Assembly (NCBI RefSeq): GCF_008087625.1
Contig: NZ_CP042997.1
Coordinates: forward strand, 7,192,001-7,256,000
Direction: 5' to 3'
DNA: 64,000 nt
Source of the DNA: Aquisphaera giovannonii
GTDB lineage: Bacteria; Planctomycetota; Planctomycetia; Isosphaerales; Isosphaeraceae
The translations under genes were made by a program, and so were the position numbers. The notes under the pieces are model-generated. The model searched no databases, was not told the origin of the DNA, and saw only the letters and a list, made by a program, of their open reading frames with translations. This document shows, in pieces, positions 1 to 64,000 of this stretch (positions within the stretch are counted from its first letter, which is position 1; every line of letters begins with the position of its first letter).

Positions 1-1
1 C

Positions 2-304
2 TGGGAACGGGCCGCCGCCTGGGCCGCCCCCGTGATCCGCGACCTGCTGGCGCGCCCATCGGCACCCGGCACCTACTGGAACGTGAACCTGCCGCACCCC
101 GAGCCGGGCGGCGTTTTCCCCGGAGTCTGCGAGTGCCCCCTGGATCCCTCCCCCCTGCCCCTCGCGTATGAGTTCGACGGCGACACCGCCCTCTACGCCG
201 GGAACTACCAGGCCCGCGCCCGGATCCCCGGCGGGGACGTCGACGTCTGCTTCGGAGGCCGTATCGCCGTCAGCTTGCTGGCCGTCGGGCCCGGGGGCTC
301 GTGA
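2..304 (+). CDS. surE: 5'/3'-nucleotidase SurE, C-terminal part (gene enters from left edge)
   Basis: The reading frame is open from the first base and ends with TGA at 302-304, so only the last 100 residues are present. The segment WNVNLP followed by a Pro-rich stretch, and the closing GDVDVCFGGRIAVSLL, match the C-terminal part of SurE-family metal-dependent nucleotidases, which dephosphorylate nucleoside monophosphates. NVNLP is the family's most recognisable C-terminal motif. The catalytic DD and other N-terminal metal ligands lie outside the window. The last few residues (VGPGGS) differ from the usual SITPL-like end. The gene is transcribed toward the small secreted protein at 441, and no operon link is evident. 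Confidence 0.72.
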   Translation, partial: WERAAAWAAPVIRDLLARPSAPGTYWNVNLPHPEPGGVFPGVCECPLDPSPLPLAYEFDGDTALYAGNYQARARIPGGDVDVCFGGRIAVSLLAVGPGGS

Positions 305-361
305 AGGGCCGAATGCAACGATTGGACGCCATGGAAAATCGCTCCTGCGATTGGCCGTTTA

Positions 362-388
362 TTGACAGTCATGTGGTCGAGAGATAAT
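362..388 (+). promoter_or_regulatory. possible sigma-70 promoter
   Basis: A perfect -35 box TTGACA (362-367) and a GATAAT -10 box (383-388, 5 of 6 matches) are separated by 15 bp, which is shorter than optimal. It lies in a locally AT-richer patch about 50 bp upstream of the secreted-protein ORF at 441. A second TTGACA at 394-399 has no good -10 partner. Confidence 0.35.
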
Positions 389-440
389 CATCGTTGACAT
401 TATCCGGTCCCCTTCCCCATTGGGTCTTCGAACTGCCGGC

Positions 441-884
441 ATGACCCCGCGGCCCTCCCAACGCCTGGCCTCGCCCACGAGGCTGACGCTCCTCGCGTCG
501 GTCTTGCTGTTCGCCGCCGCGTCCGATCCCGCATACGCCGGCTGCGGCCGTCGCACGGGGATGAACCCGGCGGACCGCCACCATGCGGGCTTGCTGGGGA
601 TGACGGAGCTGGAGTTGGCCTCCTCGCGGATGGAGGACCAAGGACAGGGCCACGACGGGCCGCCCGGCGGCGGTGCCCCGTGCTCGGGCCCCGGATGCTC
701 GGAAGGTCGCGGGCGGGATGTACCCCCGATCGCCCCTCGCCTCCACCTGCCGGAAGACGGCTGCCTCGGCCTCGACGGGGATCAGCCGCCGGCCCAGACC
801 GGGGGCCGCTTCGTCGACTCGGAGACTTCCTGCCTGGCCATTCACCTCGCGAACACGCTCGAGCGGCCCCCCCGCCCCGCGTGA
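441..884 (+). CDS. small secreted protein, unknown function
   Basis: This 147-aa ORF has a convincing N-terminal export signal: basic residues (PRPSQR), a hydrophobic core (LTLLASVLLFAAAS) and an Ala-x-Ala site ending PAYA, followed by GCGRRTG. The mature part is low-complexity, rich in Gly and Pro, and holds a Cys pair in APCSGPGCS. I recall similar short secreted proteins with a PCSGPxCS-type motif from planctomycetes, but I cannot name a family. The ATG at 441 follows an upstream in-frame TTG at 420; neither has a clear Shine-Dalgarno sequence. Reverse-strand frames across the same bases are long but lack domain features. Reality as a gene is moderately supported by the signal peptide alone. 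Confidence 0.5.
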   Translation: MTPRPSQRLASPTRLTLLASVLLFAAASDPAYAGCGRRTGMNPADRHHAGLLGMTELELASSRMEDQGQGHDGPPGGGAPCSGPGCSEGRGRDVPPIAPRLHLPEDGCLGLDGDQPPAQTGGRFVDSETSCLAIHLANTLERPPRPA

Positions 885-1180
885 ACCCGTCCGCTCCTCG
901 CTCCCCAGCGCAATAATCCTGCGCGCCCGCGGCTCCGTCGCGACGTATCCTGCCGACCGGCGCCGTAGCTGTGCCATGATCCGACTCGCGTGATGACGGA
1001 GGGCCGTGCCCTTCCCCCGCGTCGACACGTCGACGTGCGCGGGAGTGCGGTGCGAGCCACCCTCTCCGCGCCCCTTCGCTACCTCGTAAGACCCGGGCTC
1101 GGGGCCCGACCGTTCGGGCTGCGCGCCCTTCCTTCCCCCTTCCGTCTTCCGGTGCCCTCATCACGAATCAGGAGACTCGC

Positions 1181-2191
1181 ATGCGACATCGTCGTCCTTG
1201 CCCGCGTACCGCCTTCACCCTCATCGAGTTGCTCGTCGTCATCGCGATCATCGCCGTCCTGATCGCCCTGCTCCTGCCGGCGGTCCAGTCGGCCAGAGAG
1301 GCGGCCCGCCGCGCCCAGTGCGTCAACAACCTGAAGCAGCTCGGCCTTGCCATGCACAACTATCACGACTCGAACAACGCCCTTCCCCTGGGCCGCACCC
1401 TCCAGTCCGGGACCTACCGCCCCTTCTCCCAGCAGGCGCGGATCCTCGGGTACATGGAGCAGTCGAACATATTCAATACGCTGAATTTCTCGCTGAGCAG
1501 CTTCGACGTCGCCAACGTGACGGGTGCGGCGGCGACGATCAGCTCGTTCCTCTGCCCGAGCGACACGCCCCCGACGATCCCATCGGGCCAGGTGCTGGCG
1601 GGCTACGGGTGGGGCGCCGTCAATTACCGGGCCAATGAGGGGACCAGCGTGGCCATGTGGTACGGGGCCGACGACGTCTCGAACGTCAACAACGGCGTCG
1701 TGGCGGAGCCCAATGGGCTCTTCTTCTCCAGCCAGTGCATCCGCCTGGCCTCGGTGACCGACGGCACGAGCAACACGGCGGCCTTCAGCGAGCACCTCGT
1801 CGGGGATTTCAGCAACGCGGTCTCCACCGAGCTGAGCGACACCTACGCGCCCGGCACCCATCCCATGAACTCGGATGAGGCCTATGCGTTCTGCAAGGCG
1901 GCCAACATCAACGACCTGAGCCAGCAGGGCTACTCGAACGTCGGCGCGCCATGGACCTACGGCTATCACTCGACCACCAGCTACTGGCACTCGGCCCCGC
2001 CCAACACGAGGTCCTGCATGTTCCCCCCATCCCGGATCTCCACCACGGCCAACAGCCGTCACGCTGGCGGCGTCAACGTCTCGCTCGCGGATGGATCGGT
2101 CCGGTTCGTGAAATCCACCGTGAACGTAGCAACCTGGCGGGCGCTCGGCACCCGGAACAAGGGCGAGGTCATCAGCGCCGACGGCTATTGA
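1181..2191 (+). CDS. DUF1559 domain-containing pilin-like protein
   Basis: The 336-aa protein begins with a type IV pilin/pseudopilin-like methylation segment: a short basic leader, then [20 protein letters not shown] as the hydrophobic helix. This runs into the family hallmark [20 protein letters not shown]. The C-terminus carries the DUF1559 signature [17 protein letters not shown] and ends near GEVISADGY. Planctomycete genomes encode tens to hundreds of these, and their function is unresolved; prepilin-peptidase processing and assembly or surface display are presumed. AGGAG sits 7 bp before the ATG. The gene following at 2233 is a small lipoprotein, the same order seen at 60439-62177 in this window. 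Confidence 0.93.
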
Positions 2192-2232
2192 TCCCGGGAC
2201 CCCGAACGCGGCCCTGGCCGCGGGAGATTCGC

Positions 2233-2625
2233 ATGATCCTGTCCAAGCTACGAGGCGTCAGCATGTCGCTCTGCCTGGCCCCGATCCTCCTGATATCCCC
2301 GGGCTGCGGAGCCTCGGCGAGCCCGGCCGATCCGGCCCGGGCCCAGGAGACGTTGCGGATCGCGCTCGACGCCTGGAAGGCCGGCAGCAAGCCCGGCGAC
2401 CTGTCCGGCCACGCCACCCCCATCCGGGTCTCGGACCAGGAGTGGGCCGGCGGCTGGACGCTCCTCGACTACCGCGTGGACGACGACGGCAAGCTCGTCG
2501 GCTTCGACATGAACTATCCCGTCGAGCTGAATCTGAAGCGGCCCGGCGGCGGGACCGTGAAGAAGAAGGCCGTCTACACCGTGACGACGCACCCCGAGTC
2601 CCTGGTCCTGCGACAGGAGGGCTGA
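2233..2625 (+). CDS. small putative lipoprotein downstream of DUF1559 gene
   Basis: This is a 130-aa protein with a hydrophobic N-terminal signal (MSLCLAPILLISPGC) ending in a plausible but imperfect lipobox Cys. The mature domain begins with residues resembling AQETLRIALDAWKAG and contains SDQEWAGGWTLLDYRV, ending in a beta-rich segment. It starts 41 bp after the DUF1559 stop on the same strand, so co-transcription is likely. Similar small proteins often follow DUF1559 genes in planctomycetes, which suggests but does not prove a joint role. No enzyme motif is visible. Start chosen at the ATG at 2233; the in-frame ATG at 2263 is a possible alternative. Confidence 0.72.
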   Translation: MILSKLRGVSMSLCLAPILLISPGCGASASPADPARAQETLRIALDAWKAGSKPGDLSGHATPIRVSDQEWAGGWTLLDYRVDDDGKLVGFDMNYPVELNLKRPGGGTVKKKAVYTVTTHPESLVLRQEG

Positions 2626-2685
2626 CCGAGGCCGATCGCAGGCAATTCCACGGGAATCCCGTTTTCGCGAACAGGAGATGTTGAG

Positions 2686-4035
2686 ATGAATTGGCCGACC
2701 GTTTCCCTCGCCGCCGCGCTCGTCGCCGCGGCCGTGCCGGCGTCCCGCGCCGAGGACGTCCCGGACTCGACACCCCGCCCGGTGGCGGCCACCCGCCCGC
2801 AGCTCAAGGAGCAACTCGAACGCTCCAAGCATTCGCGCCCGAGGCTCCCATTGCCGCCGCCGACCGCGGACGAGATCGCTGCCGCCAGGAATCCCTCCCG
2901 GCCCGGGCCCATGGGGGGGATCATCAACAACGGGCGGATGCGGAAGCTCTACCTCCCGCCGGAGGTCCTGGGCGGGGGCTTCCAGCGCGAGCCCGACCCG
3001 GCCATGACCCTGAGCAACACGTTCAAGACCAAGTTCTTCTGGATCGTCTCCAGGGCCAACAACTGCGCCTATTGCCAGGGCCACCAGGAGGTGAAGCTGG
3101 CATCGGACGGGGTGACCGAGGATGAGATTGCGGCGCTCGACGGCGACTGGTCGGGCTTCCCCGAGCGCGATCGCGCCGCATTCGCCTTCACCAAGAAGTT
3201 GACCTTCGAGCCGGATAAGGTCGCGGATGCCGACATCGACCGACTCCGGGCGCACTACAGCGACCTCCAGATCCTCGAGATCATCACCGCGGTCGCCGGC
3301 TTCAACGCGATGAATCGCTGGACCGGCGCGCTCGCGATCCCGCAGGAGGAGCATCGCGTCTACCTGACCGAGACGTCGGAACCATTCCGGTCGCTCCGCA
3401 GCATGGTGGCCCCGCTCCCCTCCGATGCCCCGGCCACGACCCCGACCTGCGCGGTGCCGAGGGATCGGGGGCCGCTCGAGGACGGCGATGCGTTGAAGGC
3501 GGCGCTCGATCGCTGCCGCCATCGCAACCCTCGCCTCCCGCTCGCGGATGAGGCCGCGTCCCGGGCGCTCCTGCCGTCGGACTGGCCGGATTCGGGCCCG
3601 GCTCCCGAGTGGGTCAGGCTGCTCGCCAACTTCCCGAAAGGGGGCAAGGCCTGGATCGCCCAGCACTTCTACTCGCAGACCAAGGGGCGACTGAGCCCCA
3701 AACTGAAGGCCGAGATCGCCTACGCCGCGGCCCGGAACGACAGGGCCTGGTACGCCCTCGGCCATGCCATCCGGCGGCTCCAGGATGCCGGTCTCAACGA
3801 CGAGGCGATTGCCGCGCTCGGACGCGGAGGCGACTCGATGCCCGAGCCGGAACGCCTTGTGCTCTCCTTCTCGCGGAAGCTGACCGTGGATCCCGCGCTG
3901 ATCACGGATGCGGACGTCGAGGGCCTCCGGAAGCATTTCAGCGATCATGAGGTCGCGGAGATCGTCTACCAGGTCACGGACGCGGCCTTCTTCGACCGAC
4001 TCACCGAGTCCGCAGGCCTCCGCCTCGAGCGCTGA
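2686..4035 (+). CDS. secreted protein with two carboxymuconolactone-decarboxylase/AhpD-like domains
   Basis: The 449-aa protein has a signal peptide (VSLAAALVAAAVPASRAED) and two repeats of the all-helical CMD/AhpD fold. Repeat 1 (about 110-225) has the redox motif NNCAYCQGH, with Cys127, Cys130 and His133, followed by FAFTKKLTFEPDKVADADID. Repeat 2 (about 335-445) aligns over FSRKLTVDPALITDADVE, but its motif reads RAWYALGH: both cysteines are replaced by Ala (354 and 357) while His360 is kept. AhpD-like proteins use the CxxC for peroxide-linked thiol chemistry, so only the first half should be redox-active. AGGAG precedes the ATG. It lies 60 bp after the lipoprotein gene and may be in the same transcript. 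Confidence 0.85.
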   Translation: MNWPTVSLAAALVAAAVPASRAEDVPDSTPRPVAATRPQLKEQLERSKHSRPRLPLPPPTADEIAAARNPSRPGPMGGIINNGRMRKLYLPPEVLGGGFQREPDPAMTLSNTFKTKFFWIVSRANNCAYCQGHQEVKLASDGVTEDEIAALDGDWSGFPERDRAAFAFTKKLTFEPDKVADADIDRLRAHYSDLQILEIITAVAGFNAMNRWTGALAIPQEEHRVYLTETSEPFRSLRSMVAPLPSDAPATTPTCAVPRDRGPLEDGDALKAALDRCRHRNPRLPLADEAASRALLPSDWPDSGPAPEWVRLLANFPKGGKAWIAQHFYSQTKGRLSPKLKAEIAYAAARNDRAWYALGHAIRRLQDAGLNDEAIAALGRGGDSMPEPERLVLSFSRKLTVDPALITDADVEGLRKHFSDHEVAEIVYQVTDAAFFDRLTESAGLRLER

Positions 4036-4097
4036 GCCTCGGCGGAGGATGGTCGGGAGCGAAAGAGGCCAACCGGTCTCGGGCCGGCGGCCTTCCC

Positions 4098-4125
4098 GGC
4101 GTCCCGTCCGCGCGGACGGGACGCC
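4098..4125 (+). terminator. perfect 28-nt palindrome after CMD-like gene
   Basis: GGCGTCCCGTCCGC (4098-4111) is followed directly by its exact reverse complement (4112-4125) with no loop bases, 63 bp after the stop at 4035. There is no U-tract, so it is terminator-like at best. It could also be a protein-binding site ahead of the FKBP gene. Confidence 0.35.
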
Positions 4126-4316
4126 GCCGCTTCGTGCGCACTCCCCTGGACTCCGCCTGTGATCTGGCTTGTACCACACCGAACATGACATAATGAGGCA
4201 TCCGAAGGCGTGTCGAGGGTGCCGGGCATCGCGGATCCTTGCCGGGTCCGGCCTCCGCCTCGCCGATCATCGATCCGTCATGACTCGTCGGTCGTTTCTT
4301 CGCTGGAGAGCTCGCC

Positions 4317-4910
4317 ATGTGGCGCTGGTACGCGGGGTTTGCGGGATGCCTGATTCTCGCAGGGGCTACGACGGGCTGCGACGCTCCCGATAGCTTCGTG
4401 CCCACGACGCCCCCCGGGGCGATCAACCCCAAGACCCTGCCCGCGGGCGACGAGGGGGCCGTGGCCGTGGGCGAGTCGGCCGTCGCGGCCGGCAAGACCG
4501 GCGCCTCGGCCGTGGAGAAGGCCAAGGCCGCCCAGGTCACCGCCGCCCCGCCGACGGCCAAGGGGGAGACCAAGACGACCGTCGGCGGCGTGAAGTACGA
4601 GACGCTGAAGGAAGGCACGGGCGACGAGCTCAAGGGCGGACATGTCGCGCAAGTCCACTACGTCGGGACGCTCCCCGACGGGACCGTCTTCGACAGCTCG
4701 CGAAAGAAGGGCGAGCCGTTGCCGGTGACCGTCGGGGCGCAGGGCATCATCAAGGGTTGGAATGAAGGCCTGCCGGGCATGAAGGTCGGCGAGATCCGCA
4801 AGCTTCTGATCCCTTCCAAGCTGGCCTACGGCGAGCGCGGCTTCGCACCGCAAATTCCCCCGAACACCGACCTGACCTTCGAAATCGAGCTCCTCAAGAT
4901 CCTTTACTGA
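4317..4910 (+). CDS. FKBP-type peptidyl-prolyl cis-trans isomerase, lipoprotein
   Basis: The 197-aa protein starts with a lipoprotein signal (CLILAGATTGC) and an Ala/Gly/Lys-rich linker to about residue 85, then a single FKBP domain to the end. Visible FKBP motifs are VHYVGTLPDGTVFDSSRKKG, the GWNEGLPGMKVGEIRKLLIP core, LAYGERG, and the terminal IPPNTDLTFEIELLKI. These carry the Asp and aromatic residues of the prolyl-binding pocket. It should accelerate proline isomerisation in exported proteins. The kinase gene begins 68 bp downstream on the same strand, so the two may be co-transcribed. Confidence 0.93.
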   Translation: MWRWYAGFAGCLILAGATTGCDAPDSFVPTTPPGAINPKTLPAGDEGAVAVGESAVAAGKTGASAVEKAKAAQVTAAPPTAKGETKTTVGGVKYETLKEGTGDELKGGHVAQVHYVGTLPDGTVFDSSRKKGEPLPVTVGAQGIIKGWNEGLPGMKVGEIRKLLIPSKLAYGERGFAPQIPPNTDLTFEIELLKILY

Positions 4911-4978
4911 GCATCCCAACCTCGAATCACGGCCAAACTCCAGGTCGAATCCGTCGGAATGAATGAACGAGGCCCCGC

Positions 4979-5833
4979 ATGGCGAACGTGTCCAGCACGC
5001 CCAAGTTTTCCGGTATGAAGTACCGGGTCGTCAACGAGCTCGGCGAGGGAGCCGGCAGCAAGATCTTCCTCATCAGCGACAAGGCCGGCGGTGGGAAGCG
5101 GTACGCCCTGAAGATCATCCGCAAGCAGGAGCCCGAGGACGACATCTACATCCAGCAGGCCCGGAACGAGTATGAGGCCTCGCAGAAACTCAACCACCCG
5201 GCCATCGCCAAGGTCTACGACTTCCGCCAGAAGAAGTCCTGGTTCAAGGTCACCGGCGCCGAGCTGCTGATGGAGTTCGTGGACGGCAAGAGCCTCGACG
5301 AGGTCGAGGCGCCGGAGCTCGACCAGCTCATCCTGATCTTCGCGAAGGTCGCCTCGGCCATCGCGCACATGCACCGCCGCGGCGTCTTCCACGGCGACTT
5401 GAAGCCCCACAACATCATGCTGTCGAAGAACGGCCAGGTGAAGTTGATCGACTTCGGCACCGCCTGGATCCGCGGGCAGGACAGCAATCGCGCCGCCGGC
5501 ACCCCGCAATACATGGCGCCCGAGACCGCGGTGGAGAAGACGGTCAACGCGAAGACCGACATCTACAACTTCGGCGCGACTATGTATCGGCTGTTCACGG
5601 GCCGATTCGCCCAGCAGGGGCTCCCGACGAGCGGCAGCGATCGCAAGATCACCCTGCCCAGCAAGCTGAACCCGCGGCTGCCCGCCGACCTCAACCTGCT
5701 CATCGTCGCCTGCCTCCAGTCCGATCCGTCCAAGCGCCCCGCCGACATGGTGGAGGTCCGCGATCAGCTCGCGAAGATCGCCAAGGCGAAGGGGCTCGAG
5801 GACGAGGACATCCGGGGCGCTGACGAGGAGTGA
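4979..5833 (+). CDS. Ser/Thr protein kinase, cytosolic, kinase domain only
   Basis: This 284-aa Hanks-type kinase has little outside the catalytic domain. It shows a Gly-rich loop (GEGAGSKIFLI), the ATP-binding lysine in YALKIIRK, a catalytic loop HGDLKPHNIM, a DFG motif in KLIDFGTAW, and the APE equivalent in GTPQYMAPE. The catalytic HRD arginine is replaced by Gly, so it is a non-RD kinase that should not depend on activation-loop phosphorylation in the usual way. The catalytic Asp, Lys and Asn are present, so it should be active. No transmembrane or sensor domain is attached, unlike most planctomycete kinases. Substrate unknown. Confidence 0.92.
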   Translation: MANVSSTPKFSGMKYRVVNELGEGAGSKIFLISDKAGGGKRYALKIIRKQEPEDDIYIQQARNEYEASQKLNHPAIAKVYDFRQKKSWFKVTGAELLMEFVDGKSLDEVEAPELDQLILIFAKVASAIAHMHRRGVFHGDLKPHNIMLSKNGQVKLIDFGTAWIRGQDSNRAAGTPQYMAPETAVEKTVNAKTDIYNFGATMYRLFTGRFAQQGLPTSGSDRKITLPSKLNPRLPADLNLLIVACLQSDPSKRPADMVEVRDQLAKIAKAKGLEDEDIRGADEE

Positions 5834-5838
5834 TTAGA

Positions 5839-5870
5839 CGCGGCGAAAGGCGAGGAGAAGCTTCGCCGCG
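5839..5870. terminator. bidirectional terminator hairpin
   Basis: CGCGGCGAA (5839-5847) pairs with TTCGCCGCG (5862-5870) around a 14-nt loop. It sits exactly between the convergent kinase (stop 5833) and the beta-helix gene (stop 5881). No strong T-tract follows, as is common in high-GC genomes. Confidence 0.5.
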
Positions 5871-5880
5871 CGCCGGTGGG

Positions 5881-8800
5881 TCAGGATGACTTGGCCCGGC
5901 GTGCGCTCTCGAGCGCCACGTCGAGGGCCAGCTCGGCCGGCAGCCCTTCCTCGGGGTCCCCGTCGGCGGCCGCCAGGGACTGCAACGCGGCGTCCACGGC
6001 GACATCCGCCCCGAACTCCGATGTGCTCCCGAATGGATCGGTCGCCGTCGCCGTGACGAACCAGCTGGGGGACACGGTCACGGGGAGCGTCACGTCGAAG
6101 CTCGCGATGCCGGAGTCGTCCGAGGTGACGAGGATCGTCCCCAGGAGCACCTGCCCCTGCCCGTATCCGGATGTGTCGGGCGTCGCGTCGGCATAGAGCT
6201 GGATCGTGTAGGTCCAGCCCGGGACGCCCGTGAGTGTCCCGCTCACCGTGAGGTCCGCGGCGGTCGCGCTCGCGGACCCGATGACCGGGTATGCCTGGAG
6301 TTGATTGGGCCCATACCCGCCGTAGGACAGCGGGTTGGGCGTCACGCCGTCATTGCCCAGGTCGATGCCCAGGATGGCGTTCGAGGCTATGATGTTGGAG
6401 AGGACCGCATTCGACACGGAGTAGTCGTAGGGCGTGAGACCGATCGTCACGCCATTCCTGCCGTTGAAGCTGATGATATTGGCCGCGCCCGGCTGGAGGC
6501 CGCCGATCAGGTTGCCGGAGGCATAATTGCCGATCGTCACGCCCGACTGCCCATTCCCGAGGGGCAGCGTGCCCGTGGCGTCGCTGCCGATCCAGTTGCC
6601 CTGGATCACGTCGCTATTCTCGCCGTAATAGCCGTTGAGGTAGATGCCGTCGGCGATATTGCCCGAGATCACATTCCCGGCGCCGGCCGCCGTCCCGCCG
6701 ATCGTGTTGCGGCCGGTCTCGTCGTAGATGCCGAAGACCCGGTTCCCGAGCACGGCCTTGCCGGTCACGTCGGTCCCGATGAGGTTGCCCTCGACCGTGT
6801 TGAAATTGCCCCCGTTGTAGAACGAAATCCCGCTCATGTTCCCGGAGAGCAGGTTCCCCGCGGCGGGATCGACGCCGCCGATCAGGTTGCCGTTCGCGCC
6901 GAACCAGACGCCGATCCCGTCCCAGCCGTTCTCCAAGACGGCAAGCCCGTCGACATCGGTCCCGACCCGATTCCCCTGGACGACGTTGTTCGTGGCGTGG
7001 GAGCCGAGCAGGAGAATACCGACGTCGGAGTTGCCCGAGGCGAGATTCCCCGCCCCGGCCGTGGTGCCGCCGATCGTGTTGCTCGGACTCTCCGCCACCA
7101 CGCCCCGGACGTTCCCCGGACCGGCCTGCGTCCCGGACGTGTCGGTGCCCAGATAGTTGCCCCGGACGACATCGCCGCCGGGGCCGATCAGGTGGATCGC
7201 AACCCCGAAACCCGTCATCGACAAGCCCTGGATCACGACCCCATCGGCATCCACGAGGAGCCCGTCGGCCCCGCCCGGGATCGCCTGCCCATCGATCCGG
7301 ACCAGCAGGGACGCGTCGCCGCCGATGACCTGGCCGCTGGCGTGCGCACCGGGCTGCGAGTAGCCGTCGAGGATCGTCGCGTGGGTGATCGCCGGGAGAG
7401 GCGAGATCGGCTGGATCAGGAAAGGCCCGGTCCCCGGTAGCGCGAAGAGGATCGTGTCCGGCGAGGCGCTGGTGGCGAGGTCGGCGTCCAGGATCGCCTG
7501 GCGGAGGGACCCAGGGCCGCTGTCATTCGTGTTCGTCACCACGAACGTCTTGGGTGCGACGGTGATCCGCACCGTCGCGAAGGCGGACGCCCCCCCGAGT
7601 TTGTCCTTGTAGGTGAAGCTGTCCGTGCCGACGAAGTTGGCCGCGGGGACATACTCGAAGGAGCCGTCGGCGCACAGGTTGAGTGTGCCATGGGCGGGCC
7701 CGGCGACCACGAGGGAGGTCGCCGGGCCGATGGACAGGTCATTCGCCTGCACGCCGGGCGCCGCCACGATCAGGCTGGTGTTCAGGTCGATGCGATACGC
7801 GTCATCCTGGGCGAGCACCTTGCTCTGCATGGCCACCGCCTTCAGGGCGGCCGAGAATTCCGAGGTGTTGCCCGCGGCGTCGGTCGCCGTGGCGGTTATG
7901 AACTGGCCGCCCTTCGCGTCGAAGAGGCCCTTGAAACTGGCATTGCCGGCCGCATCGGTCTGGACCGTGATGGACCCCAGGTCGATCTGCCCCTCGCCGT
8001 AACCCGATGGATCGGGCTCGGGAGATGCGAAGAACTGGACTGTGAAGGATGAGTTGGGCGCGGAGCTCAATGTCCCATCGACGGCGACCTTCCCATCCCG
8101 CGTCCCGGCGACGATCAACGTCGGGAAGTTCTGGAGATTGTTCGGCCCGAAGTGCGGCCCGCCCGGCGTGCTGGGCGTCACGCCGTCCAGCCTGAGGTCG
8201 ATGCCCAGCCCGCCGTTGGAGAAGATGGAGTTGGACAGGATGGCGTTGCCGGTCGAGTATGCCGACCCGCCGATCCCGATGCCCGGCCCGGCATTGTAGG
8301 CGATGACATTTCCCGCACCCGCCCCCGTGCCGCCGATGGTACTGTTCGCGCCATCGTACACCAGGACGCCGGCCCCACCGTTCCCCAGTGCCTTCTTGCC
8401 CGCCGGGTCCGTGCCGATGAAGTTCCCCTCGATCCGATTGTCTTGGCCGCCGTACTCGATCACGATGCCGTGCGCCGCATTCCCCGAGATGACATTGCCG
8501 GCCCCTTTCTGGGCGCCGCCGATCGCGAATCCCGGCCCGTTGAGGTCGATCCCGGCGGAGCCGTTCGGCAATGCGGCCGATCCCGTTGCGTCGGTGCCGA
8601 TGAGATTGCCCTGTATGAAATTCGCCGGGCCGCCATACGACGAGCCGTAGATGCCGTTGCCCGCGTTCCCGGAGATCAAATTCCCGGCACCCTTACCCGT
8701 CCCTCCGATGCTGTTCCCCGAACCGAACAGTACGACGCCCGATGAGCCGTTCGGCAAGGCCGTGATCCCCGCGATGTCGGTCCCGATCGAGTTACCCTGG

Positions 8801-11800
8801 ATGGTGATCGAGGAGACGCCATACCCGATGATCCCGGCCCCGTATGCGTTCCCCGAGATCAGATTGCCGGCCCCCTTGGCCGTGCCGCCGATCGTGACAT
8901 TGGCCACGTAATACAGGGAGATCCCGTTGGAATAGCCGCCGGCGGAGAGGGTGCCGCTCGCGTCCGTGCCGATTTCGTTACCCTGGATCAAGGAGCCCGC
9001 CCCGGTGGTTTCAATATCGAGGCCGACGATGACGTTCCGCGCCTTGCTGGTCGTCCCGCCGATCACCGTGTCCGAGCCGTCGTAGATCAGCAGTGAGGAG
9101 GAGTAGCCCATCGCATGCAGGCCCGCCGAGTCGATGCCCAGGTAATTGCCCTGGACGCGGGTGCCGACGGTGGGGTTGCTCCCGGAATAGTCGCCGATCG
9201 AGAGGCCGATTAGCACGTTCCCCGCGCCCGACGCGGTCCCGCCGATGGTCGTGTTCGATGCGCCGACGATGCGCACGCCCTGGGAGTAGGACAGCATCTG
9301 AGTGCCCGCGAGGTCCGTGCCGACATAGCACCCCTGGACGCTGTTGTTCGGCCCGCCGATGGTCACCGCGTACGAGTCGCCGCCGGCGATGACGTTGCGC
9401 TCGGACGGCTTGCGGCCGCCGATCAGGTTGCTGCCCTCGCCCGAGACCGTCAGCGGCGCGGAGTTGAACGCCGAGAGCCCGGAAGGATCCAGTCCGATGA
9501 AGTTGCCCTGGATGACGTCGCCGCCGGCGCCGTGCACGTCGATGGGATTGGCGAAGGACGTGATGGAAAGGCCCTTCACCATGCTCCCCCCTCCGCTGAT
9601 CACCAGCCCGATGCCGGGCCGGATGAGCATCGAGCCGTCGAGGCGGACCAGGATGACGGCATTGTCTCCGACGGCCAGCGAGTTGGGCTGGGCACCCGCC
9701 TGGGTGTAACCGTCGATCACCGTCGGGTGCGTGACCTCCGGCAGGGGCGTGGAGGGCTGGATGACGAACGGACCGGTGCCGGGGATCGCGAATTTGATCA
9801 CGTCCGGGTCGGGCGTATTCGATGAGGCGGCGATCAGGAGCGCCTGCCGCAGGGAGCCCGGGCCGCTGTCGCTGGTGTTGGTGACGACCTGGGTCTTCGC
9901 GTTCACGGAGATCGTCACCGTGGCCACGTTGGATGCGGACAGGCCCTCCACGGCGACGTAAGTGAACGAGTCCTGTCCCGTGTAGTTGCCCTTCGGGGTG
10001 TAGGTGAACGACCCGTCTGGCTTGAGCACCACCGTGCCGTGCGAGGTCCCGTGGACCAGGGCCGCGGAGAACGTGCCATTATCCGCGGAGATGTCATTGG
10101 TCCGCACGCCCGGCGCAGCGACCACGAGAGTGGTCTTCGCGTCCGTGTTGTACGCATCCTCGACGGCGACCACCGGGGGGTGCTCCGCGACGACGGCGAG
10201 GTCCTTGCCGAACTCCGATGTATTCCCGTAAGGGTCTGTCGCGGTCGCGGAGATGAGGCGGCCTACCGGCAGGGCGGTCGTCAGGTCGAGGCGGAAGCTC
10301 CCGTTGCCGGCGCCGTCGGTCGCGAGCATCGTCGACCCCAGGTAGGTCTCGCCTTCGCCATACCCGGACGCATCGGCCGCGACATTCGAGAAGAGCTGTA
10401 TGGTGAATGTGGAGCTCGGCGTCGCGTTCAGCGTGCCGACGAGGGCCGTCGACGTGCCGAAGTTGATGGCCCCCGTGATTACCGGGAAATTCTGGAGATT
10501 GTTGGGGCCGGAATGTGGGCCGCCCGGCGTGTTGGGCGTGACCCCGTCCTCCCCGAGGTCGATGCCGAGGCCGCCGTTGGTCGCGATCGAATTGGAAAGA
10601 ATGCTGTTGGCGCCTATGATGCCGAACCCGGAGGAGCTGACCGCAACGCCGGCGCCCCCGTTGTACGCGATGAGGTTGCCGTCCGCGCCGGTCGGCCCGC
10701 CGATTGTGTTCCCGTAGCCGGCGACGACGATCCCGTCCCCCTGATTCGGCAGGGGATGCGCTCCCGTGATGTCCGTGCCCACCATGTTATCCCGCAGGGA
10801 ATTCAGGAACCCGCCGAGATAAACCCCGATATGTGCATTGCCGGATATGACGTTGCCGGTCAGGCTCGTCCTGTAGCCGTAGTAGGAATAGACGCCGGCG
10901 TATCCGTTGCCCAGCGGCAGGCGACCGGAAGCGTCCGTCCCGATGAGGTTGTCCGCGATCACGTCATTCTGAGACCCGTAATCCTCCTCGATCAGCACAC
11001 CGTGGTAGCCATTCGCGGAGAGGACATTGCCCTTGACCGTGTTGCTGCCCGCCGTGTCGTAGATTTCCACCCCGGAAGAGAGATTGCCGAGGGGCTGAGA
11101 ACCCGTCGCGTCGGTCCCGATGAAGTTCCCCTCGATGACAATCTGGCTGGAGGGCGAGAAACTGACGGCAACCCCGCTACCGTGATTCCCCGAGATGAGA
11201 TTCCGGGCCGCGGGCGTAATGCCGCCGATCGTGATTCCCGTCGTGCCGGAGTAGTCGAAGTCGATGCCGTCGTAATTGCCTTCCGCGATCGTGCCGGTCG
11301 GATCAGTCCCCAGGAAATTGCCCTGGATCAGGCTGCCGTCGGCCTGGGACACGAGGATGGCGGCGGTCTGCGAGAACCGGTTGATCACGAGGCCCTGGAT
11401 CGTGCTGCCCCCCGCGGCCAGGATGAGGCCCGGAGTATAGCCGGCGTTCGTGCCGTCGATCTCGATCAGCGGGGCGCCGACGGCATAGCCGGGCTGCGAC
11501 GTCCCGTCGATGATGACCGGGTGAATGATCTGCGGCAGGCCCGACGCCGGAGAGATCGTGAAGGGCCCTGTCCCGGGTATGGCGAATCGAATCGTGTCCG
11601 CATCCGGCTCGGGATCGGCGTTCACCTGCGACAGGGCCCACCGCAACGTCCCCTCGCTCCCGTCGTCCGCGGTCCCGGTCACCGTGAAGACCGTGGACAG
11701 GAGCTCCCGCGGCTCGAGCGCCTGGAGCTCCCACGGATGATGGCGCCTGCGCTGGCGAGGATTTCCTCGCCGGGTGGCGATGCCGGTCCGCCCGCCAATG

Positions 11801-11832
11801 ATGGAACGCGCGTGGGAGAGAGGCAGCCGCAT
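5881..11832 (-). CDS. giant LEPR-XLL surface protein with right-handed beta-helix and Ig-like repeats
   Basis: The 1983-aa product begins with a basic N-terminus and the planctomycete LEPR-XLL motif LEPRELLS at residues 39-46. Three large modules follow. Each opens with a conserved block (TNTNDSGPGSLRQAILDAD in the third, variants in the others) and holds dozens of parallel beta-helix turns with consensus like NxIQGNxIGTDATG ... NTIGGTxxGAGNVISGN. Modules are joined by Ig-like/cadherin-like segments (AYNTDAKTTLVVAAPGV, SFTYTPKGNYTGQDSFTYVA). The C-terminus ends in PAELALDVALESARR. This points to an exported, repetitive surface or matrix protein; no catalytic residues are evident. The start at 11832 has GGGAG 9 bp upstream and puts LEPRELLS at the same position as in its paralogue. 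Confidence 0.85.
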   Translation of the reverse strand: MRLPLSHARSIIGGRTGIATRRGNPRQRRRHHPWELQALEPRELLSTVFTVTGTADDGSEGTLRWALSQVNADPEPDADTIRFAIPGTGPFTISPASGLPQIIHPVIIDGTSQPGYAVGAPLIEIDGTNAGYTPGLILAAGGSTIQGLVINRFSQTAAILVSQADGSLIQGNFLGTDPTGTIAEGNYDGIDFDYSGTTGITIGGITPAARNLISGNHGSGVAVSFSPSSQIVIEGNFIGTDATGSQPLGNLSSGVEIYDTAGSNTVKGNVLSANGYHGVLIEEDYGSQNDVIADNLIGTDASGRLPLGNGYAGVYSYYGYRTSLTGNVISGNAHIGVYLGGFLNSLRDNMVGTDITGAHPLPNQGDGIVVAGYGNTIGGPTGADGNLIAYNGGAGVAVSSSGFGIIGANSILSNSIATNGGLGIDLGEDGVTPNTPGGPHSGPNNLQNFPVITGAINFGTSTALVGTLNATPSSTFTIQLFSNVAADASGYGEGETYLGSTMLATDGAGNGSFRLDLTTALPVGRLISATATDPYGNTSEFGKDLAVVAEHPPVVAVEDAYNTDAKTTLVVAAPGVRTNDISADNGTFSAALVHGTSHGTVVLKPDGSFTYTPKGNYTGQDSFTYVAVEGLSASNVATVTISVNAKTQVVTNTSDSGPGSLRQALLIAASSNTPDPDVIKFAIPGTGPFVIQPSTPLPEVTHPTVIDGYTQAGAQPNSLAVGDNAVILVRLDGSMLIRPGIGLVISGGGSMVKGLSITSFANPIDVHGAGGDVIQGNFIGLDPSGLSAFNSAPLTVSGEGSNLIGGRKPSERNVIAGGDSYAVTIGGPNNSVQGCYVGTDLAGTQMLSYSQGVRIVGASNTTIGGTASGAGNVLIGLSIGDYSGSNPTVGTRVQGNYLGIDSAGLHAMGYSSSLLIYDGSDTVIGGTTSKARNVIVGLDIETTGAGSLIQGNEIGTDASGTLSAGGYSNGISLYYVANVTIGGTAKGAGNLISGNAYGAGIIGYGVSSITIQGNSIGTDIAGITALPNGSSGVVLFGSGNSIGGTGKGAGNLISGNAGNGIYGSSYGGPANFIQGNLIGTDATGSAALPNGSAGIDLNGPGFAIGGAQKGAGNVISGNAAHGIVIEYGGQDNRIEGNFIGTDPAGKKALGNGGAGVLVYDGANSTIGGTGAGAGNVIAYNAGPGIGIGGSAYSTGNAILSNSIFSNGGLGIDLRLDGVTPSTPGGPHFGPNNLQNFPTLIVAGTRDGKVAVDGTLSSAPNSSFTVQFFASPEPDPSGYGEGQIDLGSITVQTDAAGNASFKGLFDAKGGQFITATATDAAGNTSEFSAALKAVAMQSKVLAQDDAYRIDLNTSLIVAAPGVQANDLSIGPATSLVVAGPAHGTLNLCADGSFEYVPAANFVGTDSFTYKDKLGGASAFATVRITVAPKTFVVTNTNDSGPGSLRQAILDADLATSASPDTILFALPGTGPFLIQPISPLPAITHATILDGYSQPGAHASGQVIGGDASLLVRIDGQAIPGGADGLLVDADGVVIQGLSMTGFGVAIHLIGPGGDVVRGNYLGTDTSGTQAGPGNVRGVVAESPSNTIGGTTAGAGNLASGNSDVGILLLGSHATNNVVQGNRVGTDVDGLAVLENGWDGIGVWFGANGNLIGGVDPAAGNLLSGNMSGISFYNGGNFNTVEGNLIGTDVTGKAVLGNRVFGIYDETGRNTIGGTAAGAGNVISGNIADGIYLNGYYGENSDVIQGNWIGSDATGTLPLGNGQSGVTIGNYASGNLIGGLQPGAANIISFNGRNGVTIGLTPYDYSVSNAVLSNIIASNAILGIDLGNDGVTPNPLSYGGYGPNQLQAYPVIGSASATAADLTVSGTLTGVPGWTYTIQLYADATPDTSGYGQGQVLLGTILVTSDDSGIASFDVTLPVTVSPSWFVTATATDPFGSTSEFGADVAVDAALQSLAAADGDPEEGLPAELALDVALESARRAKSS

Positions 11833-12325
11833 GGTCGATGACTCCCGGGTGGTCGATGGCAGGATCGTGGGTCGAAGTGACGTGATCTTCGATGGACCTG
11901 CCCGGGGGTCGAGATCGCGACCCGATCGACCTGCCGGAGGCGGGCCCGCGGTCGCGACAGGGAACAAATCTCCGCCGACGCACGGCCGCGAGAGCCGGCC
12001 AGACGCGGCGCTCCCGCTCGATCTCCGGACTGTCGGCCGCCCCGTTGCAGGTGCGATCGTCTCGCATGCGCCATGATCCTCCCGATCCGGGCGCGGACGA
12101 TCCCCAGTCACGATCCTGCGAACCGCACGGGAACGTCACATTTCCGCTTCGATTTTTTTTCGTGCGAAAACCCATCCCTGGGTTTTCTCGGGCCAAGGCG
12201 GGATCGGCAAGGGGGTGGAAATGCCGCGTCCCCGAAGCATACGCACCTGGATGCTGCGCGTGGGTGAACCGACTCGGCAGCTCATCCGCGGCCGGCCTCC
12301 AGTCAGGACGGCCGCGGGCGAACGT
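11833..12325. other. gene-free region upstream of the 1983-aa beta-helix gene
   Basis: These 493 bp separate the two paralogous beta-helix genes, both on the minus strand. They hold a terminator-like hairpin at 12286-12317, an eight-T tract at 12153-12160, and next to it, on the minus strand, a GAAGCGGAAATGT element that has a near copy upstream of the other paralogue. No convincing coding frame. Confidence 0.5.
12286..12317 (-). terminator. terminator-like hairpin after the 1419-aa beta-helix gene
   Basis: CCGCGGCC (12286-12293) and GGCCGCGG (12310-12317) form an 8-bp stem with a 16-nt loop, 9 bp beyond the stop codon at 12326 on the minus strand. No U-tract. Confidence 0.35.
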
Positions 12326-15300
12326 TCAGGCGGCCGTGCCGTCTCGCTTCTGGGCATCGAGCGCCAGGTCCAGCGCCAGTTCGGCGGGGATGATGTCCGC
12401 CACCTGCATGCCCGTCGCGGCGAGGGCCTGTATCGCCGCATTCACCGCCACATCGGCCGCGAACTCGGACGTATTGCCGTTCGCGTCCGTCGCGGTCGCG
12501 GAGAGGTTCCGCCCCGGCGACACCGCGGCCGGGAGGATGACGGTGAAGGTCGCGTTCCCGTCCGCGTCCGTGGTGATGGTCGCCGAGCCCACGTAATACT
12601 GGCCCTGACCGAATCCGGTCGGGTCGGCCTCGTCGTTGACGAAGAACTGCAGGGTCAGCATCGTGGCGGGCGGCCCCGAGAACGTGCCGGTCAACGCGAT
12701 CAAAACCCCGTCCGTGACCACGGCCTCGATCACGGGCGCGTTCTGGAAGTGGTTCGGCCCGTCATAAGGCCCGCCCGGCACGATCGGGCCGGGGCCGTCG
12801 CTTCCGAGGTCGATCCCCAGGCCCAGGTTGCCGGTGATGACGTTGGAAAGGACCGCGTTGCGATAGCAAAGATCCCCGGCGAAGCTGCCGATCGTCACCC
12901 CGTTGCCCCCGTTGAAGGCGATCGTATTGCCAGAGCCGGCGTCACCGCCGCCGATCGTGTTCCGCGAGGAGAAGTTGCGGATCGTCACGCCGTCGCCCCA
13001 GTTCCCGATGGGCAGGCTTCCGGTGACGTCCGTGCCGATGGCGTTGCCCTGGATCACGTCCCGGGACGCGAACTCGACGATCAGGCCGCTCCCCCAGTTC
13101 CCAGAGATCACGTTCCCCGCGCCAGACGCAGTGCCGCCGATGAGGTTGTCGCCGCCGTCGTCGTCGATCCCGCCGCTCATGTTCCCGATCGCGGACTGGC
13201 CGGTCGCATCCGCGCCGATCAGATTCCCTTGGACCGTGTTGAACGCACAACCGGCCGCGAACGACAGGCCGTAGGCGTTCCCGGACAGTATGTTGCCGGC
13301 GCCCGGCTCGGTCCCGCCGATCCGGTTGGAGCTCGCCCCGCTCCGCAGGGCGATGCCGTCGGACCAGTTCCATACGGCGGTCATACCCGTGGCATCGGTG
13401 CCGACGCGGTTGCCCTGGATCACGTTGTTCGAGGCGGACGGGCCGTCCAGGAGGATTCCCACGTCCCAGTTCCCGGACACGAGGTTCCCGGCGCCGGCCG
13501 CGGTCCCGCCGATGGTATTGTTCGGGCTCTCGATATAGATGCCCAGGTTGTTGCCGAAGTCCGCGGTGGTGCCGGTCACGTCGGTGCCGATGAAATTGCC
13601 CTCGACCACGTCCCCGCCGGCCCCGGTGAGGCGGATCGCTGTGGCGAAGCCCGCGAAGGATAGCCCCCGGATCACGACGCCCGGGGCCGTGGCGAGCAGT
13701 CCGTCGCCCCCGGGCTGCGCAAGGCCGTTGAGCTGGACCAGGATCACCGCCGAGCCCCCCGGGCCCGGAGTTGCGGCCATGGCCCCCGGCTGGGAATAGC
13801 CGTCGATGATCGTCGCGTGCGTGATCGCCGGCAACGGCGAGGTCGGCATGATCAGGAACGGCCCGTCCCCCTGGAGGTCGAAAAGGATCGTGTCCGGCGC
13901 GTCGGTCGTCGCCAGGTCGGCATCGAGGATCGCCTGGCGCAACGAGCCCGGGCCGCTGTCGTTCGTGTTCGTCACGACGAGCGTCTTCGACGCGACCGTG
14001 ATGGTCACGGTCGCGAGGGCCGTGGCGTTCCCCAGCCGGTCCTGATAGGTGAAGGAATCCGTGCCGACGTAGCCGGGGGCCGGAACGTAGAGGAAACCCC
14101 CGTCGGCCGTGATCGTCAGCGTCCCGTGGCCCGGGCCCCTCACCAGATTGGTCGAAAAGGCACCTCCGTCGAAGGCCAGGTCATTCGCGCGCACCCCCGG
14201 CGCGCCGACCAAGAGCGGGCTGTTCGCGTCGGTCCGGTAGGCATCGTCCTGCGCCAGCAACTTCCCCGTCATCACCACGATGGACTGGTTCGCCGCGAAC
14301 TCCGAGGTATTGCCGCCCTGGTCCGTCGCCGTGGCCGAAATGACGCTGCCGGGCTGTGCTCTGAAAGAGGCCTGGAAGCTCGCGTCGCCGTTGGCGTCCG
14401 TGGTCACGGTCGTCGCACCGAGATACGACTGCCCCTCGCCGTTGCCGGACGGGTCGGCCGAGCCGTTCGCGAAGAACTGGATCGTGAAGGTCGCGTTCGG
14501 CGCCGAGCTCAGCGTTCCCTTGATCGCGACCTGGTTGCTCCGAGAGGCCGCGACCAGCAGCACGGGGGCATTCTGGAGGAGATTCGGCCCGTCGTGGGGC
14601 CCGCCGGGCGTGTTCGCGGTGACGCCGTCGTCGCCGAGATCGATCCCGAGGCCGACATTCGCGAAGATGGCATTCGACAGGATTGCGTTACCGGTGGCGT
14701 CCGAGCCTGACGGGATGCCCACGCCGGCACCGCCGTTGTAGGCGATGACGTTGCCCGCGCCCTTGGCAGTCCCCCCGATGGTGTTGCCGTTCGAATCCAG
14801 GCCCTGGATGACGATCCCATCCCCGGCGTTCCCCACCGGCCGCAGGCCAGAGGCGTCGCTACCGATGAAGTTCCCCTGGATCAGTGCGGTCGAGCTGCCG
14901 TAATCCAGTATCAGCCCCGCGCCACCGTTGCCCGAGATGACATTGCCTGCGTTCCTGCCCGTCCCGCCGATGGTATTCCCGCCCCCCGAGAGGCGAACGC
15001 CGCCCCAGCCGTTGGGTGACGCCGTCATCCCGGTGGCGTCCGTCCCGATCAGGTTGCCCTGGATCAGGATCGACGACGCGTCGAAGGTGTAGTAGCCGAC
15101 GATTCCGTAACCCCGCGTATTCCCCGAGATGACGTTCCCCGCACCGGCCGCCGTCCCGCCGATCGTCACGTGGTCGGAATAGTCCAGGACGATGCCGCTG
15201 CCGGGCGAGCCGAGCGACCGCAGCCCCGACGCATCCACGCCGATCGCGTTCCCCTGGATCAGCGTCCCCGAGCCGCCGGCCCCAATCACCATGTCGCGGA

Positions 15301-16585
15301 TCACGTTGCCGGCGGTGTCCCTGGTGCCTCCTATCACGGTCCCGGCGCCTGCGGCGACGATGAGGCTGGTGGTGCCGCCGAAGCCGTTCACCCCGGCCGC
15401 GTCGGCGCCGATGGAGTTGCCCTGGACCCGGGTCCCGGTCGTCGTCGGGGAGGTCGCCGACGTGCCGATCGTCAGGCCGGTCAGCACGTTGCCCGAGGCG
15501 GGCTTGAGCCCGCCGATGACCGTGTTCGACGCCGACGAGACGAGCACCCCGCCGCCGGCGGTGAGGCGAGCGGTCCCCGAGAGGTTGGTCCCGACGTAGT
15601 TGCCCTGGAAGATGTTGTTCGGCCCGCCGATCGTCACCTCGTAGGAGCCCGAGCCGGCGATCACGTTCCGCTGCGCGGCCTTCGACCCGCCGATCAGGTT
15701 GTTACCCGCGCCGGCGACGACCATCGGCCCGGCGTTCGGCGTGAGCGAGCCGGCGGGGCTCAATCCGAGGAAATTCCCCTGGATAACATTCGCTCCTCCG
15801 CCGTGGACGTCGATCGGCGTCGCGAACGCGGTGATGGAAAGGCCCGTCACCGTGCTTCCCCCCGCGCTGATCACCAAGCCGGAAGACCCGGGAGAGAGAC
15901 GAGAACCGTCGAGCTGCACGAAGATCGCCGCATCCTCGCCCGTTGCGAGGCCGTTCGCCCGTGAGCCGGACTGCGTGTAGCCGTCGATCACCGTCGGGTG
16001 GGTGATCTCCGGCAGGGGGGTCAGAGGCTGGATCACGAACGGGCCCGTCCCCGGGATCGCAAACTGGATCACGTCCGGGGCCGTCGTGTTCGAAGCCGCC
16101 GCGATGATCAGGGCCTGGCGTAGGGATCCAACGCCGCTGTCCCCGGTGTTGGTGACCAGCTGCGTCTTGGCGTTGACCGAGATGACGACCGTGGCCAGGT
16201 TCGAGCCGCTACCGCCCCCGACCGCGACGTACGCGAAGCGATCAAGCCCCGTGTAGCCTCCCCTGGGCGTATACTGGAAGGACCCGTCTGCATTGAGCGC
16301 GACCGAGCCGTGGCCGGGCCCCGTCACGAGCGACGCGGAGAGCTGTCCGCCGTCGGACCTCGAGTCATTCGCCAGCACGCCCGGGGATGTGACGATGAGG
16401 GGCGTCTTCGCGTCGGTGTTGTAGGCGTCATCGACCGCCATGACCGTCGAGAGCAGCTCGCGCGACTCCAGCACCTGGAGCCGCCACTCCCGCAAGGCTG
16501 CCCACCCCGACCGACGGCGGGGACGGTCGCGACGCGTCGAGGTTCGCGAGGTCCGAGGCATCCACGACAGCTCACGGTGCAACAT
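12326..16585 (-). CDS. LEPR-XLL beta-helix surface protein, paralogue of the downstream gene
   Basis: The 1419-aa protein is colinear with the last two modules of the 1983-aa neighbour. An N-terminal LEPR-XLL variant, LESRELLS, sits at residues 39-46. It is followed at once by an Ig-like segment (AVDDAYNTDAKTPLIV), a SGVGSLRQALIIAA block, beta-helix turns (IQGNxIGTDATG / NTIGGTAAGAGN), a second Ig-like segment, another SLRQAILDADLAT block and more turns. The C-terminus, PAELALDLALDAQKRD, resembles that of the neighbour. ATG 16585 is preferred over the longer start at 16648 because AGGGGAG lies 9 bp upstream and because it places the LEPR-XLL motif at the same residue number as in the paralogue. 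Probably exported; partner and function unknown. Confidence 0.85.
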   Translation of the reverse strand: MLHRELSWMPRTSRTSTRRDRPRRRSGWAALREWRLQVLESRELLSTVMAVDDAYNTDAKTPLIVTSPGVLANDSRSDGGQLSASLVTGPGHGSVALNADGSFQYTPRGGYTGLDRFAYVAVGGGSGSNLATVVISVNAKTQLVTNTGDSGVGSLRQALIIAAASNTTAPDVIQFAIPGTGPFVIQPLTPLPEITHPTVIDGYTQSGSRANGLATGEDAAIFVQLDGSRLSPGSSGLVISAGGSTVTGLSITAFATPIDVHGGGANVIQGNFLGLSPAGSLTPNAGPMVVAGAGNNLIGGSKAAQRNVIAGSGSYEVTIGGPNNIFQGNYVGTNLSGTARLTAGGGVLVSSASNTVIGGLKPASGNVLTGLTIGTSATSPTTTGTRVQGNSIGADAAGVNGFGGTTSLIVAAGAGTVIGGTRDTAGNVIRDMVIGAGGSGTLIQGNAIGVDASGLRSLGSPGSGIVLDYSDHVTIGGTAAGAGNVISGNTRGYGIVGYYTFDASSILIQGNLIGTDATGMTASPNGWGGVRLSGGGNTIGGTGRNAGNVISGNGGAGLILDYGSSTALIQGNFIGSDASGLRPVGNAGDGIVIQGLDSNGNTIGGTAKGAGNVIAYNGGAGVGIPSGSDATGNAILSNAIFANVGLGIDLGDDGVTANTPGGPHDGPNLLQNAPVLLVAASRSNQVAIKGTLSSAPNATFTIQFFANGSADPSGNGEGQSYLGATTVTTDANGDASFQASFRAQPGSVISATATDQGGNTSEFAANQSIVVMTGKLLAQDDAYRTDANSPLLVGAPGVRANDLAFDGGAFSTNLVRGPGHGTLTITADGGFLYVPAPGYVGTDSFTYQDRLGNATALATVTITVASKTLVVTNTNDSGPGSLRQAILDADLATTDAPDTILFDLQGDGPFLIMPTSPLPAITHATIIDGYSQPGAMAATPGPGGSAVILVQLNGLAQPGGDGLLATAPGVVIRGLSFAGFATAIRLTGAGGDVVEGNFIGTDVTGTTADFGNNLGIYIESPNNTIGGTAAGAGNLVSGNWDVGILLDGPSASNNVIQGNRVGTDATGMTAVWNWSDGIALRSGASSNRIGGTEPGAGNILSGNAYGLSFAAGCAFNTVQGNLIGADATGQSAIGNMSGGIDDDGGDNLIGGTASGAGNVISGNWGSGLIVEFASRDVIQGNAIGTDVTGSLPIGNWGDGVTIRNFSSRNTIGGGDAGSGNTIAFNGGNGVTIGSFAGDLCYRNAVLSNVITGNLGLGIDLGSDGPGPIVPGGPYDGPNHFQNAPVIEAVVTDGVLIALTGTFSGPPATMLTLQFFVNDEADPTGFGQGQYYVGSATITTDADGNATFTVILPAAVSPGRNLSATATDANGNTSEFAADVAVNAAIQALAATGMQVADIIPAELALDLALDAQKRDGTAA

Positions 16586-17285
16586 CGTCGGTAACTCCCC
16601 TGGGATCGTCGCGTTCTTCTCGGCCCCTCTCGGCCGCTCAATTCGCATGCGACGGGCGGCCCATCGCCGGGCGAGCGGTGGTCAACGGCCACGGAGGAGT
16701 CGGGCTGGTTCCTTGCCCTCAACCCCCCCGTGACGCCCCGCCTCGGCCCGGACGCGCAATCTAGCCCACGGATTGCCGGTCCCAGCAACCGTAGAACAAA
16801 TCCCGACGCCGTGCGCATTCGTCGCAACATTTCGCTTCCGAAAGTTGGACGGAAACATCGATTCGTGCATCAGAGCCCAACAGGGCTCCGCTTCGACGTC
16901 GACGGTTGCCCGGGGATCGCCGACGGGGAAAGCCTGACGTGATCAATTGGAGCGGCGGCTCGGATCGGAGCGGAGACTTTAGCCCGGAGACATCTCGCAG
17001 CGGTCCTGCGACGCCGCGATGAGCGTCCGGCGGCCGGGCCGGAGCACGTCCTGACCGCCCTTTCGTGCGGATGCGGAGGGTCGATGGCCGTTCGGCGGCC
17101 GCGCGAGCCGCGAGCGGAACACGAGCCACGCTCGTTCCAGGCTACGGTCGCGCGATTTCGGGACCGTATAGGAAGGGATGCCGACCCGGGTGCGACGTCG
17201 GTGAGTGAGGGAGCAAGTTGAATGGAATGGGCGAAGGCGGATGCGCGTCCGGACCATCCGGGGAAGGCCGATCGTGCCGCGGCAA
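16586..17285. other. 700-bp gene-free region
   Basis: This lies between the beta-helix gene start and the stop of the threonine aldolase, both on the minus strand. A minus-strand element GGAAGCGAAATGTTGCGACG around 16820-16840 resembles one upstream of the other paralogue. The remaining sequence has short frames only, with no domain or signal peptide I can support. Confidence 0.5.
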
Positions 17286-18353
17286 TCAGTAGACCAGGGT
17301 CACCGCCGTGATCATGGCCGGTTCGATCTGGCGGATCACCTTCGCCGCGTACTCCGCGTCCTCGCGGCTCACGTCCAGGTGGGTGCAGGCCCGGACGACC
17401 TGGCCGCCCAGGGCCGAGAGCCGGATTCCGTGCGTCTTCAGGTAGGCGACGACCTCGGCGGCGGTGCCCAGCGAAGGATCCACGGTCACCCAGACGAGGT
17501 TCGTCTCGACCGGGCCGGACTCGAGCGAAAAGCCTTCGGTCGCGGAGAAGGCGTCCGCCAGGATCCTTGCATGTGCATGGTCATCGGCCAGCCGCTCGAC
17601 GTGATGGTCCAGCGCGTGGTGAGCCCCCGCCGCGATGAATCCCGCCTGACGCATGCCGCCGCCCAGGAGCTTGCGGACCGCTCGGGCCCGCTTGATCGTG
17701 TCCGCGGAGCCCGCCAGCGCCGAACCGACCGGCGCGCCGAGGCCCTTGGAGAAGCAGATGGAAACCGTGTCGAAGTGGCGGGCCCAGTCCGCGGCCGACG
17801 TCCCGGTGGCGACGACCGCGTTCATCAACCGGGCGCCATCGAGGTGCATCGCGAGCTGATTCTCGCGGGCCCAGTGCCGGATCGCCGCCACGCTCTCCAT
17901 CGTTTGGACCCGCCCGCCGCCCCGGTTGTGCGTGTTCTCCAGCCAGACGAGGCGGGTACGCGTGTAGTGGATGTCGTCCGGTCGGATCGCGTCCTCAATC
18001 TCTTCGAGCCGGAGTAGGCCGAGATCGCCGGGGAAGGTGCGGGCGGTGACGCCGGAATGCCGGGCGACGCCGCCGGCCTCCCAGACGTAGACGTGGGACG
18101 TCTCGGCGCAGAGGAGCTCGTCACCCGGCCTGGTGTGCACGGCCACGGCGATCTGGTTCGCCATGGTCCCCGACGGCACGAAGAGCGCCGCCTCCTTGCC
18201 CAGGAGCTCGGCGGTCCTCGCCTCGAGCGCGTTCACGCTCGGATCGTCGCCGTAGACGTCGTCCCCGACCGGGGCCTCCAGCATGGCCCGCTTCATCTCG
18301 GGCGTCGGTCGCGTGACGGTGTCGGACCTGAGGTCGATCGGCGGACGGTTCAT
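17286..18353 (-). CDS. ltaE: low-specificity L-threonine aldolase
   Basis: This is a 355-aa fold-type I PLP enzyme of the beta-eliminating lyase/threonine aldolase family. It opens with the family start DLRSDTVTRPTPEM, then GDDVYGDDPS and FVPSGTMANQIA. It has the cofactor-ring Asp in LDGAR (about Asp172) and the Schiff-base lysine in FSKGLGAPVG (Lys203). It cleaves L-threonine or allo-threonine to glycine and acetaldehyde, and the reverse reaction is possible. It lies 84 bp downstream of the sulfotransferase on the same strand as the NRPS genes. The two residues it interconverts, Gly and Thr, are exactly the two confidently predicted NRPS substrates. A role in precursor balance is therefore attractive, but ordinary housekeeping is equally possible. 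Confidence 0.92.
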   Translation of the reverse strand: MNRPPIDLRSDTVTRPTPEMKRAMLEAPVGDDVYGDDPSVNALEARTAELLGKEAALFVPSGTMANQIAVAVHTRPGDELLCAETSHVYVWEAGGVARHSGVTARTFPGDLGLLRLEEIEDAIRPDDIHYTRTRLVWLENTHNRGGGRVQTMESVAAIRHWARENQLAMHLDGARLMNAVVATGTSAADWARHFDTVSICFSKGLGAPVGSALAGSADTIKRARAVRKLLGGGMRQAGFIAAGAHHALDHHVERLADDHAHARILADAFSATEGFSLESGPVETNLVWVTVDPSLGTAAEVVAYLKTHGIRLSALGGQVVRACTHLDVSREDAEYAAKVIRQIEPAMITAVTLVY

Positions 18354-18437
18354 GGGGAAGTCGTTTCCTGCGGATCGGATGCGGACGGGCCCCGCGATCA
18401 GCGGTACTCCTATTGTCGCGACCCAGGCCCCGCGTGG

Positions 18438-19580
18438 TCAACGAGGCCGGGAATCCGATGCGGCGGACGAAGGCGCCGTGACTGGGACCGCGACCGGCTC
18501 CCTGGGGTATCCCCATTCGTCGAAGCACCGGGCCCAGCATTCGGAGATCCGACGACGGATCGGCTCGTCGAGCGGCCGGTGGCGGTTCTTCCGGTAGCCC
18601 TGGATCGAGTCCAGATAGCCCCGCATGGCGCCCCGGACCGGCTCGAAGTCCGCCAGGGAGAGCCCTTCATAGATCGTCCGGAGCTGGCCGATCGGGTCGG
18701 CCTCGAGGTCCTCGTACGCGACCTCCACGAGGCGGCCGTCGGGGACGAGGGGGCGGTCCTCGAAATAGGCGTCATACATCTCGCGGTAGGTCGCCAGGAC
18801 ACGCTCCTGGTCCTCGTCCGCGGCACCCGATTGGAGCCGAAACACGGGCCGGAGGTCGCGGATGAGGCCCATCGTCGAGCGATAGACGGTGTACGGGTCC
18901 CGACGGATGTGGACGAAACGCGCATCCGGGAACAGCTCCAGGAGCAGGCGGATGCGTCCCGTGTGAGGCGGTGACTTCAGGATAAGCGGCTTCCGGTAGC
19001 GGACCGTGAGCGACCTGAGGAAGGACCGGATCCCATCCGACCAGGCGGCGATCTCGTCGTCCGTCGCGTCGCGGAAGGTGAGGAAGCGGCGATATCCCGT
19101 CTCGCTCCTCGGGAAGCACCAGTCCAGGTAGGGCGACTGCTGGGTCAGGTTCATGTAGGCGACCTCGTCCTCCTGCACCCGCCGGGGGAGCATGAAGGGC
19201 TCAGTCAGCGCGCCCAGCCATCGCTCGGTGAGCAGGAAGGTCCGCGGATTGAAGGTCTGGAATCTCGTCGGCGAGGCGAATCGAGGATCGGTCGCCAGCA
19301 GCTCGTGGAGGAAGGTCGTCCCGCTCCGGTAGTGCCCCAGGACGAAGACCGGGGCCTCGACGCGTGCGGACTCGATCTCCGCCCCGAACCGCATTGCCGT
19401 CCGCCGGGCAAGGTCGGAGTTGAGCAAGCTGCGCAGCGTGATCCAGGCCGCCCGCGGCCAGCAGACGGGGCTGACTCGGAAGCGCTCCCGGCGGAGCAGC
19501 CTCACCCAGTCGGCATACGTGATCCCCTCGAGCAGGTGCACGAGGTGCGTCGCCAGCAGTAGCCGGGGCAGATAGAGCAT
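18438..19580 (-). CDS. sulfotransferase family protein
   Basis: The 380-aa protein has the two PAPS-binding elements of sulfotransferases. The 5'-phosphosulfate loop is GHYRSGTTFLHELL (residues 82-95) and the 3'-phosphate element is FVHIRRDPYTVYRS (222-235), preceded by LKSPPHTGRI. It resembles the Sulfotransfer_3-type bacterial/eukaryotic-like group that moves sulfate from PAPS to hydroxyl or amine acceptors. The N-terminus is mildly hydrophobic but has no clear signal peptide. It begins 22 bp after the stop of the TE-containing NRPS gene, so co-transcription is very likely and a tailoring role on the peptide product is the simplest reading. No convincing Shine-Dalgarno precedes the ATG, which fits translational coupling. 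Confidence 0.88.
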   Translation of the reverse strand: MLYLPRLLLATHLVHLLEGITYADWVRLLRRERFRVSPVCWPRAAWITLRSLLNSDLARRTAMRFGAEIESARVEAPVFVLGHYRSGTTFLHELLATDPRFASPTRFQTFNPRTFLLTERWLGALTEPFMLPRRVQEDEVAYMNLTQQSPYLDWCFPRSETGYRRFLTFRDATDDEIAAWSDGIRSFLRSLTVRYRKPLILKSPPHTGRIRLLLELFPDARFVHIRRDPYTVYRSTMGLIRDLRPVFRLQSGAADEDQERVLATYREMYDAYFEDRPLVPDGRLVEVAYEDLEADPIGQLRTIYEGLSLADFEPVRGAMRGYLDSIQGYRKNRHRPLDEPIRRRISECWARCFDEWGYPREPVAVPVTAPSSAASDSRPR

Positions 19581-19602
19581 CGCCGAGGAGGTCCCCTTCG
19601 CC

Positions 19603-22600
19603 TCAGGGTCGGGAAACGGGCCGCATCCCGCATTCCTGGAGCAATCGGCCGGCGAGCTCGTCCACGCCAGGGGGGGTCAGCAGAGTCGCGTGGTCTCCCG
19701 TCACGTGGCGGACCTCGACGGAGCTGGCCAGCCCGATCCAGCCGAGCGTCTGATCCGACGCCTTGGACTTGCTCGCGCGGAAGAGGAGGACGTCGATCCC
19801 GTCGGGCTCCGGCCGATACCGCGACAGGGCGAGGAGGCTGGAGGCGAGCACCCGCCAGAGGCCCCGTGCCCGCTCCGGCCGAGTCCCCTCCCGGTAAACC
19901 GTGTCCAGGGCGAACAACTGGAGTGCCTCGTGGCGCTGGGCATCCGGCGGCAGGGCACTAAGGCGCTTCAGCAGCCGTCGCATCCCCAGGCCGCCTCCGC
20001 CGAGGTAAGCCAGGATCGTCGCCGCTCGCCGCGCGGCCTCCGCCTCGTCGTCCACGTCGAGCGCATCCCGGAACAAGGCGAGCTTCGCGGCCCTGGCGCC
20101 CAGGTCCAGGGTGGCCGCGTCGAGCCGGGGTGGGCCGGACGGGGCACCCGCGTCGATCATCACGAGCCGCTCGACGGCCTCGCCGGAATCGCGGAGGCGG
20201 CGGGCCATCTCGAAGGCGACGACTCCGCCCAGGGAGTAGCCCCCGAGCAGGTACGGGCCGCTCGGCTGCGTCTCGCGCAGGGCGCGGATGTAGCGGTCGG
20301 CCATCTCCTCGATCGTGGAGAGCGGGGACTCGCCCGGATTCAGCCCCGACGCCTGGAAGGCTTCCAGTCCCAGGTCCGGCCCCAGGCGCCGGGCCAGCTC
20401 CAGGAAGCAGTAGACCACACCCCCGGCCGGGTGGACGCAGAAGAAGCGCCGCGAGGCCCCTCCCGCGTGCAGCGAGACGATCGGCGATCCGGGCCGGCTC
20501 GGACGCGGGTCTCGCAGGGAGTCCGCAAGGCCCGCGATCGTTGGCGCGAGGAAGAGTGCCGAGAGGGGGAGCTCGCGGCCCAGCTCGGCCTCGATCCGGC
20601 TGAGCATCCGGATGGCGAGCAGCGAGTGGCCGCCCAGATCGAAGAAGCTCGCGTGCACGCCCACCGGTCGGACGCCAAGCTCCTCTTCCCAGATCGACGC
20701 GAGCTTCGCCTCGATCTCGTCGCGAGGTGCGGTGAATTCATCGCCCGCCGCCGGGGCCGCCACCTCGAGGTCCCGGGCGGCGAGCCGCCTCCGATCGACC
20801 TTGCCGGACGAGGTCAGCGGGAGCGAGTCCACGAGCGCGAACCGCGACGTGATCATGTATCGCGGCAGCCGCTCGCGGAGGAAGGCCGCGAAGGAGTCGG
20901 CCGTCGGCCCGCTGCCCTCGATCGCGACGACGTACGCCACGAGCCGGCTCGCCTGGCCCTCGCCGGCGACGGCGACCACGGCGGCGTCGCGGACCTCCGG
21001 ATGCTGGCGAAGCGCCGATTCGACCTCGCCGGGCTCGACGCGGAAACCCTGAACCTTGACCTGGATGTCGCGGCGGCCGACGAACGCGAGGCGGCCGTCA
21101 CCTCGCCACCTCACGAGGTCGCCGGTCCGGAACAGCCTCGCCCCAGGTCGCTTCGAAAAGGGATCGGGCACGAACCGGCGAGCCGTCTCTGCGGCGAGCC
21201 CGACGTATCCGCGGGCCACCCCCTCGCCTCCGATGTAAAGCTCGCCCGGGATGCCGAGCGGCACGGGTTGCATGCGATCGTCGAGCACGTACGCGGCCGT
21301 GTTCCGGATCGGCGAGCCGATGGGGATGTCGTCGTCCTCGTCTCTCGAGTCGGGACTTTCGAAGCCGGGATCGAAGGACGTGGCGATGACGGTGGCCTCG
21401 GTGGGCCCGTAGGTGTTGATCCACCGAATGCCATCGCGTGCCACCCGCCTCCATGCCCCCAGCGCAGAGGGCAAGGCTCGCTCGCCTCCGACGATCACGA
21501 GCCGCAGATGTCCTCCGGGCCCGCGACCTCTCCTCGCGAGATATTCGGTCCACGAATGCCAGTACGCGGTGGGCAGGTCCAGGACTGTGATGCCCCGCTC
21601 GGCGATCCAGTCCGTGAACGCCCTGGGGTCGAGCGTCTCGTCGCCGTCACGCAGGACGACACAGCCCCCGGCGAGCCATGTCGGGAAGAGTTCCTCCACG
21701 GCGATGTCGAAGTGGAGCGGCGAAAATTGCAGCACGCGATCCGCCGCCGCGATGGCGTACAGGTCCACGGCGGCCGTCGCGTGATTGACGACCGACCGGT
21801 GCGAGACGACCACGCCTCGCGGCGTGCCAGTCGAACCCGAGGTGAACAGGACGTAGGCCGCGTCCTCGGGCCCCCCTTCGTCCTCCAGGTTTTCGCCCAG
21901 GGTCCCGTCCACGCAGGCCCCGGCTCCTGCGGGGAAATCCACCGCAAGCACCTCAACCCCGTCCGGGACCGATTGGGCCTTCGATTCGCCGATCGATAGG
22001 AAGGTACGCGAGCCGCAATCCCGGAGCATCCGCGCCATGCGAACCGGCGACTCCTCCGGGTCGATCGGCAGGAAGGCCGACCCGGCCTTCAGGATCGCGA
22101 GGAGCGAGGTGACGGCGTCGACCGATCGCGAGGCCCGGAACGCCACGACATCCTCGCGGCCGATCCCGCGCGAGCGGAGCAGGCGCGCCAGTTGATTGGC
22201 ACGAGCGTTCAGCTCCCGGTACGAGAGCCGGGCGTAGCCCTGCTCGAGCGCCTCGGCATCGGGGAACCTTCGGGCGGAGTCCTCGATCAGGCGATGAAGG
22301 CGTTGGCATTCGGGCAGCGGCGCCGCAGTGGCGTTCCAATCGCGCAGCATCAGACTTCGCTCCGCGGCATCCGAGAGCGTCAACTCGGACACGCGGGCAT
22401 CGGGCGCGGTCACCGCCGACTCGAGGAGCCTGCCGAAGTGCCCGATCATCCGCTCGATCGTGGGGGCGTCGAACAGGTCGGCGTTGAACTCGATCGATCC
22501 GGACAGGTGGTCGCCGTCCTCGACCATGGCCAGGGTCAGGTCGAACTTCGCCGCGCCGGTGCCCTCGCCGACGTCGAGGGATCCGAGCGTCAGCTCGCGA

Positions 22601-25600
22601 CGAGAGGCGTCCGGCATGCGGTTATTCTGGAGCACGAACATCACGTCGAAGAGCGGCGTGCGGCTGGGGTCTCGCCGGGGCTGCAGCGCCTCGACGAGCC
22701 GGTCGAAGGGAAGCTCCTGATGCTCGAACGCCGCGATCGACGTGTCCCGCACTCGACGGACGAACGCGCGGAAGCCGGGGTCGTCGGCGAGCCGCGAGCG
22801 CATCACGATCATGTTCACGAAATACCCGACCAGGTCCTCGACCTCCGGACGGCCCCGATTGGCCACCGGCACGCCGACGGCGACGTCGTCCTGCCCGGTG
22901 TAGCGGGACAGCAGGGCCTGGAACCCGGCGAGGAGGGTCATGAACAGCGTGGCATCCTCGGCCTTCGCCAGCGACCGCAACGAAGCGGTGAGCGCCGCGG
23001 GGAGCTCGAAGAAGTGGACATCGCCGCGTGCGGTCCGCACCGCGGGACGGGGCCGATCGGTCGGGATCTGGAGGGGCGCGAGGCCGTCGAGCTCCTTCCT
23101 CCAGAAGGCGACGAGCCGATCGAGCCGGTCGCCGGCCAGCGAGGCACGCTGCCACGCCGCGTAGTCCGCGTACTGGATCGCCGGAGGGGGGAGCGGCGAC
23201 TCGCGGCCCTCGGTGAACGCCTCATAGATCGCCGCCAGCTCCTTCGCGGCGACGCCCATGGACCAGCCGTCGGTGACGATGTGGTGCATCGTCAGCAGGA
23301 CGACGTGTTCCCCCTCGCGGATGCGGATGAGGCGGGCCCGAACGAGCGGGCCCTTTGCGAGGTCGAAGGGCGTCCGGCCTTCCTCGATCGCGAGGCGGCG
23401 GGCAGCCTCGTGGCTTCCGTCCGGGGCGATGCCCTCCAGGTCGTCCACGGCGAGGGGCAGGTCCAGCAACGGCTCGATGAGCTGCACAGGCCGGCCGTCC
23501 ACGGCCGGGAACCTCGTGCGGAGGGATTCGTGCCGGGCGGCGATCTCGCGGAAGCTCCGACCCAGGGCCGCGACATCGAGCGGGCCGCGGATCGTGACCG
23601 CGGCGGTGACGTTGAAGGCGGGCGTGCCCGGCGACAGCCGGTCGAGGAACCAGAGGGCCTGCTGCGAGAATGACAGCGGGATCTCCCCGTCGCGCGGCGC
23701 CGTCGGGATGGGCGAGAGTCCCGCCGCGTGGCCAGCGGCCTGGAGTCGCTCCATCCTTCCCGCAAGGCCCCGGACGGTCGGGGCTTCGAAGAGGGCGCGG
23801 AGGGGGACGTCCAGCCCGGTCGCCTGGCGGAGCCTCGCGATCGCCTGGGCCGCCAGCAGCGAGTGGCCGCCGCGGAGGAAGAAGTTGTCCGATGCCCCGA
23901 TCGGCGAGCCGCCCAGCACGTCCCGCCAGACGGCGGCGACCTGCTCCTCCAGGGCGGTCGCGGGTGCGACGTATTCGGCCGGAGGCAACGCCGCCCCGTC
24001 GCCGGGTTCAGGCAGCGAGGCGGTGTCGAGCTTCCCGTTGGCCGTCAGCGGCAGCCGTTCGATCGAGACGAAGACGGCCGGTACCATGTAGTCCGGGAGC
24101 GTCGCCAGGAGCCGTTCGCGGAGCGACTCCGCCGACGGGGCCGACAAGGTCCGCGGCACGACGTACGCCGCCAGCCGTGCCTCCCCCTCGGGCCCCGGCA
24201 CGGCGACGACCGCGGCGTCGTGCAGCTCCGGTTGGCGGGCCAACGCCGCCTCGATCTCGCCCAGCTCGATGCGGAAGCCGCGGACCTTCACCTGGCGGTC
24301 CGATCGGCCGAGGTAGTCCAGCGAGCCGTCCCGGCGACGGCGGGCCAGGTCGCCGCTCCGGTAGAGCCGCGCGCCGGGCTTGCCGGAGAACGGATCGGGC
24401 ACGAACCGCTCGGCCGTCAGCCCGCTCCGGTTCAGGTAGCCGCGCGCCACGCCCTCCCCGCCGACGAAGATCTCGCCCACGGCGCCGGGCGGCACGGGCC
24501 GCAGGTTCGGGTCGAGCACGAACGTGCGCAGGTCGGGGATGGCCTCGCCGATCGGGCTGGAGCCGGCGTGCTCCTCCAGGTCCGAGCGGGTGATCGGCCG
24601 GTGCGTGACGTGCACGGTCGTCTCGGTGATGCCATACATGTTCACGAGCCTAGGACGCTCGTCGCCGTGGCGGTCGAACCATGGGCGGAGGGACTGGAGC
24701 TCCAGGGCCTCTCCGCCGAAGATCACGTGGCGGAGCGACAGGCCGGGACTGCCCGCGGCCTCGTCGGCGCGGATGAGCTGCCGGAAGGCGGAAGGCGTCT
24801 GATTCAGGACGGTCACGCCCTCGTCGCGCAGCAATTCGAGGAAGGAGTCCGGCGAGCGGCTCACCCAGTACGGCACGACGACGAGCCGGCCCCCGTGCAG
24901 GAGTGCGCCCCAGATCTCCCAGACCGAGAAGTCGAACGCGAAGGAGTGGAAGAGCGTCCACACGTCCGAACGTTCGAATCGGAACCAGTGCCTCGTCGCG
25001 GTGAAGAGCCGGTCCACGTTCGCGTGCGAGACGCCCACCCCCTTGGGCGTGCCGGTCGAGCCTGAGGTGTAGATGACGTACGCGAGTTGATCCGGCGATT
25101 CGAGGCCGGGGGCGTCCGCGGCCATCCTAATCTCGGGAGCTTCGTCCTCGAGGCTCAGCGGGACGACCATCCCATCGAAATCGGGGAAAGTCGCCTGGAG
25201 GCTGTCCTGGGTCAGCAGGGTCCGGGCGCCGGAGTCCTCGAGGACGAGTGCAAGCCGCTTGGCCGGGTAGACCGGGTCGAGCGGGAGATAGGCGCCGCCG
25301 GCCTTGAGGATGGCAAGGATGCCGACGATCATCTCCGGCGAACGCTCGGCGGCCAGGCCGACGAGCGATTCGGGGCCGACGCCCGCCGCGCGGAGCCGGC
25401 ACGCCAGGGCACTGGCGCGACGGTCGAGCTCGGAATAGGTGAGCGACCGGCCCTCGCAGGAGACGGCGACGGCATCGGGATGCGCCCGGGCCCGATCCTC
25501 GAACCGGCGGTGGAGAAGCCGGGGCGTCGGATCGACCGGCCTGTGGCCGGCCTGTAGCAGGGCGGCCAGGCGGGCACGACGGAGGTCGGCCTCGGTCGAG

Positions 25601-25653
25601 GTGCCCCCCCCGCCGGCCGGGGATGCCGGCCGGGAACGATCGGTGCTGGGCAT
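19603..25653 (-). CDS. non-ribosomal peptide synthetase, A-T-C-A-T-TE
   Basis: The 2016-aa protein contains A (about 45-550), T (Ser598 in LRGGHSLL), C (about 655-1095, HHIVTDG at 790-796), A (about 1120-1630), T (Ser1677 in DLGGHSLL) and a type I thioesterase (Ser1807 in GGYSLGG, His1988 in GDHATLL). The first A-domain pocket, read against GrsA positions, is D241 F242 W245 N284 I311 G313 M339 V347 H348 K541, the established threonine code DFWNIGMVHK. The second reads D1316 I1317 E1320 D1359 I1387 G1389 T1414 V1422 I1423 K1618 (DIEDIGTVIK), which I cannot assign; the Glu/Asp pair suggests a basic side chain. There is no epimerase, methyltransferase or MbtH domain. It starts 3 bp after the upstream NRPS stop (TGA-GCC-ATG), so the two are coupled. 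Confidence 0.95.
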   Translation of the reverse strand: MPSTDRSRPASPAGGGGTSTEADLRRARLAALLQAGHRPVDPTPRLLHRRFEDRARAHPDAVAVSCEGRSLTYSELDRRASALACRLRAAGVGPESLVGLAAERSPEMIVGILAILKAGGAYLPLDPVYPAKRLALVLEDSGARTLLTQDSLQATFPDFDGMVVPLSLEDEAPEIRMAADAPGLESPDQLAYVIYTSGSTGTPKGVGVSHANVDRLFTATRHWFRFERSDVWTLFHSFAFDFSVWEIWGALLHGGRLVVVPYWVSRSPDSFLELLRDEGVTVLNQTPSAFRQLIRADEAAGSPGLSLRHVIFGGEALELQSLRPWFDRHGDERPRLVNMYGITETTVHVTHRPITRSDLEEHAGSSPIGEAIPDLRTFVLDPNLRPVPPGAVGEIFVGGEGVARGYLNRSGLTAERFVPDPFSGKPGARLYRSGDLARRRRDGSLDYLGRSDRQVKVRGFRIELGEIEAALARQPELHDAAVVAVPGPEGEARLAAYVVPRTLSAPSAESLRERLLATLPDYMVPAVFVSIERLPLTANGKLDTASLPEPGDGAALPPAEYVAPATALEEQVAAVWRDVLGGSPIGASDNFFLRGGHSLLAAQAIARLRQATGLDVPLRALFEAPTVRGLAGRMERLQAAGHAAGLSPIPTAPRDGEIPLSFSQQALWFLDRLSPGTPAFNVTAAVTIRGPLDVAALGRSFREIAARHESLRTRFPAVDGRPVQLIEPLLDLPLAVDDLEGIAPDGSHEAARRLAIEEGRTPFDLAKGPLVRARLIRIREGEHVVLLTMHHIVTDGWSMGVAAKELAAIYEAFTEGRESPLPPPAIQYADYAAWQRASLAGDRLDRLVAFWRKELDGLAPLQIPTDRPRPAVRTARGDVHFFELPAALTASLRSLAKAEDATLFMTLLAGFQALLSRYTGQDDVAVGVPVANRGRPEVEDLVGYFVNMIVMRSRLADDPGFRAFVRRVRDTSIAAFEHQELPFDRLVEALQPRRDPSRTPLFDVMFVLQNNRMPDASRRELTLGSLDVGEGTGAAKFDLTLAMVEDGDHLSGSIEFNADLFDAPTIERMIGHFGRLLESAVTAPDARVSELTLSDAAERSLMLRDWNATAAPLPECQRLHRLIEDSARRFPDAEALEQGYARLSYRELNARANQLARLLRSRGIGREDVVAFRASRSVDAVTSLLAILKAGSAFLPIDPEESPVRMARMLRDCGSRTFLSIGESKAQSVPDGVEVLAVDFPAGAGACVDGTLGENLEDEGGPEDAAYVLFTSGSTGTPRGVVVSHRSVVNHATAAVDLYAIAAADRVLQFSPLHFDIAVEELFPTWLAGGCVVLRDGDETLDPRAFTDWIAERGITVLDLPTAYWHSWTEYLARRGRGPGGHLRLVIVGGERALPSALGAWRRVARDGIRWINTYGPTEATVIATSFDPGFESPDSRDEDDDIPIGSPIRNTAAYVLDDRMQPVPLGIPGELYIGGEGVARGYVGLAAETARRFVPDPFSKRPGARLFRTGDLVRWRGDGRLAFVGRRDIQVKVQGFRVEPGEVESALRQHPEVRDAAVVAVAGEGQASRLVAYVVAIEGSGPTADSFAAFLRERLPRYMITSRFALVDSLPLTSSGKVDRRRLAARDLEVAAPAAGDEFTAPRDEIEAKLASIWEEELGVRPVGVHASFFDLGGHSLLAIRMLSRIEAELGRELPLSALFLAPTIAGLADSLRDPRPSRPGSPIVSLHAGGASRRFFCVHPAGGVVYCFLELARRLGPDLGLEAFQASGLNPGESPLSTIEEMADRYIRALRETQPSGPYLLGGYSLGGVVAFEMARRLRDSGEAVERLVMIDAGAPSGPPRLDAATLDLGARAAKLALFRDALDVDDEAEAARRAATILAYLGGGGLGMRRLLKRLSALPPDAQRHEALQLFALDTVYREGTRPERARGLWRVLASSLLALSRYRPEPDGIDVLLFRASKSKASDQTLGWIGLASSVEVRHVTGDHATLLTPPGVDELAGRLLQECGMRPVSRP

Positions 25654-25656
25654 GGC

Positions 25657-28600
25657 TCAGGGCTCGAGTCGGTTCAGGAGGGCCTCGACTTCCTCGTCCG
25701 TGAGCGCATCGAGGTCGATGGCGGGTTGTGGCGGCGTCCCCAGGGCCCGGTCGCGATCCGCGTCCGAGACGATCGGCAGGGCGCCGATCGATCGCCCGGG
25801 ATCGTCCGAGATCCCTTCGAGGAGGACGGCCAGGCTGTCCAGGATCTGCTCGGCGGTCTCAGCGTCGAACAGGTCCGTGCTGTACTGGAGTTCGAGGCCC
25901 AGGCCGCGATCCGTCTCGGCCGCGAACAGGGCGAGGTCGAACTTGGCGGCCGGGTTCGGCGACTCCAGGGCGCTCACGCTCAGGCTTCGCGACGCGAAGT
26001 CGGGCCGCGGGGCGTCCTGAAGTGCGAAGAGCGCCTGGAAGACGGGCGAACGTGACGCGTTGCGGCCGGGCTCGATCGCCGCGACGATCCGATCGAACGG
26101 CAGGTCCTGGTGGGCGTAGGCGGCGAGCGCCGACTGCCGGACGCGGCGGAGCGCCTCGAGGAAACTCGGATCGCCATCCAGCCGAGCCCGGATCGCCAGC
26201 GTGTTCACGAAGAGGCCGATGAGCGGCTCTACCTCCGACCGGGTCCGGCCGGCGATCGGCGTGCCCACCGCGAAGTCGTGCTGGTTCGCGTAGCGGGAGA
26301 GCAGGACCTGGAAGGCCGTCATCAGGGTCATGTAGAGCGTGGCGTGCTCGCGACGGCCGAGGGCCTTCAGGTCGTCGAGCAGCGCCGCGGGGACGTGGAT
26401 GGAACGCGATCCGCCGCGGCCGCTCGGCGTTGAGGGCCGTGCACGGTCCGCGGGCAGGTCCAGGGGCGGTACGCCGCGGAGCTCCTCGACCCAGTATGCG
26501 AGCTGCGCCTCCGCACCCGAGGCCAGCCAGTCGCGCTGCCAGCGGGCGTAGTCCGTGTACTGGATCGGCAACTCCGGCAGGGGCGAAGGCCGACCCGCGG
26601 CGAAGGCGTCGTAGAGCAGGCAGGCCTCTCGCACCAGGATGCCCATCGACCAGCCGTCGGTGACGATGTGGTGGACCGTCACGAGGAGCACGTGCTCGCG
26701 ATCGCCGGTCTGGAGTAGCGCCACGCGGAGGAGCGGGCCGCGGGCCAGGTCGAACGGCCGGGCCGCTTCCTCATCCACGAGACGCCGCTGCTCGTCGGCT
26801 CGAATGTCCGCCGGCAGACTTCGCAGGTCGACCATCGGCAGCTCAACCAGTCCCATTTCCCCGACGACCGGGCGAGGCTCGCCCCCGTCATCCCGGAATG
26901 TCGCGCGGAGGACTTCATGGCGACGGACGATCTCCTCGAGGGCCGCCTGGAGCGCCTCTCGGTCGAGATCCCCATGGAGGGTGACGTTCGCCGGCATGTT
27001 GTAGGCGGGGCTAACGGGATCGAGTTGGTGCAGGAACCAGAGCCGCCGCTGGGCCGATGACGCCGGGAAGTCGGCCGTCGCGTCGCGTTGGATCGGTGTG
27101 GTCGCCTGACCCCTGCCCTCGCGGATTCGCGCGTCCACGCGACGGGCGAGTCCGGCGACGGTAGGGCCGTCGAGCAGATCGCGGACGGTGAGCTCCACGT
27201 CGAAGACGTCCCGCACGCGGGCGAGGGCCTGCGTCGCCAGCAGCGAGTGGCCGCCGGCCTCGAAGAAGTCATCCTCCGCGCCGATCCGATCCCGATGGAG
27301 GACCGCGCGCCAGATTTCGGCGATGCCCTCCTCGACCGGCCCCCTGGGAGGTACGGACGCGGAGGTGACGCCGTTGGCGTCCTCGCCCGGGTCGGGCAAC
27401 GCCCGGCGGTCCACCTTGCCGTTGGGCGTCAGGGGCAGGCTCGCCATCTCGACGAACGCGGACGGGATCATGTACTCCGGCAGCGACTGGAGGAGGTGCT
27501 TGCGTAGCGCCGGAGGGTCGAGCGTCCAGCCGTCGGCGGGGACGAGGTAAGCGACGAGCCTCATCGAGTCGCCGTAGCCCTCTCGCGCGGCGACGACGGC
27601 CTGGCGGATGGCCGGATGGCGTTCCAGGCGGGCCTCGATCTCGCCGAGCTCAATGCGGTGGCCGCGGACCTTCACCTGGTGGTCGAGGCGGCCGAGGCAT
27701 TCGAGGTCCCCGTCCTCTCGGCCTCGCACGAGGTCCCCGGTGCGGTACATCCTCGCGCCCGGGACGCCGCTGAACGGGTCGGGCAGGAAGCGCTCGGCGG
27801 TCAGGCCTGGCCGGTTGAGGTAGCCGCGTGCCAGCCCCACGCCGCCGATGAAGAGCTCCCCCGGCACGCCCGGCGGCACCGGCTCCAGCCGGGCGTCCAG
27901 GGCATGGAATTGGGTCTTCCGGATCGGCCGGCCGATCGAGATCGGCGACGGGCCGGGCCCGGCCCTCGCCACGGACGACCAGATCGTCGTCTCCGTCGGG
28001 CCGTAGAGGTTCCAGAGCGACTCGCCCTTGTCGAGCAGCCGGTCGGCCAGCTCGCGGGACAGGGCCTCCCCGCCGCAGAGCATCGCCATCCCGGGTGAGC
28101 CTTCCCACCCGGCGTCAAGCAGCATCCGCCAGGTGGAGGGCGTGGCCTGCATGAAGGTGTAGTCGCCCTTCTCGATCTCGTCCGCGAGCGCGAGGCCATC
28201 GCTCGACGTCGCCCGGCCGGCCAGGGTCACCCGTGCCCCCTGGATGAGCGGGAGGAAGATTTCCAGGGCGGCGATGTCGAACGAGAGCGTCGTGACGGCG
28301 AGCAGGTGATCGTCCGCCGTCATCCGGAACGTCCCGCGCATGGCGAACAGGAAGTTCGTCAGCGACCGGTGGGTGATCTCCACGCCCTTGGGAATGCCCG
28401 TCGAGCCAGATGTATAGATGACGTAGGCGCGATCGTCCGGCGATGGACCTCTCCCAGACGTCGCTCCGCCCGGCGTGCCGTGGATTTCGTCGATGGTCCG
28501 GACCCTGGCTCCGTCCGTCCGCACGAACTGGCGGAGCGGATCCTCGGTGACGATCAGCCTCATGGCCGAGTCTCGGACCATGTGATCCAGGCGATCGGCG

Positions 28601-28929
28601 GGAAAGTCGGGATCGAGGGGGACATAGGCCGCACCCGCCTTGAGGATGCCGAGCATCGCGGCGACCAGGTCCACAGAGCGGGCCGCCAGCAGGCCCACGA
28701 GAGACGCCGGGCCGACGCCATTATCGCGCAGGAGGGCCGCCAGTCGGTTGGCCCGCTCATCGAGCTCGCGATACGACAGCTCACGACCCTCGCAGACGAC
28801 CGCCGGGGCATCGGGCGTCTTCCTGGCTTGCAGCTCGAAGAGCCGCGTCACGGGGAGTTCCACGCCGACGCCCAAGAGCTTCTTGCCGAGCAGCCGCCTT
28901 TTCTGGTCTGCGGAGGAACTGGTCGTCAT
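25657..28929 (-). CDS. non-ribosomal peptide synthetase, initiating A-T-C
   Basis: The 1090-aa protein has A (about 25-510), T (Ser562 in EAGGHSLL) and C (about 620-1040, HHIVTDG at 753-759), with no condensation domain before the first A, as expected for an initiating module. The pocket reads D218 I219 L222 Q261 L284 G286 L308 I316 W317 K505 = DILQLGLIWK, the known glycine code. The C domain acts for the next module, whose A-T lies on the downstream gene, so the module is divided between two proteins. The C-terminus ends in an acidic helix LDALTDEEVEALLNRLEP that may be a docking element. No Shine-Dalgarno is well spaced before the ATG; AGGAG is 14 bp away. Confidence 0.95.
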   Translation of the reverse strand: MTTSSSADQKRRLLGKKLLGVGVELPVTRLFELQARKTPDAPAVVCEGRELSYRELDERANRLAALLRDNGVGPASLVGLLAARSVDLVAAMLGILKAGAAYVPLDPDFPADRLDHMVRDSAMRLIVTEDPLRQFVRTDGARVRTIDEIHGTPGGATSGRGPSPDDRAYVIYTSGSTGIPKGVEITHRSLTNFLFAMRGTFRMTADDHLLAVTTLSFDIAALEIFLPLIQGARVTLAGRATSSDGLALADEIEKGDYTFMQATPSTWRMLLDAGWEGSPGMAMLCGGEALSRELADRLLDKGESLWNLYGPTETTIWSSVARAGPGPSPISIGRPIRKTQFHALDARLEPVPPGVPGELFIGGVGLARGYLNRPGLTAERFLPDPFSGVPGARMYRTGDLVRGREDGDLECLGRLDHQVKVRGHRIELGEIEARLERHPAIRQAVVAAREGYGDSMRLVAYLVPADGWTLDPPALRKHLLQSLPEYMIPSAFVEMASLPLTPNGKVDRRALPDPGEDANGVTSASVPPRGPVEEGIAEIWRAVLHRDRIGAEDDFFEAGGHSLLATQALARVRDVFDVELTVRDLLDGPTVAGLARRVDARIREGRGQATTPIQRDATADFPASSAQRRLWFLHQLDPVSPAYNMPANVTLHGDLDREALQAALEEIVRRHEVLRATFRDDGGEPRPVVGEMGLVELPMVDLRSLPADIRADEQRRLVDEEAARPFDLARGPLLRVALLQTGDREHVLLVTVHHIVTDGWSMGILVREACLLYDAFAAGRPSPLPELPIQYTDYARWQRDWLASGAEAQLAYWVEELRGVPPLDLPADRARPSTPSGRGGSRSIHVPAALLDDLKALGRREHATLYMTLMTAFQVLLSRYANQHDFAVGTPIAGRTRSEVEPLIGLFVNTLAIRARLDGDPSFLEALRRVRQSALAAYAHQDLPFDRIVAAIEPGRNASRSPVFQALFALQDAPRPDFASRSLSVSALESPNPAAKFDLALFAAETDRGLGLELQYSTDLFDAETAEQILDSLAVLLEGISDDPGRSIGALPIVSDADRDRALGTPPQPAIDLDALTDEEVEALLNRLEP

Positions 28930-29212
28930 CGCTCGGTCGCTACTCCTGGGGCGGGTCGATTCCGATCCCTTCCGGGCGCGGCCGCGCTGGGCGAAGGGTG
29001 CTGCGATCGGCGTGCCGAAGTCCCGGCAGGCCGGAAGTCCCGTCGAGCCGGCCCGCGGGGGCCGCCCCGGTCGTTGGGCGGTAGGTTGCGCGGCCGCAGC
29101 TCAACGGGCGACCCGAGAGTTCACGCGACTAGGTCTCGCCCCAGTTCTGTGTCCAGGGGGATTGCCCAGGCAAGTCTCGAGTCGTCACGAAAGCCGACGC
29201 ATTCCGACGTCG

Positions 29213-29241
29213 AATATATTGCCCTTTCTTCGCATCTTCAA
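29213..29241 (-). promoter_or_regulatory. sigma-70-type promoter for the NRPS operon
   Basis: On the minus strand, TTGAAG (-35, 29241-29236) and TATATT (-10, 29218-29213) are spaced by exactly 17 bp in a conspicuously AT-rich patch. The predicted start of transcription is near 29206, giving a leader of about 275 nt before the ATG at 28929. Confidence 0.55.
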
Positions 29242-29311
29242 GCACCCCCCAGGTCGTTAGCCACGAAACTCGTTGTCATGACGTGGCTTATCCCCGGTCC
29301 GTCGCGGCCGG

Positions 29312-29377
29312 AAGGCGGCGATTCCGACGGCGAAGCGGGAGCACAAGGCGGCGATTCCGACGGCGAAGCGGGAGCAC
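29312..29377. repeat. perfect 33-bp tandem duplication
   Basis: Two adjacent identical 33-bp units (29312-29344 and 29345-29377), each beginning AAGGCGGCGATTCCGACGGC, lie about 70 bp upstream of the NRPS promoter -35 box. The unit is a multiple of three, but no real reading frame covers it. Confidence 0.9.
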
Positions 29378-29509
29378 TTTGCAGCGCGCGGATGACTGAC
29401 GAGGGGAGGACAACCGTGGCCGGGGTTGGCGGTCGTTATCGCTTCGTCATCCGGAACATCGGGGATGTCGCCGCCCCGACGCGGGTCCATACTTGCAAGC
29501 AATTGCCGA

Positions 29510-32500
29510 TCAGCCATCCGGAGCGAATGGCTCTTCCGGGAAGGCGAGACCGAGCGCCAGCAGGCGGAAATCCGGTCGATTTCGGACGGGGTCGAGTGCC
29601 CGATCCGACGCGACACGCCTCCGGTCCCGATGGCCCGCCATGAAGGCGCGGCGAAGCCATGCGATGGCGGCTTCGAGCTGTGCGAAACATTCATCGTCAG
29701 GCATGGCCGTGAAACCGATCGGCTTCTCCTCCGCCGCCTTTCCCATCTGGGAATGCACTCGAGCTTTCAGGTACCAGCACTCGGGGCTCGGTTCGGCGAG
29801 GCCGTCGAGCCGATCGAGGGCCGATCGGAGCAATCGCAGGCCCTCGGGGCGGTCGCCGGCGAGTGCGAGCCGGCCGAGGTCGGTCTCCAGGCTCGCCGCG
29901 AGCTCCTGATAATCCGGGTTCCTCGGCGCTTCGGATGCCAGGCGCCCTCCGACTGCCAGGCCCCGCTCGAGCAGTCGCCGGCATGCGTCGATCTCGCCCG
30001 CCCTCTCGTGCAGCAGGGCGAGCGGACGGCACGCGGCGGCGAGCCCATAGCGGTCCAGTGGCTTATCCGGCTGCTGCTTGAGGATCGCCTCCTTCAGTTC
30101 CATCGCCATCGCGAGCAACGGGGCGGCTTCGCGGTCGCGGCCTGCCAGCATGAGTCGGGTGCCGAGTTCGCCGCGAGACCAGGCGAACCGCGATCGGAGC
30201 TCCAGGTTGTCGGGGTCGGCTTTCAAGAGGGCGTCGTAGGTCCGGTCGGCTTCCTGCAGGTCCGCCAGGGCTTGGGGCTCGCGGCCGATCGCGGCGAGCA
30301 GGGCGCCGGAATTGATCAGGACCAGAGAGAGGCCGTCGCGATACCAGGCGACGGAGGGATCGGATCGCGCGAGCCCATCCCAGATTACGCGTGCTTCGCG
30401 GTAATTCTTCAGGGCGCGGGAGGTATGGCCGGTTCGCTGCAGCAGCCCCGCCAGGTCGTTCAGGCTATTGGCCAGGTCGGCCCGGAACTCGATCACGTCC
30501 GGGTGTGCGCCCGCCAGCTCGCGACGCAGCGAAACGGCCCGATCCAAGGCGGCGAGGGAGGCCGCGTTGCCGCCGAGCTCGGAATGGCGGCCGCCGAGGG
30601 AGTGGAAGGTCGAAGCCAGAGCCTGCCGGAACTGCGTGATCGCCGGGTTATCGGCGACGAGTCGTTCGAGGATATTCGCCGCCTCGCCGTAGGACACGAT
30701 CGCCTCGTCCAGCCTGCCGGTGTCCGACAGGACGTTGCCGATATTGTGGTGGCTCGACGCCAGCTCGCGCTGGAAGTTCGTGTCCCGGGGATGGGAGGAG
30801 ACGAGCCCGCGTCGTATCTCCAGGGCCTTACGGTGCGTCTCGAGCGCCTCGGCCTGTCGTCCGGTCTCGTTGTAGACGGCCGCGATGTTGTTCAGGCTCC
30901 AGGCCACGTCGCTGCGGAATCGCGTGACGGCGGGATACGCGTCGGAGAGCTTCCGCTCTATGGCGAGCGCCTGCTCGTAGGACGCTAGCTCCTCGTCCGA
31001 CTTGCCGAATCTGGAGAGCAGGAGGCCGATGCCGGTGAAGTTATGGGCCACCTCGGACTGGAACCTGGCGGCGTCGGGATGCGTCCGAGCCAGCTCTCGC
31101 CGGATCGCCAGCGATTCGCGATATTCCGCGAGGGCTTCGACGTGCTTGCCGGCCTCGACGAGAGCGTTGGCGATGTTGTCGTGGCTGGTCGCTCGGCCGC
31201 TCTGATACTCGTCGTTCCCGGGATGGGCACGATCCAGGTCCCTCCAGTCCTCCAGTGCCCTACGATACCTCGCCAGGGCCGCAGTCGGATCGCCGGTCCG
31301 CAGGAGCACCCAGCCCAGGGCACTCTGGCTGACGGCGTCGACGGCGAGACGCCGCTCCGAGTCGGGCCGGCTTGGGCCGGCGTACCCCGCCAGCGAGCAG
31401 GCTTCCTCGAACGCGGACTTCGCCCCGGTCGGATCCCCCGTGACTTCTCGGAGCTTGCCGACGGCGACGAGCGAGTTCGCCAGGTCGACCCGGCCCTCGA
31501 GGCCAGCCACCGGTCCGGCCGCCAGCTCGCGGCGGATCTCCACGGCCCGCTCGAGCAACGCGAGCGCCTCCGGCTTGTCGCCGATCCGCTCGGTGAGGTC
31601 TCCCAACTCCTCATAAGCGCCGGCGAGCGACGCACGCGAGGACCGGTCGGGCTGGCTCTCCAGCAGCCTCCCGATCTTGCCATAGAATTCGGCCGCGCCA
31701 CGGAGCAGCTTGTTCCGCAACGCATCGAATTGCTTCTCCTTGAGAAGCAGGTCCGCGCTCACCTCTCCATGGAAAAGGCGGATCGCCCCCATCGCCAACG
31801 CGAACCGTTCCCGCTCGCGCCTGTTCGCGGCATCCAGGTTCGAGTTGGCGACCCGCAAGTCGTTATTGGCCTTGGTCTGGACTGCAAGGACGGCCGCGGT
31901 CGCTGCGAAGGAGACCAGCAGGGCGGCGACCCCGGCGGCAACCGCGGTGCGATGCCGGCGTGCCCATCGCCGGGCGGCCTGCCAGGCCGGCTCGCGATAG
32001 GCCGTCACCGGCGAGTCCGCCATCCACCGCTCCACGTCCTCAGCCAGTGCCCTCGGCGTGGGGTAGCGGTCCTCGGGCCGAGCCGCCATCGCCTTCAGGC
32101 AGACGGCCTCGAGAGCGCGGTCGATGGCCGGGTCGATCCGCCGGGGCGCCGGGAATTCGGCCGCCCGGGCGGCGCGGAGCATCGCGGCGACGCTGTCCCC
32201 CTCGATCGGCGGGCGGCCCGTCAGCAGGCAGAAGAGGGTCGCGCCGAGGCCGAAGACGTCGGACGCCGGGCCCAGTCGGTCGAGGTCGCCGGAGGCCTGC
32301 TCGGGGCCCATGAAGGCCGGAGTGCCGACGACCGAGCCGGGGAGCGTCTCGGCGCTCCCGCTGGCCGACGAAGGCACCAGGCACTCCTCGCCGGTCCCCT
32401 CCCCATCCGGGCCGCGGCCGATCGGCTTGGCCAGTCCCCAGTCGACCACGAGGGTCTCGCCGTGCCGGCCCACGATCACGTTGCCCGGCTTGATGTCGCG

Positions 32501-33304
32501 ATGCAGGACCCCCCGACTGTGCGCGTAGTCGATCGCGTTGCATACGTCGATGAACCGCCTCAGGAGCTTGCGCAGCTCCAGGGAGTGCCGGCCCGGATCA
32601 CGCCGGCGGGGCTCGTCGGCATGGAATGCGGCGATCGCCTCCTTGAGGCTGTCACCCTGCACGAACCGCATGGCGTAGAACGGCCGGCCGTCCGCGTAGG
32701 TCCCCAGGCCGTAGACCGGCACGATCCCCGGATGTTCGAGCCCTCCGGTGATCTCGGCCTCGACGAGGAACCGCGCTCGGCTGGTCGGGTCGTCCGCGTA
32801 ATCGTCGAGGATCTGCTTGAGCGCGACTTCCCGGTTCAGCTCGGAATCGAGGGCCACGAACACCGCCCCCAGCCCCCCCCTCGCATGGGGCCGGATGACC
32901 CGGAATCGCTGGCCGCGGGAGGTGGCGACCCCGACCGACCCGGCGACCGACTGCGTGGCGAGATCGTCCGGGGCCGTCCTGCTCCCGACGATGCTGAGCG
33001 TGGCGTCAATCGCCGGGATGCGCAGCCGGCTCAGATCCTCGCGAGTCGATCGGCTGACGTCCAGTGCGGCCAGGCATCTCCCGGGGTCCTGGTCATGCCT
33101 CCGGAGCTGGAATTCGAGCAGGGCTTCCAAGAGCGACCGGTGGTCGGCATCGATCCCCCCGGGCCCGGTGAGATGGTCGGCGAGCGGCCGGGCGCCGTCC
33201 TTCGCCCAGTCGCGGAAGGCGGCCCGGAGCTGCTTCCGGTCGATCAGTCCGTTCTGGAGGGCGAGCAAGCCGAAGAGCAGTTGGAGCTCGGCGTCGTCGG
33301 CCAT
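29510..33304 (-). CDS. membrane-anchored Ser/Thr protein kinase with C-terminal TPR array
   Basis: The 1264-aa protein has a helical N-terminal domain (about 1-90), a Hanks-type kinase domain (about 135-430), one transmembrane helix (AAGVAALLVSFAATAAVLAV, about 460-480) and some twelve TPR units of about 48 residues with a pattern like ALEIRRxLxxxHPxxxxFxxDL. Kinase motifs: ARGGLGAVFVA, VALKQIL, HRDIKPGNVI, and DWG in place of DFG (VVDWGLAKP), a substitution common in planctomycete kinases. The metal-binding Asp is retained, so activity is likely. The TPR part would lie outside the cytoplasm and may bind peptides or proteins as the signal input. It is transcribed toward the NRPS operon but has its own promoter and a 580-bp separation. 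Confidence 0.93.
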   Translation of the reverse strand: MADDAELQLLFGLLALQNGLIDRKQLRAAFRDWAKDGARPLADHLTGPGGIDADHRSLLEALLEFQLRRHDQDPGRCLAALDVSRSTREDLSRLRIPAIDATLSIVGSRTAPDDLATQSVAGSVGVATSRGQRFRVIRPHARGGLGAVFVALDSELNREVALKQILDDYADDPTSRARFLVEAEITGGLEHPGIVPVYGLGTYADGRPFYAMRFVQGDSLKEAIAAFHADEPRRRDPGRHSLELRKLLRRFIDVCNAIDYAHSRGVLHRDIKPGNVIVGRHGETLVVDWGLAKPIGRGPDGEGTGEECLVPSSASGSAETLPGSVVGTPAFMGPEQASGDLDRLGPASDVFGLGATLFCLLTGRPPIEGDSVAAMLRAARAAEFPAPRRIDPAIDRALEAVCLKAMAARPEDRYPTPRALAEDVERWMADSPVTAYREPAWQAARRWARRHRTAVAAGVAALLVSFAATAAVLAVQTKANNDLRVANSNLDAANRRERERFALAMGAIRLFHGEVSADLLLKEKQFDALRNKLLRGAAEFYGKIGRLLESQPDRSSRASLAGAYEELGDLTERIGDKPEALALLERAVEIRRELAAGPVAGLEGRVDLANSLVAVGKLREVTGDPTGAKSAFEEACSLAGYAGPSRPDSERRLAVDAVSQSALGWVLLRTGDPTAALARYRRALEDWRDLDRAHPGNDEYQSGRATSHDNIANALVEAGKHVEALAEYRESLAIRRELARTHPDAARFQSEVAHNFTGIGLLLSRFGKSDEELASYEQALAIERKLSDAYPAVTRFRSDVAWSLNNIAAVYNETGRQAEALETHRKALEIRRGLVSSHPRDTNFQRELASSHHNIGNVLSDTGRLDEAIVSYGEAANILERLVADNPAITQFRQALASTFHSLGGRHSELGGNAASLAALDRAVSLRRELAGAHPDVIEFRADLANSLNDLAGLLQRTGHTSRALKNYREARVIWDGLARSDPSVAWYRDGLSLVLINSGALLAAIGREPQALADLQEADRTYDALLKADPDNLELRSRFAWSRGELGTRLMLAGRDREAAPLLAMAMELKEAILKQQPDKPLDRYGLAAACRPLALLHERAGEIDACRRLLERGLAVGGRLASEAPRNPDYQELAASLETDLGRLALAGDRPEGLRLLRSALDRLDGLAEPSPECWYLKARVHSQMGKAAEEKPIGFTAMPDDECFAQLEAAIAWLRRAFMAGHRDRRRVASDRALDPVRNRPDFRLLALGLAFPEEPFAPDG

Positions 33305-33394
33305 GGATCGGGTCTCCGTCGACTCGAACTGCGACCTGCACGCCCGGCGGAAGGGCCGGCGGCGGCCGCCCCTGCGGTGAATTGCATCATTTGG

Positions 33395-33423
33395 ATTATC
33401 CTATGAATTTTCACTCGGGTCAT
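33395..33423 (-). promoter_or_regulatory. possible promoter of the kinase-TPR gene
   Basis: On the minus strand, ATGACC (33423-33418) and GATAAT (33400-33395) are spaced by 17 bp within the most AT-rich stretch of this intergenic region, about 90 bp before the ATG at 33304. Confidence 0.4.
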
Positions 33424-33573
33424 CCCCACGCCGGCCGACTCATCGGCCGAGGCCTGCAGAGGGCCTGCGACTTCTCGTGCGGATCGCGCAGGCGTGCACT
33501 GACGCTCATCGGTGAGCGTTGTTGATCCTCCCGTCGCCCAATCAGGGCCCCTCCGGCCGAGTCGGTCAGCCCG

Positions 33574-34785
33574 CTATCCGACGAGCCGCCGACCCGCGGA
33601 TCCGTCAGGTCGAAGCCTTCGTGTCGGGCCTAGCTCGAGCAGGCATTCCAGGAGCTGGCGAGCGGCCAGCTCCCAGGTGAAGGCGTGCGATCGTTGCAGG
33701 GAGAGGCCCGCCAGTCGGTCTCGCAGAGGCAGGTCGTCGAGGATGCGGCGGAGGCAGCCGGCGATCGATCCGATGTCCGTCGGTTCGAAGAGCAGGCCGG
33801 CGTCGCCGAGGATCTCCGGCAGGGAACCCGCGCGGCTCGCGACGACCGGCGTCCCGCACGCCATGGCCTCTACGGGAGGGAGGCCGAACCCTTCCATCAA
33901 GGAAGGCTGGACCAGGGCGACGGCCCTCCGATAGAGGTGGAGGAGGTCGTCGTCGGGCACGAAGCCGGGCAGGATGACGTTCCCCCCGATGCCGTGCCGG
34001 TCGATGGCCGCGCGGATGGCGGCGACGTCGGTGTGGAAGACATCGCCGAAGTCGCCGACGACCACCAGGAAGACGCCCGGCGCAGCGACCCTCGAGAAGG
34101 CCTCCACCAGGCGCGGGACGTTCTTGTGGGGGCTCAGGCCGCCGACGTAAAGGAAATAACGAGAGCCCGACGGGATCGCATGGCGCCGCAGCACGCGGTC
34201 CGCTTCCGGGCCCGTGTCGCCCGGGCGAAAGACCGGGGCGGGACCCTCGGTGACGACCCGTAGGCGGTCGGCCGGGAGTCGAAACCAGGACTGGAGGTCG
34301 CGCCTCGAGGTCTCGGACACGGTCACGATGCGGTCCGCCATCCGCGCGGCGATGTGCTCCTTGACCAGCCAGGCGACCCGGCCCTTTCGGGTCGGGAAGA
34401 CGAGATCCGGGTGGGCCAGCGCCAGCGTGTCGTGCATCGTCACGACGAGTCGGCGGACATTCCAGACCGGGAAGAAGGTGTAGGTCGCCGGGAAGTACAT
34501 CACGTCGAGCTTCGCCCGGGCGACGGCGCGGGACATGGCGAGCATGTCTCCGACCCGCCGCCGGCCGCTCGCGGAGGCGGCGGCGGCGGGTGCCTGGGCC
34601 ACGTCCACGATCCTCGGGACGACGCCGGTGGGGAGGGTCACCGCCGCGGCTGAGGGACGGTCGAGGAAGACGATCAGCTCCATGTCCGCGGGCGCCTGCC
34701 GCGCCAGGGCGTCCAGCAAGAGCCGCGAGAAGCGGCCGAAGCCCCGGCGGTTCGCCAGGCAGGTTCCGTCAAACCCGATGCGCAT
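33574..34785 (-). CDS. glycosyltransferase family 4 (GT-B fold)
   Basis: The 403-aa protein has the GT4 layout: an N-terminal acceptor half starting MRIGFDGTCLANRRGFGRF, then FLYVGGLSPHKNVPRLVEAF at the start of the donor-binding half. The E-x7-E nucleotide-sugar motif is EGFGLPPVEAMACGTPVV. It should transfer a sugar from an NDP- or GDP-sugar to a glycan or lipid in the cytoplasm. The ATG lies inside the 3' end of the DUF362 gene (17-nt overlap), making it the last gene of a GT2-DUF362-GT4 operon. Donor and acceptor cannot be read from sequence. Confidence 0.92.
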   Translation of the reverse strand: MRIGFDGTCLANRRGFGRFSRLLLDALARQAPADMELIVFLDRPSAAAVTLPTGVVPRIVDVAQAPAAAASASGRRRVGDMLAMSRAVARAKLDVMYFPATYTFFPVWNVRRLVVTMHDTLALAHPDLVFPTRKGRVAWLVKEHIAARMADRIVTVSETSRRDLQSWFRLPADRLRVVTEGPAPVFRPGDTGPEADRVLRRHAIPSGSRYFLYVGGLSPHKNVPRLVEAFSRVAAPGVFLVVVGDFGDVFHTDVAAIRAAIDRHGIGGNVILPGFVPDDDLLHLYRRAVALVQPSLMEGFGLPPVEAMACGTPVVASRAGSLPEILGDAGLLFEPTDIGSIAGCLRRILDDLPLRDRLAGLSLQRSHAFTWELAARQLLECLLELGPTRRLRPDGSAGRRLVG

Positions 34786-35779
34786 CGCGCGAGCCCTCGG
34801 ACTGCGGGACCGTCGCGAAGTGGGGCCGGGGCGGCGCGAGGGTTGCGGCCATCGGTGCCGTCGCGGCGAGGCGGAGCAGTCGGTCAGCCGGATCGCGTCG
34901 GAGCCGGGGCCGGGGCCTCACGAGCGCGTCCCCCACGAGGGTGATCCTCGAGAGGTCGGCGACTCCCAGGCCTAGCGAGTGGGCCATCCGCAGGTGGCCG
35001 ATCTCCATCGGGTCGAAGCCCAGGGCCGCGGCCGCGACGGCATCCACGGCCACGGGGTCGGCCCCGGCCACGATGGTGCCCTGACCCGCGTCGAAGGCGT
35101 CGACGACGCTGAAGGATGGACTGGCGTGGGAAGCCAGCGCGGCCAGGGCCCTGGTCGCCCGCCCGACCTCCGCCAGGCGCCGCCGTTCCGGGCCGGTCGG
35201 CCTCATCCCGCCGGAGATGGAACGCATCGCCAGCCAGCCGCGGACGAGCGGGCCGCGCAGGGGGCCGATGCCCCCCCCACCGCCGACGAACCCTCGGTCG
35301 GCGGGATGCACCAGGGCGGCCAGGGAGGCCAGCCCGAGGGCCAGGCGGAAGACCTTGTGGGCGCCGGCGAGTCCCACGACGATGCGGCAGCGGCACGACG
35401 CCGCGGCCGCCGGGATGCGGAGCTCGCCCGGATCGCCGCCGGGCCCGCTCCACGAGATCGTGCTCCAGTCCGCGTCGCTGGAGAGGATGTCGGCGGTGGT
35501 GAACTTCGCCGGACGCCCCCAGAGTTCCGCCTGGTAGCGAGGATCGACCGAGGAGACGGTGAATTCACTCGCCCCGCCGGCGAGGACGGAATCCGCGAGC
35601 GCCGAGAGGACATCCGGGTGCGCCTGGGCGCGACGGTCCATGGCCGGGATGAGCAGCGGATGCGGCTCGTCCGAGAGGGCCCGCCGGAGGTCCGCATCGA
35701 CGAGGGCCATCGCCTCGGCGACGCCCCCGCGGCGGCGATCGGCCCGGATCAGCGCGACCTTTGCGTTCGTCTCGTCCAA
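34769..35779 (-). CDS. DUF362-like protein between two glycosyltransferases
   Basis: The 336-aa frame has DUF362 features: a start region KVALIRADRRRGGVAEAM, HPDVLSALADSVLAGGASEF, a central RIVVGLAGAHKVFRLALGLA, and the family's C-terminal ADPVAVDAVAAAALGFDP followed by HLRMAHSLGLG. There are no clustered cysteines, so it is the form without a ferredoxin domain. The chosen start is TTG at 35779, with GGGAGG 8 bp upstream; it overlaps the 3' end of the GT2 gene by 31 nt, and its own stop overlaps the GT4 start. The reading frame is open much further upstream, but that part is a shadow of the GT2 gene. Biochemical role unknown; the context suggests glycan or polyprenyl-linked metabolism. Confidence 0.75.
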   Translation of the reverse strand: MDETNAKVALIRADRRRGGVAEAMALVDADLRRALSDEPHPLLIPAMDRRAQAHPDVLSALADSVLAGGASEFTVSSVDPRYQAELWGRPAKFTTADILSSDADWSTISWSGPGGDPGELRIPAAAASCRCRIVVGLAGAHKVFRLALGLASLAALVHPADRGFVGGGGGIGPLRGPLVRGWLAMRSISGGMRPTGPERRRLAEVGRATRALAALASHASPSFSVVDAFDAGQGTIVAGADPVAVDAVAAAALGFDPMEIGHLRMAHSLGLGVADLSRITLVGDALVRPRPRLRRDPADRLLRLAATAPMAATLAPPRPHFATVPQSEGSRDAHRV

Positions 35780-36918
35780 CGTGCCAGCCTCCCGGCCAGC
35801 CGCACCAGGAACGGGCGGGGGACGCCGGCCTCGCCGCGGTCCAGCCGCGCGCCTCCGGCCCCGGCCGCGGCGGTGCCGCCGAGCCTTCCCAGGATGTGCC
35901 ACTCGAAGAGGGCGATGATCACCGAACAGCCGCAGCAGCTGTAGTAGACGAGGTGCACGGGCAGCGCCCCGGCGGCGAACCGGCCGCCCCGGGTCCTCGC
36001 CAGGAATCCGTAGAAGTCGCGATTGAGGGCGACCACCCCGGCGGCCCCCACCGCCGCCGCGACCGACGCCCAGCGGGTCATGGCCATCGCGGGGAGCGAG
36101 AGGATCACCATCGCCGTGAGGATGACGCAGACCTTCTGGGCCGGCTTCACATTGAGGTCGGACTCGACCGTCCGGCTCCGCTTCATCAGCAGCGTCCAGG
36201 GGACACCCCGGCAGAAGATGTCCGTGCGGACCATCTCCGGGATCGTCCAGCGCTTCATGTGCGTGGCCAGTACGTCCCTGGCCAGGACGATCCGATGTCC
36301 CGCGCGGGTGAGGCGATAGCCCAGCTCGATGTCCTCGATGGCGGGCCTCGGGTAGAGCCTGGGGTCGAAGCCGCCGAAGTCGAGGAAGACATCCCGCCGG
36401 ATCAGCCCGCAGCCGGTCCAGAAGGTGTGCGCGGGGCGGGCGTCGTCCTCGAAGGCCCCCTGCTGATGGACGTGGTGGTGGAGCAGGTTGCGGAACCGGC
36501 TGACGAGCCCTGGCGCCGAGGGCTTGTCGTCGTAGGAGCCGAAGAGCGCCGTCAGGCCCGGATCGCGGGCGAATCGCGCCATGGCGCGGGCCAGGGCATC
36601 GGGGTGGACGGCGACGTCCGCGTCCAGGAAGAAGATCAGCGGCGCGGAGGCGAGCTGCGCACCCTGATTGCGGGCGGCGGCCGGGCCGAGCGGTCTGTCG
36701 TTGCGGGCGACGATCGCGCCCCGGTCGCGGGCCAACGCGGCCGAGCCGTCGCTGGAGCCGTCGTCCACGACGATCAGCTCGAAGCCCGACCAGGAGGACT
36801 CGAGGAGCCGCCGGAGGCATCGCTCGAAGTCGAGGCCCCCGTTGCGCACGGGGATCACGACCGAGAGCGGTGGCCTCCGCGGCTCCGGGCTCGCCGGACC
36901 GGCGGGGACATCGTCCAT
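35749..36918 (-). CDS. glycosyltransferase family 2, membrane-associated
   Basis: The 389-aa GT-A protein shows LSVVIPVRNGG, LIVVDDGSSDGS, the metal-binding DxD-type FLDADV, a catalytic-region acidic pair in PAIEDIELGYRLT, and the acceptor-side WTGCGLIRRDVFLDFGGFD. After about residue 260 two or three hydrophobic segments (VCVILTAMVILSLPAMA, VYYSCCGCSVIIALF) anchor it in the membrane. It probably elongates a lipid-linked or surface polysaccharide. GAGGG precedes the ATG by 6 bp. It is the first gene of an overlapping three-gene operon with the DUF362 and GT4 genes. Confidence 0.92.
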   Translation of the reverse strand: MDDVPAGPASPEPRRPPLSVVIPVRNGGLDFERCLRRLLESSWSGFELIVVDDGSSDGSAALARDRGAIVARNDRPLGPAAARNQGAQLASAPLIFFLDADVAVHPDALARAMARFARDPGLTALFGSYDDKPSAPGLVSRFRNLLHHHVHQQGAFEDDARPAHTFWTGCGLIRRDVFLDFGGFDPRLYPRPAIEDIELGYRLTRAGHRIVLARDVLATHMKRWTIPEMVRTDIFCRGVPWTLLMKRSRTVESDLNVKPAQKVCVILTAMVILSLPAMAMTRWASVAAAVGAAGVVALNRDFYGFLARTRGGRFAAGALPVHLVYYSCCGCSVIIALFEWHILGRLGGTAAAGAGGARLDRGEAGVPRPFLVRLAGRLARWTRRTQRSR

Positions 36919-37243
36919 GATTCACCCTCGCCCGTCATTAGGGGGCGCGTGCCGGAATGCGTCTCCGTCCCTGGAACCGCCCGAACACGCGCCTGCACCA
37001 TAGGGCCACGAACCGGGGCGAGTCGCTCGCCGTTGAGGACGCAGGGTTGACCGTCTGGCCGATCGTCGCGATACGGTTGCGACGTGCGGCGGGACTGTAG
37101 CCGGAACCCCCGGGCCTGTCAACGCGGGCCCGTCGTCGCGGGGATGAGTGGCCCGCGCCCATCGGCCGGGCCGGATGCCACGTCATCCCTGCGTTCGGCC
37201 CTTGTATCGACGCCTGCGGAGCCTCGACTTGAGACGCGGCCGC
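36919..37243. other. gene-free region upstream of the GT2 operon
   Basis: These 325 bp hold a 7-bp stem (37124-37130 with 37150-37156, 19-nt loop) beyond the preceding gene's stop at 37244. I see no convincing promoter or ORF. Confidence 0.4.
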
Positions 37244-38884
37244 TCAGTGGGCGAGCCCCCGGCAGATCGCCAGGAACGTCGCCTTCGTGCTCGCGAAATC
37301 CTTCGCCGGGCAGCGGCACAGAATCGACACGCGGCGATCCCGGGAGAGGAACGTCGCGTGATAGCCCCGCAGCTTCGTCGACCCCAGGATTCCGCCCTCG
37401 GCGGCATTGAAGAGGGCGATGCGGCCCTCCCCCAGGCCGGACTTGATGACCACCGGCTTGCTCTCCTTGTACTCGGAGAATTCCTCGGCGGCCGTCTTCA
37501 CGTAGAGCTCGTGGGCCCGATGCACCGGCGCGAACTCGCTCCCCTCGGGTTCGTCGTGCCGAGAGGCGTCGGAGCCGGACATGAGCGAGCCCTGGATGTC
37601 GGCGTGGATCGAGACCTTGGCCGATCCATTCTCCAACGTCACCCACGAGTAGGTGTTATCCGGCCGGCTCCCCGTGTCCGAGGTCCATCCCTTGGGACCC
37701 TTGAGGCGGAACGCGCCATCCTTGGGCGCCAGCTCCTGGGCCAGCGCCGCGTCGGCGGCCGGGTCGGCCTTCGCGGCCTCGGCGGCCAGGTCCTTGGAGG
37801 CCTCCGCCGTCGCCCCTTCCGAGCCCGGCTTGCTGGAGGCGACGGCGGGGGAGTCTTCGAAGCGGATGAGTTGCACGACCAGCTTGTTGGTCGCCGGGTC
37901 GATCAGGTCGAGTGTCCTTCGACCGATGGACACCTTGTACTCCGTCTCGACCGGCCCAAGGTCGATCGGGGCCGTCGGCTCCTCCGCATCACCTCCCCCT
38001 CCTGCTCCCTCCTCATCCTCGTCCGCGGCCTCTCCGTCGCCCGCCTGCGGCTTCGCCTCAGCGCCCGGGCCCTTCTTCGTCGCGGCGGCGGCGACGGCCA
38101 GCGCCGAGGCCAGCTTCTCGTCGTCCTCCGCCTTCAGGCTCAGCTTGAGGCGGTTGCCCTTGAGCGTGTAGGTACCTTTCGAGGTGCTCTTGTTGACCGT
38201 CATCACCGCGTTGTGCTTCTCGTCCAGGATGAGGCCGTAGCTCGTATGGATCAGATACTTGCTGATCTCGTGCTCGGTCATCGAACCCTGCCAGTTGCCG
38301 ACGATGCTCGGCGGCCTGATGAACTGGTCATAGACGATGAAGCCGAGCCCGCCGAGGAGCAGGATGCCCACCAGTCCGATGCCGGCAAGGACGCGCTTGT
38401 CGAGCGCGTCCGAGTTCGCTTTCGCCTTTTTTTTCTTCCTTTTCTTCTTCAAGACCGCCTTGGCGACGTCGCCGGAGGCTTTCGGTGACGAAGCCTCGAC
38501 CGCGGGAAGTGGGGCGAGTCGAGCGAGCACCGGTTCGGCGGGGGCTCCCTCGGCCAGTGCCTTGAGGAGGCGGGAGCTTCCCTCCTCGGCAGGCGGCCTC
38601 CTCGTCGTGGCCGGCTTCTTCGCGACGCCCACCTTGGAAGCCGCGACCCGCGGGCTGGCCGCCCTGCCGGCCTGACCGTGCTCCTCGAAGCCGCGTCCGA
38701 TCAGCTCGCGGGCCAGGTGGTCGGACGCGACGCGGGCCTCGGACTCGCTGCCTAGTTGCCGCTCCGTCCGGCTCGTGGTGCCGTCGGGCTGCAGCCGGGA
38801 CACCACCATCGTCGCCCCTCGCTGCTCGATGACGACGATCTTCCGCCCTTCCCCAGTGCCGGAGATGAAACGTCGCATGATCAT
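37244..38884 (-). CDS. single-pass membrane protein with WGR-like N-terminus, downstream of sigma factor
   Basis: The 546-aa protein begins MIMRRFISGTGEGRKIVVIE; residues 1-70 loosely resemble a WGR domain (GATMVVSRLQPDG, then SESEARVASDHLARELIGRG), though the W-G-R residues themselves are not conserved. A long Ala/Pro/Lys-rich linker follows, with a very basic cluster KKKRKKKK. Then one transmembrane helix (VLAGIGLVGILLLGGLGFIV) leads to an extracytoplasmic part with two beta-rich segments (IVGNWQGSMTEHEISKYLIH; FRLKGPKGWTSDTGS to the end). An in-frame GTG at 39064 overlaps the sigma-factor stop, but the extra 60 residues look non-coding, so ATG 38884 is preferred. Possibly a regulator or output of the adjacent sigma factor; function unknown. 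Confidence 0.72.
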   Translation of the reverse strand: MIMRRFISGTGEGRKIVVIEQRGATMVVSRLQPDGTTSRTERQLGSESEARVASDHLARELIGRGFEEHGQAGRAASPRVAASKVGVAKKPATTRRPPAEEGSSRLLKALAEGAPAEPVLARLAPLPAVEASSPKASGDVAKAVLKKKRKKKKAKANSDALDKRVLAGIGLVGILLLGGLGFIVYDQFIRPPSIVGNWQGSMTEHEISKYLIHTSYGLILDEKHNAVMTVNKSTSKGTYTLKGNRLKLSLKAEDDEKLASALAVAAAATKKGPGAEAKPQAGDGEAADEDEEGAGGGGDAEEPTAPIDLGPVETEYKVSIGRRTLDLIDPATNKLVVQLIRFEDSPAVASSKPGSEGATAEASKDLAAEAAKADPAADAALAQELAPKDGAFRLKGPKGWTSDTGSRPDNTYSWVTLENGSAKVSIHADIQGSLMSGSDASRHDEPEGSEFAPVHRAHELYVKTAAEEFSEYKESKPVVIKSGLGEGRIALFNAAEGGILGSTKLRGYHATFLSRDRRVSILCRCPAKDFASTKATFLAICRGLAH

Positions 38885-39060
38885 TGTGCCCCGGGAGGCG
38901 GCCAACCCTCGCCGCTCCTGATCGTTCGGGAACGAAACGATATCCCCGGGGATTTTATCACGAAAGAGACAGATGGGCCATAGGCGATGCATTAAGATCG
39001 GATTGATGCGAATGTTTTCGCAGGGCAGCCATGACGCCGGCGCGAGGCGCAGTGCCAGCT

Positions 39061-39849
39061 TCACGTCGAGCCGGAAGGACGGCTCCCTGCCCGATCGGCG
39101 TCCATACGGTCTAGGACCGGCTTGCAGAGGTGGAGGAGCTTGAGGTCGGCCAACTCCTGCTCGACCGACTCTCGGGTGGGCGCGTCCAGGCTCAGCTTCA
39201 CCTCCTCAATCAAGGAGTTGGCCCACCTGTCTCGGGCCCGCTGGAGGAGCTGCCGGACGGCCCCGCCGGATAGCGTGCGTCCCAGGATGGGGGAGAGGTC
39301 CTCGGCCATCTGGGCTGATTTCTGGTCCGGATAGCGGACTCGGTGCTTCAGGACCGTGTGATAGGGTTGGCCGGTCCGGTTCTCGAACTCGAGGAGCGAG
39401 TCCCAGGCACGGTCCAGCAGGTCGTCGCGCCACGCCTGGTCCACCTGCTCATCCAGCCTCGCCAGGCCCTGCTCGCCGACGAGCGACAGGCTCAGGTCGG
39501 TATCGAGCGGCCGGGTCCTCTTCTTCGAACTGGACTTGCGCCGGTGGTAATCGAGCATCAGGTTCCGGACCGCGCCTCGCACGTAATCGCGGAACCGGCC
39601 GATCGCTGGATCGTACTTCAGGAAGCTGCCCTTCAAGAAGCGGAGGGCGAACTCCTGATCCAGCTCCTTGACCTCGTCGGGGTCGCGAACGGTCTTCAGG
39701 AAGTAGCGGTGCACAGCCCCGGAATAGCGGAGCATCATCAACTTGAGCGCGTCGCTGACCTCTTCCGGCGTCCCGTGGTTCGCCCGGAAAAGCATGGTCC
39801 AGTTCGTCGAGAGCTCGGAAAGTCGTGGCTCCTCGCCGACGCGCTCCAA
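39061..39849 (-). CDS. RNA polymerase sigma factor, ECF-like
   Basis: The 262-aa protein has sigma region 2-like sequence (LMMLRYSGAVHRYFLKTVRD, ELDQEFALRFLKGSFLKYDP, GRFRDYVRGAVRNLMLDYHRR) and a more divergent C-terminal part (QMAEDLSPILGRTLSGGAVRQLLQRARDR) at the place of region 4. It looks like a planctomycete-type ECF factor with a long linker. The start is TTG at 39849 behind GAGGG/AGGGGAG. Its stop overlaps an in-frame GTG of the following frame, and the WGR-like membrane protein begins about 180 bp on, so the pair is probably co-transcribed. It could direct RNA polymerase to an unknown regulon. Confidence 0.82.
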   Translation of the reverse strand: MERVGEEPRLSELSTNWTMLFRANHGTPEEVSDALKLMMLRYSGAVHRYFLKTVRDPDEVKELDQEFALRFLKGSFLKYDPAIGRFRDYVRGAVRNLMLDYHRRKSSSKKRTRPLDTDLSLSLVGEQGLARLDEQVDQAWRDDLLDRAWDSLLEFENRTGQPYHTVLKHRVRYPDQKSAQMAEDLSPILGRTLSGGAVRQLLQRARDRWANSLIEEVKLSLDAPTRESVEQELADLKLLHLCKPVLDRMDADRAGSRPSGST

Positions 39850-40500
39850 TTCCCTCGTCTCCCCTCAAATCGTTTGATCGCAGTGCATTACGAAGTGCCG
39901 GTCGGTGCACCTATTCGATCTTACCATGATTTCAAGACGCAACCAGGAAAAATCCTGACCTCGGCGCGAGACAACGGCCGGGTGGCGCCGTACAGGAAGG
40001 AGGACAGGGGGCGGAAACGGGGCGGCCGTCGAGCCGACCCGGCTCCCGGGGAGGTTGATCATGCGGGGCTTTGAGAGCTGGATCCTCGGACGCGGTCGCC
40101 AGGGGACGCGTCGTGATGAAATCGGCCGCGGCGTGGCGGGGCTGGCCGCGTCGTGCGGCAGGATCCCGAGGCTCCTCCGCGTCATCCGGGCCTCCCTGCA
40201 CCTGTACGGGCTGATGGCAAGGCTGTCGTTCGCCACGAAGACTCGACCCGGCCTCATACTCATACCCATTTCGTCGTCGACGGCCGGCTCTCGCGGCCTA
40301 CGTCCGACGCGTCGAGTCTTCCGGATCTGATCCGGCCGATCGGCCCGGGGCCCTCGAGGCTCCCGGCCATCGAGGGGCATCCAGTAACGCGACGCTCGCC
40401 GCCTCGCGGCCGATCGTTCCACGCCCGTCCCGAATCCGGCTCATTTTCATCATCCGTCTTCGACCGACGACGCCAGAGCCTGCAAGGAGAGGAGTTTCCC
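39850..40500. other. divergent intergenic region between two sigma-factor genes
   Basis: This 651-bp region separates the divergently transcribed ECF-like factor and the sigma-70 gene. It contains a small hairpin (CAGGA-AAAA-TCCTG, 39944-39957) and a possible 89-aa ORF at 40061-40330. Confidence 0.5.
40061..40330 (+). CDS. possible small basic protein
   Basis: The 89-aa ORF starts with ATG 6 bp after a strong GGGGAGG ribosome-binding site, and its middle codons end almost always in G or C, as in neighbouring real genes. The product is Arg-rich and amphipathic (GRIPRLLRVIRASLHLYGLM). I recognise no family. It lies 170 bp upstream of the sigma-70 gene on the same strand and could be a leader gene, but chance is not excluded. 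Confidence 0.3.
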   Translation: MRGFESWILGRGRQGTRRDEIGRGVAGLAASCGRIPRLLRVIRASLHLYGLMARLSFATKTRPGLILIPISSSTAGSRGLRPTRRVFRI

Positions 40501-41484
40501 ATGGCCTCGCACGACCTCCTGAATTACGACGGGCCTAGCGCCGCAATCCTCAATCGCGACGACGTCCGCGTGCTGACCCCCGAGGAGGAGCGGGCGCTCC
40601 TGGTCGAGCTCCAGGAGTGCAAGACATCGCTCGTCGAGTCCTGGGATAACCCCCGGAACCCGCGGGTCGGCCCGCCTTCGCCGGTGACCGCGGAGGACGG
40701 CGAGGAGGTCCAGGACTTCGTCCGCCGGGTACTCCGGGCGGACGGCATCGTCCGCGACGAGGGCAAGGAGCTGGCCGCCATCGCGGCACGATACGACGAG
40801 ATCCGGACCAAGCTGGCGATGGCCAACGTCCGGCTGGTGGCGCACGTCGTCCGCAAGTACCGCAATCGGGGCGTCTCGAGCTCCGACCTGCTCCAGGAGG
40901 GCTTCTGCGGACTACTGAAGGCGATCGATCGTTTCGAGCCGTCCAAGGAGACCCGACTGGCGTCGTACGCGGTCTGGTGGATCCGGCAGACGGTGCAGCG
41001 GGCGGTTGCGGCGGGCGCGTATCCGGTCCGACTCAACCCTCGCCATCTCCAGCAGCTTGCCGATAGCAACGAGGATCTCGCCGGGAAGAAGTCCGGCAGC
41101 CGGGAGGCCTCCCGCTCCGGCGGGTCCCAGGCGACCATCCGGCAGATCCATGCGGCGACGCGCCCGACGATCTCGCTCGACGCGACCGCGGGCGCCGGCC
41201 GGGATACGAGCCTGCTCTCCCAGCTCGCCTATCCCATGGAGGAAGACGTGCACGACCCTGAGATGGACGAGTATCTCATGGCGATGATGAACCACCTGAA
41301 GCCTCGCGAGCAGACCGTGCTGCAACTGCGGTTCGGCCTCGGGGGGCGGGAATGCCACTCGCTGAGCCAGGTGAGCGTCATGCTCGACGTGTCCAAGGAG
41401 CGGATTCGACAGATCCAGGAGACCGCCCTTCGCAAGCTCCGGGGCATGGCCGAGGAGCATGCCTGCCTCGCGGTCGGGCACTGA
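40501..41484 (+). CDS. sigma-70 family RNA polymerase sigma factor (primary/group 2 type)
   Basis: The 327-aa factor has region 1.2-like LTPEEERALLVELQECK, region 2 (MANVRLVAHVVRKYRNRG, DLLQEGFCGLLKAIDRFEPS, TRLASYAVWWIRQTVQRAV), a shortened region 3 and a full region 4 (LKPREQTVLQLRFGLG, VSVMLDVSKERIRQIQETAL). The well-kept -10-recognition segment argues for a housekeeping-like specificity, but it lacks the long region 1.1 and non-conserved insert of RpoD, so an alternative group 2 factor is likely. AAGGAGAGGAG precedes the ATG at 40501; the frame is open further upstream but without coding features. Confidence 0.92.
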   Translation: MASHDLLNYDGPSAAILNRDDVRVLTPEEERALLVELQECKTSLVESWDNPRNPRVGPPSPVTAEDGEEVQDFVRRVLRADGIVRDEGKELAAIAARYDEIRTKLAMANVRLVAHVVRKYRNRGVSSSDLLQEGFCGLLKAIDRFEPSKETRLASYAVWWIRQTVQRAVAAGAYPVRLNPRHLQQLADSNEDLAGKKSGSREASRSGGSQATIRQIHAATRPTISLDATAGAGRDTSLLSQLAYPMEEDVHDPEMDEYLMAMMNHLKPREQTVLQLRFGLGGRECHSLSQVSVMLDVSKERIRQIQETALRKLRGMAEEHACLAVGH

Positions 41485-41518
41485 TCCGATAGGTAGAATC
41501 CAACGACGCGGCCGGTCG

Positions 41519-41540
41519 GGCCCCGAACCTCCGGGGGGCC
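41519..41540 (+). terminator. GC-rich hairpin after the sigma-70 gene
   Basis: GGCCCC (41519-41524) can pair with GGGGCC (41535-41540), 34 bp after the stop at 41484. The flanking GGCCGGTCG is repeated on both sides. No U-tract. Confidence 0.3.
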
Positions 41541-41735
41541 TTGGCCGGTCGTGTCGCGCGCGGCTCGTTCGACTCGAACCGTGATCAGTCCGCGTGACGA
41601 GTGGTCATCGACGCGCGGAACCGCGGGCGAGCGCCGCCATGGCCGGCGTCTCGGGCGACCGTCTCGACGGAGGCCTCCTCAACCACAATCTTGCGCGCCC
41701 GGATCAACCCAAAGCCCATGCCTTGGACGGGCCGC

Positions 41736-43043
41736 TCATGCGAGCTGTTCCACGATCTTGGAAGCCTGCAACGCGGGAGATCGTCCGCGGGCCCGACGTG
41801 CCCGAGAGGCTTCGACCCGCCGGATGACCTGCCGCCCGAGATCGATGCCCGTCGATTCGATCCATCGGTAGGTGACGGCGGAGACCGCAGCCGTACCCAG
41901 GACGGTGAGCACGGCCAGCACGACGAACCTCGGTGCGGGCGACAACGCCTCGATCCACCTGAACGGGCCCCGCCCCATCGCGTATTCGAGGAGCTGGAGG
42001 ATGCCGAAGTGGGTGATGTACGCGCTGAAGCTGACCTTGCCCAGGAAGCGTGTCACGCCGTTGACGAGCATGGGATTGGGGTAGAGCGCCAGCGACCAGC
42101 CCAGCAGCACGAACGCCACCCCGTACAGCACGTGCCCGAGGAGGAGGGAGACGTCGCTGAACGAGACCGCGACCATGATGTAGATGCTCAGGGCGAGCAG
42201 GAACCAGGAGTCGATGACGGCGTGGCGAGGGCGCCGGCTATCGCCGGCCAGGATGCCCTTCACCACATAGAACAGGACGAATCCCATGCAGAAGATCGGA
42301 AGCTGCAAGGGGAGCGCGTAGTAGAGGAAGGTGGAGAGGAGTGGCCCGGAGTCCGGCCCCAGGGCATGCGGGCCCACGCGGAGCACGACGACCCGGAACG
42401 CCGCGGCACCTAGCAGGGCCAGGAAGCTCCCCATCGCCGCCAGACGCAGGTCCTTGAGGACCTTGAACAGGAAGGGAACGAGCAGATAGAAATTCATCTC
42501 GACCGCGATCGACCAGCCTCCCGGCACCAGCCGATTGATCCAGCGGGGAGACCAGCCGTTGGTGAAGGTCAGCGTCGAGAGGAAGCAGCCGAGCGACTCC
42601 GACGCGCGTCCACCTCCCGGCACGGTAAGGTAGTCCAGCAGCGTGTAGAAGGCGAGTCCCGCGTAGAACAACGGCGCGATGCGGAAAAACCGACGGATGA
42701 AGAAATCCAGGTAAGGTCGCCGGTCCGAGCGTGTCCGCGAGTCCAGCGACAGGAAAAGGGTGAACGCGCTCATCACGAAGAAGAGCTGGACACCCTCGAA
42801 TCCCTGCATGGCCAGCACGTACAGTGGGCGGGGCATCCCCGGTACGCGGGGCGCGAGGTGATGGAAGATGACCCCCAGGATGGCGAAGCAACGGAGGGCG
42901 TCGATGAAATCATATCGCCGGGGCTCTGAGGCTCGGGGCCGGGCTTCCTGCGCGGGCGGGGCTTCCGTGGATGCCAACGACGTCTCAGGTGTCCACGGTT
43001 CGAGAACTGCAGCCTGATCGCTCACGGTCAATTCTGCCCCCAT
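41736..43043 (-). CDS. acyltransferase family 3 (OafA/YrhL-like) membrane protein
   Basis: The 435-aa polytopic protein shows the acyltransferase-3 hallmarks: RYDFIDALRCFAILGVIFHH with the catalytic-region His pair, GFEGVQLFFVMSAFTLFLSL, FFIRRFFRIAPLFYAGLAFY, and WSIAVEMNFYLLVPFLF. About ten hydrophobic helices follow. Members O-acylate exported carbohydrates such as polysaccharide or lipid head groups. ATG 43043 is preferred, with AAGGGG 7 bp upstream, over an upstream TTG at 43109. It converges with the sigma-70 gene and is not obviously in an operon. Confidence 0.9.
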   Translation of the reverse strand: MGAELTVSDQAAVLEPWTPETSLASTEAPPAQEARPRASEPRRYDFIDALRCFAILGVIFHHLAPRVPGMPRPLYVLAMQGFEGVQLFFVMSAFTLFLSLDSRTRSDRRPYLDFFIRRFFRIAPLFYAGLAFYTLLDYLTVPGGGRASESLGCFLSTLTFTNGWSPRWINRLVPGGWSIAVEMNFYLLVPFLFKVLKDLRLAAMGSFLALLGAAAFRVVVLRVGPHALGPDSGPLLSTFLYYALPLQLPIFCMGFVLFYVVKGILAGDSRRPRHAVIDSWFLLALSIYIMVAVSFSDVSLLLGHVLYGVAFVLLGWSLALYPNPMLVNGVTRFLGKVSFSAYITHFGILQLLEYAMGRGPFRWIEALSPAPRFVVLAVLTVLGTAAVSAVTYRWIESTGIDLGRQVIRRVEASRARRARGRSPALQASKIVEQLA

Positions 43044-43659
43044 CGGCGAGCCCCTTCGTCGAGGTCCGATCGTTTTCCTGGCCCCTTTCGACGCGGCACG
43101 CCGTTTCAACGAGCCGACTCACGGGATCAGGCTCCCGGTGGGCCGACTCAGGCGCGCAGCGTCGAGTCGTGCAGATTCTGCTCGATGAAACCGCCTCCTC
43201 GGTGCAAGGGGGCGGGATTCGGTCCGTAGGTTTTGAAGCGTAGCCAATTCGGTGCTGGCGATCGATCCTACCCGAACGCAAAGCGACGCGGCACGGACGG
43301 TTTGCAAACGTTGCATATTTGCATCGAACTCACCTCGACGCCTCACCGCGGCGTTTTCTCGACGAAGACCGGTTGCCGGAAGAAGTGGATGGCCGGATCG
43401 CCACGCCTCCGGCTCCAGGACGTCGCCCACGTAACTCTACTTCAGCTTCCACATCCTCTTGCGGGTTCTCTCCGATTTCCCGCTCGCGCCGCGATGCTGG
43501 GAAAGCCCGACCTGGATGCGAAGAAACTGGGCCGTTACACTCGGCTTGCCTGGGTCTTCCCCAGGGGCCGAATCGCTATTCCGGCTTTTTGAAGATCTAA
43601 GTAAGCGCAAAGCAACTGCCGTGCGAAATCGCTCGCCCCAGGCGAAAGGAGGTCGGCCG
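43044..43659. other. divergent intergenic region
   Basis: These 616 bp separate the acyltransferase and the thioesterase. An AT-rich island at 43301-43325 contains three TTGCA units (43302, 43311, 43319) spaced 8-9 bp apart, partly palindromic. No coding frame is supported. Confidence 0.45.
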
Positions 43660-44064
43660 ATGCGGAATGGTCTCAAGGTCGGCGGGACGGCCGAGCGGCG
43701 ATTCAGGGTCGAGCTAGCTCACGCCATCGACCTCGAGCCGGGCGCGATGCCGCCGATCCTGTCCACGCCGTGGCTGATCTGGTTCCTGGAGCACGTCGCC
43801 AGGGAAGCGCTGGCGCCGTTCCTGGAGGAAGGCGAGAACTCGGTCGGGTCCCACGTCGACGTGGACCACCTCGCCGCCACGCCCGTCGGCGAAGCCGTCA
43901 GGTGTGTCGCCCGGGTTGCCCACATCGACGGCCGCCAGGTCTCGTTTCAGCTTGAGGCCTTCGACGACCACGAGCGGATCGCCCGGGGCTTCCACCGCAG
44001 GCACGTCGTCCGCGTGGACCGGCTGGCGCGCCGGGTCGAGGTCAAGATGCGGCCGCTTCCGTGA
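43660..44064 (+). CDS. hotdog-fold thioesterase, fluoroacetyl-CoA thioesterase (FlK)-like
   Basis: This 134-aa protein aligns well with FlK from Streptomyces cattleya as I recall its sequence. The catalytic trio Thr42/Glu50/His76 of FlK corresponds to Thr36 (ILSTPWLI), Glu44 (FLEHVA) and His70 (DVDHLAATPVG), a constant offset of 6. Members hydrolyse small acyl-CoA thioesters; the substrate here is not readable from sequence, and most such homologues are not fluoroacetate-resistance proteins. AAAGGAGG ends 7 bp before the ATG at 43660; longer in-frame extensions are non-coding. It stands alone on the plus strand, with no neighbouring acyl-CoA pathway gene. Confidence 0.85.
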   Translation: MRNGLKVGGTAERRFRVELAHAIDLEPGAMPPILSTPWLIWFLEHVAREALAPFLEEGENSVGSHVDVDHLAATPVGEAVRCVARVAHIDGRQVSFQLEAFDDHERIARGFHRRHVVRVDRLARRVEVKMRPLP

Positions 44065-44220
44065 GGTCCGCGGAACAGGGGTAGTGACACACCTTGGGGA
44101 TCCCCACTTGGTGGGTCTACATTCGCGGCTCGTTCAGCGCGACACCGCCGTCCTCCGGCATGGAGCCCGCGAACGGGCGTCTAACCGTGGAGCTCCTGCA
44201 AGGATCACGACGAGAGCTGA

Positions 44221-44244
44221 GCTCATTCGCTCATTCGCTCATTC
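44221..44244. repeat. three tandem copies of GCTCATTC
   Basis: Exactly three perfect 8-bp units (44221, 44229, 44237) end 18 bp before the -35 box of the exbB promoter. The position suits an activator site or a slippage-prone regulatory repeat. Confidence 0.9.
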
Positions 44245-44262
44245 CCCGCAAATGAACCGCGA

Positions 44263-44290
44263 TTGACAGCCCGGGAGTGATGACTAGAAT
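44263..44290 (+). promoter_or_regulatory. strong sigma-70 promoter for exbB-exbD-dedA
   Basis: A perfect TTGACA (44263-44268) and TAGAAT (44285-44290, 5 of 6) are spaced by 16 bp. The start of transcription should be near 44297, about 105 nt before the ATG at 44403. Confidence 0.65.
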
Positions 44291-44402
44291 CAAGGGTCGC
44301 CCCGGGGAGCCATGCCGCCCGGGCGTTCCCTACCCTCTCGCCCCGCCCGCTGGGGACGGAATCCGACGGCACGAGCACCCGGGGCTTCCAGGGATTGGTC
44401 GC

Positions 44403-45326
44403 ATGAACAGACCGATCGCGCGATCGCAGGCCCGGGCGCTGTCCGCCTGGCTCCTCGCGATGGCCCTCGCGGCGACCGGACTGAACGCACAGGACGCGGC
44501 GAAGCCCGCGAGTGATCCGCCCGCGCCCCAACGGACCGGGGCGGATTCGGTGGGACCCGAGTCCAGGGGCGTGGATCCGAAGGGCCCGGAGAAGGCGGCC
44601 TTGCCGGGCAAGCCCGGCGTGGACCGCGGAAGCGTGCTGAAGCTGCTCTTCCAGGCCAACCCCATGCTCTGGCCGCTGGCGGCCTGCTCCATCTTCACCG
44701 TCGGCGTGGCCCTGGAACGGCTCCTGGCCCTGCGGCGGAAGCGGGTGGTCCCGCCGGAATTCGCGAACCGGCTGGTCGAGCGGCTGGAGGCCGGCAAGCT
44801 CGACCGCGAGCGGGCGCTGGAGCTCTGCCGGGCGAACGAGAGCCCCGCGTCCCGCGCCTTCGCCTCGGCCCTGAAGTCGTGGGGCCTGCCGGGCTCGGCC
44901 ATCCGCCAGAACGTCAGCTTCGATGCGGCCGGCGAGGTCATCGAGATGAAGCGGAACCTCCGCCTGCTGAGCGGCATGGCGACCCTCGGGCCGTTGCTAG
45001 GGCTGCTCGGGACGGTGGTCGGGATCATCCAATCGTTCGACGCCCTGGGCGGGCGGATGGGCCCTTCGCGGGGGGAGGCGCTGGCCCAGGGCATCAGCCT
45101 GGCGCTCGTCGCCACGGCGTTCGGGCTGTGCATCGCCATCTTCGCGGTGGTGCTCTACTACTTCCTCCTCAATCGGGTGGATGTCCTCGTCCGCGAGCTG
45201 GACGACCGCACGCGCCAGGTCATCGACCTCATCTCGGCCGAGTCGCTGCGACCCGGCGGCATGGAGCGGAGGCACGCCCCCCTGCCCCCGCCCGACACGC
45301 TCCGACAGGAGACGCGGGTCTTCTGA
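44403..45326 (+). CDS. MotA/TolQ/ExbB proton-channel family protein
   Basis: The 307-aa protein starts with a signal-like segment (LSAWLLAMALAATGLNAQ) and a Pro/Lys-rich stretch. It then has the ExbB/TolQ core: NPMLWPLAACSIFTVGVALE as TM1, a cytoplasmic loop, and the highly conserved RLLSGMATLGPLLGLLGTVV with GIIQSFDAL (TM2) and ALVATAFGLCIAIFAVVLYY (TM3). With an ExbD partner it forms an inner-membrane proton channel that energises outer-membrane transport or envelope work. The cleavable-looking N-terminal signal before TM1 is typical of planctomycete/myxobacterial forms. An ExbD gene follows after 43 bp. The start at 44403 is chosen because the signal peptide begins there. Confidence 0.9.
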   Translation: MNRPIARSQARALSAWLLAMALAATGLNAQDAAKPASDPPAPQRTGADSVGPESRGVDPKGPEKAALPGKPGVDRGSVLKLLFQANPMLWPLAACSIFTVGVALERLLALRRKRVVPPEFANRLVERLEAGKLDRERALELCRANESPASRAFASALKSWGLPGSAIRQNVSFDAAGEVIEMKRNLRLLSGMATLGPLLGLLGTVVGIIQSFDALGGRMGPSRGEALAQGISLALVATAFGLCIAIFAVVLYYFLLNRVDVLVRELDDRTRQVIDLISAESLRPGGMERRHAPLPPPDTLRQETRVF

Positions 45327-45369
45327 GGGGCCCGCCAGGTCATCACAGCGGCCGCACGGACGATCGACC

Positions 45370-45828
45370 ATGCTCGCGAAACAGGCCCAGGCGGACGAGA
45401 CGCCTTTCATCAACATGACGCCCATGGTGGACGTCATCCTCTGCCTGCTGGTCTTCTTCATGGCCGCGACACGGCTGTATGATTGGGACGAGAGCGAGTT
45501 CGCCGTCAACGTGCCGGAGGTCACCGACGCCGCCCCGTTGACGGCGGCGCCCGACGACCTGGTGCTGACCGTCCTGCGTCCCGGCGCGGTGGCCGTGGGC
45601 GAGAAGACGTACGACCTCGACCAGCTCCTGACGTTCCTGAGGGAAGCCCGGGCGCGGTACGTCAACCAGGGCGTGCTGATCCGCGGCGAGGCGACCCTCG
45701 CCTATCAGGACCTCGCCGATGTCCTCTCGGCGTGCGACGCCGCGGGGATCCGAAACGTCCGCCTCCCGGTGCGGACTCGCGATGCGTCCGAAGGGGGGCG
45801 GGTGACGCCCGTACCGACGGCCCGCTGA
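45370..45828 (+). CDS. biopolymer transporter ExbD/TolR family protein
   Basis: The 152-aa protein shows the ExbD pattern: a short cytoplasmic N-terminus, FINMTPMVDVILCLLVFFMA as the single membrane helix with the proton-carrying Asp in TPMVDV, and a periplasmic domain ending RGEATLAYQDLADVLSACDA then VRLPV. It is the partner of the ExbB gene 43 bp upstream. A DedA gene follows after 92 bp. No TonB or TonB-dependent receptor is in the window, so the load driven by this channel is unknown. Confidence 0.9.
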   Translation: MLAKQAQADETPFINMTPMVDVILCLLVFFMAATRLYDWDESEFAVNVPEVTDAAPLTAAPDDLVLTVLRPGAVAVGEKTYDLDQLLTFLREARARYVNQGVLIRGEATLAYQDLADVLSACDAAGIRNVRLPVRTRDASEGGRVTPVPTAR

Positions 45829-45920
45829 GCCCCGCACGCCGGCCTCGGGAGACGCTGACCCCTCACCAGCCCGCATCCCCGAACGGCCCACGCCGCCACC
45901 GACCGATCCACGGAGACATC

Positions 45921-46625
45921 ATGGACCTTCTGAAGCAACTGTTCGACGCCCTGATCCACCTGAGCCCGGACTCGGTCAATCACCTGGCGGAGCAGGTCGG
46001 GCCGGGGCTTTACGTGATACTCTTCGCGATCGTCTTCGCGGAGACGGGCCTGGTGGTGACGCCGTTCCTGCCCGGGGATTCGCTCCTCTTCGCCGTCGGG
46101 GCGGTGGCCGCCTCCGCCACCTCCCCTATCAGCATCGGCCTCACGTCCACGCTGCTGATCGTGGCGGCCGTGCTGGGCGACGCCGTCAACTATGCGGCTG
46201 GGCACTACATCGGGCCCAGGGTGTTCTCCCGCGAGGACTCGTGGCTGCTCAACCGCAAGCACCTGCTGGAGGCCCAGCGGTTCTACGAGCAATACGGCGG
46301 CCTGACGATCATCCTCGCTCGGTTCATGCCCATCATCCGGACCTTCGCGCCATTCGTCGCCGGCATCGGCAGGATGTCGTACCCGAGGTTCGCGCTCTAC
46401 AACGTGACGGGCGGGATCGCATGGGTGCTCCTCTTCCTCCTGGGCGGCTGGTGGTTCGGCGCCCAGGAGATCGTGAAGAAGAATTTCCACCTCGTCATCT
46501 TCGCCATCATCTTCATCTCGGTCCTGCCGCCGATCGTCCAGTACCTGATCAACCGGTCGAGGAGCCGATCGGTGAAGGGCCTGGCGGAAGCGGTCCCGGC
46601 GTCCGCGCCGGCCGTCGAGGAATGA
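45921..46625 (+). CDS. DedA family membrane protein
   Basis: The 234-aa polytopic protein has the DedA/VTT-domain features: FAETGLVVTPFLPGDSLLFA near the N-terminus, GDAVNYAAGHYIG, and the conserved ARFMPIIRTFAPFVAGIGRM, with membrane re-entrant character. DedA proteins are undecaprenyl-phosphate or phospholipid flippase-type transporters that affect envelope integrity. Start ATG 45921 gives a normal family length. It is the third gene of the run after exbB and exbD; the 92-bp gap leaves co-transcription plausible but unproven. Confidence 0.92.
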   Translation: MDLLKQLFDALIHLSPDSVNHLAEQVGPGLYVILFAIVFAETGLVVTPFLPGDSLLFAVGAVAASATSPISIGLTSTLLIVAAVLGDAVNYAAGHYIGPRVFSREDSWLLNRKHLLEAQRFYEQYGGLTIILARFMPIIRTFAPFVAGIGRMSYPRFALYNVTGGIAWVLLFLLGGWWFGAQEIVKKNFHLVIFAIIFISVLPPIVQYLINRSRSRSVKGLAEAVPASAPAVEE

Positions 46626-46651
46626 CGCGAACCTGATCGCGATGCGGACGC

Positions 46652-46993
46652 CTACTCGGTCGGCCGACCGAGGGCCCGCTCGAGGTCGTCCAGGGAGTGC
46701 GAATCCAGCTTGCCGCCGAGCAGGGCGGTGAGCTGGAGGCCCACGACCGCCTCGCTCGTCTGCTTGCCGTCCACGATCAGATTCAGGTACGACTCGGCGC
46801 CGACGAGGACGGCACGCGGCTTCCCGTGGACGGTCAGGACGTAGCGGACCGTGTCATTCTCCAGCTCCCGGAGGATCACGGGCAGATTCTGATGCAACTC
46901 CCGGCTGCCGATGATCCGGACCGGAGACTCGGGTAACTTCTCGGGCATGAACTCCAGCCTCTTCGGGGTCGCGACGATCCGAGGGCGGATCAC
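46652..46993 (-). CDS. Phd/YefM-like antitoxin, no toxin partner seen
   Basis: The 113-aa protein has a Phd/YefM-like N-terminal fold: VRIIGSRELHQNLPVILREL, then VRYVLTVHGKPRAVLVGAES, where the strand-turn-strand with a conserved Pro is typical. The C-terminal part (TSEAVVGLQLTALLGGKLDS) differs from the usual toxin-neutralising tail. Two starts are possible: GTG at 46993 (AGG 5 bp before) or ATG at 46948 (GGAG 3 bp before). The gene on its downstream side is the convergent DedA gene and there is no toxin-like ORF on either side, so it is either an orphan antitoxin or a stand-alone regulator. Confidence 0.75.
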   Translation of the reverse strand: MIRPRIVATPKRLEFMPEKLPESPVRIIGSRELHQNLPVILRELENDTVRYVLTVHGKPRAVLVGAESYLNLIVDGKQTSEAVVGLQLTALLGGKLDSHSLDDLERALGRPTE

Positions 46994-47347
46994 CGAACCT
47001 GCCGGGGCAGGCGGGAGCCGCGAAACATCCTACGGGGCTCGTCAAAACGAGACCCGACGGGATCCGGAAGATCCTGACGAGGACGTGCTCTTCGTGAAAG
47101 GCGGCCCTATTCTACCCGAGCGAGCCGTCGACGCAAGGCATCGCGGCCGCGCGAGCGACCTGCCGCCTCGGCGCTCCGGCCGCCTCTCCTCCCGCGTTCG
47201 CCCCGTCGAGGCTGGAACCGGGATCGGGCTCCTTTCATCTAAGTTCTCGATCTCTGGCCCGTAGAACTCCGTGTAGGCCCGCATCCTTCAGAACGCGGAT
47301 TCGATGGCCCTCGGCTAACGTCCGCACCACTATCCGGAGGTGTCCCC
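46994..47347. other. divergent intergenic region
   Basis: These 354 bp lie between the antitoxin-like gene and the vWA gene. Only GGAGG at the end, the vWA ribosome-binding site, stands out. Confidence 0.4.
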
Positions 47348-48529
47348 ATGCGCCTTTCGCTGACTCTGCTGCTTGGCGAGATCCTGGTGTTCGGCCCGGC
47401 GGCGTTGGCCCAGGACGACCCTGCCGGCCAGGTGAAGGACGCCGCGGGGAGCAAGCCGACCATCGAGCTGGTCTTCGTCATCGACACGACCGGCTCGATG
47501 GCCGGGCTGATCGAGGGCGCCAAGGAGAAGGTCTGGGGCATCGTCAACGACGTGATGAAGGCACCGTCCAGGCCGGAGGTGCGGATGGGCCTGGTCGCCT
47601 ATCGCGACCGCGGCGACGCCTACGTCACGCAGGTCACGCCGATCACGCGGGACCTCGACCGCGTCTACAACACGCTCATGGGATTCAGGGCGGAGGGGGG
47701 CGGCGACGGGCCGGAGAATGTCCGCCGGGCACTCGCCGATGGCGTCCACAAAGCCGGCTGGTCCCCGCGCTCGGCGAACACCGCCCAGATCCTGTTCCTG
47801 GTCGGGGACGCCCCGCCTCACGACGACTACGCGGACGAGCCGGACACCGTCGCCTCGGCCTCGGAGGCCGTGAAGGCCGGCATCCTCGTCAATACGATCC
47901 AGTGCGGCCGCGAGGCGGGGACCTCGGAGGTCTGGCAGAGGATCAGCCGCGCCGGCGAGGGTCGCTACTTCGCCATCGCCCAGGACGGCGGAGTTGCGGC
48001 CATCGCGACGCCCTACGACGAGGAGCTCTCCCGGCTCGGCAGCCGGTCGGGGGGGACATACATGGCCTACGGCGGGATGATGGGCGGCATGGGAGGCATG
48101 CGCGCAACCGAGTTCCGGAAAGACAGGGCGGCGGCCCAGCGGCACCTCGAAGCCGACTTCGCCGCTCGTGCGCCCAAATCCGCTCAGGCCGACCGTGCCC
48201 TGAACAAGGCCATCAACGCCGCGGCCTACGATGAGAGCGACCTCGTGCAGGCCGTGGAGAGCGGCAAGGTGAAACTGGACGCCGTGAAGGCCGAGGACCT
48301 GCCCGACGACCTCCAGAAGCTCTCCCCGGAGGACCGCAAGAAAGTTGTGGAGAAGAAGATCGAGGAACGCAAGGCGATCCGCGAGAAGATCCTTGAGCTC
48401 TCCAAGAAGCGTGACGCCTTCATCCAGCAGGAGCGGGAGAAGCAGGCGGCGCGCAAGCCCGCAGGCTTCGACGAAGCCGTGAGCGCCGCGCTGAAGGAGC
48501 AGATCGCTCGCCGGGCCCCGAAACCATGA
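47348..48529 (+). CDS. secreted von Willebrand factor type A domain protein
   Basis: The 393-aa protein has a signal peptide (LSLTLLLGEILVFGPAALAQ) and a vWA domain at about 38-240. The MIDAS motif DTTGS is at residues 46-50 (FVIDTTGSMAGLIEGAKEK), with the supporting acidic residue in LFLVGDAPPHDD. After a Met/Gly-rich bridge (YGGMMGGMGGMR), the C-terminal 140 residues form a charged, probably coiled-coil helix region (KKVVEKKIEERKAIREKILE). Metal-dependent protein binding in the periplasm or at the surface is likely. GGAGG ends 7 bp before the ATG. A hairpin follows the stop. Confidence 0.9.
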   Translation: MRLSLTLLLGEILVFGPAALAQDDPAGQVKDAAGSKPTIELVFVIDTTGSMAGLIEGAKEKVWGIVNDVMKAPSRPEVRMGLVAYRDRGDAYVTQVTPITRDLDRVYNTLMGFRAEGGGDGPENVRRALADGVHKAGWSPRSANTAQILFLVGDAPPHDDYADEPDTVASASEAVKAGILVNTIQCGREAGTSEVWQRISRAGEGRYFAIAQDGGVAAIATPYDEELSRLGSRSGGTYMAYGGMMGGMGGMRATEFRKDRAAAQRHLEADFAARAPKSAQADRALNKAINAAAYDESDLVQAVESGKVKLDAVKAEDLPDDLQKLSPEDRKKVVEKKIEERKAIREKILELSKKRDAFIQQEREKQAARKPAGFDEAVSAALKEQIARRAPKP

Positions 48530-48538
48530 CCGTCCGCG

Positions 48539-48562
48539 GGGCGGCGGACGGCGAGGCCGCCC
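48539..48562 (+). terminator. terminator-like hairpin after the vWA gene
   Basis: GGGCGGC (48539-48545) pairs with GCCGCCC (48556-48562) around a 10-nt loop, starting 9 bp after the stop at 48529. No U-tract. Confidence 0.4.
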
Positions 48563-48688
48563 GCGCCATCGCAGGGGAGTTGCCGCCACGTCCGCGGGCG
48601 TCTCGACTCCCGCGCGTGCCGGGCCCTCTTCCCTCCGAGCCGATGCGGAGCTAACCTCGCGTCGTCCACGGTGCGGAGGGCCCGAGTC

Positions 48689-50071
48689 ATGCGAAAGCGT
48701 CGAGTGCGTTGCGGTGCGGCGGTGCTGGTACTTCCCGTCGCGATGGGGCTAATAGCCTGCCGGGTCCTCCCGGCGGACGAGCCGAAGGGGCGGGCGCACG
48801 GTCTCCGGGCCGGACTGGCAGACCGCGACATCACCCCCGATCGCCGGGTGCCCATGTGGGGTTACGGGGCGCGGCACGATCGTCTCTCCGAGGGCGTCCT
48901 CGACCGACTCAAGGCCCGGGCCCTGGTGATCCGGGCCGGGGACGTCGCAATCGCGATCGTCGCCCTGGACCTCGGCCGAGGCCCCACCCCCGGGATGATG
49001 GCGCGGATTCGCAGCGCGGCCCGGTCCAGGGGCATCGGCCACGTCCTCGTCTGCGGCAGCCACACCCACCACGGGCCGGTCATCGAACTGACCGACGCGC
49101 CCGGCGCGGGCAAGGGTAAGTTCGACGACGCGGTCGCCTATGCGAAGCAGCTCCCCGATCGCATCTCCGAGGCCATCCTGGAGGCGGATGGCCGCTGCAC
49201 CCCCGCCCGGATCGGCTGGGCCTGGCGGGACCTCAACTTGAATCGGAACCGGCAGACGAAGCGTCCGGAGAAACCCACCGACCCCCGCTTGACGGTGATT
49301 CGCCTCGACGGCGAGGACGGCTCGACGATTGCGACGATCGTCCACTTCACCGCCCATCCGGTCCTGACGCCCGAGGACCTGTACCAATTCTCGGCCGATT
49401 ATCCGGGCTACCTGAGAGCCCGGGTCGAGGAGGCGACGCACGCCCCGTCCCTCTTCCTCCAGGGCGCGGCGGGCGATCAGAGCGCCAACCCGCCGCCCGG
49501 GGTGCGCGGGGCCAGGGCGTACGGAGAGCGGCTGGCCGACGAGGCCATCGGCCTGGCGAGGGGCATCGTGCCGGCGGGACCGAAGGCCCCGACGCTGGCC
49601 GTCGCCGAGGACCGCTTCCGCTTCGCGAGCCGGGTCAATTTCAAGGGGGCGATGACGTTCCTGGCCTACTCCAGGGCGTTCTTCCCGGAGTTGGTCCGCA
49701 ACTTCTTCCGGGAGATGGAGGACGGGATCGACGCCGAGATGACGACGGCGGTCATCGGGAGCGAGCTCGCACTCGTCGGCATCCCGGGAGAGCCGTTCTC
49801 CCAGCATGCCGTCCGGCTGCGGCAGCGGTCGTACCTGCCGTGCACGCTGGTGCTCGGGTACTGCAACGGGCACGTCCTCTACCTGCCCACGATCGAGGCG
49901 GTTTCCGAGGGGGGCTACGGCGCGGACGCCCAGGTGTCTCCGGCGGCGATCGGCGCGGGGGAGGCCATGATGGACCGCGCCCTCATCCGCATCTACACCC
50001 TGGTGGGCAAGCTCCCCGCCGGGACGCCGTCCGTCGAGCCCGCCCGGGACGCGGGCGGCGCGGCGCGGTGA
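48689..50071 (+). CDS. neutral/alkaline ceramidase-like hydrolase
   Basis: The 460-aa protein has an N-terminal hydrophobic signal (CGAAVLVLPVAMGLIACR). It matches the neutral/alkaline non-lysosomal ceramidase N-terminal domain: AGLADRDITPDRRVPMWGYG, an internal IAIVALDLG, and the zinc-binding VLVCGSHTHHGPV; other motif residues lie in IVHFTAHPV and FLQGAAGDQS. True ceramidases are about 640 aa or more with a C-terminal domain, so this is the shortened form frequent in planctomycetes, whose substrate is uncertain. ATG 48689 is preferred over GTG 48671 because GGAGGG lies 8 bp upstream. Confidence 0.82.
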   Translation: MRKRRVRCGAAVLVLPVAMGLIACRVLPADEPKGRAHGLRAGLADRDITPDRRVPMWGYGARHDRLSEGVLDRLKARALVIRAGDVAIAIVALDLGRGPTPGMMARIRSAARSRGIGHVLVCGSHTHHGPVIELTDAPGAGKGKFDDAVAYAKQLPDRISEAILEADGRCTPARIGWAWRDLNLNRNRQTKRPEKPTDPRLTVIRLDGEDGSTIATIVHFTAHPVLTPEDLYQFSADYPGYLRARVEEATHAPSLFLQGAAGDQSANPPPGVRGARAYGERLADEAIGLARGIVPAGPKAPTLAVAEDRFRFASRVNFKGAMTFLAYSRAFFPELVRNFFREMEDGIDAEMTTAVIGSELALVGIPGEPFSQHAVRLRQRSYLPCTLVLGYCNGHVLYLPTIEAVSEGGYGADAQVSPAAIGAGEAMMDRALIRIYTLVGKLPAGTPSVEPARDAGGAAR

Positions 50072-50102
50072 CGAGTGCGTCGCTTGGCAACGCTCTCCGC
50101 CT

Positions 50103-50525
50103 TCATTCCCTGTCGCGGTTCAAGACATCGAACCACATCGAGGCGAGATTCTGCAGGTACTTCCCCTGGGCCTCGAGCGTGGTCTTGTACGCGTCGATGC
50201 TCTTGCGCCAGAACTCCTGGGTGAGCCGCCAGTATTCCTCGGGCGTCCTCGCCTCGGCCGTGCAGAAGGCGGATTCGATGGCCTCGATGCCGGTCCGATA
50301 TTGTGCATCCAGGGCGTGGCGATGGTGCTCCATCAGGTCCGTGAGCGCCTTGGTCCACCTCTCCTGGTAGCTGCCCGGGGACTCCAAGACTTCAGAAGGC
50401 CCGAGTGGCTCGGCGACCTCCGGCCCCGCCGGCACGCCGTTGATCCATCTCCGGTACATCGACTCCTGCACGCGGAGGGAGCTCTCCAGCACCTGCCGAT
50501 AACTCTCGAAGATTGGCTCGAACAT
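50103..50525 (-). CDS. phasin-like polyhydroxyalkanoate granule protein
   Basis: The 140-aa, all-helical, Glu/Tyr/Trp-rich protein begins MFEPIFESYRQVLESSLRVQ and contains EEYWRLTQEFWRKSIDAYKT then AQGKYLQNLASMWFDVL. This pattern is typical of phasin or poly(R)-hydroxyalkanoate synthase-subunit-like proteins. AGGAGG lies 7 bp before ATG 50525. The gene is divergent from phaR 300 bp away, the classic arrangement in which PhaR represses a phasin gene until granules sequester it. No PHA synthase is in the window. Confidence 0.7.
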   Translation of the reverse strand: MFEPIFESYRQVLESSLRVQESMYRRWINGVPAGPEVAEPLGPSEVLESPGSYQERWTKALTDLMEHHRHALDAQYRTGIEAIESAFCTAEARTPEEYWRLTQEFWRKSIDAYKTTLEAQGKYLQNLASMWFDVLNRDRE

Positions 50526-50824
50526 GCGCGTGCCTCCTCCTCTTGTCCCGACGTCGAAGGAGAGGTCCGATCGCGAGGGCCCGACTGGGCCCGGATGGAG
50601 GATGCGGTCTTGACATCCCGGAATACCGCCAGTTTTGATCGTGCGCCCGGGCGGGGATCCAGTCAAGGGCCTTGTGCTGCAACCGCACTCATGGGGGGCC
50701 GAAGGAGCGTCCCGACGGCTTGATACGCCATACCCTGCGGAGGAGATGCGGTGTACTGGCGGCGTATTGCGGTTGCGCCATGGAGGGGTCTAGAATCGGG
50801 GGATGCATGAAAACAGGAGGCGGG
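50526..50824. other. divergent phasin/phaR regulatory region
   Basis: This 299-bp region should hold both promoters and any PhaR operator. One phaR promoter candidate is visible (50767-50796). On the phasin strand a TTGACT box is present without a strong -10. Confidence 0.5.
50767..50796 (+). promoter_or_regulatory. possible phaR promoter
   Basis: TTGCGG (50767-50772) and TAGAAT (50791-50796) are spaced by 18 bp. The start of transcription would be near 50803, giving a very short leader to ATG 50825. Confidence 0.4.
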
Positions 50825-51550
50825 ATGGCGAAGGCAGAGCCGTCTGACCCCGAGGCGAGGCCTGCAGGTCACGATCGAGCACGAACCGGAGGCGGATCCA
50901 TGGCAGCGACCTCGGCGGAGGTGGTCTCGATCCGTCGCTATCCCAATCGACGGCTCTACGATCGCCGGGCCCGGAAGTACATCACGCTCCAGGACCTCGA
51001 GGACCTGGTCCTGGACGGCAAGAAGATCGAGGTCCGGGACAGCCGGACGAACGAGGATCTCACGCGCGCCATCCTGACCCAGATCCTCCTGGAGCGGCAC
51101 CCCGAGAAGATGGAGATGTTCCCCGTGGCCATGCTCCACAGCATCCTCCAGGCCAACGACCTGGTGCTGGAGTTCCTGAGGACCTACCTCCGGCAGTCGA
51201 TGGCCATCCTCGAGCAGATCCAGCAGCCGGGGGCGGCCTTCACCCCCTTCCTGGCGCCGATGGACTGGATGCGCGCCATGATCCCGCCGAATCTCTCGTT
51301 CCCGGCCGTCCCGGAGGCCGAGCCCGCCCGCCGACTGGAGGCGATCGACGGGCGCATCGCCGAGCTGGAAGCCCGGCTGCGGCGGCTGGAGGAGCCCTCG
51401 GAGCCCGCGCCCTCCGCGTCTGCGGCGGGCCATTCCGCTTCGGACCGGAGTCGGACCATCGCGGAGGAGTCGGCGGCCCTGGATCGCCTGGAAAAGCGCC
51501 TGGCTGGGCTCGAGGGCAAGGCGTCGAGGCGTAAGCCCAAGGTCGGCTGA
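50825..51550 (+). CDS. phaR: polyhydroxyalkanoate synthesis regulator PhaR
   Basis: The 241-aa protein contains the PHB/PHA accumulation regulator DNA-binding domain: SIRRYPNRRLYDRRARKYIT, LQDLEDLVLDGKKIEVRDS, then TNEDLTRAILTQILLE. This is followed by an accessory domain (ANDLVLEFLRTYLRQSM) and a C-terminal coiled coil. PhaR binds both DNA and PHA granules and represses phasin genes. Two good starts exist: ATG 50825 with AGGAGG 4 bp upstream, and ATG 50900 with GGAGG 7 bp upstream; the segment between them is disordered, so either may be used. Divergent from the phasin-like gene; malic enzyme follows 160 bp downstream. Confidence 0.9.
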   Translation: MAKAEPSDPEARPAGHDRARTGGGSMAATSAEVVSIRRYPNRRLYDRRARKYITLQDLEDLVLDGKKIEVRDSRTNEDLTRAILTQILLERHPEKMEMFPVAMLHSILQANDLVLEFLRTYLRQSMAILEQIQQPGAAFTPFLAPMDWMRAMIPPNLSFPAVPEAEPARRLEAIDGRIAELEARLRRLEEPSEPAPSASAAGHSASDRSRTIAEESAALDRLEKRLAGLEGKASRRKPKVG

Positions 51551-51710
51551 CGCCCTGGCGTCGATCCTCGGGGAGGCCCACTCGGCCGGCCGATCGTGCG
51601 TCCCGCGGCCGGAGCGGGCATAATGGGCGTCCCAATCCACGGGCGGGACGTTGCGGAGGTCGAGGATCGATCGCCGGGGACGCCGCCGAGAGCTCGCGGA
51701 GATCGTCGTG

Positions 51711-53435
51711 ATGTCGCGAACCTGGAAGTCCACCGATCGCAGCGCGGGCCTCCCCGGCACTCCCCCCGCGGAGCCGGGGCTCCGCGGGGCTCGGTTGCTC
51801 CGCGACCCCCTGCTCAACAAGGAAGGCTCGTTCTCGCGCCAGGAGAGGGACGCCCTCGGCCTCCGGGGGCTCCTGCCCCACGCCAGCCTCACGATCCAGC
51901 AGCAGGTGGCACTCGAGTTGGAGCGGGTCCGCGCCAAGGGGGACAACCTGGAGAAGTACATCGGCCTGGCCGCGCTGCAGGACCGCAACGAAACGCTCTT
52001 CTACCGCGTCCTGATCGAGAACTTCGGCGAGCTCATGCCGATCGTCTACACGCCGACGGTGGGCAAGGCGTGCCAGCTCTACAGCCACATCGTCCGCAAT
52101 CCCAGGGGCCTCTGGATCACCCCCGAGGACGTGGACGACATCCCGGCCGTCCTCCGGAACGCCCCCAACGAGGAAGTGCGGCTCATCGTCGTCACCGACA
52201 ACGAGCGGATCCTCGGGCTGGGCGACCAGGGGGCCGGCGGCATGGGGATCCCCGTCGGCAAGCTCGCCCTCTACTCCGCCTGCGCCGGCATACACCCGTC
52301 GATCTGCCTGCCCATCTCCCTGGACGTCGGCACGGACAACGTCGAGCTGCTCGCCGATCCGCTGTATCGCGGCTATCGCAAGCGACGCCTCCGCGGGCGG
52401 GAATACGAGCGGTTCATCGAGGCCTTCGTGGACGGAGTCCGCCGCGTCTTCCCGCACGCGCTGCTCCAGTGGGAGGATTTCCACAAGAACACGGCCCTGA
52501 TGCTCCTCGACCGCTATCGCAAGCGGCTGCCGAGCTTCAACGACGACATCCAGGGGACGGCCTCGGTCGCCCTCGCCGGCATCCTCTCGGCCCTCCGGAT
52601 CACCGGGGGCAGGCTGTCCGACCAGCGGGTCGTCTACCTCGGGGCGGGGGCCGCCGGAGTGGGCATCGCCCGCCTGGTGAAGGCCGGCATGGCCCAGGAA
52701 GGGGCCGACCCTTCCGTCATCCACCGCGCCCAGGCGATGCTCGACTCCCAGGGCCTGGTCTTCAACCGGGCCGACGACCGGGATCCTTTCAAGCGCGAGT
52801 TCTCCTGGACCCTGGACGAGGTCCGGCACTACGGTTTCGAGGGGGACGGCCCGTTCTCGCTCCTCGACGTCGTCTCCAAGGTCAAGCCCACGGTGCTGGT
52901 CGGGACGACGGGCACCCCGGGCGTCTTCGGCGAGGGCGTGATCCGCGAGATGGCCCGCCACGTCGAACGCCCCGTGATCCTCCCCCTCTCGAATCCCACC
53001 TCGCGCATCGAGTGCAGCCCTTACGAGGCCCTCCAGTGGACGGAAGGCCGTGCCGTCGTGGCGACGGGCAGCCCGTTCGCGCCGCTCGAGTTCGGGGGCA
53101 GGACCTATCACATCGGCCAGGCGAACAACGTCTATATCTTCCCGGGCGTCGGCCTGGGCGCCATCGCGTCCGAGACGAACGAGGTCAGCGCCTCGATGTT
53201 CCTGGTCGCGGCGGAGGCCCTCGCCGCCTGCGTCACCGAGCAGGACCTGGCCGTCGGGCGGATCTACCCCGACCAGAGCCGCCTCCGCGAGGTGGCCCGG
53301 GCCCTCGCCGCGGAGGTCATCCGGGAGGCGCGGCGGCTCAACCTCGGCCGCATGATCCCGGATGATTCGGTGGACGCAGTGCTCGACGACTTCATCTGGT
53401 ATCCGGATTATGAGGACGCGCAGGCCGGGCCGTGA
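51711..53435 (+). CDS. NAD(P)-dependent malic enzyme
   Basis: The 574-aa protein is a full-length large-type malic enzyme (the 540-600 aa class). Motifs: [20 protein letters not shown] at the N-terminus, [20 protein letters not shown] with the catalytic Tyr, [20 protein letters not shown] with the catalytic Lys, metal ligands in [17 protein letters not shown] and [15 protein letters not shown], and the Rossmann [10 protein letters not shown]. It oxidatively decarboxylates malate to pyruvate and CO2; cofactor preference is not certain. It follows phaR on the same strand, and reducing power plus pyruvate would feed PHA synthesis. Start ATG 51711 with GGAG 9 bp upstream. Confidence 0.95.
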
Positions 53436-53453
53436 CGCGGGACGTGCCGCCGA

Positions 53454-55012
53454 TCAGGGGGTCGCGACACTTGGGCCGTGCGGTCGGCCGTCCTCGGTCG
53501 TCGTCCTCGTGCCCTGCGACCCTGGACGGCGAGGCGGGCGGGTCCATCCCTCCCTCTCCGGGCAATCCTCTCCGATCCACTGGACGGAGCCCTGAGGGAG
53601 GCATCGCGCGCGTTCCCAGTCGCTCAGCGTCTCACGCACGGGCTTCCCGATCTCGGAGCCGATCTGGAGGAACCCGATCCAGTCCGGCGGGGCGTATCCC
53701 GAGTAGCCATCGACCGTCGGCACCCCGGAGTCGAGCGAGGCCCACATGGCTTCTACGCTGAAAACCGGCCAACTGACCTCCGTGCACGGCCGGTAATACA
53801 AGGCCGGCCGCGTGTGGTCCACCTTGCGGGCAATCGCGGCGATAGTGGCGCGGTTCTGGGCCACATCGAATGAGTCGTTGCGTACCACCTGTTCTGCCAT
53901 GCAGGCCGCGGCCAGGAGCCACGCCGCCGCCCGCCGGCCGCTCGAGGCCAGGCGATCCACGAGGAGGCCGAGGCCGAGCGCGGCGGGATAGAGGAGGATC
54001 GGCACGGCGCGGCCGATCGCGCGGATCCCGACGGCCCCGGGTATGCGATGGCTGAGGGAGAGCCAGAGCGAGTCCTGGTGATAGAAGAAAAGGAGGAACG
54101 GGACGGCGACTGCAAGGACCCCGAACACGCGTGGGCCGCTGGGCCGGCCCCGCGGCGAGGCCGCCGCCGCCGCGATCGCCATGGGCACGGCGAGCACGGC
54201 CCGCAGGATCGCCTCCGGGATGATGAGTTCGACGAGGAGGACCAAGAGGAGGAGCATCGAGCCCGCCGCCGCGAGTGCGATTTCCTTCCGGCGATCCGGC
54301 CACCGTAACAATGCGAGGGCCGCGAGCGGGGAAGCCATACCCAGCGGATAGATCCAGACGGCCACCGGGTAGAGGCTGAGCGTCATCGCCGCGAGCGCGA
54401 TCCAGTCCGCGGCCCGCCACCCGGGGGTGTTCCTCGAGCGCACCAGCTCGATGAAGCACAGTCCGAGCGCCGTCAGGCCGACCGCCCGCAGGTCCGGGCT
54501 CGTGATCCAGCCCAGCCAGTAGAGCGAGCCGATGATCCCGATCGCCGCGTATCTCATCTCGGGCCAGGCACGATTGCGGAAGAGGATGGCCAGGGCATAG
54601 CAGCAGGCCGCCATCGCCGCGATGGACAGCACGTCGCCGGGCAGGAAGGTCACGAAGATCCAGACGAGGAAGATGACCACCATGGCGACGCGGCAGAGCG
54701 GCATCCGGCGCCCGAGATAGAGCCCCAGGGCGCAGGCCAGGGGCGTGAGCACACCGAGCCCCAGGCGATGTTCGATGGCGAACGCCCGCCCGTGGAACGG
54801 CCTCAGCGTTTCGGTCCATCCCCACAGCCGGTTGCCCTCGCCGACCTGGATCCACGAGAAGACGTCGGGATGCAAGATCCTCAGGATGGGGAGGTAGACG
54901 CTCCTCTCTTTCGCCGCGATGCGATAATGGGCCGCGAGCGGCCAGAGCAGGCATCCGGCCGCGATTCCGGCGACGAGGATGAAGGCGAGTCGCGGATTGC
55001 CACCCGCAGCAG
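53454..55012 (-). CDS. polytopic membrane protein, C-terminal fragment (frameshifted)
   Basis: This frame continues the membrane protein that starts at 55726, but in a different phase. Coding character begins near AGGNPRLAFILVAGIAAGC and runs through many hydrophobic helices (MVVIFLVWIFVTFLPGDVLS, ALAAMTLSLYPVAVWIYPLG) to a soluble tail containing ALYYRPCTEVSWPVFSVEAM and GYSGYAPPDWIGFL. Tails of this kind occur in GT-C-like and YfhO-like membrane proteins. The frame is nominally open up to 55223, but that upstream part overlaps and shadows the N-terminal fragment. The gap between the two phases corresponds to a -1 shift. The stop lies 18 bp from the convergent malic-enzyme stop. Confidence 0.65.
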
Positions 55013-55726
55013 GGGACCGCGTGAGCCGCGGAATCCCAGGGCCACGAAGGTTCCGATCCCCAGCGTTATCGCGAAGTACCAGCCCAGGTAGACGCCGCTG
55101 TAGAGCTGCGCCGCGAACCCCAGCGAGGCGGCTCCCCAGAGCAGGAACCTTCGCGAATGGCCCGGCGGCGGATGTCGGAACAGGACGGCGAGGGCGAGCA
55201 GCGACAGCGTCAGGTAGAAGCACGGGAGCAGTTGGGCATGACCGAGCTGCTCCATCCGCGGCGAGCCGAAGGCGACCAGGTATGCCGCCGCCACCGAGGA
55301 CGGGAGGCCCAGCTCGAACCCCCGCCGGAACAGGAGCAGTGCGGCCGCATAGTTCAGGACCGACATCTCGACGAGCCAGAGGCCGAAGGCCAGGTCCGCA
55401 CCGGCTCCCAGCCCGCGGAAGAGGGCGTAGAACGGCATGACGCCGAGCAGTGTATCTGAATAGGCGGCGACGTTCTTCGCGGGGTAGAAGAAGGGAGCAT
55501 TCCAGAAGTCCCGGTGATGGGGCTCACCCGCGAGCCACCGGTACCCGTGCTCCAGCAGGTAATGGATCAATCGGGTGTCGCCCGGGTCGGTCTGCAACCT
55601 CCGGAAGCCGGTGATGAGCATGGGCCAGTGTGCCATCAGCAGCCCGATCAGGCCCGCCATCGCGGTCACGGCCAGGCCGCGGGCAGAGAACAATGTGCTC
55701 GTGGAGGCCGGGCCAGTCTCTTTCAT
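54881..55726 (-). CDS. polytopic membrane protein, N-terminal fragment (frameshifted)
   Basis: The 281-aa frame carries the start of a large GT-C-like membrane protein: LIGLLMAHWPMLITGFRRLQ as the first helix, DPGDTRLIHYLLEHGYRWL, then FWNAPFFYPAKNVAAYSDTL with the acidic and aromatic residues typical of the first extracytoplasmic loop, then further helices to FVALGFRGSRGPLLR. After about residue 238 the frame turns into Ser/Arg-rich nonsense (SPSSSSPESRPDACS), while the continuing helices appear in another phase. The full protein would be about 757 aa. Either the gene is broken or one base was lost in sequencing; a GGGG run at 55012-55015 is a candidate site. It lies 71 bp after ubiX on the same strand. 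Confidence 0.65.
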   Translation of the reverse strand: MKETGPASTSTLFSARGLAVTAMAGLIGLLMAHWPMLITGFRRLQTDPGDTRLIHYLLEHGYRWLAGEPHHRDFWNAPFFYPAKNVAAYSDTLLGVMPFYALFRGLGAGADLAFGLWLVEMSVLNYAAALLLFRRGFELGLPSSVAAAYLVAFGSPRMEQLGHAQLLPCFYLTLSLLALAVLFRHPPPGHSRRFLLWGAASLGFAAQLYSGVYLGWYFAITLGIGTFVALGFRGSRGPLLRVAIRDSPSSSSPESRPDACSGRSRPIIASRRKRGASTSPS

Positions 55727-55797
55727 GGATCACCCGTCTTGGATCGGACGTCGGGGGAGCCCGCATGGCCCGTCGCGTCTCGCGCCGGCGGCCGGCC

Positions 55798-56457
55798 TCA
55801 GTGTGATTCGCCTCCGCCCTCCGCGCCCCTCGATGGCCCATTGGATCGGTCGCCAATGCGGTCGGTCTCGCCCCGATCCTTCAATGCGCCCGGCCCCTGC
55901 CATCGCGGGAAGAGGTCCCGGTCCAGCTCGATTCCGATCACGTCGAGCGCGCGGTTCACGGTCTGATCGACGACATCCTCGATCGTCGTCGGCCGGTGGT
56001 AGAACGCCGGCACCGGGGGCATGACGGTCGCCCCCATCTCCGCGACCTGGACGAGCAGCCGCAGGTGCCCCAGGTGGAGGGGGGTCTCCCGGACCAGCAG
56101 CACCAGCGGCCGACGCTCCTTGAGCGTCACGTCGGCGGCCCGGAGGAGCAGGTTATCGGAGAATGAGGTGGCGATCCCGGAGAGCGTCTTGATCGAGCAA
56201 GGGGCGACGACCATGCCGCAGGTCCGGAACGATCCCGAAGAGATCGCCGCCGCCATGTCGGCGGGCCGATAGACTCGATCGGCCATCGACTCGACCCGGT
56301 CCGCGGAGATGTTCGTCTCCAGCGCGATCGTCCTGCGCCCGGACGAGCTGACCACGAGGTGCGTCTCCAGGCCTTCCACCGCTTGCAGCACCTCCAGAAG
56401 GCGGATCCCGTAGATCGCCCCGCTCGCCCCGGAGATCCCGACCACCAGCCGCTTCAT
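55798..56457 (-). CDS. ubiX: flavin prenyltransferase UbiX
   Basis: The 219-aa protein shows UbiX/Pad1 motifs: VVGISGASGAIYGIRLLEVL at the start, CGMVVAPCSIKTLSGIATSF in the middle, ERRPLVLLVRETPLHLGHLR and MGATVMPPVPAFYHRP toward the end. It attaches a dimethylallyl group to FMN to make the prenylated flavin needed by UbiD-type decarboxylases. The last 25 residues are a charged extension beyond the usual length of about 190 aa. A GGGGGGAGGG run precedes the ATG. No ubiD is in the window. Confidence 0.93.
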   Translation of the reverse strand: MKRLVVGISGASGAIYGIRLLEVLQAVEGLETHLVVSSSGRRTIALETNISADRVESMADRVYRPADMAAAISSGSFRTCGMVVAPCSIKTLSGIATSFSDNLLLRAADVTLKERRPLVLLVRETPLHLGHLRLLVQVAEMGATVMPPVPAFYHRPTTIEDVVDQTVNRALDVIGIELDRDLFPRWQGPGALKDRGETDRIGDRSNGPSRGAEGGGESH

Positions 56458-56808
56458 CGGTGCCCTCCCCCCTTACCACGCCTGGGCCTCGACATTGTAG
56501 CGTCCGGTCCAGTCGCCGTGCGTCCTTCCATGGCGGATCGCCGGGCAAGTTCACCCCGTCCTCGCGGCGCGACGGACGTGCAAATCGTGACGAGGAAATG
56601 GGGGGCTGGAGGCCCGCCTGCGCAAGCCGGGTCTCGTGCGAGCCCGGTTGGCGGCGGCCGCTTCCGCCGCGTCCAGGATGCTTAAGAAATTCATTGGACC
56701 TTTTTGGCCAGCCACGCCACGATGGAGGGATTGAAGCCGATGTCGTCGGAGTGGACGGCGACGCCCTGGCGTCGGGTCGTGCGCGGGATGAGAGGGGATC
56801 GGAGCGGG
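56458..56808. other. divergent region between ubiX and the ECF sigma gene
   Basis: This 351-bp gap has a short AT-rich segment near 56680-56706. The ECF frame is open upstream of 56809 with other ATGs at 56704, 56740 and 56788, so part of it may be coding. Confidence 0.4.
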
Positions 56809-57438
56809 ATGAGCCCCGACGTGTTCGACGAGATCGCCTTCTCGCGACTCCTGGCACGGGCTCGTGACGGGGACAACTCCGCCATGGGCGAGTTGCTGCA
56901 GCGGTATCGCAACTACCTCTCGCTGCTCGCTCGCGTGCAGATCGGCCGCCAGCTCCAGGGCAAGCTCGATGTCGCCGACGTGGTACAGGAGGCGAACCTC
57001 GCCGCCCACCGGGCCATCGGCCAGTTCCGCGGGTCGACCGAGGCGCAGCTGCTTGCCTGGCTCCGTCAGATCCTCGTGGCCATCCTGGCCAACCAGGTGC
57101 GTAAATTCGTCGGCACCCGCCGCCGCGACGTGACCCTGGAACGCGAACTGGGGGATCACATCGACCAGTCGTCGGCCTGGCTCGGCCCTCAGCTCATCTC
57201 GCCGCAGAGCTCGCCGAGCGCGCAGGCGTCGCGTCGCGAGCAGGCCGTACTCCTGGCCGACGCGATGGAGGGACTGCCGGAGGATTATCGCGAGGTCATC
57301 ATCCTCCGCCAGCTCGAGGGCCTCTCGTTCCCCGATGTCGCTCGCCGCATGGGCCGCACGGAGGATAGCGTCAAGAATCTCTGGGCCCGCGCCCTGGCGA
57401 AGCTCCGTCGTTCGCTCAACATGCTCGAAGGGACGTGA
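56809..57438 (+). CDS. ECF-type RNA polymerase sigma factor
   Basis: The 209-aa protein has region 2 (LLQRYRNYLSLLARVQIGRQ, DVADVVQEANLAAHRAIGQF, LLAWLRQILVAILANQVRKF) and region 4 (LADAMEGLPEDYREVIILRQ, then VARRMGRTEDSVKNLWARAL), the pattern of the large planctomycete ECF groups. Start: MSPDVFDEIAFSRLLARARD begins where homologues of this type begin, with GGAG 4 bp upstream; longer starts add an Arg/Trp-rich stretch. No anti-sigma or linked kinase gene is adjacent, so its signal is unknown. Confidence 0.9.
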   Translation: MSPDVFDEIAFSRLLARARDGDNSAMGELLQRYRNYLSLLARVQIGRQLQGKLDVADVVQEANLAAHRAIGQFRGSTEAQLLAWLRQILVAILANQVRKFVGTRRRDVTLERELGDHIDQSSAWLGPQLISPQSSPSAQASRREQAVLLADAMEGLPEDYREVIILRQLEGLSFPDVARRMGRTEDSVKNLWARALAKLRRSLNMLEGT

Positions 57439-58164
57439 TGCGACGGAATGGGCCCGCATTCCGTCCTGACGGGGAAGCAAGGGAATCTGGCTCGGTTCAC
57501 CTCCCCGGCGTGAGACAACTCGGCCCGGCGACGGGGCGAACCGCGGCCTAATGAGGGTCCGGACGAGGCCAGCTCCCGCGGGCCTTTCCTACAGGCCGCA
57601 CTCTCGATGTGCGACGCCGGCAACCGCCAGCGTGATGCGGCGAGTGATGCGACATCGTCCTTCAAGCGACCGGCAAGCCCCCAACCCGGACGGCCACGTC
57701 CGGTGTGGCAAGGACTATGCCGTTTCGCTCCGCGACGAGCGACCGCTTGCCCGCCCGTTCCAATCGTCGACCTTGCCCTCAAGGCCGAGGGCCCTTCGGA
57801 GACGGGCAACGACGCATCCGGTCGATAAGGCCGCGGGTCGCACGTGCCCGATGCTCGCCTCGCTGGTGCTCCGTGGCAACCCCAGACCCGCCGTCGACCT
57901 GGCGTCGTGCCACCGAAGGGAGCCCTTGTCCTGACCGGTCAGTCGGATGAAGGAGACTGGCTTGGGAATCGTTACGGCCTCTGAATTAGAATGGGCCACG
58001 CTGTGCCCCAGGCCAGGCACGCCGGCCCGTCCGACTCGTGTCAGTCCGGCCGATGTGCGCGATCCGCCGTATCTCCGCGGAAGACGCCGGGAGTGGAAGG
58101 GACAAACCGCCAGGAACCTCGGTGCCTCGGCCCCGACACAGGCAAGGAAATGGAAAAGGGCTCC
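57439..58164. other. 726-bp gene-free region
   Basis: It separates the ECF factor from the EF-hand lipoprotein, both plus strand. A weak promoter-like pair, TTGGGA (57962-57967) and TAGAAT (57987-57992) with 19-bp spacing, lies 170 bp before the lipoprotein start. No ORF with domain features. Confidence 0.4.
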
Positions 58165-59535
58165 ATGTCATCCACGAGACCCGGGCTGTTGATCATCTGC
58201 ACCTTGCTGGCGGTCCTGGAATCGGGATGCGGTTCCAGGGAGGTGGCCGGTCCGGGCGTGGCTCCGAGGCCGGGGATGGTCGACGCTCGCGCCAGGCTGG
58301 ACGGTGCCCTCCGGGATGCGGCAGGCGATATGGCTCGTTGCGGATTCGAGCCGGCCGAGGTGGAGGCCGTGAGCGCGGCCCTCCGCAACGCCGCGGCGTA
58401 TTCCAGTCAGCCCGAATGGCTCGACATGTATAGGGCCATCCAAGAAGGGGAGGACCTCAGTCCGCAGTTCGGCTGGTTCCGCACCGCCGTGAGTCAATCT
58501 CGATACGGCTGGGATGCCACGCTGCAACGCTACAATCGGGACGCCGACCTCAGGCTCAGCCGCGTGGAATTCCCAGGTGACGACACCGATATGGCCCGCC
58601 TCGATCGCGACCACGACGGCTTCCTATCCCGGGAAGACTTCGACCTGGCCGCGGCCCCCCAGGTCCCTTCGCCCGGCCGGGCCTTCTTCCTGAAGGCCGA
58701 CCGGGACGGAAACGGCAAGGTCTCCCGCGAGGAATTCGATCGATTCTTCACGGCCGCGGACAGGGACGGCCTCGGGTTCCTCTCCGGGACGGACCTCGAA
58801 ACCATCCTGCCGGCGTCCATGGCTCACGGGCAGCCCCCCGACGAGCGGCCATCCCGCGATATGCTCCTTCGAGGGCTGTTCCGCCAGGAATTCGGCTCGC
58901 TCCAGTCCGGCCCGAACCTCGACGACCGCGCTCCCGACTTCCGGCTTCGGACGAATGACGGCAAGACCCAGGTGAGCCTGTCCGGGATGATCGGACCGCG
59001 GCCATTGGTCTTGATCTTCGGCAACTTCACCTGCGGGCCGTTCCGCTATCACGCGGGCAACCTGGAGAAGCTCTTCCGACGGTACCGGGAGAGGGCGAAT
59101 TTTCTCATGATCTATGTCCGGGAGACTCACCCCGCAGACGGATGGCGGATGCAGAGCAATGAGACCATCGGGATCTCGGCCATCCAGCCGAGGACCTGGG
59201 ACCAGAGAGCCGATGTGGCTCGGCGATGCGGAAGGCTGCTCGGTTTGGGCTTCCCGATGCTCGTGGATACCATCGATGACGGCGTGGCGACACAATACAG
59301 CGGCATGCCCGCCCGCCTGTACCTGATCGATCGTATGGGGAAGATCGCGTACAAGGGCGGCCGCGGCCCCTACGGCTTCAAGCCCGATGAACTCGAACAA
59401 GCCTTGATCCTGCTCCTCAACGATGTCGACGATCGGAAGAGCAAGGCCGTCGAACATGACGGGAGCCGCGGGGTGGATGGATGGGAACGCCGACCGGCAG
59501 TGAGAGCAAGCCAGGCCAGGAGCACCCGATCCTGA
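58165..59535 (+). CDS. EF-hand lipoprotein with iodothyronine-deiodinase-like thioredoxin domain
   Basis: The 456-aa protein has a lipoprotein-like signal (LLIICTLLAVLESGCGSRE). It has four EF-hand-like loops: residues 124-135, 147-158 (DRDHDGFLSRED), 179-190 (DRDGNGKVSREE) and 199-210. The middle two are canonical calcium ligands; the first and last are imperfect. A C-terminal thioredoxin-fold domain (about 250-435) resembles the type I iodothyronine deiodinase family: APDFRLRTNDGK, then LVLIFGNFTCGPFRYHAGNL with Cys290 where vertebrate deiodinases carry selenocysteine, and FLMIYVRETHPADGWRM. Probably a calcium-binding, membrane-tethered peroxiredoxin/thiol-type redox protein. ATG 58165 is preferred over 58150 because of ribosome-binding-site spacing. 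Confidence 0.82.
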   Translation: MSSTRPGLLIICTLLAVLESGCGSREVAGPGVAPRPGMVDARARLDGALRDAAGDMARCGFEPAEVEAVSAALRNAAAYSSQPEWLDMYRAIQEGEDLSPQFGWFRTAVSQSRYGWDATLQRYNRDADLRLSRVEFPGDDTDMARLDRDHDGFLSREDFDLAAAPQVPSPGRAFFLKADRDGNGKVSREEFDRFFTAADRDGLGFLSGTDLETILPASMAHGQPPDERPSRDMLLRGLFRQEFGSLQSGPNLDDRAPDFRLRTNDGKTQVSLSGMIGPRPLVLIFGNFTCGPFRYHAGNLEKLFRRYRERANFLMIYVRETHPADGWRMQSNETIGISAIQPRTWDQRADVARRCGRLLGLGFPMLVDTIDDGVATQYSGMPARLYLIDRMGKIAYKGGRGPYGFKPDELEQALILLLNDVDDRKSKAVEHDGSRGVDGWERRPAVRASQARSTRS

Positions 59536-59965
59536 TCCTTCCCCGCTACCCACGCGGAATAGCCGGCGGGGCCCAGCACGCAGAATGCTCGCGTGCAAGG
59601 ATTCGGTCGCGTCTCTCCCGGGGCCATTGCAGAAAGGTCGATCAACCCTGCTGGGAAGTCGCAGCGAAGTGACATTGCATCACCGAGTGCTTCCGAGACA
59701 AATCTGAAATCTTTCGGAGTCAGAGGTTCAAGTATCGTAACCTGTTCAATCTCGACGTGGCCAGTCGCGCCGGGACTTTCGGCAATCCGCTGATCCGCGT
59801 CCCCTGACTTTCGAGTCGGACGAAGGTGCCGCGGCGACCGAGGGTTGCGCGGTGGGCCGCCGCGCATACCGAAGCGATGCGGCCGGACGGAATCCGCGAG
59901 GGGAGCCATTCCACGCCCGTTATGTACAACGCAGCAAAAGTCTTCACGAATCGGCGACTCGATTC

Positions 59966-59996
59966 TTGACTTCGCGGAACGGGATGCGTATTTAAT
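59966..59996 (+). promoter_or_regulatory. possible sigma-70 promoter of the second DUF1559 gene
   Basis: TTGACT (59966-59971) and TTTAAT (59991-59996), each 5 of 6 matches, are spaced by 19 bp. A register with TATTTA gives 17-bp spacing but a poorer -10. The AT-rich context supports it. Confidence 0.4.
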
Positions 59997-60088
59997 GTAG
60001 CTGTTCTTGAGAGCCTCTCTTCCGCCCATTGGTCTGGCTTCTCCTAGACCTTCGCCTGGTATGCACAATCGTTATCCGGCAATCTGTG

Positions 60089-60142
60089 GAAGTCCCGCCA
60101 CGAGACGACGGGACCTCGGGGGATAGCTTCCGGCGGGACTTC
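60089..60142 (+). other. hairpin in the 5' leader of the second DUF1559 gene
   Basis: GAAGTCCCGCC (60089-60099) and GGCGGGACTTC (60132-60142) form a perfect 11-bp stem enclosing 32 nt that contain a nested CGAG/CTCG pair (60101-60104 with 60115-60118). It is positioned mid-leader, about 300 nt before the ATG. Confidence 0.55.
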
Positions 60143-60438
60143 GATGTCCCTGCTGGTTCAGGCCCGCAACGTAAAGCGGGCCGCGTCCGGTGCTCGACAA
60201 AACATGCTCTCGTATGGATGGCGACCTTGACCTCGACCCTGCGCCGTCTTCCCTGTTCCGCCCTTCCTTATCGACAGATGATTCCCAATCCTCCCAGCAG
60301 GTCCAAGGCCGGTTGCATGGAGCTACATGCAATTGCGTTTTCCTTCATGGCTTCGCCGCTGCCGCCCTAGGCCGCCATACCCGCCTCCGCCCCCCGCATC
60401 GCCTCATCCGTTTCCTCCCCGTTTCAAGGAGTTCTTGC

Positions 60439-61503
60439 ATGCGTCGTCGTGGATTCACGCTGATTGAGCTGCTGGTCGTCATCGCGATCATCGCCGTCCT
60501 GATCGCGCTGCTTTTGCCCGCGGTGCAGAGCGCGCGGGAGGCCGCCCGCCGTGCCCAGTGCGTCAACAACCTGAAGCAGATCGGCCTGGCGGCCCATAAC
60601 TACGAGAGCACCAACGGCGTCTTCCCGCCGGGTGCGATCACCAAGACCTTGGCCGAACAGAACGCCCCCGGCGCCGGCTGGGGCCACTGGGGCACCCAGG
60701 CCATCTCCTGGCGCGTCCTGGTCCTGCCGTACATCGAGCAGAACAACGCCTTCAACAACATCAACTTCACGCAGTGGGCCCAGAACGGGGCCGGCGCCAC
60801 GATCCAGACCGTGTGGAACATGTCGTTCTCCAGCTTCCTCTGCCCGTCGGACGGCCAGAACGAGAACGGATTCCGCGCGGTCAACGTCGCGACCGGCCAG
60901 TATCCGATGTTCACCCCGCCCGGCGCGATCAAGGTGCCCATCACGAACTACAACATGAGCTTCGGCGACAACTACGCCATGCTCCCCCTCGGCACGGCGA
61001 ATCCGTGGGAGACCCCCCTGCCCCTCGCCAATCCGACCCTGCCCCGCATCGGCTTCAACGGCTTCTGGGGCACGACCGGCGTGGTCAACTACGGCGGCGA
61101 GACCGGCGGCATGCGCGGCTTCTCCGACTACCGCACGATGGGCGTCGCCCGCATCGCCTCGGTGACCGACGGGACGAGCAATACCGCCTTCGCCGGCGAG
61201 GCCCTGCCCGCCCAGGACGGGAACAACGAGTTCTGGACCGCCTCCAGCGCCGGGTCGGGCATGACCATCCCCCTCAACTGGTACACCGGCGACGCGTCGA
61301 AGTGCGACTACGGCGACCAGTCGAACCTGCACAACCGCTGCAACTACGCCTCCCGCGGGTTCAAGAGCCTGCATCCCGGCGGTGCCAACTTCCTCTTCGC
61401 CGACGGCTCCGTGAAGTTCATCAAGAATTCCATCAACCTGCTGACCTACTGCGCCATCGGCAGCCGGGCCGGCGGCGAGGTCGTCAGCGCCGACTCCTAC
61501 TGA
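60439..61503 (+). CDS. DUF1559 domain-containing pilin-like protein
   Basis: The 354-aa protein starts [20 protein letters not shown], so the pilin-type leader is only a few residues long, then [20 protein letters not shown]. The middle is Asn/Gly/Trp-rich (QNNAFNNINFTQWAQ). It ends with the DUF1559 signature SLHPGGANFLFADGSVKFI and GGEVVSADSY. AAGGAG precedes the ATG at 60439; earlier in-frame starts lie in the leader. It is a close family relative of the protein at 1181, with nearly identical first 50 residues but a different central region. A small lipoprotein gene follows, as at the other locus. Confidence 0.94.
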   Translation: MRRRGFTLIELLVVIAIIAVLIALLLPAVQSAREAARRAQCVNNLKQIGLAAHNYESTNGVFPPGAITKTLAEQNAPGAGWGHWGTQAISWRVLVLPYIEQNNAFNNINFTQWAQNGAGATIQTVWNMSFSSFLCPSDGQNENGFRAVNVATGQYPMFTPPGAIKVPITNYNMSFGDNYAMLPLGTANPWETPLPLANPTLPRIGFNGFWGTTGVVNYGGETGGMRGFSDYRTMGVARIASVTDGTSNTAFAGEALPAQDGNNEFWTASSAGSGMTIPLNWYTGDASKCDYGDQSNLHNRCNYASRGFKSLHPGGANFLFADGSVKFIKNSINLLTYCAIGSRAGGEVVSADSY

Positions 61504-61685
61504 TCCTCGCCGCGAAGCCGGCGGCCGTCGCGGCCGCCTGAGCATTGGGCCTCGTCAGCACGGCGCCCCGGCGGCTCGGCCCCGGGGCGTCGGCACGCAT
61601 GCCAAGGCTCCAAATCGTCGGCTCCGACGACATGTACAACGGTTGATGCAGCTTGCAGACGTCATTTCCGGAAGGGCTGGACACC

Positions 61686-62177
61686 ATGATCGCTATCGGC
61701 AAGTCGAACCATCGCCTGCTCCTCGCAGTCGGCACCTTGTCCCTGTTCGTGCTCGGTTGTTCCGACGACGGTCTCGACAAGCGCTACCCGATCTCGGGCA
61801 AGGTGACGTACAAGGGGGCCCCCGTGGCCACCGGCACCATCAGCTTCGCCAATGAGGACCCGGCCAAGCACGGCGCCCAGGGGGAGCTCAAGGACGGCTA
61901 TTACTCACTCACGACCCTGACGCCGGGAGACGGTGCCCTGCCCGGCAAGTACAAGGTCACGATCGAGTCCCGGGACATCGACCTGACCGAGGTGCGGGCC
62001 TTCGTCAAGTCCAAGGGGGGGAACCCGGACGCACAGCTTCCTCAGGAGCTGGTCAACAAGGCCCGTGCGAAGGCCAAGAGCAACGTCCCGGAGAAGTACA
62101 CCGCGCTCAAGACCACTCCCCTGACCGCGGAAGTCGGCACGTCCGCCAAGACGCTCGACTTCGACCTCACCGACTGA
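61686..62177 (+). CDS. lipoprotein with transthyretin/carboxypeptidase-regulatory-like fold
   Basis: The 163-aa protein has a lipobox (LSLFVLGCSDDG) and a beta-sandwich-like domain with YPISGKVTYKGAPVATGTIS, FANEDPAKHGAQGELKDGYY and LPGKYKVTIESRDIDL, the typical layout of carboxypeptidase-regulatory-like domains in planctomycete lipoproteins. The C-terminus is PLTAEVGTSAKTLDFDLTD. It follows the DUF1559 gene after 182 bp on the same strand and ends before a strong terminator. Probably envelope-anchored; function unknown. Confidence 0.88.
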   Translation: MIAIGKSNHRLLLAVGTLSLFVLGCSDDGLDKRYPISGKVTYKGAPVATGTISFANEDPAKHGAQGELKDGYYSLTTLTPGDGALPGKYKVTIESRDIDLTEVRAFVKSKGGNPDAQLPQELVNKARAKAKSNVPEKYTALKTTPLTAEVGTSAKTLDFDLTD

Positions 62178-62233
62178 CGCCCGGTTCCCGCGTCTCCACG
62201 GCGCGGCACAGGGTTCGCGACGCGGAACGAAAC

Positions 62234-62264
62234 GAGCCGAGCCGGGCGTGCCCCGGCTCGGCTC
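62234..62264. terminator. strong bidirectional terminator hairpin
   Basis: GAGCCGAGCCGGG (62234-62246) and CCCGGCTCGGCTC (62252-62264) form a perfect 13-bp stem with a 5-nt loop between two convergent genes (stops at 62177 and 62284). TTTC follows at 62271 on the plus side. Confidence 0.8.
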
Positions 62265-62283
62265 TCGGCGTTTCGGCCCGCGA

Positions 62284-63690
62284 TCAGCGAGGAGCCGAGG
62301 GCCCGGGAGCGGCCCGCAACCGGTAGAAGTTGGCCAGTCCGTCCTTCCCCTCCCTGGCGTAGTGATCGGCCAGGAGGAGGTTCGCCTGGGTATGTCCGGG
62401 ATGTTCCCGAAGGATCTTCTCGCCCCACCGGACGCCCTCATCGGGATGGCCGTGTTCGAACATCCAGCGTGCGGCCGCCACCTGGGCTTCGACGTCTCCG
62501 GGGGAGTTGAGGAGTTGCATCTGGAGCTTCTTCAGGACCTCGCCCTCGGCGCGAAGCCGGTCGGTCGCCTCCCGCTCGGCCTTCGCCTCCTCCTTCATCC
62601 CCAGCCGGGTGAACGCGAGGCTCCGAAGGTAGTGGACATCCGGCTCGCTGCCATCCACCTTCAACGCCCGATCCAGGTCGCTCATCGCCGCCTCGACCCG
62701 CCCCAGTCGCAGCTCGTACTTGGCGAGCTCGAGCAGGGGCCGCACGTCCCTCGGGCCCGCCTCGATGGCCTGGCGGAACCGGCCGACCGCCTGCTCCTCG
62801 TCGCCCCGCTCCATGGCGACCTGCGCCAGCCCGAGCAGCGCGTCGTGGGAGCCGGGCGAACGGGCCAGGAGGGACTCGTATTCTTTCGCGGCGTCGTCGA
62901 GCCGGTGGAGTTGCAGGTACAGGCCGCCGAGCTCTCGCCTCGCCTCGATGTTGCCGGGATCGCGCTTCAAGGCCTGGGTGTAGTCCTCGATGAGGACGTC
63001 GTTCTCCGTATCGGTCTTGCGATCGACGATCGCCTTCCAGAGGTAAGTCCTGGCGTCGTCCGGGGCGTCACGGATCCAACGTTCGATGACCTCGCGTGCC
63101 TCGCGGAGCCGGAAGGTTTCCAGCAGCGTCCTGGCCAGGGCCTCCTCGACCGCAGGGTCCGGAGCCGTGGACTGCTCGAGCGCCCGACGCAGGAGCGGCT
63201 CGGCCTCTCGGTGCTTGCCCGCCCCCGAGAGGGCGAGGCCGCGTTGCCTGTCGATCTCTCGCCCGGGGTATCCCAGCGCCCGGGCCCTCTCGAGCGCCGC
63301 GAATCCCTGATCCATGGTGCCCGTGGCGAACATGCCCTTGGCCACCAGGAACATCGCCTCCCCGGACGCGGGCCGAGCCTGCACCCATCGCTGGAGATGC
63401 GGGAGGGCCTGCTCGTAATCCTGCTCGGCCATGTATCGGCGAGCCGCCTCGGCCTCCGCGCGGACGCCCAGCTCCTCGCGGGCCTTCCGGACTCCCAGCC
63501 AGACCCCCCCCGCCGCCGCGAGGGCGGCCGCGGATATCACCAGCCGACGCCGGCCACCGACGGAGCCGCGGGTCGGCCCCCCCTGAGGTGCCGACGAGAT
63601 GCGTCGCCCCTGCCCCGCCTGCGCGTCGGGAGTGTCCGATGCCGGGATCGTCGGAGGGGAGCTCGATTCCACGTTGAATCCCCGGGGCAT
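62284..63690 (-). CDS. membrane-anchored tetratricopeptide repeat protein
   Basis: The 468-aa protein has a polar N-terminus, one membrane helix (LVISAAALAAAGGVWLGVRK, around residue 50-70) and then about eight TPR units to the end, such as DYEQALPHLQRWVQARPASG, GNIEARRELGGLYLQLHRLD and GSHDALLGLAQVAMERGDEE. It is a scaffold-type protein, probably facing the periplasm. ATG 63690 is chosen (GAAGG just upstream) because the frame further upstream crosses the divergent gene's start and lacks coding character. The neighbouring divergent gene at 63812 also encodes an N-terminal membrane helix, so the two may share a regulatory region. Confidence 0.85.
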   Translation of the reverse strand: MPRGFNVESSSPPTIPASDTPDAQAGQGRRISSAPQGGPTRGSVGGRRRLVISAAALAAAGGVWLGVRKAREELGVRAEAEAARRYMAEQDYEQALPHLQRWVQARPASGEAMFLVAKGMFATGTMDQGFAALERARALGYPGREIDRQRGLALSGAGKHREAEPLLRRALEQSTAPDPAVEEALARTLLETFRLREAREVIERWIRDAPDDARTYLWKAIVDRKTDTENDVLIEDYTQALKRDPGNIEARRELGGLYLQLHRLDDAAKEYESLLARSPGSHDALLGLAQVAMERGDEEQAVGRFRQAIEAGPRDVRPLLELAKYELRLGRVEAAMSDLDRALKVDGSEPDVHYLRSLAFTRLGMKEEAKAEREATDRLRAEGEVLKKLQMQLLNSPGDVEAQVAAARWMFEHGHPDEGVRWGEKILREHPGHTQANLLLADHYAREGKDGLANFYRLRAAPGPSAPR

Positions 63691-63811
63691 ACCTTCGCAT
63701 CCAGGACCTGAGACGCGACGCCCGGCGGGTCCCGGCGTCCTCGCTCCATCCCATGGATTATAGGAATGAATCGTCGCAAGAGACACCCGTCCCGGCCCGT
63801 GAGGCGATGCC

Positions 63812-64000
63812 ATGGCTGACACACCGCTGGAACGAACCTCCACGGCACCCGCGTCCTGTGCGGGGGAGGTTGGAGGCCGGCACGCCTTCTCTCTCAGGCG
63901 AAGGTCCGTCGGCATCGGCGTGGGTCTTGCCGCCCTCGTCCTCACCGCCTTGCTGGTCGGCGGGGTCTGGCGTGCGGTCAACCGGCAGGCCGCCGCGGAC
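63812..64000 (+). CDS. membrane-anchored protein, 5' part only (runs off right edge)
   Basis: ATG 63812 with GAGG 7 bp upstream opens a frame that remains open to the window end (63 codons). The product has a polar start (MADTPLERTSTAPASCAGEV), a basic segment (FSLRRRSVG) and one hydrophobic helix (IGVGLAALVLTALLVGGVWR). This layout suggests a single-pass or lipid-exporter/peptidase-like membrane protein, but no diagnostic domain is reached before the edge. Confidence 0.6.
   Translation, partial: MADTPLERTSTAPASCAGEVGGRHAFSLRRRSVGIGVGLAALVLTALLVGGVWRAVNRQAAAD

Follow-up and report, generated by a model that had tools for sequence, protein, structure and literature searches.

A nonribosomal peptide synthetase locus of Aquisphaera giovannonii as the possible terminal half of a split lipopeptide line

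Introduction

The sulfazecin nonribosomal peptide synthetase (NRPS) comprises SulI and SulM, with three modules spread over two proteins, and its cluster includes a sulfotransferase, SulN. The first of these proteins is a single initiation module of 1089 residues, the terminal code is for Dap, and the thioesterase (TE) is characterised by a cysteine nucleophile in the motif Gln-Cys-Asn (PMC11298585). DhbF, the bacillibactin synthetase, incorporates Gly and then Thr through the codes DILQVGLIWK (DhbF1) and DFWNIGMVHK (DhbF2) (PMC4169593). In synthetases of the bacillibactin type a starter C domain joins 2,3-DHB to Gly, Thr is the terminal module, and DhbF has a TE at its end. The myxochelin synthetase MxcG, with the Lys-loading code DAEDIGTVVK, ends instead in a reductase and acylates both amines of Lys. 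The genes for one line need not be linked: in the viscosin and massetolide lines of Pseudomonas parts of a single line are separated, viscA lying more than 1.5 Mb from viscB and viscC (PMC3039948). In the literature searched, consisting of the openings of abstracts and a review searched by term, no NRPS product characterised from a planctomycete was linked to a sulfotransferase.

The locus compared here with these systems lies in a 64,000-nucleotide stretch of the A. giovannonii chromosome (the window; the source genome is G000).

Organisation of the window locus

28930..29509, minus strand: region upstream of gene 1, presumed from its position to be the operon promoter
25657..28929, minus strand: gene 1, NRPS A(Gly, DILQLGLIWK)-T-C, 1090 aa; N-terminal acceptor-like helix DQKRRLLGKKLL, C-terminal donor-like tail DLDALTDEEVEALLNRLEP
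19603..25653, minus strand: gene 2, NRPS A(Thr, DFWNIGMVHK)-T-C-A(Lys-like, DIEDIGTVIK)-T-TE, 2016 aa

A first-pass annotation had read the order A-T-C / A-T-C-A-T-TE over two coupled genes, and this is borne out by Pfam, with every match above the curated cut-off. Gene 1 matches AMP-binding, AMP-binding_C, PP-binding and Condensation; gene 2 matches AMP-binding and PP-binding twice each, and Condensation and Thioesterase once each. The pair therefore has three A and three T domains, two C domains and a single TE. The genes meet at TGA-GCC-ATG on the minus strand. Motif reading recovered the carrier serines already listed (562, 598 and 1677) and both HHxxxDG motifs, each as HHIVTDG (position 753 in gene 1, 790 in gene 2), and places the TE motif GYSLG at 1805 of gene 2. 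Together the proteins hold the A, T and C domains with catalytic motifs, plus a release domain, that define a modular NRPS. The same architecture with near-identical codes recurs in three further loci (L117, L118 and L125, the last running without the start of gene 1), at identities of 56-75% for gene 1 and 51-77% for segments of gene 2, which excludes chance as its origin. A contig scan with gene 2 kept 80 more distant loci (38-49% identity); none is planctomycete by title and they were therefore unused, except for the Myxococcus genome of L045.

The ten-residue codes were read by alignment, with positions set by motif anchors in GrsA numbering. A list of the code positions is given in PMC12283262. 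The second code is identical to that of DhbF2 and the first differs from that of DhbF1 at one position, which supports the earlier assignment of module 1 to Gly and of module 2 to Thr. The third code, DIEDIGTVIK, agrees with MxcG at 8 of 10 positions, making Lys the probable residue of the third module, and matches both a published Lys code and a published Arg pattern at 7 of 10 (PMC12283262). Over the whole domain its identity to MxcG is 40%, as against 37-38% for the first and second A domains. A literature search with the third code and close variants found no paper.

A sulfotransferase tied to the locus

18438..19580, minus strand: sulfotransferase gene (PF13469), 380 aa; motifs HYRSGTT (83) and RFVHIRRDPYTVYRS (221)
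17286..18353, minus strand: gene for a threonine-aldolase-like PLP enzyme, above cut-off for both the NCBIfam GntG family and low-specificity L-threonine aldolase

The first-pass annotation had missed the sulfotransferase gene as a member of the locus. Its product scores 133.3 bits against PF13469 (cut-off 27), and the two motifs are presumably those that bind PAPS. Close orthologues (at least 63% identity) occur in six genomes and lie on an NRPS contig in all six. In a search of 45 genomes of the order, scoring 17 or 20 candidates per genome, the six best sulfotransferases reach 529.7 bits and above, and the six genomes with the best Lys-T-TE ends are the same six, for which reason the gene is considered to belong to the NRPS locus. 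Five orthologues (63-75% identity) and the window's own gene each lie beside a Thr module on an NRPS contig. A search of a phylum sample returned only the source genome among 392, a weak negative because scoring was limited to 4 candidates per genome. The aldolase-like gene adjoins the sulfotransferase gene elsewhere only in the congener G001, and its role in the pathway is putative.

A possible front half without a release domain

C1, 4,404,578 to about 4,428,200: front locus, AMP-ligase(FAAL-type)-KS-AT-KR-carrier-C-A(Orn)-T-C / A(Gly)-T-C / A(Asp)-T-C

This second locus lies 2.8 Mb from the window locus on the same chromosome. On the 3' side of its NRPS genes are relatives of a PvdE-type ABC exporter, MacA and MacB, none of which has a relative at 1e-30 either in the window or in the loci L117, L118 and L125. 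Neither a terminal module nor a TE was found at the front locus of G000, where the line ends in a C domain and the last NRPS gene shares 4 bp with the PvdE-type gene, so that no terminal module could fit between them; the two genes abut in G001 and are about 40 bp apart in G008 (C618) and G009 (C59). The TE search was genome-wide for G000 alone, and the TE model was built from one sequence. PF00975 has seven matches in G000, the strongest being gene 2. Among the stronger, inspected matches no other protein was seen to carry C and A domains as well; the runner-up sits on an FkbH-like/carrier/TE protein, on whose contig the C-domain search of G000 found no C domain. That search found six C-domain places, all within the window locus and the front locus. 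The source genome thus holds a starter locus without a release domain and a release-domain locus without a starter. It also has two PF01648 (PPTase) frames, and some 25 kb separate the larger one (260 aa) from the front locus.

The same division recurs among relatives. A front line of this kind without release was seen in G000, G001, G008 and G009, the same four genomes in which a starter-less Gly / Thr-Lys-TE locus was seen. The comparison covered the 19 genomes that match gene 1, each represented by one or more NRPS loci taken from some of its contigs with an NRPS match. Since these cases come from only two genera, they may represent two events or fewer. Their front lines differ, with Asp in G000 and G001 and no Asp in G008 and G009, where the starts lie beyond the contig ends. 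In G006 the order over two contigs, whose ends overlap by 69 bases (68 identical), is Orn / Gly / Thr-Lys-TE / PvdE-type / MacA / MacB / sulfotransferase, so that Orn precedes the same Gly module. G013 was dropped as a contiguous example: the C-domain ends of C400 and C291 are only 77% identical (240/312) and hence not directly adjacent, and the join of C544 to C400 is insecure because their 48 identical overlapping bases fall within a C-domain repeat that C400 carries at its opposite end too. Residue order differs between G006 and G013, so the residue register of any joint product is a guess.

Contiguous lines with homologous Gly and Lys-coded modules are present in G016, G017, G018 and G019. 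A PvdE-type exporter lies directly behind the lines of G016, G018 and G019, and a FAAL-type start is visible in G017 and partly visible in G019. Unlike the window line, they have Asp or Gly rather than Thr before Lys, lack a close sulfotransferase orthologue and end in a PigE-like C-terminal domain rather than a TE.

Docking segments and C domains

Most proteins of the gene 1-type NRPS family are cut A-T-C / A-T-C, and because related proteins begin with A and end with C, an A start is no sign of initiation. The N-terminal helix of gene 1 occurs in 10 of 10 proteins that start with A and come immediately after the first NRPS protein visible in their line (the start of that first protein being out of view in five of the ten lines) and in none of six FAAL-type starter proteins. 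Gene 1 itself carries it in all three loci that cover its start, with the second half altered in G000 and G001. The pattern missed visibly similar segments in gene 2 of G013 and in the protein after the starter in G008 (C119), and the helix is absent from the internal Asp and Gly-Lys proteins of G016-G019, though these must accept chains. A strict rule, by which a C-terminal tail is present only if the next protein has the helix, fits the G000 and G001 loci and fails in G016, G017 and G019, and was therefore not used as proof. Both segments of gene 1, helix and tail, may be vestiges inherited from an ancestor.

In a C-domain tree, a 16-row group of internal modules (86/87) contains the gene 1 domains as a clade of their own (99/97). 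Those of gene 2 group (98/99) with the domains found just before the terminal module in G016-G019 and G037. The front Gly modules of G008 and G009 have C domains that fall outside the 16-row group.

A proposed split line and its alternatives

The most likely reading, to which we give a probability of about 0.5, is that the window locus encodes the final part of a lipopeptide line split between two loci, contributing its last three modules (Gly, Thr and Lys) and the release TE. By docking, gene 1 would take over the peptidyl chain from the C domain that ends the front half; Gly, Thr and Lys would then be added, the Thr hydroxyl would be sulfated by the sulfotransferase, and the TE would release an acyl-Orn-Gly-Asp-Gly-Thr(SO3)-Lys lipopeptide, linear or cyclic, for secretion by the front-locus exporter. 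This is favoured by the close spacing of front NRPS and exporter genes in G000, G001, G008 and G009, by the joint occurrence of release-less front and starter-less back in those four genomes, by the order in G006, which is the union of front and back, and by the confinement of all C-domain places of G000 to the two loci. The internal-type helix of gene 1, the tree positions of both genes, the consistent pairing of sulfotransferase with Thr module and the PPTase frame near the front locus point the same way. The Pseudomonas lines are a precedent from an unrelated phylum; the present system has in addition a PKS-containing start, a sulfotransferase and a PvdE/MacAB-type exporter, and its joint product is predicted from genes. 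Several points speak against a split line: chain transfer between the loci is a prediction from sequence, docking helices are not strictly paired (G016-G019), front-line composition varies, the front-half product could be released by the terminal C domain itself, and the front Gly C domains of G008 and G009 group elsewhere. These two genomes also carry other NRPS lines with their own release domains, and release-less lines exist outside the family: the one-sequence model found no TE in G032 C145 or G009 C111, which have other codes and were left out of the family count.

Alternatively, gene 1 and gene 2 could form a stand-alone initiation-elongation-termination line for a sulfated Gly-Thr-Lys (monoisotopic mass 304.17, plus 79.96 for sulfate, by hand calculation), the sulfate most likely on Thr, with an independent front locus released by its last C domain. 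We regard this as possible but less likely. The domain set is complete; no NRPS match was found upstream of gene 1 in G000 and G001 among the 17 or 20 candidates scored per genome, and in G009 the sulfotransferase gene occupies that side; the block of gene 1, gene 2, sulfotransferase and aldolase-like genes is reoriented relative to its neighbours in G001, as a self-contained unit would be; and sulfazecin, whose initiation module is also an objection to the split line, offers a tripeptide line with its first module on a protein of 1089 residues (PMC11298585). Such a line would leave the front line of four genomes without a release domain and the window type of locus without an exporter relative, and it sits poorly with the internal-type helix and with Orn before the same Gly in G006. 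Thus, of the Gly-Thr-X tripeptide originally proposed, Gly and Thr are supported and X can be proposed as Lys, whereas three residues with glycine first are not established, given that A starts are normal for internal proteins, the gene 1 helix, the release-less front line and the Orn of G006.

The sulfazecin likeness (tripeptide size, three modules split 1+2 over two proteins, sulfotransferase in the cluster; PMC11298585) might suggest a monobactam-like pathway, in which the terminal residue is N-sulfonated and the TE closes a beta-lactam. This is largely refuted by the serine nucleophile in GYSLG in place of Gln-Cys-Asn; the third code is Lys-like, close to that of MxcG, and no Dap-synthesis gene was found in the 21 of 37 listed window ORFs scanned with Pfam, so that we give it very little credence. 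As improbable is a bacillibactin-like iterative line joining Gly-Thr units as oligo-esters through Thr: the order and codes resemble those of DhbF (PMC4169593), but Thr is penultimate and followed by an extra Lys-like module, an order on which this product was dropped, and gene 1 starts with A, with no aryl-acid starter C domain. A hydroxamate siderophore was set aside because G000 has no Lys/Orn N-oxygenase match. Slightly less remote, yet still unlikely, is a decaying remnant of a longer, once one-piece line that now makes nothing. Flanking order differs between congeners and the gene 1 helix is altered in its second half, but the checked motifs show no damage and the reading frames have stayed open across two genera; even where the last Gly of the gene 1 HHxxxDG has become Ala (G008 and G009), both His and Asp are kept.

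Returning to the split lipopeptide line, we tentatively propose that over its 2.8-Mb gap it makes a sulfated lipopeptide in which sulfated Thr replaces the Asp found near the Lys end of some contiguous sisters (G019, and one module further on in G016 and G017), and that the relocated back half may also start by itself, giving a second, tripeptide product. A one-locus reading of the kind made by cluster-finding programs would yield two separate lines, a tripeptide line that is complete and a lipopeptide line that is not. If the two loci are one line, both single-locus structure predictions are wrong, and the order offers natural contiguous and split versions for testing docking and module relocation. 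The linkage of sulfotransferase and NRPS in six genomes of a single order would also suggest that a family of sulfated peptides exists.

Architecture and predicted specificity of the window genes

Both NRPS genes lie where the first-pass annotation had placed them, on the minus strand and separated by three bases, and Pfam models, all above their cut-offs, return the domain order that it had claimed. The carrier serines and both HHxxxDG motifs are intact, as stated there, and the thioesterase (TE) nucleophile motif GYSLG is present. The source genome, G000 (10.5 Mb, three contigs), carries these features at C1:7,192,001-7,256,000, in window coordinates:

29510-33304, TPR-repeat Ser/Thr kinase, immediately upstream of gene 1
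25657-28929 (-), gene 1, A-T-C
19603-25653 (-), gene 2, A-T-C-A-T-TE
18438-19580 (-), Sulfotransfer_3 protein gene (Pfam family match), 22 bp from the gene 2 end
17286-18353 (-), threonine-aldolase-like gene
5881-16648, two large cadherin/Big_9 surface-type proteins, downstream of the NRPS block

Pfam finds one condensation-type domain per gene and no epimerisation domain is evident, so the residues added here should be L. In gene 1 of G009 (L118:8038-11490) and G008 (L125:1-2892) the motif reads HHIVTDA, with both His and the Asp kept. DUF1559 proteins, which are associated with planctomycetes, are also encoded in the window, in keeping with such a source.

The three A-domain codes read DILQLGLIWK (A1), DFWNIGMVHK (A2) and DIEDIGTVIK (A3). 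The earlier assignment of Gly and Thr to modules 1 and 2 is well grounded by the codes of Paenibacillus larvae DhbF (Gly DILQVGLIWK, Thr DFWNIGMVHK), said to be identical to those of B. subtilis DhbF (PMC4169593, in part). A3 was compared with an MxcG orthologue, scoring above the curated cut-off, from the Myxococcus genome that is the source of stretch L045; the same procedure gave DAEDIGTVVK for it, alike at 8/10 positions. MxcG loads L-lysine (PMC8400222, in part). Over the whole domain MxcG is only 40% identical to A3, and 37-38% to A1 and A2; the lysine assignment accordingly rests on the code. By our own counts A3 matches a published Lys code, DGEDHGTVVK, at 7/10 positions and an Arg pattern likewise at 7/10 (both PMC12283262, in part). 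The third residue is therefore probably basic, with Lys the first candidate; 'Lys' below is used in this sense.

A release-less line, the proposed front half, in the same genome

A search of G000 placed C domains at six sites: the window holds two of them, and the other four fall at C1:4.411-4.422 Mb. By Pfam and codes, this second locus encodes AMP-ligase-KS-AT-KR-carrier-C-A(Orn)-T-C, then A(Gly)-T-C, then A(Asp)-T-C; the AMP-ligase is called FAAL-type from its position and DIP2-like tail. The Asp gene and a PvdE-type gene share an overlap of 4 bp, and relatives of MacA and MacB come next. The search revealed neither a terminal module nor a TE at this front locus. The C domain after its Orn module (L128:4578-16037 and relatives) is very divergent, with a low score and a long branch; it may be of another stereochemical type, in which case the Orn would be D-configured.

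PF00975 has seven matches in G000, four above the cut-off, and the window TE scores highest. Next, at 77.7 bits, comes a 1009-residue protein on contig C2 (L179:8129-11158), whose order FkbH-like/carrier/TE was read by eye and from one PF00975 match; the other two above the cut-off score 29-30 bits. C domains were not detected on C2 (131,698 bases) in the genome search.

The Gly-Thr-X tripeptide proposed in the first-pass annotation keeps its Gly and Thr codes; the release-less front line favours a longer line over the less likely stand-alone reading. Most likely, the window encodes the last part of a line begun at the front locus, the chain being handed over in trans. An acyl chain would be started by the FAAL/PKS part, extended with Orn, Gly and Asp, passed in trans to gene 1, extended with Gly-Thr-Lys by genes 1 and 2, presumably sulfated on Thr, and released by the TE. 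Viscosin offers a precedent for a line whose parts function although unlinked (PMC3039948, in part).

Split and contiguous lines in related genomes

In each of the 19 genomes that match gene 1 at 1e-100, one or more NRPS loci were examined, and the line counts that follow refer to these loci. By domain models the congener, G001, has the same two loci. In G008 (C618) and G009 (C59) an (Orn) / Gly line, its start cut by the contig end and the Orn code of C618 unreadable, stops at a C domain; about 40 bp on lies a PvdE-type exporter gene (TIGR01194, above cut-off), then MacA and MacB. In both genomes a Gly / Thr-Lys-TE locus bearing the sulfotransferase gene lies apart from this line. A C-ending, exporter-adjoined line and a starter-less back locus co-occur in 4/4 cases among the loci examined. 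Two dissimilar lines, on G032 C145 and G009 C111, also TE-less by our own TE model, were left out of this count.

In some other genomes the parts appear to be joined. The G006 contigs C221 and C253 each hold one of two complementary pieces of an A(Thr) domain; their ends overlap over 69 bases, of which 68 agree, and jointly they read Orn / Gly / Thr-Lys-TE / PvdE-type / MacA / MacB / sulfotransferase. In G013, C544 (FAAL-type..Orn / Asp..Gly-C) overlaps C400 (C-Thr-T-C) by 48 bases, inside a repeat, and another contig finishes with ..C / Thr-Lys-TE, sulfotransferase. The line is Orn / Gly / Asp-Lys in G019 and FAAL-type..C / Gly / Asp / Gly-Lys in G017; G016 follows G017 from its first C onward, and G018 shows the last part of that order. 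The exporter gene stands directly behind the terminal protein in G006, G016, G018, G019 and G008 C119, whereas 2.1 kb separate the two in G037. In the four genomes with two separate loci, a C-ending protein occupies the position ahead of the exporter gene.

In G016-G019 and G008 C119 the NRPS line closes with a C-terminal domain of roughly 410 residues (L119:16905-18227, L120:16453-17649; also L121, L127 and, for G008 C119, L169/L170). Two copies scanned (G016, G019) gave no Pfam match at 0.01; both match PigE weakly and one matches PDB 9e4s/9e4x (1e-100). This is probably a reductive release domain replacing the TE.

The N-terminus of gene 1 and the C-domain tree

An N-terminal helix, xEQKRxLLxxLL, occurs in 10/10 A-starting proteins directly following the first NRPS protein seen in a line (G000, G001, G006, G008, G009, G013, G016, G017, G019, G037), and in gene 1 in 3/3 copies with the start present (window, L117, L118). 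It is found on 0/6 FAAL-type starters (G000, G001, G008 C119, G013, G017, G037). Eight or more internal proteins lack it as well (the Asp proteins in G000, G001, G016 and G017; terminal proteins of G016-G019), so its presence is telling but its absence is not.

The C domains of gene 1 form a clade (99/97) in the C-domain tree, nested among internal Gly, Asp and Thr modules in a group of 16 rows (86/87); those of the front Gly modules in G008 and G009 lie outside that group. Gene 2 groups with C domains preceding the terminal module of G016-G019 and G037 (98/99). The deeper tree is unsure because of long branches among the Orn C domains.

A sulfotransferase that accompanies the Thr module

Sulfotransferase matches at 1e-40 occur in 13/45 genomes of the order. 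Six stand out at 529.7 bits or more, the window's own and five at 63-75% identity, the remainder reaching at most 389.2 bits. The six genomes (G000, G001, G006, G008, G009, G013) are also the six best of the 45 for the Lys-T-TE end of gene 2 (at least 766.9 bits); the seventh, G019, scores 581.3 bits with a match reaching only residue 603 of 905. The close sulfotransferase lies on an NRPS contig in 6/6 genomes: adjacent in G000, G001, G008 and G013; in G009 divergent from gene 1 and some 0.5 kb upstream of it; and in G006 behind the exporter genes, about 5 kb from gene 2. An alignment of nine sequences, the six linked and three of ten other matches, places an 11-residue insertion in all three of the latter and in none of the linked ones.

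No close orthologue turned up in the genomes whose line lacks Thr: G016 and G018 have no sulfotransferase match at 1e-40, G017 has one weak match, and G019 has a sulfotransferase at about 52% with no NRPS domain within the 20 kb taken around it. Since the close sulfotransferase and the Thr module co-occur, Thr is the likely sulfation target; the co-occurrence may reflect one evolutionary event.

A term search of the main text of a 2025 planctomycete metabolite review gave no word starting with NRPS, non-ribosomal, lipopeptide or sulfo (PMC12078418), and an Isosphaeraceae comparison reports PKS and terpene clusters (PMC5352709, in part). A literature search combining sulfotransferase, planctomycetes and nonribosomal synthesis yielded a single paper, on lanthipeptides. 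At a distance of roughly 7-10 kb from the G009 sulfotransferase gene, a stand-alone A-T protein gene is followed by a cytochrome P450 gene (L152:9882-13083), possibly another small amino-acid-modifying pathway.

Extent of the window block

The aldolase-like gene is next in order in G000 and G001 (88% identity between them), with no match at 1e-10 in stretches L118, L125, L149, L150 and L152. G001 keeps the order of the four-gene block, from gene 1 to the aldolase-like gene, and has relatives of the cadherin-type genes on its opposite side; the block therefore moves as a unit, and it or its neighbours were inverted or moved. The best match of the Ser/Thr kinase in G001 stretches is a 26% kinase-type hit, so this gene is probably outside the pathway.
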